This document shows, in pieces, positions 1-23,089 of a DNA stretch of 23,089 nt. A program made the translations under genes and the position numbers. The notes beneath the pieces were generated by a model. It made no database searches and had not been told where the DNA came from. It worked only from the letters and a program-made list of their open reading frames with translations. The stretch covers positions 1 through 23,089 of the IMG/VR virus record IMGVR_UViG_3300045996_001607; one strand, given 5' to 3'. The DNA comes from a virus. Each line of letters starts with the position of its first letter. Within the stretch, counting starts at the first letter, position 1.

Positions 1-192
1 CGACAGAAGCCGGCGAAGGCGCAGCACAAGCAGCAGTATGAATTTACCCTAACGCGACAACAACAGGCGAGAGACGCCTTCTACGCGATGTACCCTTGGC
101 TTGGAGAGCGCAGACGAACACGAGGGCTCGAGGTCCTCGCGGAGTGCGCGAAGCTGAGGGATGCCGCTAACCGTCGCACAACTCACCGCTAG
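1..192 (+). CDS. C-terminal end of an unrecognised phage protein (5' truncated)
   Basis: An open frame enters from the window edge and stops with TAG at 190-192, giving 63 residues rich in Gln, Arg and Lys, including a helix-like stretch ending in LEVLAECAKLRDAANRR. It overlaps the start of the tape measure gene by 32 bases. In siphophages the gene directly before the tape measure is usually a tail assembly chaperone, often expressed by frameshifting, so this could be its downstream part. No domain is recognised and no clear slippery sequence is visible in the visible part, so the assignment is positional inference only. Confidence 0.5.
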   Translation, partial: RQKPAKAQHKQQYEFTLTRQQQARDAFYAMYPWLGERRRTRGLEVLAECAKLRDAANRRTTHR

Positions 193-3100
193 GCTCACCG
201 CCGACACGTCGGGGTTCTACCGCGGAATGGCGGTTGCGAACTCCGCCATGATTCGCTCCGGCGGGATCGCGTCGCGCGTCTTCGCCGGCATCGGGATCGG
301 CGTTGGCTCCGCAATGCTGCTTTCCATCCGTGAGGCGGGTCGTTTCGAGCAGTCCTTGAACGTCCTCGGCGCCGTCGTTCATGCGACGGGGGGCCAATTC
401 AACGCACTTCAAAAGCACGCGCTCAAACTAGGTCGCGACATCACACTTCCGGGCGTGTCCGCGAACGATGCAGCGGTTGCGATGACACAGCTTGCCAAGG
501 CGGGCTTCAACGCGCAGCAAGTCATCGCGGCATCGAAGGGCACGATGCAGTTGGGCACCGCCGCCCAGATCGAGTACACCGAGGCGGCGGACATGACCAC
601 ACGCGCGCTCAAGATGTTCAAGCTGCCGGCTAGCGACGCCGGGCGCGTTGCGAACGTACTTGCCGCCGGCGCGAACGCGTCGACCGCGTCAATGACCGAC
701 ATGGCGTACGGCCTCATGAATGCGGGCATGGGCGCGAAGATGATGAACGTCTCCGTCGAAGAGACCGTTGGTTCGCTGGCGATGCTCGTGGACGCCGGGC
801 TCTCCGGCGAGCGCGCCGGCACCGCACTGAACACGATGTTCTACCGGCTCGCGTCTCCGACCAAGGCTGCGGCCGCGATGATGGGAGAGCTCAACATCAA
901 GGCCTTCGACGCGAAGGGCAACTTCCGCGGCCTCCAGCCCATCATCAAGGACTTCGCTCGAGCGACCGCCGACATGGGCGACGCGCAGCAGGCCGCGATG
1001 TTCAAGACGATCTTCGGCATGCGCGCGAATCAGGCGATGATGGGCCTGCTAGACAAGGCGGGCAAGACGCAGAAGAACTACACCGATGCCGTCACCGGGA
1101 CGAACGCTGCTCAGGAAATCGCGGCGGCCCGGATGAAGGGCTTCCACGGGATGCTCGAGAAGGTGAGCAACGGCGTCTCTACGCTCGCGACCGAGCTCGG
1201 CCTCAAGATGCTCCCCTGGCTGACCGAGACGGGCAAACGGCTGGCGACGTGGATCAGCAACCTCGACCCGGAGGAAATCGCCACGGCGTTCGGGCGGGTC
1301 TTCCGGCCGATCATGGCCGGCTTCGCGGGCCTTTTCAGCTTCGTCAAGACCAACGCCGACTGGCTCGCCCCGCTGCTCATCGGCGTCTACACGGCGACGA
1401 AGGCGTTCGCCGCGCTCCAGCTTGCGATGAAGGGCGTCGCGGCGATCAAGATCGCGTCGTCTCTTGGCGCGCTTGCTCTGATCGGCGGCCCGTTGGGTGT
1501 TGCCGCCGCGTCGATCGGAGCGATCGCTGCCGCGCTCGCGGCCCTCGCATTCGCCTTCCCCGGCGTGCGCACGGCAATCGCGAACTTCCTCTCCGACATC
1601 AGCATGGCGTTCAGCGAGGGAGGGATCAGCGCGGTCTTCGACGTCTTCATCCAGCGCGTCAAGGACTTCTTCACCGGCACCACGCGCACGATCGAGGTCG
1701 GCGACAAGACGATCATCCTCAAGACCCGCCCCGGCATCGAGCTCCTGCTCGACCGACTCAAGTCGGAGGTCAAGGGCCTCTTCATCCAGCAGGACCGCAC
1801 GGTCGAAGTGGGCGACAAGACCATCACGATCAAGGCAGGGACCCCCGCACTCCAGATCACGTGGGGCGGAATGTGGGAAGGGCTCAAGGCGCGCGTCAAG
1901 CGCGGATTCGACGAGGCGTTCGAGTACGACAGCAACAGCGCCATGGGCAAGCTGAACGCGAAGGTGCTCGCAGGCCTGCGGGGACTGTTGACCAGCGCCG
2001 GCAACTTGTCACGCGCCATCGGAGACGGCATCTTCAACAAGCTCCAAGCCGGAGTCTCCAGGGTCGGTCCGATGGTGGCGCGCAACATGAACAAGATCCT
2101 CCCTGTCCTCACCGGAATCCCGGGCATCGTCTCTGGCGCGGCGCAGGCCATCGGTCGGGCGATCTTCGATGGAATCATGAGCGGTCTCGGCGACCTTGCC
2201 GGCGCGATCAAGTCCAAGGTCGTTGGCGCAGTGAGCGGAGCGTACGGTGCGGTCAAACGGTTTGCGCTCATCGACTCACCGTCGAAGCTCTTCGCCAAGG
2301 GCGTCGGTGCGCCGATCGGTCAGGGCATCATCATGGGCTTCCTCGACGGCTCGCGCGACCTGCCCGAGAAGATGAAGCAGAAGGTCAAGGAGGCGCTCGA
2401 GAAGGCGAAGCAGGCCGTCGTCGACGCGCGCTCGGCGTTCTCAACCGCGTTCAGCGACCTCGCCTCGAGCATGACGTCGGCGTGGGACAAGCACTTTTCC
2501 AACTACAAAACTCCCGCTGAGAAGCTGCTTGAGCAGATGGACATCGAGGACAAGCTGCGCTCGATCAACCAGGGCATCACCGACGCGCAGAAGGAACTCA
2601 ACGACGCGATCGCGAAAGGTGACCAAGAGGCCATCGACGCGGCAAACCGGAGAATGGAAGAGGCGCTGCGTCAGAAGACACGCTTCGAGCTCGAGGGCCA
2701 GGCCAAGGTCGAGCGCGCGCTCGCGACCGAAATCATCGAGGCCGAGAAGTACAAGATGGACCAGCGGCTCGAGGCGATGCGCAAGGAGTGGGAGCGGTAC
2801 GGGACGACGTCGAAGATCGTCCAGCAGGAAACACAGGCGCTCCTGGCCGAGTACGGCATCGACTATCGCGGGCTCGGCCAGAACTTCGGGCGCGCGCTCG
2901 CGATGGGTCTGCGCGATTCGATCGGTGAGGTTACGAGCGCCGCGGAAGCCGTCGCCGCTGCGATCGCCGCCGTGCTCAAGGTGAAGTCGCCGACCGATGA
3001 GGGGCCGATGAGCGACCTCGACAAGTGGTGGACGGGATTCGCCGAGACGCTCGTCGCCGGCATCAAGCGGAACGACATCCTCGGCGCCGTCACGGGCGCG

Positions 3101-3301
3101 CTCGGGAGGCCCGGCGCGAACATCGGCGGCCCGGCCCTCGCGGCGAACGCCGGCGGAGGCGGCGGAGCCACGTATGTCCTCAACGTCACCGTCCCCGTCC
3201 AGGGCCACGTGCTCACCGAGCGGAACCTCGTCGACGTCGTCACGAAGGGCATCCGGGACGAGCTCGGCCGGACGCCCGACCTTCTCGAGCCCAGGCGGTA
3301 A
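161..3301 (+). CDS. Tail tape measure protein
   Basis: This 1046-residue protein sets tail length and is packed inside the tail tube. The N-terminus resembles actinophage tape measures, with short Ala/Gly-rich helices (LTARLTADTSGFYRGM) followed at roughly residues 90-310 by the phage minor tail/tape-measure conserved region (for example the DAAVAMTQLAKAGFNAQQV part). Hydrophobic segments lie around residues 400-490, as in proteins that help DNA cross the membrane. Residues about 745-910 are charged and helical, likely coiled coil. The C-terminus ends in a Gly-rich stretch and a short beta-like segment. It carries a 37-residue tandem repeat at residues 508-581. The ATG at 161 overlaps the upstream gene; a weak purine run (GAGGG) precedes it. 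The next gene follows after 10 bases. Confidence 0.93.
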   Translation: MPLTVAQLTARLTADTSGFYRGMAVANSAMIRSGGIASRVFAGIGIGVGSAMLLSIREAGRFEQSLNVLGAVVHATGGQFNALQKHALKLGRDITLPGVSANDAAVAMTQLAKAGFNAQQVIAASKGTMQLGTAAQIEYTEAADMTTRALKMFKLPASDAGRVANVLAAGANASTASMTDMAYGLMNAGMGAKMMNVSVEETVGSLAMLVDAGLSGERAGTALNTMFYRLASPTKAAAAMMGELNIKAFDAKGNFRGLQPIIKDFARATADMGDAQQAAMFKTIFGMRANQAMMGLLDKAGKTQKNYTDAVTGTNAAQEIAAARMKGFHGMLEKVSNGVSTLATELGLKMLPWLTETGKRLATWISNLDPEEIATAFGRVFRPIMAGFAGLFSFVKTNADWLAPLLIGVYTATKAFAALQLAMKGVAAIKIASSLGALALIGGPLGVAAASIGAIAAALAALAFAFPGVRTAIANFLSDISMAFSEGGISAVFDVFIQRVKDFFTGTTRTIEVGDKTIILKTRPGIELLLDRLKSEVKGLFIQQDRTVEVGDKTITIKAGTPALQITWGGMWEGLKARVKRGFDEAFEYDSNSAMGKLNAKVLAGLRGLLTSAGNLSRAIGDGIFNKLQAGVSRVGPMVARNMNKILPVLTGIPGIVSGAAQAIGRAIFDGIMSGLGDLAGAIKSKVVGAVSGAYGAVKRFALIDSPSKLFAKGVGAPIGQGIIMGFLDGSRDLPEKMKQKVKEALEKAKQAVVDARSAFSTAFSDLASSMTSAWDKHFSNYKTPAEKLLEQMDIEDKLRSINQGITDAQKELNDAIAKGDQEAIDAANRRMEEALRQKTRFELEGQAKVERALATEIIEAEKYKMDQRLEAMRKEWERYGTTSKIVQQETQALLAEYGIDYRGLGQNFGRALAMGLRDSIGEVTSAAEAVAAAIAAVLKVKSPTDEGPMSDLDKWWTGFAETLVAGIKRNDILGAVTGALGRPGANIGGPALAANAGGGGGATYVLNVTVPVQGHVLTERNLVDVVTKGIRDELGRTPDLLEPRR
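1682..1903 (+). repeat. Tandem 37-residue repeat within the tape measure protein
   Basis: Two consecutive 37-residue units (residues 508-544 and 545-581) begin with TRTIEVGDKTI and DRTVEVGDKTI and continue with an L-rich amphipathic part ending in VKGLF and VKRGF-like sequence. The beta-hairpin-like 'RT[IV]EVGDKTI' core is nearly identical in protein, but the codons have diverged, which suggests an old internal duplication. Confidence 0.75.
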
Positions 3302-3311
3302 CCTCCGATGT

Positions 3312-6300
3312 GTGACCCCGTTCCTACGTACGCTCACACTCCTGGCGCTGCTGCTCTTCGGGATTCTGTCCGGGACCGGGCTAGCTCATCACAGGCCCGG
3401 ACACTGCAAGCCAGCATGTACGTCCACGACGACGTCGACAACGATCGGAACCACAACCTCGCCGGGGCCGACTGACATGGCGACAATTGGTCTTGCGACT
3501 CCTGGTGCGTTCTCATTCTCTCCCGTTGGAAACGAGAAGCGCGCGTATCTGACGTCGCTCGCCGCAGATGGCGACTTCACGACGATCGAGATTCACGACA
3601 CGGACCTCGGCTGGGTGTCGGGAGCAATCGTGGGGTCGCCTGTAACGATCACTGCGCGGCCGCGGCTCTACGTCGGCTACCACTTTAGCGGCGTAGACAA
3701 GTTCCGCCTCCACATCTGGGACGACAACGGCTCCAATGCTCCGGGAGCGTTGCTCGCCTCAACGGCGGAAATCACCATCGCCACTCCTACGCTGACCTAC
3801 AACGATCCAGGGTCAGGGACGAACCAATGGATCGACTCTGACACGTACTCCGACGGCACCGCCGCACCGTTCACTGCGGATAGCTCAACCCAACACATCA
3901 TTGCCCTACGCGCCAACTACACACCGACGTCGAGCGGGCCATCTAACACGGAGCAGCCCCAACTCACGGGAACTCCGGTGCAGGGAGAAACTCTGACGGC
4001 TCGAGACGGGACGTGGACCGGCTCACCGTCGTTCACCAGGAAGTGGCAGCGGGCTACCACGGCCGGCGGCACGTACTCCGACATTGCCGGTGCTACCGGG
4101 GCCACCTACGTTCTCCAGTCGGACGACGTCGGCAAGTTTGTCCGCGTGCTTGTGACCGCGACCGAGGGCGCAAACTCAACCGACGCCGCCTCCAACGTGA
4201 CCTACGAAGCTGTTCTTTCCCCCGCTCCGGCAGTCACTAGCGACGAGGTCGGCTTTTCCGTCGGTGGGAACTTCTTCGGGCGTTCGGAAGCGCAGCAGGA
4301 GCTCGAGCTCGACGACATGGCAACCCTTGCGCCGGGCGGGTACATCCGCTTCGAGTTGAACTGGTCGGCGATTGAGACGTCCAAGGGCACGTTCAACTGG
4401 ACGACCTATGATCGTCTGATCGCCGACGTCGAGCAACGTGGATTCAAGCTGCTGCTCGGGATCCTCTTCGCCCCGACATGGGCAAAGACCGGGACGGCGC
4501 TCTACCCGACGAACAACAGTGACCTCGCGGACTTTGCGGCTGCTGCCGTCAACCGATACAAGCCGGGGGGCACACAGGGACGGAACGTACGTGCCTGGGA
4601 AGTCTGGAACGAGCCCAACATCAGGCCCTTCTGGGACCCCACCGTCGGCCTTGGTGCCGATGCGACCGCGCGCGCAGCGTCGCGAGCGAAGTATTCCGGC
4701 ATGCTCTCTGCCGCGTACGACGCGATCAAGGCAGCGGACCCGAACGCCACGGTGCTAACCGCTGGCTTCGCTCCGTTCGGTGAATACACCAGCGCAACTG
4801 CCGATGGCATCAACCCCAAGGCGTACTTTGAAGCGATGGTTGAAACAGACGGCGTGGGCGGCAAGTTTGACGCGGTCGCTGTCCATACCTACGTGTCCAC
4901 AGACGTCCAAGACTACGACGTGTCGATCTACTCCGGTTGGTCCGACCTCGAGGACAACACCGTCTCGTATCGGTCGATCATGGAAGACAACAGCTTGGGC
5001 GCGAAGCCCATTTGGGTGACAGAGCACGGGCTCCCAATCGGACAAACCGGCACGAAGTACCCGGGCGGAGTGACTCAGCAGGCGCAGGCTGATTTCGTGA
5101 CAGAGGGGTACCGGCGATGGGCCGCGTTCACTTGGCCCAAAGGCCCGCTCATCTACTTCTCGCACAGGCCGGAGACATCAGCTACCGGCGCGTATCAGTA
5201 CGGCATTGTCGAGGCAACCCCCGCTAGCCCGTTGTCCAACAGGCGGGCGTGGTACGCCATGCGCGACTTCGCACGCGATTCGTTGGAGTCGGAGTCGGGG
5301 GTTGGCCTGTTCTTCGGCGCGGCGTTCGGGTACAACCCGTACGACACTGATCCCGTGTACGTCGACCTATCCGACCGCCTGCTTTCGTGGTCGTTCCAGC
5401 GAGGCCGTCGTACCGTGACCGACGCAATCGATCCGGCGAGGCTGACTGCGCACCTGTACAACGGGGATCGCGCGCTCGATCCCTCGTACCTCAGTTCCCC
5501 GTACGCGGGAGACGTCGAGCCCGGTGTGCGGGTAGTGCTCGACATCGACGGGCGGCGTGTCTACAGCGGGTTTGTAGAGGGCTGGCCGCAGGATTGGGAC
5601 GGGAGGCTCAACACCGTAACGATCACCGCACTCGACCTCTTCGATACGTTCAACGTCGACATGATCCCTGCCACCGTCTACGGCGTACAGAAGACCGGCG
5701 CTCGTATCACTGCGGGGCTCTCCGAAATCGGTGTGCCTTCCGCGTGGTACGCCGGGGTTAACACCGGCATTGACGACGCCCAATCGCACACCGCCGGCGA
5801 AGAGGACAACTGGCTTGAGCACTTCAAGAAGGTCGCAGTGACCGAACAGGGCTACCTCTTCCAGGACCGTACCGGCCTGGTGAAGTTCTACCAGCGCCAT
5901 GCCCTCAGCCTGTCTCCTTTCACCGACATTCAAGTCACCGTCTCCAACGATCCAGCCTTCGGTGAATGGCCGCTGTCCGATGTTGACGACCCCGACTACT
6001 CCGTCAAGGACATCCGAAATGACGTGAGGGTCACGCGCGAGGGCGGCGCAACGACTCGCGTCGTGGACTCGGCGTCTGTCACGAAGTACCGCAAGCGCAC
6101 CTATCAGGTGACCACAATTCACGATTCGACGACTGTTCCCGCCGACCTCGCGACATGGATTCTCCAGAGGGACGCGTACCCGAAGCTGCGCCCGGACGGC
6201 GTCACGCTCGAGCCACAGATGGAGCCGGGAATGCTTCATCCGATCATCGAGCGCGACCTCGCAGACCGCGTGCGGCTACGTGTGCAGCCGCCTGGGCCGG

Positions 6301-6464
6301 CGGGAGTCATCGACCTAGAGGCCGCGATCCAGTCGATCGAAATGTCCATGGGCGAAGACCGAAAGCTGGTCGTAAAGTGGAACATCGCGCCTCCGACAGG
6401 AGCGTCCCAAGTCTGGAAGCTCGGCACGAGTACACTTGGCGTCGATACCTACCTCGGGTTCTAA
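3312..6464 (+). CDS. Minor tail protein fused to Ig-like and clan GH-A glycoside hydrolase domains, with signal peptide-like N-terminus
   Basis: The frame encodes about 1050 residues if it starts at the GTG at 3312. Residues 1-25 look like a Sec signal peptide (TPFLRTLTLLALLLFGILSG, then GLA-HH), followed by a Cys/Thr/Pro linker (37-55). Residues 56-200 are beta-rich, and about 215-298 match an actinobacterial Ig-like repeat (ending SDDVGKFVRVLVTATEG). Residues about 310-650 form a TIM-barrel hydrolase like families 5/39: WEVWNEPN gives acid/base Glu434 and IWVTEHG gives nucleophile Glu571. From residue 667 (FFGAAFGYNPYDTDPVYVDL) to the end it matches actinophage minor tail/hub proteins. Likely role: degrading a surface glycan during adsorption. 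No Shine-Dalgarno is visible at 3312; ATG 3477 would remove the signal peptide, and ATG 5259 could give the tail domain alone. A competing 55-codon frame from ATG 3308 has poorer codon bias. Confidence 0.88.
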   Translation: MTPFLRTLTLLALLLFGILSGTGLAHHRPGHCKPACTSTTTSTTIGTTTSPGPTDMATIGLATPGAFSFSPVGNEKRAYLTSLAADGDFTTIEIHDTDLGWVSGAIVGSPVTITARPRLYVGYHFSGVDKFRLHIWDDNGSNAPGALLASTAEITIATPTLTYNDPGSGTNQWIDSDTYSDGTAAPFTADSSTQHIIALRANYTPTSSGPSNTEQPQLTGTPVQGETLTARDGTWTGSPSFTRKWQRATTAGGTYSDIAGATGATYVLQSDDVGKFVRVLVTATEGANSTDAASNVTYEAVLSPAPAVTSDEVGFSVGGNFFGRSEAQQELELDDMATLAPGGYIRFELNWSAIETSKGTFNWTTYDRLIADVEQRGFKLLLGILFAPTWAKTGTALYPTNNSDLADFAAAAVNRYKPGGTQGRNVRAWEVWNEPNIRPFWDPTVGLGADATARAASRAKYSGMLSAAYDAIKAADPNATVLTAGFAPFGEYTSATADGINPKAYFEAMVETDGVGGKFDAVAVHTYVSTDVQDYDVSIYSGWSDLEDNTVSYRSIMEDNSLGAKPIWVTEHGLPIGQTGTKYPGGVTQQAQADFVTEGYRRWAAFTWPKGPLIYFSHRPETSATGAYQYGIVEATPASPLSNRRAWYAMRDFARDSLESESGVGLFFGAAFGYNPYDTDPVYVDLSDRLLSWSFQRGRRTVTDAIDPARLTAHLYNGDRALDPSYLSSPYAGDVEPGVRVVLDIDGRRVYSGFVEGWPQDWDGRLNTVTITALDLFDTFNVDMIPATVYGVQKTGARITAGLSEIGVPSAWYAGVNTGIDDAQSHTAGEEDNWLEHFKKVAVTEQGYLFQDRTGLVKFYQRHALSLSPFTDIQVTVSNDPAFGEWPLSDVDDPDYSVKDIRNDVRVTREGGATTRVVDSASVTKYRKRTYQVTTIHDSTTVPADLATWILQRDAYPKLRPDGVTLEPQMEPGMLHPIIERDLADRVRLRVQPPGPAGVIDLEAAIQSIEMSMGEDRKLVVKWNIAPPTGASQVWKLGTSTLGVDTYLGF

Positions 6465-6474
6465 AGGAGGCACC

Positions 6475-6933
6475 ATGCGTGACGCAACGCAGATGCTCGG
6501 TTTCACCGGCCCCTCCGGGGTCGTGCGCGTAGCGGAACCTTCGAAGTCGGCGCTCGATGCTTTTCTGGACGCGTACCAGGCCCGACCGACGTTCACTGGC
6601 TTCCCGAACCGCCGGGGTGACGATGGCCTGCCAGCGCGGGGTGTCGTCGACGAGCTCGGGACGACCGTCAAGATGTACGTCAACGAAGACAGATGGGTCG
6701 GCGACTGTCCGTTCTGCAACAGCGGGATCGCCGGCGTCTACCGACTCGACGAGTGCATCTGTCTTGACTGCGGGCGGCGAATGGGTGTGTCTTGGCCCTC
6801 GAGCACCCACGTCGAGCAGGCCCAAGTTGTGCTCGAGCGACGTCCGGAACCGAACCGAAACTGGATCCCGGATCGTGAGAGCGTGGACGACCTCAAGGTC
6901 GAGAACATGACGCGCGGGATCCCGATTACGTAA
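6475..6933 (+). CDS. Zinc-ribbon protein of unknown function in the tail gene cluster
   Basis: The ATG at 6475 follows a strong ribosome binding site (AAAGGAGG, 4 bases upstream), giving 152 residues. The middle holds a probable zinc ribbon: CPFC around residues 81-84 and CICLDC about 20 residues later, so four or five cysteines are available for one zinc ion. The rest is hydrophilic, with no membrane segment. The stop overlaps the next start (TAATG). A small zinc-ribbon protein between the receptor-binding-type tail protein and fibre-like proteins may be a virion component or an assembly factor; nothing in the sequence decides between these. Confidence 0.8.
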   Translation: MRDATQMLGFTGPSGVVRVAEPSKSALDAFLDAYQARPTFTGFPNRRGDDGLPARGVVDELGTTVKMYVNEDRWVGDCPFCNSGIAGVYRLDECICLDCGRRMGVSWPSSTHVEQAQVVLERRPEPNRNWIPDRESVDDLKVENMTRGIPIT

Positions 6934-7427
6934 TGGCCTGGACTGCTCCCCGCACCTGGGTTACCGCCGAGCTCGTCACCGCCGCGCTCATGAACACGCA
7001 CGTGCGCGACAACCTCAAGGAGCTCTACCATCTGATCGGATCGTTCGGCGGGAGTGACTACAGCGTCTCCCCTGAACTCACCTGGAACCTCATGCTTGCT
7101 GTTGGTCCGGTGACCGTCGCCGGCAACCCCGTCTACGTCGAGGTCGCTGCACGAATGGTCAGTTGGGCGGCCGGAGACGGTGGCGGCAAGATCGGCATCT
7201 GGGACTCCGGCAACACCACGGAGCTCAAACGTCTCTGGCAACGCGACGACACGTTCGGAACGACCACCGGCACCAGCACTGGAGGATTCCGTAACTGGTA
7301 CGAGGTGACCCCCTCCGCGGGTTCGATCACGTGGAACATTCGCGGCAACCCCGAAAACGGTACAGGCGGAGACTCTCTCTCGGCCTGGGGGCTGCGCGTG
7401 CGCGTTTGGGAGAAGGGCGGGCCGTGA
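6933..7427 (+). CDS. Tail-fibre-like minor tail protein (first of two paralogues)
   Basis: This 164-residue protein starts MAWTAPRTWVTAELVTAALMNTHVRDNL, an N-terminal module shared by many actinophage minor tail or fibre proteins, where it is probably the attachment helix. The remainder is a beta-rich, Gly/Thr/Trp-containing domain with alternating hydrophobics, compatible with a small beta-sandwich or trimeric fibre tip. It overlaps the zinc-ribbon gene by one base and is followed 3 bases later by a paralogue. Family recognition is good; adsorption function is inference from family and position. Confidence 0.85.
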   Translation: MAWTAPRTWVTAELVTAALMNTHVRDNLKELYHLIGSFGGSDYSVSPELTWNLMLAVGPVTVAGNPVYVEVAARMVSWAAGDGGGKIGIWDSGNTTELKRLWQRDDTFGTTTGTSTGGFRNWYEVTPSAGSITWNIRGNPENGTGGDSLSAWGLRVRVWEKGGP

Positions 7428-7430
7428 GTC

Positions 7431-7898
7431 GTGGCCTGGGTAACTCCACGCACGTTCGTCACTGACGAGTTCATGACGGCCGCGATGTTCAACACGAACG
7501 TTCGCGACAACGTCGGGGAGGCGTGGCGTCGTGTGGGCGGTGGCGGCCCGACCAGCCCGGCAGCACCGAACGGCTCGTTCGGCACGCTACTTACGATCGG
7601 GCCGATCACCGTTGACCCCGGTGTGCCGGTCCGCCTCGAGCTCGCCGCCCACATGGCCTCCGGGGGAACCGGGGGGATCCTGTCCGTCTACCACGCCACC
7701 GACGATACGGAGCTCACTCGGGTATGGGAAACCTCCGGACACGTGGCCGGCACCTTCGGAAGCGTTACTCCCCTCGAACACGAGGAAACGCCCGAGGCCT
7801 CGAGCGTCACCTGGCGGGTCCGGGGCTTCGGCTACGGGGGGGCATGCACGTTCTCAGGCCTGTCCTGGATCCTGCGCCAGCGTGGGGGTCCGGGGTAA
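7431..7898 (+). CDS. Tail-fibre-like minor tail protein (second paralogue)
   Basis: The GTG start at 7431 gives 155 residues beginning MAWVTPRTFVTDEFMTAAMFNTNVRDNV, clearly related to the preceding protein. Similar patterns continue through the beta-rich domain (a GPITVDPGVPVRLELAAHMAS segment corresponding to GPVTVAGNPVYVEVAARMVS upstream). The pair probably arose by tandem duplication and then diverged, as happens for host-range determinants. Translation is probably coupled to the upstream gene, because the gap is only 3 bases and there is no clear Shine-Dalgarno. A 76-base gap without a convincing gene follows; it contains a TAGAAT box at 7904-7909 with no good -35 partner. Confidence 0.85.
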   Translation: MAWVTPRTFVTDEFMTAAMFNTNVRDNVGEAWRRVGGGGPTSPAAPNGSFGTLLTIGPITVDPGVPVRLELAAHMASGGTGGILSVYHATDDTELTRVWETSGHVAGTFGSVTPLEHEETPEASSVTWRVRGFGYGGACTFSGLSWILRQRGGPG

Positions 7899-7974
7899 CC
7901 CGGTAGAATGGTGCCTATGGTCATCATCCCTTTTTGCGGTGTCTGACGTGCCGTACTCGAACGGAGATTCCCCC

Positions 7975-8181
7975 GTGTCCCGGCGCGAGCTCTCTCTGCA
8001 CTTGCAGCCGATCAAGGACGACATCTCCGAGATTCGCAGCGACATCTCGGAGGTTCGCACGGCGCTCGGCGCAGGGCCGCGCTGGTTCGGCGCTCGAGCG
8101 AACGCGATGGTCGACAAGTTCCTCCCGACGGCGATCGCCGCGGCGGCGCTTTACGTTCTCAGCGGGAGGCTCGGGTCATGA
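7975..8181 (+). CDS. Small coiled-coil plus transmembrane protein, XhlA/holin-like
   Basis: The protein has 68 residues from the GTG at 7975, which is preceded by GGAG at a plausible distance; a GTG at 7948 would add nine residues. Residues 5-30 show heptad-like spacing (LQPIKDDISEIRSDISEVRTAL), and a single hydrophobic segment (FLPTAIAAAALYVLSG) lies at the C-terminus. This coiled-coil-then-membrane arrangement matches small holin-associated proteins of the haemolysin XhlA type. It overlaps the next gene by ATGA and belongs to a run of membrane/secreted proteins after the tail genes, so a lysis role is the best inference. It could also be a generic membrane anchor. Confidence 0.75.
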   Translation: MSRRELSLHLQPIKDDISEIRSDISEVRTALGAGPRWFGARANAMVDKFLPTAIAAAALYVLSGRLGS

Positions 8182-8654
8182 GTGACGAGACGAGCGACGA
8201 CACGTACCTCGACGACGAGGAAGACAACGATCTGCGGCGCATTGAAGACGCGCAGGTTCGAGAGGTCAGCCGCCAGTACGACATGCCGATCCGCGACGCG
8301 GTGACCGGCGAGCCGGTGCAGATCCACGTCGTCTCGTGGGTCAACAACACCTTCTGGCGCGTCGCAGTCGGGCTCGCGTTCCTCGCGTCGCTCTTTTCGA
8401 TCTACGACAACGGCCAGCGCGTCGACCGGCTCGAGGGGCAGGTGTGTGAGTCCCTCTCGGCGAGCATGACCAACATCAACACGCTCCAGTATTACAAGGA
8501 CCACCCGCTCGAGGCCGAAGAGCAGCGTGCGCGTTTGCTCGAGGACCTCTCACGTTTCCATTGTCCCGACCCCGGTTCGCCTACTGTCGAGGGGCTGGGC
8601 ATGCCAGACGTCGTAACCGGAATCGTGGAATTCGGAAGGAAGGTGGCACCATGA
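8178..8654 (+). CDS. Single-pass membrane protein of unknown function
   Basis: The 158-residue protein has a very acidic N-terminus (DETSDDTYLDDEEDNDL), one transmembrane helix at about residues 58-77 (NTFWRVAVGLAFLASLFSIYD) and a C-terminal half with a helical, charged stretch (PLEAEEQRARLLEDLSRF) and two cysteines (90 and 129). It starts in the stop of the holin-like gene (ATGA) and ends in the start of the next gene (ATGA). Its place between probable lysis genes and the helix after the membrane segment would suit a holin partner or spanin-like protein, but no family is recognised. Confidence 0.75.
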   Translation: MSDETSDDTYLDDEEDNDLRRIEDAQVREVSRQYDMPIRDAVTGEPVQIHVVSWVNNTFWRVAVGLAFLASLFSIYDNGQRVDRLEGQVCESLSASMTNINTLQYYKDHPLEAEEQRARLLEDLSRFHCPDPGSPTVEGLGMPDVVTGIVEFGRKVAP

Positions 8655-8860
8655 AGCGACTGATCGCGGCCGTGGCCGCAACCCTCGCGCTCGCCGGCGG
8701 AGTCGCTCAGGCGGCCGAGGCCTGCACCATCGGCTCATCCTACGAGTCGTACGCCTACTGCACGTCCAACCCCGGGGCCATCCTCATCACGTACACGTGT
8801 ACGGACGGCCACATCTACCGCGCGACGAACTGGCGGGTACTCTGGGGCTGCGGCGGCTAG
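8651..8860 (+). CDS. Small secreted cysteine-containing protein
   Basis: The ATG at 8651 follows GGAAGGAAGG and overlaps the upstream stop (ATGA), giving 69 residues. Residues 1 to about 22 form a typical Sec signal peptide (MKRLIAAVAATLALAGGVAQAAEA). The mature part is about 46 residues with four cysteines spaced as two possible disulphides, plus several aromatic residues (SYESYAYC, ATNWRVLWGC). No family is recognised. A short exported protein in a lysis cassette could act on the envelope or modify the infected cell surface. Confidence 0.72.
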   Translation: MKRLIAAVAATLALAGGVAQAAEACTIGSSYESYAYCTSNPGAILITYTCTDGHIYRATNWRVLWGCGG

Positions 8861-8863
8861 ACT
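8835..8863 (+). promoter_or_regulatory. Weak candidate promoter before the holin-like gene
   Basis: A TAGACT box at 8858-8863 overlaps the stop codon of the secreted-protein gene. The 5' leader that follows (GACGAAAGGA before ATG 8888) resembles the leaders of several other promoter-associated genes here. The -35 region (GGGTAC) is poor, so this is tentative. Confidence 0.25.
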
Positions 8864-8887
8864 GTCCGTAACGACGAAAGGAACACG

Positions 8888-9229
8888 ATGAGCACGGATC
8901 CATCAGTCAAGATCGAAAGCTCAAGCGGCCTGCTCGCGCGGAAGATCGCCGTCGGTGCCGGCATCGGCGCCCTGGCGTACTTCATCCCAGAGCTCCTGGA
9001 AATCGCCGACGCCCTGCGCGATGGCGACCCGGTGGACCTCTCGAGTGCCGCGCTCTCGTCCCTCCTGGGCGGAGTAATCGGCGCAGTGGTGCGCGGCGCC
9101 CTGGCAGTCGGCCCGTGGAACCTCGCCGGCCCGACGGACTCGCTTCACACGCTCGGCAGGGATCGCCCGACGACCGTGGTCGTCGACGAAGATCCCGAGT
9201 CGCTCGAAGTCACCGAGCACGCCGGCTAA
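8888..9229 (+). CDS. Two-helix membrane protein, candidate holin
   Basis: This 113-residue protein starts at ATG 8888 with GAAAGGA upstream. It has two hydrophobic segments, about residues 19-38 (KIAVGAGIGALAYFIPELL) and 52-74 (SSAALSSLLGGVIGAVVRGALAV), separated by an acidic turn, and a charged C-terminal tail rich in Asp/Glu. Size, topology and position as the last late gene fit a holin, which would release or activate a lytic enzyme by permeabilising the membrane. No endolysin gene is adjacent; the TIM-barrel (9773-10696) and RlpA-like (18921-19286) proteins are the only wall-active candidates in the window. The terminator at 9252-9293 follows. Confidence 0.75.
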   Translation: MSTDPSVKIESSSGLLARKIAVGAGIGALAYFIPELLEIADALRDGDPVDLSSAALSSLLGGVIGAVVRGALAVGPWNLAGPTDSLHTLGRDRPTTVVVDEDPESLEVTEHAG

Positions 9230-9251
9230 CCCCGTTCGCGCGCGCAACACG

Positions 9252-9293
9252 ACTGGCCCGGGGGTTTCCTCCTTTCCCCCCGGGCCAGTTTCG
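9252..9293 (+). terminator. Hairpin terminator at the end of the late operon
   Basis: A perfect 13-bp GC-rich stem (ACTGGCCCGGGGG at 9252-9264 with its complement at 9277-9289) encloses a 12-base pyrimidine-rich loop and runs into a short T tract (TTTCG). It lies between converging genes and probably stops plus-strand late transcription. The minus strand lacks a good T tract, so termination in that direction is likely weaker. Confidence 0.85.
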
Positions 9294-9302
9294 ACCGTGG
9301 TG

Positions 9303-9710
9303 TTAGGGACGGTCGAAGTTCGGGACGATCGTCTCAGGCTTGAAGATGACGCGGTAGCGCGTCACTGAGACGTTCTGCGCCTTGCCCTGCTCGACGAAGT
9401 ACGAGACGTTGTCAGAGAGGCCGAGGAAGTGCTTCTTGAATCCCTGCGACGTCTTGCACGTGACCTCGAGCGCACCCTGCACGCCCGTGCTACCCGCCTC
9501 GATGGAGCAGAGGCCCTCGATGACGAGCAGGTACTTGTCGGTGATGCCGTTGAAGAACACGATCCTCCGCTCGACCTCGAACTGCTCCGCGGCCTTGCTG
9601 AGGTTCTTGGACGCGACGTCTGCGTCCGACTCGAAACAGCCCGCCGTCAGGAACGGGATCGGCAGCAGCATGGAGGCCACCACCAGGAGGTACGCGATGC
9701 GAGCCTTCAT
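9303..9710 (-). CDS. Phage lipoprotein (beta-sandwich type)
   Basis: From the ATG at 9710 the product has 135 residues. It has a signal peptide (MKARIAYLLVVASMLLPIPF) and a lipobox LTAGC with Cys25 as the lipidated residue, so it should be anchored outside the cytoplasmic membrane. The mature part is beta-rich, ending VTRYRVIFKPETIVPNFDRP, similar to proteins commonly labelled beta-sandwich lipoproteins in actinophages. The leader CGACCGAAAGGGGAACC precedes the start, and a near-consensus promoter (9741-9769) lies just upstream, so it can be expressed apart from the long operon. Surface lipoproteins of phages often cause superinfection exclusion; that role here is inference. Confidence 0.85.
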   Translation of the reverse strand: MKARIAYLLVVASMLLPIPFLTAGCFESDADVASKNLSKAAEQFEVERRIVFFNGITDKYLLVIEGLCSIEAGSTGVQGALEVTCKTSQGFKKHFLGLSDNVSYFVEQGKAQNVSVTRYRVIFKPETIVPNFDRP

Positions 9711-9740
9711 GGTTCCCCTTTCGGTCGATTGCTTGGCAGA

Positions 9741-9769
9741 ACCGTACCACGCCGGCACGGCCCTGTCAA
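9741..9769 (-). promoter_or_regulatory. Near-consensus sigma70 promoter for the lipoprotein gene
   Basis: Reading the minus strand, TTGACA (9769-9764), a 17-bp spacer and TACGGT (9746-9741) precede the lipoprotein start by about 30 bases. Unlike the main early promoters, the spacer lacks the TCCGACCC element. The -35 box lies directly outside the stop codon of the upstream TIM-barrel gene. Confidence 0.75.
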
Positions 9770-9772
9770 GTC

Positions 9773-10696
9773 CTACGCGCCGATCGAATCGAGCAGCGCG
9801 TCCACCTTCGGCTGAATCTCCGGGTACCGCGTCCGGTCAAGGGCGATCCGCTTGCAGTGCGGGATCCGGCCGTTCTCGGGGACAGCCTTGCCGATCGAGC
9901 GCAGGCCGTCCTCCCACTGCACCGCCGCCTCGATGATCTTCGCCCACGCAAGCTCGTTCAACTGCGCGACGGTGAGCGGGGCGACCTTCGCCGTGAGCGT
10001 GACGGCCTGGAGCGTGGTGATGCTCGTCCCCGACTGCTCGGCGGCCCACACCCAGACGCCGGAGACGTTGCCGGGGTTCGTCCGGAACCAGTCGACGTCG
10101 CGCCCGAGCGTCTTGTCGCCGAGGCCGATCACTGACGGGGCGGGGATGCCGTCCTGTCGGAGGTACGGCACGACGCGCTCCATCCCGTAGGTGAAGCCGT
10201 GGAAGTCGTAGCCCTCGGGAATGAACGTGACGCCGAGCTTTCGGCACGTCTCCGCGCCGCTGTTCAGCGTGGCGCCCGGGAAGCCGACCTCGGAGAACCC
10301 GAAGCTGACGATCGCGAGCGGGAACGTGATCCCGAGCTCGGCCTGCACGCCTCGGATGTACGCCTCGGTCATCGCGGCGACGTTCCAGCCGGCGAGCCAG
10401 TAGAGCTCCGTGTCGGCGATGTAGAACTCGAGCTTGTGCTTGCGCACGCGCGCGACGGTGATCGCGACGTCGGCGGCGACGTCCGGGCCATTGACGCCCC
10501 ATCCGCCGTGGCCGGCGAAGCCCATGGTGTTCTTGATCTGCGTGAAGGCGGCGTTGTTCGCCGCGGTAGAGGCGTTGTCGCCGCCGTGGACGTGAAGCTG
10601 GTGGGCGACGGCGGTCACACCGCCGCTCCTGAGAAGGTCCGGCGACGCGGCGCCCGCGTTCACAAGGAACGCTCCCTTGCGTTCAAACATCGTCAT
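9773..10696 (-). CDS. TIM-barrel, glycoside hydrolase-like protein of unknown function
   Basis: The product has 307 residues from ATG 10696, which follows GGAAGGAG and overlaps the DNA polymerase stop (ATGA). Eight beta strands can be followed in order: GAFLVNAG, AVAHQLHV, MGFAGHGGWG, LEFYIADTELYW, LAIVSFGFSEVG, VTFIPEGYDF, SVIGLGDKTL and VSGVWVWAAEQ. This is the pattern of a TIM barrel. The Asp/Glu pair at the end of strand 4 (ADTE) is placed as in many glycosidases, including GH25-type lysozymes. It ends with a helical region. No signal peptide is present. Possible roles are endolysin, virion glycosidase or an unrelated barrel enzyme; its place next to the polymerase gene does not decide. 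Family-level identity is not certain. Confidence 0.75.
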   Translation of the reverse strand: MTMFERKGAFLVNAGAASPDLLRSGGVTAVAHQLHVHGGDNASTAANNAAFTQIKNTMGFAGHGGWGVNGPDVAADVAITVARVRKHKLEFYIADTELYWLAGWNVAAMTEAYIRGVQAELGITFPLAIVSFGFSEVGFPGATLNSGAETCRKLGVTFIPEGYDFHGFTYGMERVVPYLRQDGIPAPSVIGLGDKTLGRDVDWFRTNPGNVSGVWVWAAEQSGTSITTLQAVTLTAKVAPLTVAQLNELAWAKIIEAAVQWEDGLRSIGKAVPENGRIPHCKRIALDRTRYPEIQPKVDALLDSIGA

Positions 10697-13053
10697 GCGC
10701 ACTCCTTCCACGTTCGTCCGGTTTCGAGCTCGACCTTGAAGGGTACCTCCACCGCAGGGCGCCCACGCTCATGCACGAACGCCGGCACGTCGACCTCCAT
10801 GATCTGCTGCATGCGTTCCTTGACCTCGTCGACGACCTCGTCCCGTGCCATCACGAGGATTGAGTCATGGACAGTGAGCAAGACCTGCGCGTACTCTTCG
10901 TTGAACTGCTGATCCATCATCGTCACGGCGATCGTCGTCATCTGTCCGGCGAGGCCTTGGATCGGCGTGTTCACTGCCTGCCGCTCGATGGAGCTCGCGT
11001 CCCACGGAAGCAGGAGCGGGAACCGCCGGCGGAACCCGAGCAGGTTCTCGACGAACTTCTGCTTACGGCCGATCGCCTTCTGCTTGCGGATCCAGGCGTA
11101 CAGGCCGGAGAACTTGCGCTCGAACGCGCGCTGGAACGTGCGGATCTGGTTCTCCGTCCACACCTGCTGACCGCTCTCAGCAAGATTCGTCATGACCTCG
11201 CTCTTCGCCAGACCGGCCGGGGACAGACCGTAGATCGAACCGAAGCTGACGGTCTTCGCGAGCACGCGCTCGGCCTTGGTCACCTGCTCCTTCGGCTTGC
11301 CCCAAAGTGCGAACGCGACCTCCTGGTGGACGTCGCCGTCCTCCTGGAACGTCTTCACGAGGGTCGGGTCGCCCGAGTAAGAACCAGCAGCGACCCGGAG
11401 CTCAAGCTGCGAGTAGTCCGCGGCAATCAACGTCCAGCCCTCGAGCGCGATGAAGCCTTCCATCACGTCGGGCGGGATGTTCTGGAGGTTCGGCTTGGCC
11501 ATCGACACGCGCCCCGTCTCGGTGCCGTGCAGACGAACCTCCCCGCGCACGCGGCCGTCGGGGTCGATCTTGTCGAGGATCCCCTTGACGTACGTCGCGC
11601 GCGTCTTCGCGTCCTTGCGCCACTCGAGCAGCGTGTCGATCATGCCGGCGACCTCGGGGCGCGCCTTGCGCACGTCGCGCGCGAGCGTCTTGAGGACATC
11701 CTTCTCGGTCGACGGGGCATCGGTCTTCCGCTTCCAGTCGTTCTTCGAGGCGATGATCGGCAGCCCCAGGTCCTCGTACAGGACCTCGCGGAGCTCGTTC
11801 GGCGAGCTCGGGCGGAACTCGTCTTTGCCGGTCAGCGCGAACGCCGTCTCGCGGAGCTCGACAAGCTGCGCGTCGATCGCGGTGTTGAGCTCATCCAGCT
11901 TGCGCTCGAAGAACGCGCGGTTCACCGGCACGCCGCGCCGCTCAATGTTCGAGAAGGCGATGGCCGCCGGCACGTACACGTCCTCGAGCAGTGGCCGCAG
12001 CTTCGGCGACTCGTCCTCGAGCTCGCGCAGCTTGAGCGGGTAGAGCATCGCCGTGTACGTCGTGTCGAGCGCCTGGTACACGCAGAGCTCTTCGAACATC
12101 TCCTGCTGCGTGGTCGGCAGCGTCTCGGGGTCGAGCCACTCCTTCAAGAACTTGCCCATGTCGATGCCGTAGTCACCGGCGTCGAAGTGCTTGCGCGCGA
12201 GCTCCTTGAGCCCGTGCGCCTTGAACTTGCCACCGCGCTCGTCGTGCAGGTACGACGCGAGCATGGTGTCGGACAGCTTGGAGTGGTGGCGGTTCAGGCC
12301 GGGGAACGCCTGCATCAGGTGCTTGTAGTCGAACTTGAGGTTGTGGAAGACGAGCACGCCGGGGTAGTTCTCGAGATACCAACGCGCGGCCTCGCTCGGC
12401 CCTTCGAAGATGATCGAGTGGCCAAGCTCGTCGGAAATTCCGATTGTCAGAATTTCCGACTCAAGTCCCAGGCCCGTCGTCTCGATGTCTCCGCCCAGGT
12501 GTGAGGCGTTCCACAACCCCGCGACCGAAGTGTTCTCGTCGACGAGCCACCGCTGCGCCTGCTCTGCCGTCGCGTCACGCGTCACACGGGTAACAACGGG
12601 AGCGGGAGTTGGGAGAGGCCGGTCGTTGTCGTGCAGCTTCGCCAGGTCGAACGAGAAGTCCCGGAACCAGTCGGCGTCCGAGAAGCACGTGCGCGGCGTG
12701 AACGTCGCAATCGCGTAGTGGCCTGCCTCGGTCATCATCCCGCGTCCGCGGATCTTCGTGATCGGCGGAGACTTCGGGAGGCCGAAGTATGCCGCGATGG
12801 GGAGTGCGCCCAGGAACAGGATCTTGTCGACGTAGGCCGCCTCCGCACGTAGGCGGTCAGTCTCCGCGTTCCAATCCTTGGCCTTGAGTTTCCCGAGCGC
12901 GTCCCCGTCGAGCTTCTCGTCGACGACGCTAGTGATCTGCACGTCCTGCGGCTGGAACCCAACGGCCTCGAGCGTGCGCATCAGCAGCGCGCCGGCAGTG
13001 CGCGTGCCGTACAGCGGGAGCGGGTAGTCGTGAATGACGAGCAGCTTGCTCAA
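10693..13053 (-). CDS. Family A DNA polymerase with 3'-5' exonuclease and uracil-DNA-glycosylase-like N-terminal domain
   Basis: The 786-residue protein is probably the replicative polymerase. Residues 1-145 resemble the fold of UDG families 4/5 (YGTRTAGALLMRTLEAVGF; KILFLGALPIAAYFGL; PITKIRGRG), but the usual GExPG and HPS motifs appear as HDYP and TPR, so glycosylase activity is doubtful. The proofreading domain has DIETTGL (Asp189, Glu191), HNLKFD (Asp242) and YQALD (Asp330). The polymerase domain has motif A DYSQLELR (Asp546), motif B RVLAKTVSFGSIYG (Lys600, Phe604) and motif C HDS (729-731) where HDE is usual. The start is a TTG at 13053 that overlaps the upstream stop, pointing to translational coupling; no strong Shine-Dalgarno is seen. 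The stop overlaps the TIM-barrel gene. Confidence 0.95.
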   Translation of the reverse strand: MSKLLVIHDYPLPLYGTRTAGALLMRTLEAVGFQPQDVQITSVVDEKLDGDALGKLKAKDWNAETDRLRAEAAYVDKILFLGALPIAAYFGLPKSPPITKIRGRGMMTEAGHYAIATFTPRTCFSDADWFRDFSFDLAKLHDNDRPLPTPAPVVTRVTRDATAEQAQRWLVDENTSVAGLWNASHLGGDIETTGLGLESEILTIGISDELGHSIIFEGPSEAARWYLENYPGVLVFHNLKFDYKHLMQAFPGLNRHHSKLSDTMLASYLHDERGGKFKAHGLKELARKHFDAGDYGIDMGKFLKEWLDPETLPTTQQEMFEELCVYQALDTTYTAMLYPLKLRELEDESPKLRPLLEDVYVPAAIAFSNIERRGVPVNRAFFERKLDELNTAIDAQLVELRETAFALTGKDEFRPSSPNELREVLYEDLGLPIIASKNDWKRKTDAPSTEKDVLKTLARDVRKARPEVAGMIDTLLEWRKDAKTRATYVKGILDKIDPDGRVRGEVRLHGTETGRVSMAKPNLQNIPPDVMEGFIALEGWTLIAADYSQLELRVAAGSYSGDPTLVKTFQEDGDVHQEVAFALWGKPKEQVTKAERVLAKTVSFGSIYGLSPAGLAKSEVMTNLAESGQQVWTENQIRTFQRAFERKFSGLYAWIRKQKAIGRKQKFVENLLGFRRRFPLLLPWDASSIERQAVNTPIQGLAGQMTTIAVTMMDQQFNEEYAQVLLTVHDSILVMARDEVVDEVKERMQQIMEVDVPAFVHERGRPAVEVPFKVELETGRTWKECA

Positions 13054-13232
13054 GGCGCCATCACGCTCGCTGCTCGGTCGACGTCCCGCTCGATTGCCTC
13101 GGCCCGGTCGCGTAGGCGCTTGGCCAACTTCAACTGTGCGTCAGCGGCGCTCATGTTCGACGATTCCTCACACACTGCCTGCGCGGTCCACGTCGTCTTG
13201 TTGGTTACTGTGATGTCTGCGAGCCTGCTCAT
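13050..13232 (-). CDS. Small hypothetical helical protein upstream of DNA polymerase
   Basis: The ATG at 13232 overlaps the previous stop (ATGA) and follows AGGGGAACC, giving 60 residues. The N-terminal half (MSRLADITVTNKTTWTAQAVCEESS) may form strands; the C-terminal half (AQLKLAKRLRDRAEAIERDVDRAA) is a charged amphipathic helix. It ends in an overlap with the TTG start of the polymerase, so the two are probably co-translated. No family is recognised. Confidence 0.65.
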   Translation of the reverse strand: MSRLADITVTNKTTWTAQAVCEESSNMSAADAQLKLAKRLRDRAEAIERDVDRAASVMAP

Positions 13233-13444
13233 AGCTTGGTTCCCCTCACTTCCTCTTCGGTTTCGATTGTCTCGACCTTGCCGTCGCACCAGAGACAGCG
13301 GTACTCCCCGTAACGCGGGCGCCACGAGGCGAGGATGATCGCGGTCGAGCGGAAGCCTTCGACGTGCCGCTTGGCTGGACACTCACGGTTGCGGCAGATC
13401 GACGTGAGTGCGATGTGCTCCACATCGGGCGCCTCGTCAGTCAC
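13229..13444 (-). CDS. Small zinc-finger-like protein
   Basis: The GTG at 13444 overlaps the upstream stop (GTGA), giving 71 residues. Two cysteine pairs, CRNREC near residue 17 and CLWC near residue 50, are spaced as in a small zinc ribbon, and the segment between them is beta-like (STAIILASWRPRYGEYR). The C-terminus is acidic. It could bind nucleic acid or protein; the family is not recognised. Confidence 0.7.
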   Translation of the reverse strand: MTDEAPDVEHIALTSICRNRECPAKRHVEGFRSTAIILASWRPRYGEYRCLWCDGKVETIETEEEVRGTKL

Positions 13445-13854
13445 TGTCGCCCTGCCGCCCGCATGAGCTCTTGGCGTGTGTCAGCGCGCTGCTGTTCCCG
13501 CAGACGCTCACGCACGTACTCGGCGCCGTTCAGGTTGAACATGATCGCGGCAGCGTGGTCTTCGTCGTCGTCGCCGCGAAGGTACTGGCGCGCGTGGCGC
13601 GCGAAGCCTTCGAGGAACCGCTCGAGGTCCTCTTCGGTGCAGGCGTTCATCCAGTTGCGCTTGCCCTTGCGCTCGGCCGCGTTGGTCAGGAGCTCGGCCC
13701 ATCGATCGAACATCGGTCCGTCCATCGCGAGCCGGTAGTCGACCTTGCCCTCAGTCGACCCGCGAATCATCCCAGACGGATGCTGGACGTCGTCGGGATG
13801 GACGCGACGCTCACCTACTTCACGTACCCAGGCCTCGTGGTCAGCAGCACCCAT
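13441..13854 (-). CDS. dATP/dGTP diphosphohydrolase N-terminal-domain-like protein (DUF5664 type)
   Basis: The product has 137 residues from ATG 13854 (AAAGGA upstream). It carries the pattern of the actinophage dATP/dGTP diphosphohydrolase N-terminal family: GMIRGSTEGKVDYRLAMDGPMF at residues 28-49, RNWMNA at 66-71, RFLEGFARHARQYLRGDDDEDHAAAIMFNLNGAEYVR at 79-114, with conserved Asp97, Glu98 and His100 probably binding metal. Members are linked to phage nucleotide pools, hydrolysing purine deoxynucleoside triphosphates; the biochemical role of this branch is less certain. It sits between the ssDNA-binding protein and polymerase genes, supporting a replication role. A large hairpin (13877-13912) precedes it. 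Confidence 0.8.
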   Translation of the reverse strand: MGAADHEAWVREVGERRVHPDDVQHPSGMIRGSTEGKVDYRLAMDGPMFDRWAELLTNAAERKGKRNWMNACTEEDLERFLEGFARHARQYLRGDDDEDHAAAIMFNLNGAEYVRERLREQQRADTRQELMRAAGRQ

Positions 13855-13876
13855 GCGGGATCCTTTCGTTCGGGGC

Positions 13877-13912
13877 GGGGGGAGCCGAGTGCTAGTGGGA
13901 TCGGCTCCCCCC
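13877..13912. terminator. Perfect 12-bp hairpin between two minus-strand genes
   Basis: GGGGGGAGCCGA (13877-13888) and its exact complement (13901-13912) enclose a 12-base loop. On the minus strand it falls between the ssDNA-binding gene and the diphosphohydrolase gene, and no T tract follows. It could act as a partial terminator, an RNA processing site or an mRNA stabiliser that lets the ssDNA-binding protein be made in excess. Confidence 0.55.
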
Positions 13913-13929
13913 TCGCTCTCTGGAGAGAG

Positions 13930-14424
13930 TTACTTGAACGCCTTGCCGCCGGCGCGGGTCTGCGCCTTCTCGCCCTCGGCGGTCTTGCGCGGTGACGTCT
14001 GCGGGTTGATCGCGATGAGCGTCTCGACGTCGTTCTTGTCGTTCCCCTGGTAGTCCTTGACCTTCACGACAGCCTTGGCAGGGAGTCCCACGAGCGCGGG
14101 CTTGACGACGATGCGCTCGTCACCGTCCTCTTCGACCTCGAACTGGATGTTCTCTTCGAAGATCCCGAGGTTCTCGAAGACCTCCTTCATGCGCCAGAGC
14201 GCCTTCGGATGGAACGAGCTCGTGAACCAGAGCAGGCGCCCCTCCGCGTCGGCTTCGACGCCGTCCGGCGTCTCGGTGACCTCGAGCGTGTAGTTGAGGT
14301 ACGGGTACTCGGACTTCTGCGAGTCGCGCAGCACCACCTTCGTGATGACGATGGGGTACTCGCCCGCCGGCAGGACCTCGAACCCTCCCTCGACGTCGCT
14401 GAAATCGACGTTGATGCTTGTCAT
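13930..14424 (-). CDS. DUF669-type single-stranded DNA-binding protein
   Basis: This 164-residue protein starts at ATG 14424, after GACCGAAAGGAAGG. Residues 1-115 fit the phage DUF669 family (FSDVEGGFEVLPAGEYPIVITKVVLRDS, then a QKSEYPYLNYTLEVTE strand pair), a group thought to act as ssDNA-binding proteins in replication and recombination. The C-terminal 45 residues are polar and probably flexible (TSPRKTAEGEKAQTRAGGKAFK) and end basic, not acidic as in cellular SSB. The AAA ATPase and Cas4-like exonuclease genes lie upstream in the same transcript, forming a recombination-replication set. A candidate promoter lies directly before it (14452-14471). Confidence 0.85.
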   Translation of the reverse strand: MTSINVDFSDVEGGFEVLPAGEYPIVITKVVLRDSQKSEYPYLNYTLEVTETPDGVEADAEGRLLWFTSSFHPKALWRMKEVFENLGIFEENIQFEVEEDGDERIVVKPALVGLPAKAVVKVKDYQGNDKNDVETLIAINPQTSPRKTAEGEKAQTRAGGKAFK

Positions 14425-14451
14425 GCGAACCCTTCCTTTCGGTCGTCGTAC

Positions 14452-14471
14452 AGGTTAGCGCCTGGGTCGGA
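14452..14471 (-). promoter_or_regulatory. Candidate promoter/operator copy before the ssDNA-binding gene
   Basis: On the minus strand TCCGACCCAGG (14471-14461) lies 3 bp upstream of TAACCT (14457-14452), the same geometry as in the divergent promoter at 19527-19588. The -35 position (GGCGTC) is poor, so expression may need an activator bound at the TCCGACCC element, or the site may only be a binding site. Confidence 0.4.
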
Positions 14472-14694
14472 CGGGACGCCCACGGCGCGGCGCGCGATCG
14501 AGCTCGTCGAACAGCCCGATGGCACGCTGCTGGTTGCGAAGCGCCTGGCCTGCGACACGCGCGGCGATCAGCATGAAGAGCGCTTGGACCGCGGTGAGCG
14601 TCCCGCCGATGATCGTGAGGATGATGCCGATCGTGTCGTACGACGTGGCTAGCCACGCGATCAGGCCGGCGATCAGAATGAGAACCGGGATCAT
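14455..14694 (-). CDS. Small membrane protein with two transmembrane segments
   Basis: The product has 79 residues from ATG 14694 (GAGGCAAGC upstream). Hydrophobic segments lie at about residues 3-17 (PVLILIAGLIAWLAT) and 22-47 (IGIILTIIGGTLTAVQALFMLIAARV). The C-terminus is strongly basic (APRRGRPVRPRR). The gene starts 9 bases after the ATPase gene. Size and topology are holin-like, but the position within the replication operon argues for another membrane role. No family is recognised. Confidence 0.7.
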   Translation of the reverse strand: MIPVLILIAGLIAWLATSYDTIGIILTIIGGTLTAVQALFMLIAARVAGQALRNQQRAIGLFDELDRAPRRGRPVRPRR

Positions 14695-14703
14695 GCTTGC
14701 CTC

Positions 14704-15405
14704 CTATTCGTCGAAGCCGAGCGCGTCGAAGATCGACGTGATCGTCGGGTTGTCGATTTCATCGGGCGGGGGTACGCCGTATGGCATACGCACCTTCGTC
14801 CGGATCTTCGCGTAGTTGTTCAGCAGCAGCGAGCGGTACGTCTCGCCCTCGTCGTTCGTCGCGAGCGCGAGGTAGCCAGAGAGCGAGAGCATCCCCGGAA
14901 TCTCGTACGCCATCTTGCCGCTGAACGACGGGACAGTGATGCGTCCCTCGCGCGGATCCGTCTCTTCCTTCGAGTGCGCGGTGAAGAACACGTGCATCGG
15001 CAGGTCGCGGAACTCGCGAACGAACCGGCGCATCTGGATCATCGCCTTGCCGTAGTCCTGGATCTGCAACGCGTCCTTGTCCTTGCGCCGGCCAGCCTCG
15101 TCGTCGAGGATCGTGAGCAGCGCGCCGATGTGCGTCTCCGCAGCGGAGTCGACGCCCGTGCTCTTGAAGCCCTCGTCGTTCGCCTGGAGGCGCGCGAACT
15201 CCGTGTTGTAGTCCTGCCAGTTGCGCACGTGCGCGACGACCCAATCCGTTCCCTCCCCGGGCATGCCGGCGAGCGAGTCGGTTCCGCCCTCGAAGTCGAG
15301 GATGAGGATCGGCGCCGTGCGCTCGTCCTGCGCCGCGGTCCCGATAAGCACGGTCTTGCCGTGCCCCGGCGGACCGAAGTACAGGTGATTCGCGTAGCGT
15401 TTCAT
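14704..15405 (-). CDS. Sak4-like RecA-fold ATPase (phage nucleotide-binding protein)
   Basis: This 233-residue protein has a Walker A motif GPPGHGKT at residues 11-18, a strand ending LILDFEGG that suits Walker B or the following switch, and a later TGVDSAAET segment. The arrangement matches the AAA_24/Sak4-like ATPases found in phage recombination modules, which bind ssDNA and promote annealing or strand exchange together with an exonuclease and an SSB. The neighbours fit: the Cas4-like exonuclease gene upstream overlaps by one base (TGATG) and a DUF669 protein lies downstream. Function is inferred from family and context. Confidence 0.87.
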   Translation of the reverse strand: MKRYANHLYFGPPGHGKTVLIGTAAQDERTAPILILDFEGGTDSLAGMPGEGTDWVVAHVRNWQDYNTEFARLQANDEGFKSTGVDSAAETHIGALLTILDDEAGRRKDKDALQIQDYGKAMIQMRRFVREFRDLPMHVFFTAHSKEETDPREGRITVPSFSGKMAYEIPGMLSLSGYLALATNDEGETYRSLLLNNYAKIRTKVRMPYGVPPPDEIDNPTITSIFDALGFDE

Positions 15406-16487
15406 CAGACTCCTTCCGGGATAACGAACCGATCGGGCTTGCGCTCGTAACCGTACTCAATGAGGAACTCGAGGTCCTCCTGCATTTCCATACCGTTGCA
15501 GATGGACAGGACGGGACACTTGCGGCAATTCCACTGCGACGGGTTCGGGTAGCGCGCGCCCTCGTGCTGCGTCGCGTCGCGCATGTCGATGTACTCGTTG
15601 TAGAGGCGGCGCTCGAACGACTCGAGCTCTGCCGGCGAGCGGCGCACGGCCTCGCGGCCGAAGAACTGATCCCATCCCTTGTCCTGGAGGAAGCTGAGGT
15701 ACTCGGCGTAGTCACCGGCGGCCAGACCTTCGGGGTCTTCGCGCTTCACCGTCGTGAGGAACAGGTCGTACGTCGTGCGCGCGTTACGCGCCTGCGAGAA
15801 CATCTTCCCCGGCTTGTTGGACTTGAGCCTCTGCGGGGGGTGCGGCGGCTCCTTGCTCAGGCGGTTGTAGATCGCCCCTTCGGCGTACTCGCCAGTCAGG
15901 CGCCAGTAGCCGTAGCAGTAGGACGTCAACTGGTCGTCGACGTCGAGCGCGTTCGAGTCGTGCGGCGATGCCGCGCTCTTGTGGTCGACGATCCAGACGC
16001 CGCCCTTCTTCGTGACGACCATGTCGATCTGGAACGAGAAGAGCGGGTTCCCCGGCAATGGCTCGCGCGTGTCGGGGTCGAGGATCGGCACGTAGCCACG
16101 TTCTTCAATCGCAAGGTCGAGGACCTCGTCGAAGAACGGATGTTGGCGGTCGAACGTGTCGTAGTACGTAAGCATCGTGATGCCCTTGAGCCGATGGTCC
16201 TCCCACTCCTGTTCGATGCCCTCCTGGTAAAGCGGGCCGTAGTCACGCGCGAACTGATCGTCAGCCTCACCCCACGCTTCGCCGAACCAGTTGAGTGCGG
16301 TCTGGAGGTTACGGTCGTCGCCGTAGTAGCCCTCGAGCCCCTTGTGGATCGTGTTGCCGAACTCGAGCTCCCACGCGATCGCGTTACGGCGCTGCAACTT
16401 CTCCTGCGTGGTCAGCCACCACTTGCGCCGGCAGGTGCGGAACTCGCGCTTCTCGGTTGCGGTCGTGACGAACCGAACCTCACTCAT
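15405..16487 (-). CDS. Cas4/RecB-family PD-(D/E)XK exonuclease with iron-sulfur cysteines
   Basis: The 360-residue product shows the RecB nuclease pattern: His48 in GNTIHKGLEGYY, Asp155 in FQIDMVV, the Asp168-His169-Lys170 motif (IVDHKSA) and a QLTSYCYGY motif near residue 186. Cys19 (CRRKW) and Cys321, Cys324 and Cys330 (CRKCPVLSIC) are placed as the four ligands of a 4Fe-4S cluster, as in Cas4 and AddB. It probably resects DNA ends for recombination with the adjacent ATPase and ssDNA-binding protein. It is longer than typical stand-alone Cas4, with an insertion before the last cysteines. There is no CRISPR system in the window, so it is a phage replication/recombination enzyme. Confidence 0.9.
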   Translation of the reverse strand: MSEVRFVTTATEKREFRTCRRKWWLTTQEKLQRRNAIAWELEFGNTIHKGLEGYYGDDRNLQTALNWFGEAWGEADDQFARDYGPLYQEGIEQEWEDHRLKGITMLTYYDTFDRQHPFFDEVLDLAIEERGYVPILDPDTREPLPGNPLFSFQIDMVVTKKGGVWIVDHKSAASPHDSNALDVDDQLTSYCYGYWRLTGEYAEGAIYNRLSKEPPHPPQRLKSNKPGKMFSQARNARTTYDLFLTTVKREDPEGLAAGDYAEYLSFLQDKGWDQFFGREAVRRSPAELESFERRLYNEYIDMRDATQHEGARYPNPSQWNCRKCPVLSICNGMEMQEDLEFLIEYGYERKPDRFVIPEGV

Positions 16488-16704
16488 GCAGAGCCGTCCG
16501 CTGGTAGGTCAGCTTACGCGGGAGTGTGAGGTCGAAGCGCACGCCGGCGTTTCGCGGAAAGATCCACGCAGGCTTTCCGTCGTGGCCGTAGCCGTCGGCG
16601 ATCGCCATCTCGAGTGCCTCTTGTTCGTCGTCCGCGCTGTACTCGGACATGCTCCAGTCCGTCTCGGCCTCATTCGTATCCTGGGTGAAGACGATGTAGA
16701 TCAC
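16480..16704 (-). CDS. Small hypothetical protein
   Basis: The GTG at 16704 overlaps the previous stop (GTGA) and is preceded by GGGGGA, giving 74 residues starting MIYIVFTQDTNEAETDWSMSEY. It looks like a small alpha/beta protein: a strand, an acidic helix (ADDEQEALEMAIADGYG), then two strands. It overlaps the Cas4-like gene by 8 bases. No family is recognised. Confidence 0.65.
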   Translation of the reverse strand: MIYIVFTQDTNEAETDWSMSEYSADDEQEALEMAIADGYGHDGKPAWIFPRNAGVRFDLTLPRKLTYQRTALHE

Positions 16705-16928
16705 GTGTCCCCCAGGCGGCGCGAAAGCTCGCGCGCATCTTCGATCAGGTCCGTGGGCACGCTGCATCGCTCCATGGAAGGGGTCGACGCGAACGCCGCG
16801 ATGTCGCGAACGTTCCGGGCGAGCTCGCCGTACGTCGGGTACTCACCGCGCGGCTCGACCTTGCGCAGAGACTCCGAGCTCGGAGCCTTCAACGCCTCAG
16901 TCAACTCTTCGACCTTTTCGCTCTCCAT
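16701..16928 (-). CDS. Small hypothetical protein behind an operator-like promoter
   Basis: The product has 75 residues from ATG 16928, with a strong GGGAGGAAC site upstream. It is hydrophilic and largely helical (KVEELTEALKA; LIEDARELSRRLGDT), with one cysteine and no membrane segment. Directly upstream is a TACAAT box with a TCCGACCC element, so transcription may restart here after the peptidase gene. No family is recognised. Confidence 0.65.
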   Translation of the reverse strand: MESEKVEELTEALKAPSSESLRKVEPRGEYPTYGELARNVRDIAAFASTPSMERCSVPTDLIEDARELSRRLGDT

Positions 16929-16957
16929 CGTTCCTCCCTGGTGGTCGGTGTCCTCGT

Positions 16958-16986
16958 ATTGTAGCGGCCGGGTCGGACGTTACTTG
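16958..16986 (-). promoter_or_regulatory. Candidate promoter with TCCGACCC operator element
   Basis: On the minus strand TACAAT (16963-16958) is a very good -10 box. TCCGACCCGGC (16977-16967) lies exactly 3 bp upstream, as in the main divergent promoters. The -35 position (CAAGTA) is weak. The element overlaps the 3' end of the peptidase gene. Confidence 0.5.
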
Positions 16987-17603
16987 AGCAGCGCCTTGAG
17001 CACCGCGCGCTCGTCGCCCGAGACAGCCACCGTCGACACGACTTCAACCGGATCCCCCACGTAGGCGTTGAGGTCGATCGCCACGCGGATCGCGGCGTCC
17101 GCCGCCTGCACGGCCTTGGACAGCGTCAGGTCGGCGATCGTCCCGACGCTCTCCATGAGTGCGCCGGCAGCGACCTCCCCTCCCGAGCCTTCCGTGGCCC
17201 AGGGGAGTCGGTCTTCGGCAACTTGGAAGTCGGGGAGGATCGAGAAGAGCCGGTGCCGGACAGCGAAGATCAACGCCGAGTCGGGCATTTCAAGGATCGA
17301 GTCCTCGTGGAAGATCGCGAGTGTGCCCGATACGTCGAGGATGTGGATCATCTGGGGCACGAGCTCCTTCACGGCCCATCGGTACTCGTCCTGGCCGATG
17401 TATGGGCCGTCGAAATGCTCGAGCCCAAACTCGAGCGCCTGTCCGACGCGGGGGGAACCGCAGCCGGCCATCGCGACGGTGTCGCTGAACTGGATGATCT
17501 TGGAGTCGATGCGCTCGCGCTTACTTCCGCCGTATCCTGTGGCCTGTGAATCCGCTGCGAGGACGACACCGTTGCGGTACTTCACTCCGACGATCGCGGT
17601 CAC
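16980..17603 (-). CDS. HslV / 20S proteasome beta-like Ntn-hydrolase peptidase
   Basis: This 207-residue protein starts at GTG 17603 (GGGAG upstream) with M-TAIVGVKYRNGVVLAADSQAT. Removing Met exposes Thr as residue 1, the catalytic nucleophile of this family, with no propeptide, as in HslV. Asp is then residue 17, and Lys is residue 34 (canonical 33). The GCGS segment and the later EGSGGEVAAGAL motif match the proteasome Ser129 loop, and AAIRVAIDLNAYVG matches the last helix region, although the usual Asp166 and Ser169 appear as Asn and Val, closer to HslV. It should form a ring-shaped compartment that degrades proteins fed by an ATPase; no HslU- or Mpa-like ATPase is visible here, so a host unfoldase or an ATP-independent role is possible. 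Confidence 0.88.
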   Translation of the reverse strand: MTAIVGVKYRNGVVLAADSQATGYGGSKRERIDSKIIQFSDTVAMAGCGSPRVGQALEFGLEHFDGPYIGQDEYRWAVKELVPQMIHILDVSGTLAIFHEDSILEMPDSALIFAVRHRLFSILPDFQVAEDRLPWATEGSGGEVAAGALMESVGTIADLTLSKAVQAADAAIRVAIDLNAYVGDPVEVVSTVAVSGDERAVLKALLK

Positions 17604-17619
17604 TTCACTCCCTTCATCG

Positions 17620-17746
17620 CTCCACTCACTTGACGGCCGAGCCCGGATTACCAGCCCGTACCGACTCCCGACAGTCGACCAAAACCCCCGGGGCAGGAGA
17701 CACGCACGAGTGCGCGCTACTCGACCCGGCCGTCAAGTCAGTGGAG
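17620..17746. repeat. 20-bp inverted repeat in a noncoding gap
   Basis: The gap 17604-17759 holds arms at 17620-17639 and 17727-17746 that pair at 19 of 20 positions, separated by 87 bases. Both arms contain ACTTGACGGCCG. Inside are smaller stems (CGACT/AGTCG near 17662-17678). No convincing -10 box lies at the right distance from either TTGACG, so it is probably not a simple promoter pair. It may be a structured leader of the peptidase mRNA, a protein binding site or an origin-type element. Confidence 0.6.
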
Positions 17747-17759
17747 GGGACTGCGGTCG

Positions 17760-18233
17760 TCAGACCACAGCCCCCTCACGATGCGGCTGGCAGCGCCACG
17801 TGGTAGAGCCCTCGGGCTTCTCGTCCTCGATGAGTGACAGGACACGGCCGAGCTCGACCAGGCCGTTGACCGGGCCGTGGAGCTCCTGCGGGCAGTCCTT
17901 CTTGTCGCACTGCACGACGACGGACAGCTTGTCGTTGCGGTACGCGAACGTCAGCCCGTCCTTTTCTCCGCCGGCGCACTCGCGCGGGTTCTTCCGATCG
18001 AACCACTCAGGCGAGACGTTGTCGAGCTCGCGGTCGAAGGCACGCCGGAACCGGGTTGCCAGGCCCTCGGCAGCGCCGGCCGCGATGAACTGGTGCTCAG
18101 CGCCCCATGCGGCGGCGGCAAGGACAGTCAGGTCGGCGTCCGGGTCGACGTCGAGCGTGTCGTCGAGCACCTGCTTGATGTGCGGCTCGAGCGGCACCCC
18201 GAGCATCGGCTTGATCTTGGCCCTCGCGGTCAT
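17760..18233 (-). CDS. Hypothetical protein
   Basis: The 157-residue product starts at ATG 18233 (GACGAAAGGGGA upstream) and overlaps the preceding small gene (ATGA). The N-terminus has a Pro-rich start and a helix (PHIKQVLDDTLDVDPDADLTVLAAAAWGAEHQFIAAG), then a mixed region with three cysteines (CAGGEK, CDKKDC) and one more near the C-terminus (WRCQPH), which might bind a metal. A small hairpin spans the stop codon (17751-17770). No family is recognised; the neighbouring genes suggest an early-expressed accessory protein. Confidence 0.7.
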   Translation of the reverse strand: MTARAKIKPMLGVPLEPHIKQVLDDTLDVDPDADLTVLAAAAWGAEHQFIAAGAAEGLATRFRRAFDRELDNVSPEWFDRKNPRECAGGEKDGLTFAYRNDKLSVVVQCDKKDCPQELHGPVNGLVELGRVLSLIEDEKPEGSTTWRCQPHREGAVV

Positions 18234-18379
18234 TGCTCGTGTTCCCCTTTCGTCTCAGTAGATCGTGTGCGGCCCAGGATAGCATCCCAATCGGACCCGG
18301 TCAGTTTCTTGAGCGGGAGCGGGGATGGCCCAGGTACACCGAAGATGTCTTCCCACGTTGCGCCCGGAAGCTCAGTCAA
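18230..18379 (-). CDS. 49-residue protein with twin W-x-x-I-x-G motifs
   Basis: A TTG start at 18379 overlaps the stop of the endonuclease gene. The product, TELPGATWEDIFGVPGPSPLPLKKLTGSDWDAILGRTRS and a charged tail, has two similar motifs, TWEDIFG and DWDAILG, 24 residues apart on either side of a Pro-rich linker. The stop overlaps the next ATG (ATGA), which supports a real gene in an otherwise overlapping operon. The start and reality are moderately certain; no family is recognised. Confidence 0.5.
   Translation of the reverse strand: MTELPGATWEDIFGVPGPSPLPLKKLTGSDWDAILGRTRSTETKGEHEQ
18276..18304 (-). promoter_or_regulatory. Candidate internal promoter before the 157-residue protein
   Basis: On the minus strand CTGACC (18304-18299), a 17-bp spacer and TATCCT (18281-18276) resemble a sigma70 promoter. 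The spacer contains TCCGATTGGGA at the same position where other promoters carry TCCGACCC. It lies inside the 49-residue gene. Confidence 0.4.
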
Positions 18380-18689
18380 TTGGCTCGAGCTCGAGCTCGC
18401 CGGCTTCGTACGCACGTCGCGCCTCCGGGCCATGGGTCAACGCGTTCGTGAGGTAGGCGATGGCGTTCGTGAGCCACTCGATCGTGACGAAGAAAGCGAG
18501 CGTGCGATTGCAGCGATAGCAGAGAAGGCCTCGCGGCATGCCGGTGACGTGGTCGTGGTCGCGATGGAGTCGGCGCGTCTTGCCAGGGCGTCCGCAAATG
18601 CCGCAACGCTCCGATCCACCATTGATGTGAACGTAGACCTCATACGGCAGCTTGAGGGCTTCGCTGTGTCTTGGTCGGCGCTTCGCCAT
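18372..18689 (-). CDS. Endonuclease VII-like HNH nuclease
   Basis: The product has 105 residues from ATG 18689 (an ATG at 18701 would add four). It has the phage endonuclease VII signature: CGICGRPG, LHRDHDHVTGMPRGLLCYRCN, then a helical tail (TIEWLTNAIAYL). The four cysteines bind zinc, and the DHDH part supplies the metal-dependent active site. Endonuclease VII resolves Holliday junctions and branched DNA before packaging; other family members are free-standing nicking enzymes. It overlaps the upstream gene by 50 bases. A short basic N-terminus (MAKRRPRH) is normal for the family. Confidence 0.87.
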   Translation of the reverse strand: MAKRRPRHSEALKLPYEVYVHINGGSERCGICGRPGKTRRLHRDHDHVTGMPRGLLCYRCNRTLAFFVTIEWLTNAIAYLTNALTHGPEARRAYEAGELELEPID

Positions 18690-18924
18690 GGTCGCCAGCA
18701 TAGACGACGATCGCCTTCTCTTCACGGCGCACCGTGTAGAGGACGTCGTCGGCGTCGATGTCGACAACCTGGACGCGCGACTTGGCCTCGCGCTCGACTA
18801 GGTGGAGGGCCTCGAGCGTCGCGGCCGTCTCCCCCGGGTACTTCGCCGGGCGCGTCTCCCCGTCGTAGCGCAGGCGGAAGCGCGTTCCGTCTCCGTCTGA
18901 CCGGCGGTGACGACGGATCTTCAT
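18640..18924 (-). CDS. Small hypothetical basic protein
   Basis: The ATG at 18924 overlaps the stop of the RlpA-like gene (ATGA), giving 94 residues. The N-terminus is basic (MKIRRHRRSDGDGTRFRLRY) and the rest alternates strands and helices (TLEALHLVEREAKSRVQVVDIDADDVLYTVRREEKAIVVYAG). No known family is recognised. It overlaps the endonuclease start by 50 bases, which is unusual here and leaves some doubt about one of the two boundaries. Confidence 0.65.
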   Translation of the reverse strand: MKIRRHRRSDGDGTRFRLRYDGETRPAKYPGETAATLEALHLVEREAKSRVQVVDIDADDVLYTVRREEKAIVVYAGDHGEAPTKTQRSPQAAV

Positions 18925-19286
18925 CGGACACGCGTCCAGTACACGCGGCAGACGCCGCAACGAGTCACGCCGGCGACGCGCGCCGCCGCGTACGTGAGGT
19001 CGAAGTCACGCCCACGCACGAACGGGCCGCGGTCGATCACGCGCACGAGCACGCAGCGCGTACGGCAGACACGGACGATCGCACCGAGCGGAAGCGTCTT
19101 GTGCGCGACGCCCCACGTGCGCGGGGTGAGCACGGTGCCGTCGGCTGTGCGGTTGCCGTACAGCCCTGGGCCGTACCACGAGCTCACGGCCTGCGCCTCG
19201 GAGCGGCCGTCGGCTTCCTCCGTGTACCCGATGAGCAGCAGCGCACAGAGGATGCCGACGAGGATTCCTACGGCGACGAGCCTCAT
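18921..19286 (-). CDS. Membrane-anchored RlpA-like double-psi beta-barrel protein
   Basis: This 121-residue product from ATG 19286 begins with a hydrophobic segment (RLVAVGILVGILCALLLIG), either a signal anchor or a signal peptide. Residues 36-102 match RlpA-like barrels: SSWYGPGLYGNRTADG, GVAHKTLPLGAIVRV (His62) and VIDRGPFVRGRDFDLTYAAA (Asp85). RlpA proteins bind or cleave peptidoglycan glycan strands; the Glu often found after TANG is Thr here, so cleavage is uncertain. Cysteines in CRTRC and CGVC could form disulphides outside the membrane. It overlaps both neighbouring genes by ATGA. Being near the start of the early operon argues against a role only in final lysis. Confidence 0.83.
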   Translation of the reverse strand: MRLVAVGILVGILCALLLIGYTEEADGRSEAQAVSSWYGPGLYGNRTADGTVLTPRTWGVAHKTLPLGAIVRVCRTRCVLVRVIDRGPFVRGRDFDLTYAAARVAGVTRCGVCRVYWTRVR

Positions 19287-19495
19287 GCCTTGCGCTCCGC
19301 CGCCGCCGCCGTTATCTGCGCCTCGAGCTTCGCCGTTGCGCTGGCGAAGTCGAAGTCGGAGATGGACGTGAACGTGCCAAGCTGGTACATCTGCGCCATG
19401 AGCGTCATGGCGTCTGCGATCCGGCGCGCGGAGTCGACGATGCCGAGCAGCGCGAGCAGGAAGAAGATGCTGAGTACGATTGCGAGGAAGAGCAC
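19283..19495 (-). CDS. Small single-pass membrane protein, first gene of the minus-strand operon
   Basis: The GTG at 19495 follows GACCGAAAGGAGCACC, giving 70 residues. The N-terminus is a transmembrane helix (LFLAIVLSIFFLLALLGIV). The remainder is helical and polar (DSARRIADAMTLMAQMYQ; ASATAKLEAQITAAAAERKA) and is likely cytoplasmic. A near-consensus promoter lies about 35 bases upstream. It is probably made very early; no family is recognised. Confidence 0.7.
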   Translation of the reverse strand: MLFLAIVLSIFFLLALLGIVDSARRIADAMTLMAQMYQLGTFTSISDFDFASATAKLEAQITAAAAERKA

Positions 19496-19526
19496 GGTGC
19501 TCCTTTCGGTCGGGTTGTCCCGGGGA

Positions 19527-19555
19527 ACAGTACACGTCGGGTCGGACGGTGTCAA
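19527..19555 (-). promoter_or_regulatory. Main minus-strand early promoter
   Basis: TTGACA (19555-19550), a 17-bp spacer and TACTGT (19532-19527) form a near-consensus sigma70 promoter in front of the GTG at 19495. The spacer carries TCCGACCCGAC (19546-19536), 3 bp upstream of the -10 box. It should drive the long operon down to about 9.8 kb. Confidence 0.85.
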
Positions 19556-19579
19556 GGCCTTGACCGAATCCGACCCGAC
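19536..19579. promoter_or_regulatory. Perfectly symmetric operator between divergent promoters
   Basis: A central 14-bp palindrome GTCAAGGCCTTGAC (19551-19564), which contains both -35 boxes, is flanked at 4 bp on each side by inverted copies of TCCGACCCGAC (19536-19546 on the minus strand, 19569-19579 on the plus strand). The two halves are equidistant from the centre at 19557/19558. A dimeric or tetrameric regulator bound here could control both early operons together. The regulator gene is not recognised in the window. Confidence 0.75.
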
Positions 19580-19588
19580 TGCTATCGT
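19560..19588 (+). promoter_or_regulatory. Main plus-strand early promoter
   Basis: TTGACC (19560-19565), a 17-bp spacer and TATCGT (19583-19588) lie upstream of ATG 19616. The spacer holds TCCGACCCGAC, again 3 bp before the -10 box, mirroring the minus-strand promoter. Confidence 0.82.
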
Positions 19589-19615
19589 CCCTCCCTCACC
19601 GACCAAGGAGGCACC

Positions 19616-19741
19616 ATGGCACGGCAGAAGAAGAAGGCGGAGGCTCGGCTCGAGCAGCGCCAGCGCCAGTACGACTCGATCCCCGTCGACAAGCGCCGCG
19701 GGACGAAGCGCCCCGGCTCGACCAACAACCACCAGCGATGA
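19616..19741 (+). CDS. 41-residue basic protein, first gene of the plus-strand early operon
   Basis: The ATG at 19616 follows AAGGAGG at ideal spacing and is only about 27 bases after a -10 box. The product (MARQKKKAEARLEQRQRQYD, then SIPVDKRRGTKRPGSTNNHQR) is highly basic and probably helical at the N-terminus, then unstructured. Its stop overlaps the next start (ATGA). Such small basic early products can bind nucleic acids or host enzymes, but no family is recognised. Confidence 0.7.
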   Translation: MARQKKKAEARLEQRQRQYDSIPVDKRRGTKRPGSTNNHQR

Positions 19742-20154
19742 TTGACGACATCATCACCATCGTCTACATCCTCGGTTACCTCTTCACATTCCGCTACGTC
19801 GTGCGCGCGATCGCCTGGTCGGGCTACAACCCGAATCAGACAAACCGGACGCCGGACCCGGAGGACTGGTTCTTCGGGATCTTCCTCGGGTTCTTCGCGT
19901 CGTTCGTCTGGCCGGCCACGTTGGTCATCGCGTACATGCTCGCACACCCAATTGCATTCGACACGCTGTTCGGCGCGCCGGCGAAAGTGAAGCGCGCGCA
20001 GAGAGAGCAGTCGCTCAAGGCCCGCGAGCGTGAGGTTGCTCGGCTTGAGCGGGAGCTCGGAATCGGACAGAAGAAGGCGCCCGTAGAGCCCCGGTACCGC
20101 TTGCTCTCAAAAGAAGGCGGCGCACAAATCTTCGAGCGGGTAGTTGAACAGTGA
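19738..20154 (+). CDS. Two-helix membrane protein with cytoplasmic coiled coil
   Basis: The product has 138 residues. Hydrophobic segments lie at about residues 4-24 (DIITIVYILGYLFTFRYVV) and 45-69 (FFGIFLGFFASFVWPATLVIAYMLA). The C-terminal part (KRAQREQSLKAREREVARLEREL) is a strongly predicted coiled coil, followed by a polar tail. It overlaps neighbours at both ends (ATGA, GTGA). An early membrane protein could act in superinfection exclusion or anchor replication; the family is not recognised. Confidence 0.72.
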   Translation: MIDDIITIVYILGYLFTFRYVVRAIAWSGYNPNQTNRTPDPEDWFFGIFLGFFASFVWPATLVIAYMLAHPIAFDTLFGAPAKVKRAQREQSLKAREREVARLERELGIGQKKAPVEPRYRLLSKEGGAQIFERVVEQ

Positions 20155-20414
20155 GCAAGCTGCTCGCCTACCCCTGCATCGGCGGACCGCTCGCCGGCCA
20201 GTACGCGACGTCGACGGATTTCATCGGAGGCTCCCGCTTCATTGGCGGAGTCGACGACCCCACTGAGGGCATGTACGGCCACCTTGCCGGGGAGTACACG
20301 CGGTACGAATGGCCTGCTCTAGCTGGCCCGTACAACGAAGGGGACTTCCCGCCGAAGGTGGTCTACATCCACCAGTCCATGCTCAAGCCGACCAAGAAGG
20401 CCGGCGACAGGTGA
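20151..20414 (+). CDS. Hypothetical protein
   Basis: The GTG at 20151 overlaps the previous stop (GTGA), giving 87 residues: MSKLLAYPCIGGPLAGQYATS, then a segment rich in Gly, Tyr and Asp, and a basic C-terminus (QSMLKPTKKAGDR). The opening pattern (PCIGGPLAGQ) is typical of small actinophage proteins of unknown function. Its stop overlaps the primase-helicase start. Confidence 0.7.
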   Translation: MSKLLAYPCIGGPLAGQYATSTDFIGGSRFIGGVDDPTEGMYGHLAGEYTRYEWPALAGPYNEGDFPPKVVYIHQSMLKPTKKAGDR

Positions 20415-22339
20415 AGCTCGACGACATTCTCAGTCGTCTTGAGGGCGTCGAAGAACGAGGGGAGGGATGGGTCGCGCGCTGTCCGGCGCACGACGACGAC
20501 AACCCCTCGCTCTCGATCGGCCGCGGACGGAACGGCGCCGTGCTGCTCAACTGCTTCGGCGGCTGCACGTTCGAAGAGGTTATGGACGCACTCGAAGAAC
20601 GCGAAAGCGGTGTCACAAGCGTTGGCACCCCAGACAACCCCCCAATGACCGTCGACTTCCGCGTCGTTGGTAAGGCGGAAGACGGACTGCGCTGGTGGGC
20701 CGCGAAGACGAAAGTGCCCGTCGAGGTCTGGGAGGCGCTCGGGACAGAGGCGTACGGCACAGGCGTCAAGTTCCTCTTCGAGGGGTTCAACGCTTTCAAG
20801 TACCGGAAGCCTCCGAGGCCCGACGGGTCGAAGGATGTCGGGTGGGCCGGTGACGTTGCGCCGCCATTCTGGCCCGTCCCCCCTGTCGAGCCGGAGGGAA
20901 CGGAAGCGTGGGTTGTGGAGGGAGAAAGCGACTGTGGCACGATGCGCTACGCCGGCGCGCAATGCTTCACAACGACGAAGGGATCGAAGGGCGTTCCGAC
21001 GGTCGCGATGTTCGAAGAGCTCGCGACGCGCGGCATCACGACGATCACGATCGTCGGGGACGGAGACAGCGCGGGCGAAGAGTACATGCGGCGGGCCGCA
21101 GTCAACGCGATCGCCGCCGGCATGCACGTCAAGACTGTCGAACTCCGCCGGCTGTTCGACCCGTTTAGCGGGATGGTCGACCTCAACGACGCATGGAAGG
21201 CGTGCCTCGAAGAGGCCGGTGGAGAACGGGCCAGCGCGCAACGCCTCTTCCTCGAGCGGCTCGAGTCCGTCACCGAGTCGTACGTCACCGCTCTCCGCGT
21301 GCTCGACGGAGAGACGGCGCTCGACTGGTCCGACCAGGAGGTCAACTGGCTCGTGCCCGACCTGATCGCTCCCGGTGACAAGGGCATCATCATCGCCGCG
21401 CAGAAGAGCTACAAGACGTGGATCTGCTTGGACCTCGTGCGCTCGATGCTCATGCTCCAGCCGTTCATGCGGCGCCCGGAATGGGTGCCGAAGCGGCCGT
21501 CGCGCATCGGGTTCGTCGAAGAAGAAGGATCGAAGAACGCCTTCGGCAAGCGCATGTCGACGTTGCAGATCCCGCGCGAGGTCTGGCGCGATCGGTTCCG
21601 GCTGATCCACCGCAGCGGGTTTCGCTTCACCGAGCCGGCCGCTGTCGCCGAGCTCATCCAGATCGTGCGCACGCACGAGCTCGACGTCCTGATCCTCGAC
21701 CCACTCCAGCGAATGATCCCCGGCCTCGACGAGAACAGCGCGAGCGAAATGGCGGTCGTGTGGGATGCCGTCGCCGACCTTCACCGCGCGCATCCTGATC
21801 TAGTCGTCCTCCTGGTTCATCACGCAGGGAAGGGGAAAGACGCAGGTTGGGACGCGGCTCGCGGCTCGAGCCGCCATGCCGGCGAGGTCGACTTCGGGAT
21901 CTTCGTCCAGCGCGAGAAGGAGCGCGGCCACTTGAAGGTGCGCGTCGATGGTCGCGACATCCCCGAGTACCTTGGCACCGGCGAATACTTCACGACACGG
22001 GTCGAGATTGACATGGACGACGACCCGACCAAACGCCGCTTCGTGCTCGACGCCACCGAGCTCGAGGTCACGGTCGTCGAGAAGCCGAAGGACGACGCAC
22101 CGAAGCCGCCGTCCCTGGCGGAAGCGACCGCCGCGCGCAAGCGGGCGGGGGTCTACGAGGCGGTGGCGGGAGGCCTCGAGACGGTGGCCGAGCTCGTGAT
22201 GCAGACGGGCTTGACACGGACGACGGTTCAGCGTATCCTCGGGGAGCTCGAGAAGGATGGTGTCGTCACGAAACTGCCGGCGTCACCCGGGATGGCAACC
22301 CGATACCAGACCACACTGACCGAAAGGAGTACCACATGA
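20411..22339 (+). CDS. Primase-helicase: zinc finger, TOPRIM, RepA-like ATPase and winged-helix C-terminus
   Basis: The 642-residue product starts at GTG 20411, overlapping the upstream stop. A primase zinc finger (Cys24, His27, Cys48, Cys52) opens the protein. A TOPRIM domain follows with WVVEGESD (Glu170) and TIVGDGDSAG (Asp217, Asp219), then DLNDAW, the usual TOPRIM end. An AAA_25/RepA-type RecA fold covers about residues 310-540, with P-loop AAQKSYKT (Lys335) and Walker B LDVLILDPLQRM. The C-terminus (about 590-635, LVMQTGLTRTTVQRILGELEKDGVV) is a winged helix-turn-helix, perhaps for origin binding. It should unwind DNA and make primers for the polymerase encoded on the other strand. A promoter for the next gene lies inside its 3' end. 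Confidence 0.93.
   Translation: MKLDDILSRLEGVEERGEGWVARCPAHDDDNPSLSIGRGRNGAVLLNCFGGCTFEEVMDALEERESGVTSVGTPDNPPMTVDFRVVGKAEDGLRWWAAKTKVPVEVWEALGTEAYGTGVKFLFEGFNAFKYRKPPRPDGSKDVGWAGDVAPPFWPVPPVEPEGTEAWVVEGESDCGTMRYAGAQCFTTTKGSKGVPTVAMFEELATRGITTITIVGDGDSAGEEYMRRAAVNAIAAGMHVKTVELRRLFDPFSGMVDLNDAWKACLEEAGGERASAQRLFLERLESVTESYVTALRVLDGETALDWSDQEVNWLVPDLIAPGDKGIIIAAQKSYKTWICLDLVRSMLMLQPFMRRPEWVPKRPSRIGFVEEEGSKNAFGKRMSTLQIPREVWRDRFRLIHRSGFRFTEPAAVAELIQIVRTHELDVLILDPLQRMIPGLDENSASEMAVVWDAVADLHRAHPDLVVLLVHHAGKGKDAGWDAARGSSRHAGEVDFGIFVQREKERGHLKVRVDGRDIPEYLGTGEYFTTRVEIDMDDDPTKRRFVLDATELEVTVVEKPKDDAPKPPSLAEATAARKRAGVYEAVAGGLETVAELVMQTGLTRTTVQRILGELEKDGVVTKLPASPGMATRYQTTLTERSTT
22211..22239 (+). promoter_or_regulatory. 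Near-consensus promoter inside the primase-helicase gene
   Basis: TTGACA (22211-22216), a 17-bp spacer and TATCCT (22234-22239) lie about 97 bases before ATG 22336. No TCCGACCC element is present in the spacer. It could give extra transcription of the phosphoribosyltransferase-like gene and those following. Confidence 0.6.
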
Positions 22340-22791
22340 TCTACCACTCGCACCACACACGGGGCTGGAACAACGCCACCTACGAGTCGCTCGCCGACCT
22401 GGCCGAAACCGTGGAGGACGCGTACAAGATACTTGCTCCCCTCCAGGACCAGTTCGACTGCATCGTCACGAGCGGGATGTCGGGCGTCGTCGTCAGCGCG
22501 CCGCTGGCGCTTCGTCTGCGGAAGCCGCTGGTCATCGTCCGGAAGACGGAGGACAAGTCCCACCAGCCGACGACGAAGGGGATGATCAACAGGCGTGACC
22601 TCAAGAGCCGTTGCCTGTTCGTGGACGACTTCACCTGCGAGGGCAACACCCGCGCGCGCGTGCAGCGGTCGGTCGAAGCCGCGGTCCTGCTGGAAGAGGA
22701 CGACCTGGGCATGCCCGCGAGGCCGAAGATCGTCGGCGAGTACCTGTACCGCGACAACACGGTCTACCTCTACGAAAGGAGCGCGTCATGA
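22336..22791 (+). CDS. Phosphoribosyltransferase-like protein
   Basis: The product has 151 residues from ATG 22336 (GACCGAAAGGAGTACCAC upstream, ATGA overlap). The fold of type I phosphoribosyltransferases is recognisable: a strand and loop CIVTSGMSGVVVSAPLALRL at residues 42-61, VIVRKTEDKSH at 67-77, then the PRPP-binding strand and loop CLFVDDFTCEGNT at 93-105 with the Asp97-Asp98 pair. Such enzymes join a base to PRPP or act on related substrates in nucleotide salvage; the substrate cannot be read from the sequence. It may support nucleotide supply together with the diphosphohydrolase-like protein. Confidence 0.82.
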   Translation: MIYHSHHTRGWNNATYESLADLAETVEDAYKILAPLQDQFDCIVTSGMSGVVVSAPLALRLRKPLVIVRKTEDKSHQPTTKGMINRRDLKSRCLFVDDFTCEGNTRARVQRSVEAAVLLEEDDLGMPARPKIVGEYLYRDNTVYLYERSAS

Positions 22792-23089
22792 CAGAGACGT
22801 TCAAGGACTGGCGGGGCAACCCCGTCCGCATCGGGGCGACGGTCACCTGGCCGTCGCGCCAGAGCTCGAGTATGTGGATGAACGAGGGCGTCGTCGTCTC
22901 GCTCGAGCAGGTCCCGGTCACGTTCGGCTACCGCGCCGGCCAAACCGACTGGAAGGTCGGCGTCCGCAAGGTGCGGCAATCCATCTACGGCCGTACGCAA
23001 AAGGTCACGACCACGAAGGTCAGCTACCCGGCGCCCGAGCGGCTGACGGCGTGCGGGTTCTTCACCGCCGGCGACGATCGGAGGATCCC
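22788..23089 (+). CDS. Hypothetical protein, truncated at the window end
   Basis: The ATG at 22788 overlaps the previous stop (ATGA); the frame stays open for 100 codons to the edge. The start MTETFKDWRGNPVRIGATVTWP, followed by VVVSLEQVPVTFGYRAGQTDWKVGVRKVRQS, looks like a small SH3/KOW-type beta barrel module, as seen in many actinophage hypothetical proteins. No function can be assigned from the visible part. Confidence 0.68.
   Translation, partial: MTETFKDWRGNPVRIGATVTWPSRQSSSMWMNEGVVVSLEQVPVTFGYRAGQTDWKVGVRKVRQSIYGRTQKVTTTKVSYPAPERLTACGFFTAGDDRRI

Follow-up and report, generated by a model that had tools for sequence, protein, structure and literature searches.

The stretch of DNA analysed here (hereafter the window) is the entire IMG/VR record IMGVR_UViG_3300045996_001607, 23,089 bases in length, and derives from a virus known from metagenome sequence alone. 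Its genes are those of a tailed phage and show actinophage-like traits; among their products are a family A DNA polymerase whose best matches include Gordonia phages, a PD-(D/E)XK nuclease, an AAA ATPase and a primase-helicase-like protein. Its ORF list holds no head genes, so the record is probably incomplete. Some further genes of the window are recorded here in their own right. The product of 16980-17603 (- strand) is a proteasome-subunit-like protein (PF00227, 5.6e-12, residues 2-54) that starts MTAIVGVKYRNGVVLAADSQAT and has Thr next to the initial Met, an arrangement shared with active proteasome beta subunits. At 8651-8860 (+) lies a gene for a 69-aa protein of no family with a clear signal-peptide-like start (MKRLIAAVAATLALAGGVAQAAEAC), and at 9303-9758 (-) a member of Pfam Phage_VG64 (1.4e-48), a family named recombination directionality factor in PHROGs, a name that clashes with the lipoprotein-like start (LLPIPFLTAGC) of this product. 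Finally, 18921-19535 (-) encodes a DPBB lytic-transglycosylase-like (RlpA-type) protein (4.8e-15).

The gene under study occupies 3312-6464 (+) and encodes, from a GTG start, a 1050-aa fused protein consisting of a signal-peptide-like start, a linker, a domain of residues 56-205, an Ig-like domain, a PslG-like glycoside hydrolase (GH) and a baseplate hub. Directly 5' of it is the gene for the tail length tape measure protein (161-3301, +; PF10145, 2.2e-46; phrog_1533, 4.5e-76), and it is followed by a gene of no confident family at 6475-6933 (+) that is preceded by a strong Shine-Dalgarno (SD) sequence, AAAGGAGG. The fused gene is tightly packed between the two, with 10 nt separating it from the tape-measure stop and 10 nt from the next, SD-led gene. 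Further downstream, by reading, are a small gene of the type that follows the hub in relatives (6933-7427, +) and a second, similar small gene (7431-7898, +), whose adjacent products are alike (MAWTAPRTWVTAELVTAALMNTHVRDNL and MAWVTPRTFVTDEFMTAAMFNTNVRDNV) and which apparently represent a tandem duplication of this hub-following protein.

The C-terminal part of the protein (residues 664-1050; 5301-6464, +) is a gp27-like baseplate hub domain, as indicated by its AlphaFold model (AF2; pLDDT 82, pTM 0.80), by structural matches and by its homologues. Foldseek searches with the model returned 58 matches at E <= 0.001 (E 1e-15), VIA Z scores were 23.0 for phi812, 22.1 for 3d37 and 19.1 for T4 gp27, and the baseplate hub proteins that the model resembles include the MuSo2 43 kDa tail protein, T4 gp27, Mu gp44, phi812, VgrG and Douge BHP. 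The initial annotation had described the C-terminus as a complete minor tail protein; its completeness is borne out, as the alignment of the domain with hub proteins that stand alone runs from one end to the other, while its identity can now be specified as a baseplate hub beginning at about residue 664.

Relatives of the hub domain, drawn from phiPsal1 gp19, the loci of alignments A1 and A4 and a few loci in genomes, are mostly free-standing proteins of typically 390-640 aa encoded directly 3' of the tape measure gene. Single-sequence scans of viral contigs with the tail part or the N-terminal part gave no relative, and it was the alignment-based scans that found them. The hub directly follows the tape measure in phiPsal1, L178, L183, L196, L148, L150 and L154; a gene-by-gene reading of six relatives, together with the annotation of phiPsal1, shows the hub behind a long tape-measure-type gene, the two either overlapping slightly or separated by up to about 60 nt, and a small protein gene after the hub. 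At L181 one extra gene separates the tape-measure-type gene from the hub. The hub part of the window protein is the positional orthologue of the free-standing hub of phiPsal1 and of those at about 100 further loci. Separately, a hub protein in an Actinomycetota MAG (L147:358-2253) carries, by reading, a LamG-like stretch inside the hub domain and not ahead of it; alignment A3, which contained this lectin-like insert, was misaligned and was used for no conclusion.

Residues 306-655 (4227-5276, +) form a PslG-like clan GH-A glycoside hydrolase barrel, as the initial annotation had proposed in broader terms. PslG is matched by phmmer (E 2e-11), a profile of eight relatives (A2) matches the barrel at E 1.3e-41, and Foldseek with the barrel model places PslG (5bx9) first at E 6.2e-17, followed by a GH39 enzyme, with about 20% identity in the PslG structure match. 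Both predicted catalytic residues are intact: E434 (codon 4611-4613, +), the acid/base of the NEP motif, aligns with PslG Glu165, and E571 (codon 5022-5024, +), the nucleophile, with PslG Glu276, and both are invariant across all aligned relatives. In the alignment itself these correspond to PslG chain positions 139 and 250, which were converted by a 26-residue offset derived by hand from the 31-442 construct. The window protein has no match to PF01229 (Pfam GH39) above the cut-off, which the cellular relative L049 passes, and the barrel is therefore classed as PslG-like and GH39-related rather than as GH39. Weak PDB matches had offered a bromodomain identity for residues 602-683, which we take as chance.

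Ahead of the barrel lies an Ig-like domain (residues 206-297; 3927-4202, +) recognised by phrog_26223 (7.9e-9) and phrog_35892 (1.8e-8), which has a 40% identical stretch in L049 and comparable stretches in phages of Stenotrophomonas and others. L049, from an Actinomycetota MAG, combines a signal peptide, an Ig-like domain and a PslG-like GH in one 520-aa protein that is 33% identical to the window protein over residues 191-625 and adjoins glycosyltransferase-like genes. Residues 56-205 (3477-3926, +), which begin at ATG 3477, are without assignment. The beta domain previously suggested here was not recovered, since no Pfam or PHROGs profile recognises this region, it is modelled poorly (pLDDT about 35), and no match rose above chance level in scans of phages, viral contigs, the full set of fetched loci and 396 genomes.

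The N-terminus resembles that of a secreted enzyme. Residues 1-25 (3312-3386, +; MTPFLRTLTLLALLLFGILSGTGLA, then HH) score as Sec-signal-peptide-like under a simple home-made rule (charged n-region, hydrophobic h-region and small residues at the cleavage site). Dinucleotide shuffling of 3312-3476 gave 1712 stop-free sequences in 5000 rounds, and not one of them matched this score, a result to be read as support and not as proof given that a dinucleotide shuffle spreads local composition. A Thr/Ser/Pro-rich linker follows at residues 26-55 (3387-3476, +), read directly from the translation in agreement with the initial annotation, and the cellular L057 has a similar Thr/Ser-rich N-terminal stretch. 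By a similar rough rule, 77 of the 83 cellular PslG-like ORFs begin with a signal-peptide-like stretch, while of the hub ORFs whose 5' end is complete, 102 in all, the window's alone scored strongly (three others were marginal, at 1.9-2.0). The feature therefore tracks the enzyme half. Taken together with the domain order of L049, these data agree with the earlier description of the gene as a secreted actinobacterial glycosidase layout joined to a tail protein, and capture of a secreted enzyme, one of the possibilities raised there, fits them.

Where translation begins bears directly on this picture. No start candidate near 3300-3480 has a good Shine-Dalgarno, nothing of note precedes GTG 3312, and the strongest anti-SD pairing (-7.1 kcal/mol) belongs to an ATG at 3308, which could open a 55-aa leader ORF ending at TGA 3475, one base before ATG 3477 (residue 56). 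In addition, the coding log-likelihood over 3312-3476 does not prefer the fused frame (-0.185, versus -0.123 for the frame of ATG 3308). Translation might then start at 3477 and yield a protein with no signal peptide, 3302-3476 being non-coding or a coupled leader ORF, in which case the hub-fused virion enzyme would otherwise stand. We regard this as unlikely, given that the hydrophobic stretch scores far above shuffles, that the layout from 3312 matches that of the cellular relatives, and that a start at 3477 would leave a 175-nt gap after the tape measure, while the hub genes of relatives begin near the tape-measure stop, a packing that a start at 3312 fits.

A signal peptide in use would remove the protein from the cytoplasm, the site of tail assembly, and so counts against its being a virion hub. 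The finding raises the question of how a signal-peptide protein could reach cytoplasmic assembly. The simplest answer, and the most likely one, is a relic signal peptide that is not efficiently used, or one bypassed by a start at residue 56. An interesting rival is that the gene gives two products, a full-length hydrolase that the infected cell exports by Sec, and a free virion hub of about 401 aa, made separately from the ATG of residue 650 (5259-5261, +). Such a hub would have the same length as the free hubs, the signal-peptide-like start does stand beside a tape measure gene, phage endolysins with Sec signal peptides are known (PMC6116005), and one phage contig has a separate 360-aa signal-peptide PslG-like enzyme between its terminase large subunit and portal genes (L132:6773-7855). 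Set against these points, 5259 is preceded only by a weak SD-like sequence (AGGCGG, 12 nt upstream) and 3312 by none of note, a hub domain would be useless on the exported form, and by reading the other N-terminally extended hubs give no hint of such an arrangement, all of which makes two separate products quite improbable in our view. In its broader form, with one gene serving in two places as a Sec-exported exopolysaccharide hydrolase and as a tail hub (from an internal start or by escaping export, with or without the enzyme), the idea is again an unlikely one; if true, the phage would clear slime at two stages, ahead of adsorption and in the surroundings of its burst.

The fusion itself appears sound. 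The frame is uninterrupted over 3174-6464, with no stop and no frameshift, the junction between enzyme and hub is in frame and at a domain boundary, and codon statistics favour the frame of the fused gene over all of 3477-6464, the proposed junction included. GC3 is 0.72 for residues 56-205, 0.78 for the Ig-like domain, 0.77 for the GH and 0.78 for the tail part, compared with 0.87 for the tape measure and 0.78-0.81 for the three downstream genes. The equal values on either side of the junction (0.77 and 0.78) suggest that the two halves have probably resided in one genome for a while, and judging from this composition the joining of enzyme to hub is probably not recent.

To determine how isolated the arrangement is, we compared the two halves across their relatives. 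A GH profile run against all ORFs of 102 other hub-bearing loci found no PslG-like hydrolase, the window being the sole match, and when the fetched phage loci that encode PslG-like enzymes were scanned with the hub profile, none gave a hub match. No second contig with a hydrolase-hub fusion was found. The initial annotation had held that homologues with tail domain and hydrolase always as separate genes would point to an assembly error. The two are indeed separate in all relatives examined, but hubs with other N-terminal fusions exist. At least 5 hub ORFs bear other N-terminal domains, with extensions of roughly 200-260 aa in L178, L193/L195, L196 and L206, of about 400 aa in L183, and a LamG lectin-like domain in L181, and phrog_5313 covers an N-terminally extended hub form. 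The hydrolase-hub fusion therefore follows a recurrent plan, which argues against assembly error. The alternative that the assembly is chimeric here, or that a single genome recently acquired the fusion as a dead end, has in its favour that the fusion comes from one metagenomic contig and was not seen elsewhere. We nevertheless judge this very unlikely, given the junction at a domain boundary within 3.15 kb of intact frame, the equal GC3 on both sides, the normal packing with both neighbours and the other N-terminally fused hubs.

PslG-like enzymes were also found in phage contigs, namely L129, L130, L132, L133 and L136, and those of L129, L130 and L136 lie among the structural genes, in keeping with the reading favoured below. 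In L130 the gene order is tape measure, Dit, GH protein and minor tail protein, and in L129 a collagen-like stalk, the GH and a fibre domain form one fusion. A separate observation concerns the 1992-aa phage protein of L136 (L136:3308-9286), which begins like a tail protein and continues in one chain with kelch-like repeats, a PslG-like barrel and, at the C-terminus, another region resembling a hydrolase, the domains other than the barrel being assigned by reading only. Together, the free signal-peptide enzyme (L132), the enzymes of tail cassettes and the extended hubs resemble steps of a capture-and-fusion route.

The reading that we favour, to which we assign a probability of about 0.65, is that this gene encodes a baseplate hub with an exopolysaccharide-type glycoside hydrolase at its N-terminus, i.e. 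a captured secreted enzyme displayed on the tail hub. A secreted bacterial hydrolase, or a phage copy of one, would have landed between the tape measure and the hub and been joined to the latter in frame, and the relatives suggest a simple route, in which the captured enzyme (free in L132) was then fused to the next tail gene. In the most likely mechanism the hub half would assemble at the tail tip, where the analogy with gp27 suggests a trimer, with the Ig-like and hydrolase domains projecting outward from it. Extrapolating from the fusion to the hub, the displayed hydrolase would probably cut host surface or biofilm polysaccharide during adsorption. The parts are known singly, and their combination was seen in none of the relatives examined. 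No glycosidase-hub fusion was found in searches of open-access literature, which does not imply that none has been published.

Comparison with known systems places each part of the protein. The gp27-like hubs (gp27, Mu gp44, the phi812 hub and mycobacteriophage Douge BHP) have a fold in common with the window hub over about 300 residues, yet none of the listed solved structures is described with an N-terminal glycoside hydrolase. The homologous hub of Pontimonas phage phiPsal1 (gp19, 'putative tail fiber', AUV61428.1) likewise adjoins the tape measure, but at 395 aa is without the N-terminal extension. The hubs of L178, L196, L183 and L181, together with phrog_5313, share with the window their family, gene order and the presence of N-terminal accessory domains; unlike in the window, however, these extras are lectin-like or unassigned, with no hydrolase and no clear signal peptide. 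Elsewhere, carbohydrate-active parts occur as insertions or at the C-terminus, Tal of phage X27 being an example (PMC12403621). In the evolved Dit of skunaviruses, carbohydrate-active additions to a tail-tip core protein help phages on exopolysaccharide-coated hosts (PMC10688798), but there a binding module is inserted in Dit, whereas in the window an enzyme is carried on the hub.

On the side of the enzyme, PslG, the exopolysaccharide hydrolase of Pseudomonas aeruginosa (PDB 5bx9 and 4zn2), has the same barrel, the same NEP acid/base and nucleophile glutamates and a secreted layout with a signal peptide, and differs in that the window barrel is preceded by an Ig-like domain and ends C-terminally in a phage hub. 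The cellular enzyme L049 has the same order of signal peptide, Ig-like domain and GH, without the 56-205 domain and without the hub. The phage PslG-like enzymes (L130, L129, L132, L133, L136 and the 'beta-1,4 xylanase' of Caulobacter phage Cr30) belong to the window's hydrolase family and lie partly in tail cassettes, but as separate genes or in other fusions, never joined to a hub, and the PslG-like relatives as a whole provide a defined candidate set of enzymes against bacterial exopolysaccharides. Phages usually attack surface polysaccharide with beta-helical tailspikes or with fibres, which sit at the edge of the tail; in the window it is instead the central hub that carries the enzyme, a hydrolase with a barrel fold and of the biofilm-dispersing PslG type.

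Follow-up and report, generated by a model that had tools for sequence, protein, structure and literature searches.

The window, i.e. the whole stretch of 23,089 bases that was analysed, which is a fragment held as an IMG/VR virus record, carries on its minus strand (17603 to 16980) an apparently intact gene of 207 codons encoding a proteasome-like protein of 207 amino acids. Our analysis confirmed the observation of this gene in the window. The gene adds a new and divergent member to a family already known in phages, and it appears to belong to a small phage clade with its own conserved neighbourhood, a module for replication and recombination. The best explanation, to which we assign a probability of about 0.5, is that the product is a self-assembling threonine peptidase that is independent of an unfoldase and is made with the phage replication module. 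The features used in the argument are collected in Table 1.

Table 1. Features of the proteasome-like gene and of its neighbourhood in the window.
Feature	Position	Strand	Basis
Proteasome-like threonine peptidase gene	16980..17603	-	207 aa, GTG start 17603, stop included
Shine-Dalgarno-like AAGGGAG	17608..17614	-	4 bases 5' of GTG, read from sequence
Thr2 codon (Thr1 of mature protein)	17598..17600	-	invariant 65/65
Asp18 codon (Asp17)	17550..17552	-	invariant 65/65
Lys35 codon, counted with Met (Lys34 of the earlier note; Lys33 equivalent)	17499..17501	-	invariant 65/65
Ser140 codon (Ser129 equivalent), in GSGG	17184..17186	-	alignment column table
N179-A-Y-V182 codons (Asp166 and Ser169 positions)	17058..17069	-	alignment column table
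Cas4-type PD-(D/E)XK exonuclease, downstream	15405..16487	-	PF12705 3.9e-19, phrog_1218, synteny
Sak4-like ATPase (single-strand annealing)	14704..15405	-	phrog_124 7.3e-36, synteny
DUF669 / ssDNA-binding-like protein	13930..14424	-	PF05037 3.1e-8, phrog_378
Family A DNA polymerase (PolA), same strand block	10693..13053	-	PF00476 4.3e-80

The GTG at 17603 is the earliest start codon in the open frame, the stop codon is TAA (16982-16980), and the frame at the same coordinates (16980-17603) of the plus strand is not open; the earlier note on this DNA had not given the strand. Because this GTG is the first start of the frame and has AAGGGAG upstream, the product should begin Met-Thr, as that note had proposed, exposing Thr1. 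A Met that precedes Thr is removed by methionine aminopeptidase, and once it was removed Thr1, with Asp17 and the Lys at 33/34, would be the nucleophile of an N-terminal threonine peptidase. A promoter scan found none, and there is one weak terminator-like site at 17699-17685 (0.6 expected).

The protein belongs to the proteasome family. It matched Pfam PF00227 (Proteasome) at E 5.6e-12 (46.1 bits, cut-off 22.4), and among the PHROGs it matched phrog_1040 ('peptidase HslV family') at E 1.8e-18. We also scored it against profiles built from 98 non-redundant AAH-like, 30 HslV, 20 bacterial 20S beta, 10 alpha and 16 Anbu sequences; the AAH-like set, which had been reduced from 169 to these 98 rows, combined phage sequences with sequences encoded by genomes of Rhizobiales, Azospirillum, Frankia and Paenibacillus (the best 80 of 116 genome relatives). 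The AAH-like profile gave by far the highest score, with 67.1 bits, as compared with 24.2 for bacterial 20S beta, 10.5 for HslV, 7.0 for Anbu and 3.3 for alpha. HslV proper was therefore ruled out (12.9 bits to NCBIfam NF003964, cut-off 137), as was Anbu. A 20S beta subunit was likewise ruled out, the NCBIfam scores being far below their cut-offs (TIGR03690, 14.8 against 191.9; TIGR03634, 47.1 against 224); the earliest start also leaves only a Met ahead of Thr1, where 20S beta subunits have a propeptide. The earlier description of an HslV/proteasome-like peptidase, for which a profile search against HslV, Anbu and 20S beta had been proposed as a check, thus holds for the proteasome family (PF00227 and the catalytic triad) and fails for HslV in the strict sense. 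BPH, CPH, WPH and PPH lay outside the profile comparison, BPH being compared by fold only. PPH was ruled out, as the window protein has 207 residues and a helix at 73-92, whereas Fuchs et al. 2021 (PMC8665760) describe PPH as having about 140 residues and no helix H2. We use the label AAH because the taxon spread of our set is the same as those authors give for AAH (PMC8665760), and not from their alignment; on this basis we infer that the phage and bacterial type to which the window protein is nearest by profile is AAH.

In an alignment of 65 sequences (the window protein and 64 relatives), M1, T2, D18, K35, S50, R52, D125, G139, G141 and P185 are invariant. The invariance of M1, T2, D18 and K35 in 65/65 indicates that the Thr/Asp/Lys residues, which had been described as in place (Thr1, Asp17 and a Lys at 34), are not there by chance, and no aligned homologue has lost Thr1 or the Lys, a loss that the earlier note had named as evidence against its reading. 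A wider alignment showed that the window protein also retains the equivalents of Gly47 (G49) and Ser129 (S140), as in HslV and 20S beta, whereas in an AAH-like sample the Gly47 position is Ser, Thr or Asp in 22/22 sequences and the Ser129 position is Cys in 19/22. The Asp166 and Ser169 positions hold Asn (N179) and Val (V182), just as had been read from the sequence, yet Val is the norm at the Ser169 position of AAH-like sequences (22/22) and Asp166 is not retained there either, so these substitutions are not peculiar to the window protein.

The AlphaFold2 model made from the 65-sequence alignment (pLDDT 89.9, pTM 0.85), a monomer and thus silent on assembly, has the proteasome-beta/BPH fold with four flanking helices (51-60, 73-92, 142-152 and 161-178) and a C-terminal helix (196-206), and in the 50 matches listed its Z scores with BPH and 20S subunits were 19.6-21.7. 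The best solved fold (VIA-align) was BPH (5ovs/5ovt; Z 21.7, rmsd 2.5-2.8 over 176-178 residues), in a near tie with archaeal and M. tuberculosis 20S beta subunits (Z 20-21, i.e. within about 1 of BPH). At E<=1e-3 the protein matched 40 viral models of BFVD, among which are one from Gordonia phage Daredevil and several from Caulobacter phages.

A profile made from the window protein and two homologues (L159 and L118) was used to scan IMG/VR viral contigs, and the best 80 of 89 relatives were kept. Three IMG/VR relatives match over the full length: L275, whose contig is 92 kb long, and the pair L276 and L277, which are near copies found in a single metagenome. They are about 35-39% identical to the window protein and have CGS-x-R, GSGG and the C-terminal region in common with it. 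A first tree without L275-L277 left the window protein unplaced, outside the AAH set (99/93). In a second tree, to which the three were added and from which Anbu, L182 and L252 were omitted, they formed a clade with the window protein (support 100/98), which was joined by Salicola phage SCTP-2 (100/94) and, with Geobacillus E3 and the T5-like group, made up a phage-only set (98/91). The side of this tree on which the window clade lies is that of AAH, and its split from HslV plus 20S beta was supported at 98/88. Both trees were built from samples of the families, and the deeper branching order is not firm because of long branches (1.78 for the window protein). Scans with the window protein found no relative among 119 pattern matches in genome contigs, and 9 plasmid records that were all below 60% identity; viral contigs scanned with the window's Cas4-type nuclease and PolA yielded no relatives. 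A Frankia-phylum genome encodes a proteasome-like protein (L182; G276:C21:10361-10945, minus strand) that has Thr1, Asp17 and a window-like C-terminus and fits no profile well.

The gene lies close to a replication/recombination module, the order in the window being proteasome gene, two small frames, nuclease, Sak4, small frame and DUF669. At L276 and L277 the proteasome gene is followed by genes for an AAA_28 protein and the PD-(D/E)XK nuclease, then by a small gene and a Sak4-like gene, and the DNA just upstream of L275 holds PolA, nuclease and Sak4, with the proteasome gene about 3.7 kb beyond Sak4. Nuclease, Sak4 or PolA genes near L275, L276/L277 and the window gene mean that in each of the three lineages the gene is kept close to this module, although three is few and one of them consists of two near copies. 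When 186 phage loci were searched with the module proteins of the window and L276, nuclease or Sak4 homologues were found only at L275-L277 (Sak4 within the flanks of all three, the nuclease within those of L276 and L277); the flanks searched were of 4-8 kb, so that more distant Cas4 or Sak4 genes at other loci would be missed. As many homologues lie outside replication modules, the replication context is a feature of this subfamily only. The L275 contig also encodes an AAA+ protein (6110-8134) 1.5 kb after its proteasome-like gene; we rejected it as a partner unfoldase because its Peptidase M41 domain marks it as an FtsH-like protease.

The window belongs to a tailed phage. A tape measure gene (phrog_1533, 4.5e-76), primase/helicase, endonuclease VII and PolA are present in it, and these ruled out cellular contamination. 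The top scores of PolA and the primase are mostly to Gordonia phages and other actinophages, the gene at 9303-9758 matches the mycobacteriophage family VG64 at 1.4e-48 (its ten best records are all mycobacteriophages, at 56-60% identity, and 78 Bacillus and 49 Streptococcus phage records also match), and the G+C content is 63-66%. From the actinophage-like PolA and primase, the VG64 match and the G+C content, the host is probably an actinobacterium. Nothing in the phage collection is close to the proteasome-like protein itself, the best match having only E 6e-7. Elsewhere in the window, the product of 13441-13854 (minus strand, near PolA) gave 25.8 bits to the PF18909 dATP/dGTP diphosphohydrolase N-terminal domain, against a cut-off of 27, and could have a role with the nucleotide pool or with modified bases; 3174-6464 (plus) encodes a tail-region protein with weak matches to glycosyl hydrolase family 10 (18.2 against 22.1 bits) and to an Ig-like domain; 18921-19535 (minus) encodes a DPBB lytic-transglycosylase-like protein (4.8e-15); and 22336-22791 (plus) encodes a phosphoribosyltransferase-like protein (phrog_2068, 2.5e-11).

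A survey of phage genomes for linked ATPases, which the earlier note had suggested, found PF07724 (Clp/HslU type) over its cut-off in one of 50 gene-bearing records, that of Salicola phage SCTP-2, and in 0/9 further records including L275-L277. The window, a 23 kb fragment, has no PF07724 and no PF00004 AAA protein. With no ClpX/HslU-type unfoldase in 49/50 records, a missing linked partner is the rule for the family; the description of a peptidase without its ATPase is thus right for the window, but the lack is not special to this phage, as PMC8665760 and PMC7823757 also indicate. Generic PF00004 AAA proteins scored over the cut-off in 16/52 records, unsorted, and some of those in other records may be partners.

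Proteasome-family peptidases had been taken to be uncommon in phages, which our counts contradict: one phage relative, used as the query, has matches in 177 of 50,697 phage records, many of them T5-like phages of Salmonella and Escherichia, and at least 574 of the 600 pattern-matching IMG/VR stretches listed encode a relative (the best 80 of these 574 were kept). Fuchs et al. (PMC8665760) report AAH in many phages, none of them actinobacterial, and give no suggestive genomic context for phage proteasome homologues. An 'HslV' without HslU has been described in Salmonella jumbo phage pSal-SNUABM-04 (PMC7823757), and Alteromonas phage V22 is reported to have a proteasome-like gene (PMC7289586); these earlier reports mean that genes of this kind were already known. 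We found homologues in the named actinophages Microbacterium phage Pumpernickel, Actinomycetia phage DSL-LC01 and Arthrobacter phages Hum25 and Pitbull. A terminase, portal, head-maturation protease or minor head gene adjoins the homologue in at least 32 of 122 non-redundant phage loci with AAH-like members (e.g. L101, L114, L116, L124, L131, L134 and L135), a count for which the 235 neighbours of the 122 loci were clustered, 172 singletons staying unlabelled, and ten cluster representatives were scanned. A nucleotide-metabolism gene, i.e. thymidylate synthase, DHFR, dCMP deaminase, MazG, thymidylate kinase or ribonucleotide reductase, lies within 4-5 kb at 8 of 15 annotated named-phage loci (L004, L006, L263, L267, L268, L269, L270 and L272). 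In the open-licence PMC literature our searches turned up no paper that deals with what phage AAH-like proteins do or with their neighbour patterns.

Tandem genes were also seen. At six of 167 viral loci (L283, L285, L287, L302, L319 and L321), on IMG/VR contigs that measure 31-369 kb (127-369 kb in four cases), two different proteasome-like genes are adjacent or close, and L287 has three. Each copy has, by eye, Thr1, Asp17 and Lys33, and the copies are of two types, with an FGVCG-PKVMD motif or an AAH-like G-SFR-GQLL motif; Aeromonas phage 2L372X has two adjacent annotated copies. This arrangement suggests that the products could form two-subunit rings.

The reading that we favour is that the compact beta-type subunit would most likely form a homo-oligomeric ring or double ring of the BPH type, which would act on unfolded or specific proteins and need no dedicated AAA+ unfoldase. 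The peptidase would probably be made together with the Cas4-type nuclease, Sak4, the ssDNA-binding protein and PolA, and this probable co-production with the replication/recombination block makes an early role likely, in which host or phage proteins would be processed or cleared during takeover and DNA replication. The replacement of both Asp166 and Ser169 counts against this explanation. More speculatively, the subfamily may be wired into the Sak4/Cas4/PolA module, with the stand-alone ring editing replication or recombination proteins, or destroying host nucleases or defence proteins at the site of replication.

Four other explanations were weighed against a self-sufficient ring. The ring could borrow a host unfoldase (ClpX/ClpC or Mpa/ARC) to degrade chosen proteins, since with no PF07724 over cut-off in 49/50 gene-bearing records any partner that is needed would usually be the host's, and one study reports Rhodococcus proteasome genes rising during infection by phage WC1 (PMC10986025); but homologues occur in phages whose hosts differ as widely as Salmonella, Vibrio, Geobacillus and Tenacibaculum, which a single host unfoldase fits poorly, and BPH is described in PMC8665760 as having no known unfoldase, so that we regard such borrowing as unlikely. 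A little less probable still is a non-protease Ntn hydrolase of proteasome fold, i.e. a monomeric and highly specific ligase or amidase comparable to connectase, a ligase. PMC8665760 cautions that the name of the family is no proof of peptidase activity, and the loss of D166 and S169 would be in keeping with such an enzyme, but the equivalents of Thr1, Asp17, Lys33, Gly47 and Ser129 are retained, and connectase is described there as lacking helices H1 and H2, both of which are present in the window model.

Besides an independent ring, which is the reading preferred here, the earlier note had raised the poisoning or redirection of host proteasomes, for which the subunit would join the host's 20S proteasome. 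The apparent host phylum does often have 20S proteasomes (PF00227 matches in 20/41 Frankia-phylum genomes), and beta subunits of M. tuberculosis and Rhodococcus are similar in structure to the model (Z 20.2-20.8). However, the protein's sequence is far from 20S beta (24.2 bits, against 67.1 to the AAH-like profile) and only 2/396 Frankia-phylum genomes match at E<=1e-3, one of them a known AAH carrier used as centre, so poisoning by mimicry is unsupported. Homologues are often carried, moreover, by phages that infect such hosts as E. coli and Salmonella, which to our knowledge have HslV and no 20S proteasome, and we therefore hold co-assembly to be very improbable. A role in head maturation seems just as far-fetched: the head and packaging genes that adjoin so many loci of the family would suit it, but at some of these loci an S78 prohead protease is encoded separately by the adjacent gene (PF04586 in 5/122 scanned neighbours, which were the same-strand ones among the first 150 of the 235), and the window gene and its subfamily sit in a replication block and not in a head block.

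If the proposed wiring into the module were true, the window protein would be a phage analogue of the control of DNA transactions by proteolysis, and the phage homologues would be split by module, i.e. head and packaging for many AAH-like members, nucleotide metabolism for the T5-like ones and recombination for the window's subfamily. The window adds an actinophage-like case and a small clade with a conserved neighbourhood to the known family. Together with the head-gene neighbours and the recurrent tandem pairs of relatives, this makes the role of phage proteasome-like proteins testable in cultured carriers (Arthrobacter Hum25, Microbacterium Pumpernickel and EPS7).

Among known systems, AAH/phrog_1040 proteins share with the window protein the Met-Thr start, the triad, S-x-R after strand 5, D-[FY]-Q-V and P185, and in PMC8665760 AAH is found in many phages with no unfoldase partner reported. 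The window protein differs in being 21-30% identical to the other members of the 65-sequence alignment, in its Gly47 and Ser129 equivalents, in its C-terminal helix and in lying with Cas4/Sak4 genes. Geobacillus virus E3 gp65, Escherichia phage EPS7 AGC_0103 (T5-like) and Salicola phage SCTP-2 gene 469, which fall into one set with the window clade, have Thr1, Asp17 and Lys33 as in the window (the E3 and SCTP-2 homologues being about 24-28% identical to its protein), but they adjoin nucleotide-metabolism genes. The homologues of Pumpernickel (gene 135), Hum25 (gene 81), Pitbull (gene 77) and DSL-LC01 are from phages of Actinomycetota, like the window's probable host group, and those of Pumpernickel and DSL-LC01 are in the same PHROG as the window protein; however, the Pumpernickel, DSL-LC01 and Hum25 homologues lie in a different part of the tree, and the contexts of these actinophage genes differ (tRNAs and ThyX, WhiB, or small genes). 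The pSal-SNUABM-04 case is alike in that a phage 'HslV' is present without HslU, in a different phage and host. PPH, from phages and their hosts according to PMC8665760, is also phage-borne, of proteasome fold and without a partner, and differs in its length and in helix H2. BPH, the best solved fold for the model, is 19% identical to the window protein in the structural alignment; it is cellular and, according to PMC5777263, a tetradecameric double ring.

Follow-up and report, generated by a model that had tools for sequence, protein, structure and literature searches.

What signal governs two replication and recombination operons that diverge from a nearly symmetric 44-bp element? The window, meaning the whole 23,089-base stretch analyzed here (IMG/VR record IMGVR_UViG_3300045996_001607; G+C 65%), begins with plus-strand genes up to ~9.2 kb that have a tail-type look (one was compared, and its match is distant). 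A minus-strand block at 9303–19498 encodes, by homology, RDF-like, DNA polymerase I, DUF669 ssDNA-binding-like and Sak4-like proteins, together with a Cas4-like exonuclease, an HslV-like peptidase, endonuclease VII and DPBB proteins. The plus-strand block from 19616 encodes a 41-aa protein, a primase-helicase and a phosphoribosyltransferase-like protein (by homology). The 117 bp between the GTG at 19498 and the ATG at 19616 hold the element at 19536–19579 (Table 1). A preliminary description had read it as a palindromic operator that puts both early operons under a shared signal. The sequence supports a divergent promoter pair with a common sequence signal between replication/recombination operons (by homology Pol I, Sak4, Cas4-like and DUF669 on minus; primase-helicase on plus).

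Single-protein scans of IMG/VR found no relatives of the window by protein. The 80 RDF-related loci compared (the best 80 of 445 confirmed) have little else in common with it, and the exact box module described below is absent from all loci searched in the series L004–L093. Gordonia phages of Emalynvirus and Ponsvirus, whose operons are arranged similarly, were set aside because their divergent gap measures just 17–31 bp. The RDF-family protein of the window (phrog_478; 9303–9710, minus) has a lipobox-like start and 62–67% identity to mycobacteriophage proteins, and stands much nearer to known isolates than do the remaining proteins of the window that were compared. A candidate intergenic RNA (17604–17760, minus) lies before the HslV-like gene; its 20-bp closing stem is 95% complementary and encloses an 87-nt interior, its folding energy is −86 kcal/mol against −65.3 in shuffles (z −4.9), and it has no Rfam match at gathering score. 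A GC-rich hairpin, GGGGGGAGCCGA...TCGGCTCCCCCC (13860–13930, minus), stands directly before the gene starting at 13854 and is possibly a terminator or attenuator. The sequence GACCGAAAGG is identical ahead of four start codons, at 9717, 14435 and 19502 (minus) and 22318 (plus), and is read as a leader with a ribosome-binding site.

Table 1. Promoter elements and adjoining genes of the window
Feature	Position	Strand	Remarks
-10 hexamer TACTGT, minus promoter	19527..19532	-	29 nt to GTG start 19498
Spacer box TCCGACCCGAC (top strand GTCGGGTCGGA), minus promoter	19536..19546	-	TCCGACCC to -10, 6 bp
-35 hexamer TTGACA, minus promoter	19550..19555	-	sequence
Central palindrome GTCAAGGCCTTGAC, 14 bp, made by both -35 regions	19551..19564		includes TCAAGGCCTTGA 19552-19563
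-35 hexamer TTGACC, plus promoter	19560..19565	+	sequence
Spacer box TCCGACCCGAC, plus promoter	19569..19579	+	sequence
-10 hexamer TATCGT, plus promoter	19583..19588	+	28 nt to ATG 19616
Third box promoter, TCCGACCC-GGCCGC-TACAAT (box 16970)	16958..16977	-	no -35; 30 nt before ATG 16928
Fourth box promoter, TCCGACCC-AGGCGC-TAACCT (box 14464)	14452..14471	-	no -35; 28 nt before ATG 14424
Weaker fifth site, TCCGATTG-GGATGC-TATCCT (box 18291)	18276..18295	-	CTGACC -35; 43 nt before ATG 18233
Control promoter TTGACA-17-TACGGT, RDF-like gene	9741..9769	-	good -35 and -10, no box
Minus operon gene 1, small membrane-like protein	19283..19498	-	no family match
Plus operon gene 1, basic protein, 41 aa	19616..19741	+	no family match
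Plus operon primase-helicase	20411..22339	+	homology

Two divergent promoters in a near-symmetric element

Two sigma-A-type promoters point away from each other in the element, one on the minus strand (TTGACA-17-TACTGT) and one on the plus strand (TTGACC-17-TATCGT). Their spacers carry an exact 11-bp inverted repeat, and the two −35 hexamers are 4 bp apart. The sequence and coordinates previously given for the two promoters, the 17-bp spacers, the palindrome containing the −35s and the inverted copies of TCCGACCCGAC are right. The promoters had also been called near-consensus, which suits the TTGACA and TTGACC hexamers and the agreement of both −10s with TANNNT, but not the match to TATAAT, which is 3/6 for TACTGT and 4/6 for TATCGT. 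TANNNT is the actinobacterial form of the −10. The full sigma-A series (TTGACN, 17 bp, TANNNT, then a start codon) is present at both divergent promoters and at the RDF promoter.

The symmetry had been described as exact and too great for chance. The 11-bp inverted repeat is indeed exact, but over the 44-mer, the best even palindrome of the window, 18/22 pairs are symmetric; the four mismatched pairs fall in the N4 that separates each −35 from its box. Among 300 windows shuffled by an order-3 Markov model, four reach 18 symmetric pairs, so the symmetry is only mildly unusual and is not decisive alone. That frequency is what speaks for a chance palindrome without function, an explanation that we find scarcely credible: the element sits in a divergent gap and includes two complete promoters, all other copies of its box lie at promoters, and the box statistics below contradict it.

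As the −35s are 4 bp apart and the predicted starts ~75 bp apart, two polymerases would overlap. Given their footprints, two holoenzymes at 19536–19579 should not fit simultaneously, so that firing should alternate. Joint firing may be no likelier than competition between the promoters. A single regulator of the two operons, as first suggested, would be acceptable in the form of two oriented sites, not of one palindromic operator.

A promoter box with constant spacing to the −10

The box TCCGACCC occurs four times in the window, and since 18/100 shuffles have as many, the count itself is unremarkable. Its placement is not: in all four copies exactly 6 bp separate the box from a downstream TANNNT, a hexamer present at 0.15% of positions (binomial P 5.6e-12; 6e-7 corrected for 110,775 octamer/offset tests). 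In an unsupervised test of each octamer with at least three copies against TANNNT, applied to 91 sequences of which only those of at least 8 kb were scored (1,448,244 bases), the window ranked first among the scored sequences (corrected 6e-7). As a positive control, several other loci gave TTGACA at 15–17 bp, the ordinary −35. The shorter TCCGA behaves alike: 5/60 window copies are followed by N9-TANNNT, where 0.09 were expected, and all five precede starts. Over TCCGA-to-TANNNT spacings of 0 to 20, five cases fall at 9, one at 20 and zero elsewhere.

These sites stand before genes. The −10s of the four full promoters end 28–30 nt ahead of a start codon on the same strand, and all five −10s lie 28–43 nt upstream of one. 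Start codons were assigned in this analysis, and regions up to 80 nt upstream of them make up 5.5% of both strands. Comparing box copies with gene starts, a check proposed in the preliminary description, therefore came out as anticipated, with TCCGACCC tracking the starts in the window. The gene behind the fourth promoter encodes the DUF669 ssDNA-binding-like protein; the weaker fifth site sits within another gene.

None of the sites at 16958, 14452 and 18276 has an inverted partner. Two of the four full sites thus lack both a −35 and a partner, which marks the box as an oriented promoter element. As it recurs singly, in one orientation and at a fixed distance from other −10s, the inverted repeat at 19536–19579 is a consequence of two back-to-back modules. 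A palindromic operator special to that position is not supported, given these single copies, which had gone unmentioned. The RDF promoter lacks the box, which is thus not a feature of all promoters here. Judged from sequence, at least four and probably five promoters in the replication/recombination region appear to use the module (TTGAC)-N4-TCCGACCC-N6-TANNNT.

The box in other viruses

The full inverted pair is found in no IMG/VR record, yet the box module is present at many sites of other phages, so that a check of conservation gives a divided answer. A scan of IMG/VR for GTCCGACCCNNNNGCTANNNT returned 61 stretches; most have a single match, and many of those with low G+C have the appearance of chance hits. 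Three contigs stood out. Over whole records, TCCGACCC stands at N6-TANNNT in 20/21 copies in G001 (IMGVR_UViG_3300032218_004264), 12/15 in G002 (3300032218_004357) and 4/4 in G003 (3300034198_030938), and in 2/4, 2/5 and 2/2 in G004 (Microbacterium phage Paschalis), G005 and G006; the records other than the window were picked for having a match, so at least one copy in each is there by selection and the remainder is not. G003 and G001 are largely one and the same virus. G001, with a ribonucleotide reductase, a helicase and a major head protein, and G002, with a tail sheath, have no ORF in common (at least 45 aa, E<=1e-5), and the window has one distant protein in common with G002 and one with G006. 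The module is common to unrelated phages, and the same kind of box in unrelated viruses is probably a shared regulatory switch.

The 32 distinct sites of G001 and G002 give the consensus nnGAc-N2-TGTCCGACCCC-N2-TGC-TAnnnT-A. The box reads TGTCCGACCC in 32/32. Matches of the −35 to TTGACA average 3.0 and 2.75 of 6 in G001 and G002 (background 1.35 and 1.37), with the G kept in 26/32 and the A in 29/32; such weak −35s resemble, by analogy, those of activator-dependent promoters. The extended −10 TGn, kept in 28/32, can replace a −35 and is the point in favor of an explanation without a dedicated factor, in which the spacer sequence is favored by sigma-A polymerase itself or promoter cassettes have been copied between phages. 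We regard this as very unlikely, as 8–10 box bases are invariant and GTCCGACCCNNNNGCTANNNT is scarce in hosts, where 396 genomes gave 10 matches against 3 for the control. Among host genomes with a single box, some copies are credible promoters of unrelated genes, and no regulon was seen.

Several G001/G002 box promoters (L186, L189–L192) have a start codon 6–7 nt past the −10, suggesting leaderless mRNAs. A G001 protein of 313 aa has HTH matches. Paschalis gp82, annotated as a sigma factor, has no relative in the other records. The single match at L003, with no convincing common proteins and no second box, was taken as chance. Two other repeated sequences do not resemble the box: Lauer carries GTATGGGT as a tandem repeat, and in Eula TTGTTGTT coincides with gene starts in reverse reading. 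The 31 loci of a genome-contig scan are mostly extended hairpins. In L053 (IMGVR_UViG_3300012347_000097) the palindrome TGTATGATAATCATACA is repeated at several sites, some of them ahead of genes by eye.

Orthologous promoters of Microbacterium phages show which positions are kept. Upstream of the Erf gene in seven aligned phages, TGTCnGAnCC and ACGCTAACCT are invariant while much upstream sequence varies, and upstream of the RecE gene in four phages TGTCnG and ACGCTAACCT are kept; the aligned phages are the more divergent among the matches listed (56 matching records each), and four are in both alignments. The RecE promoter reads TGTCGGTG-CCCGACGC-TAACCT, that is TGTCGGTG-N8-TAACCT, in 3/4 phages, so that TGTCCGAC and TGTCGGTG are exchanged at an orthologous site with identical spacing. 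Between the window promoter at 14452 (GTCCGACCCAGGCGCTAACCT) and that of RecE in Paschalis (GTCCGACCCGAACGCTAACCT), 3/21 positions differ. A third Paschalis site, L197:14734, reads TGTCGGTA-N8-TAGTCT before gp56 and is near the PafBC motif.

Actinobacterial phage promoters are poorly defined, and a box in a fixed place gives a testable handle on the timing of early and replication genes. Its occurrence spans at least three groups of phages that are unrelated, and it would allow promoters to be called from sequence.

Activation or repression

Because the spacing is fixed and the −35s are often poor, we infer a protein at −26 to −19 that touches RNA polymerase. We put about even confidence in the proposal that 19536–19579 is two back-to-back copies of one oriented module served by a −26 activator with sigma-A polymerase. 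The putative regulator would sit on the box at about −26 to −19 and act with sigma-A RNA polymerase by sigma adaptation, in a PafBC-like manner. Promoters whose −35 is poor could thereby fire. In the divergent pair both −35s are good, and the regulator's effect there would be to modulate two promoters that overlap each other; by binding in both spacers it could set the balance between them. Against the need for an activator, these two window promoters, with excellent −35s, may require none.

The box might instead be placed for the opposite effect, with a phage repressor filling the spacer and shutting all these promoters in the lysogen, as with Cluster K ESAS and Cluster A operators. In favor of this are the RDF-like gene, a hint of a temperate lifestyle; the apparent strength of the divergent promoters without help; and the seven intergenic SigA-like promoter copies with an inverted repeat in Adephagia (PMC11373665). 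Repression is possible but on the unlikely side, since the 6-bp spacing, fixed in 4/4, 20/21 and 12/15 copies, and the mostly weak −35s fit activation better, although duplication of a repressor site together with its promoter would likewise fix the spacing. No repressor gene or HTH regulator was recognized among the scanned proteins of the window, which is a fragment, and no repressor gene or integrase beside the operator in these 23 kb, as in a phage genetic switch. Activation is favored over repression from these sequence features.

Comparison with known systems

Spacer activators and phage-wide promoter motifs are already known kinds of element; in the literature searched, this box and its spread across unrelated actinophages did not appear, and a literal search for the box gave no title on phage promoters among the matches listed. 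The operators and stoperators of Cluster A phages (L5) are likewise short asymmetric sites in phage promoters, and the minus −35 region contains TGTCAAG, which we take to be the stoperator core; the repeated element here, however, is TCCGACCC. GTCAAGG is over-represented in the window (10 copies, reached by 0/100 shuffles), but L5-type stoperators were rejected because the other copies lie inside coding regions and have no wider common motif. The window does not show the many 13-bp asymmetric TCAAG-core sites outside coding sequence that mark Cluster A.

Cluster K phages (Adephagia, TM4) also have phage-wide SigA-like promoters with a conserved extra motif before a subset of genes (PMC11373665, PMC3203893). 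ESAS is an imperfect 15–17 bp inverted repeat with a variable spacer, whereas the box here is asymmetric, 8–10 bp long and at a fixed distance; paired inverted repeats of ~15–17 bp at each promoter are absent, as 16958, 14452 and 18276 have no inverted partner. SARP (AfsR) boxes resemble it in being an activator site in the spacer, the 3' repeat lying 8 bp from the −10 (PMC10936776), but are direct repeats 11 or 22 bp apart, of which none was seen in the window by eye. At the SiwR promoter of Mycobacterium smegmatis a GGA triplet is conserved in the −26 region (PMC10693628), and TCC is its complement; that system differs in involving a single operon and a 19-bp imperfect palindrome.

PafBC promoters provide another likeness. 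By published accounts, the LexA/RecA-independent (PafBC, RecA-NDp) DNA-damage motif is tTGTCRgtg - 8 nt - TannnT (PMC5656591), PafBC lodges between the DNA of the promoter and domain 4 of sigma-A, PafB sitting on a −26 motif between −35 and −10 (PMC11804915), SiwR is a second WYL activator that requires the −26 region (PMC10693628), and AfsR has a mode similar to that of PafBC (PMC10936776). The phage box is similar in length, lies between −35 and −10 at an equal distance from TANNNT, and most related phage sites have a weak −35; TGTCCGAC-N8-TAnnnT has the spacing of the motif as published there. The position alone (TGTC to TA, 16 bp) is found at 5/5 window sites and at the spaced sites counted in the other phages. 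The window box differs in being TCCGACCC, not TGTCRGTG, and in serving phage replication and other genes. The core TGTCRG(TG) is present at 0/5 window sites, which have CGTC (three), GGTC (one) and AATC (one) in place of TGTC, while TGTCCG is present in 32/32 G001/G002 sites.

Host PafBC itself, or a close WYL relative, might bind the box, and phage genes would then be switched on by DNA damage or by the ssDNA that phage replication yields. The spacing, equal to that of the published motif, and the TGTCCGAC/TGTCGGTG exchange at an orthologous phage promoter point this way. We nevertheless think it quite unlikely, given 0/5 window sites with TGTC and the host counts: across 100 actinobacterial genomes, TTGTCAGTG-N8-TANNNT is enriched (29 matches against 4 in the reversed control; 14/29 in one genome), whereas the phage CCGAC variant TTGTCCGAC-N8-TANNNT is not (5 against 16; the set may exclude hosts), so its use by host PafBC in those genomes is improbable. 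No WYL domain (PF13280, E<=1) was found in 7/7 box-bearing records, some of them fragments, including the window, and 9/14 control genomes were positive. The literature search brought up no example of a phage using the PafBC motif.

A broader picture, tentative and on the whole unlikely, would join these likenesses. The box would be transferable among unrelated actinobacterial phages (tail-sheath, siphovirus-like and Microbacterium), derived from the PafBC −26 element or convergent with it, and a sigma-adapting activator, host or viral, would drive early and replication genes, perhaps in response to ssDNA made by the phage's own replication. Here two modules would be locked back to back, with one activator governing two mutually exclusive promoters. 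If the element is truly of PafBC type, these phages would be plugged into the DNA-damage activator of their hosts.
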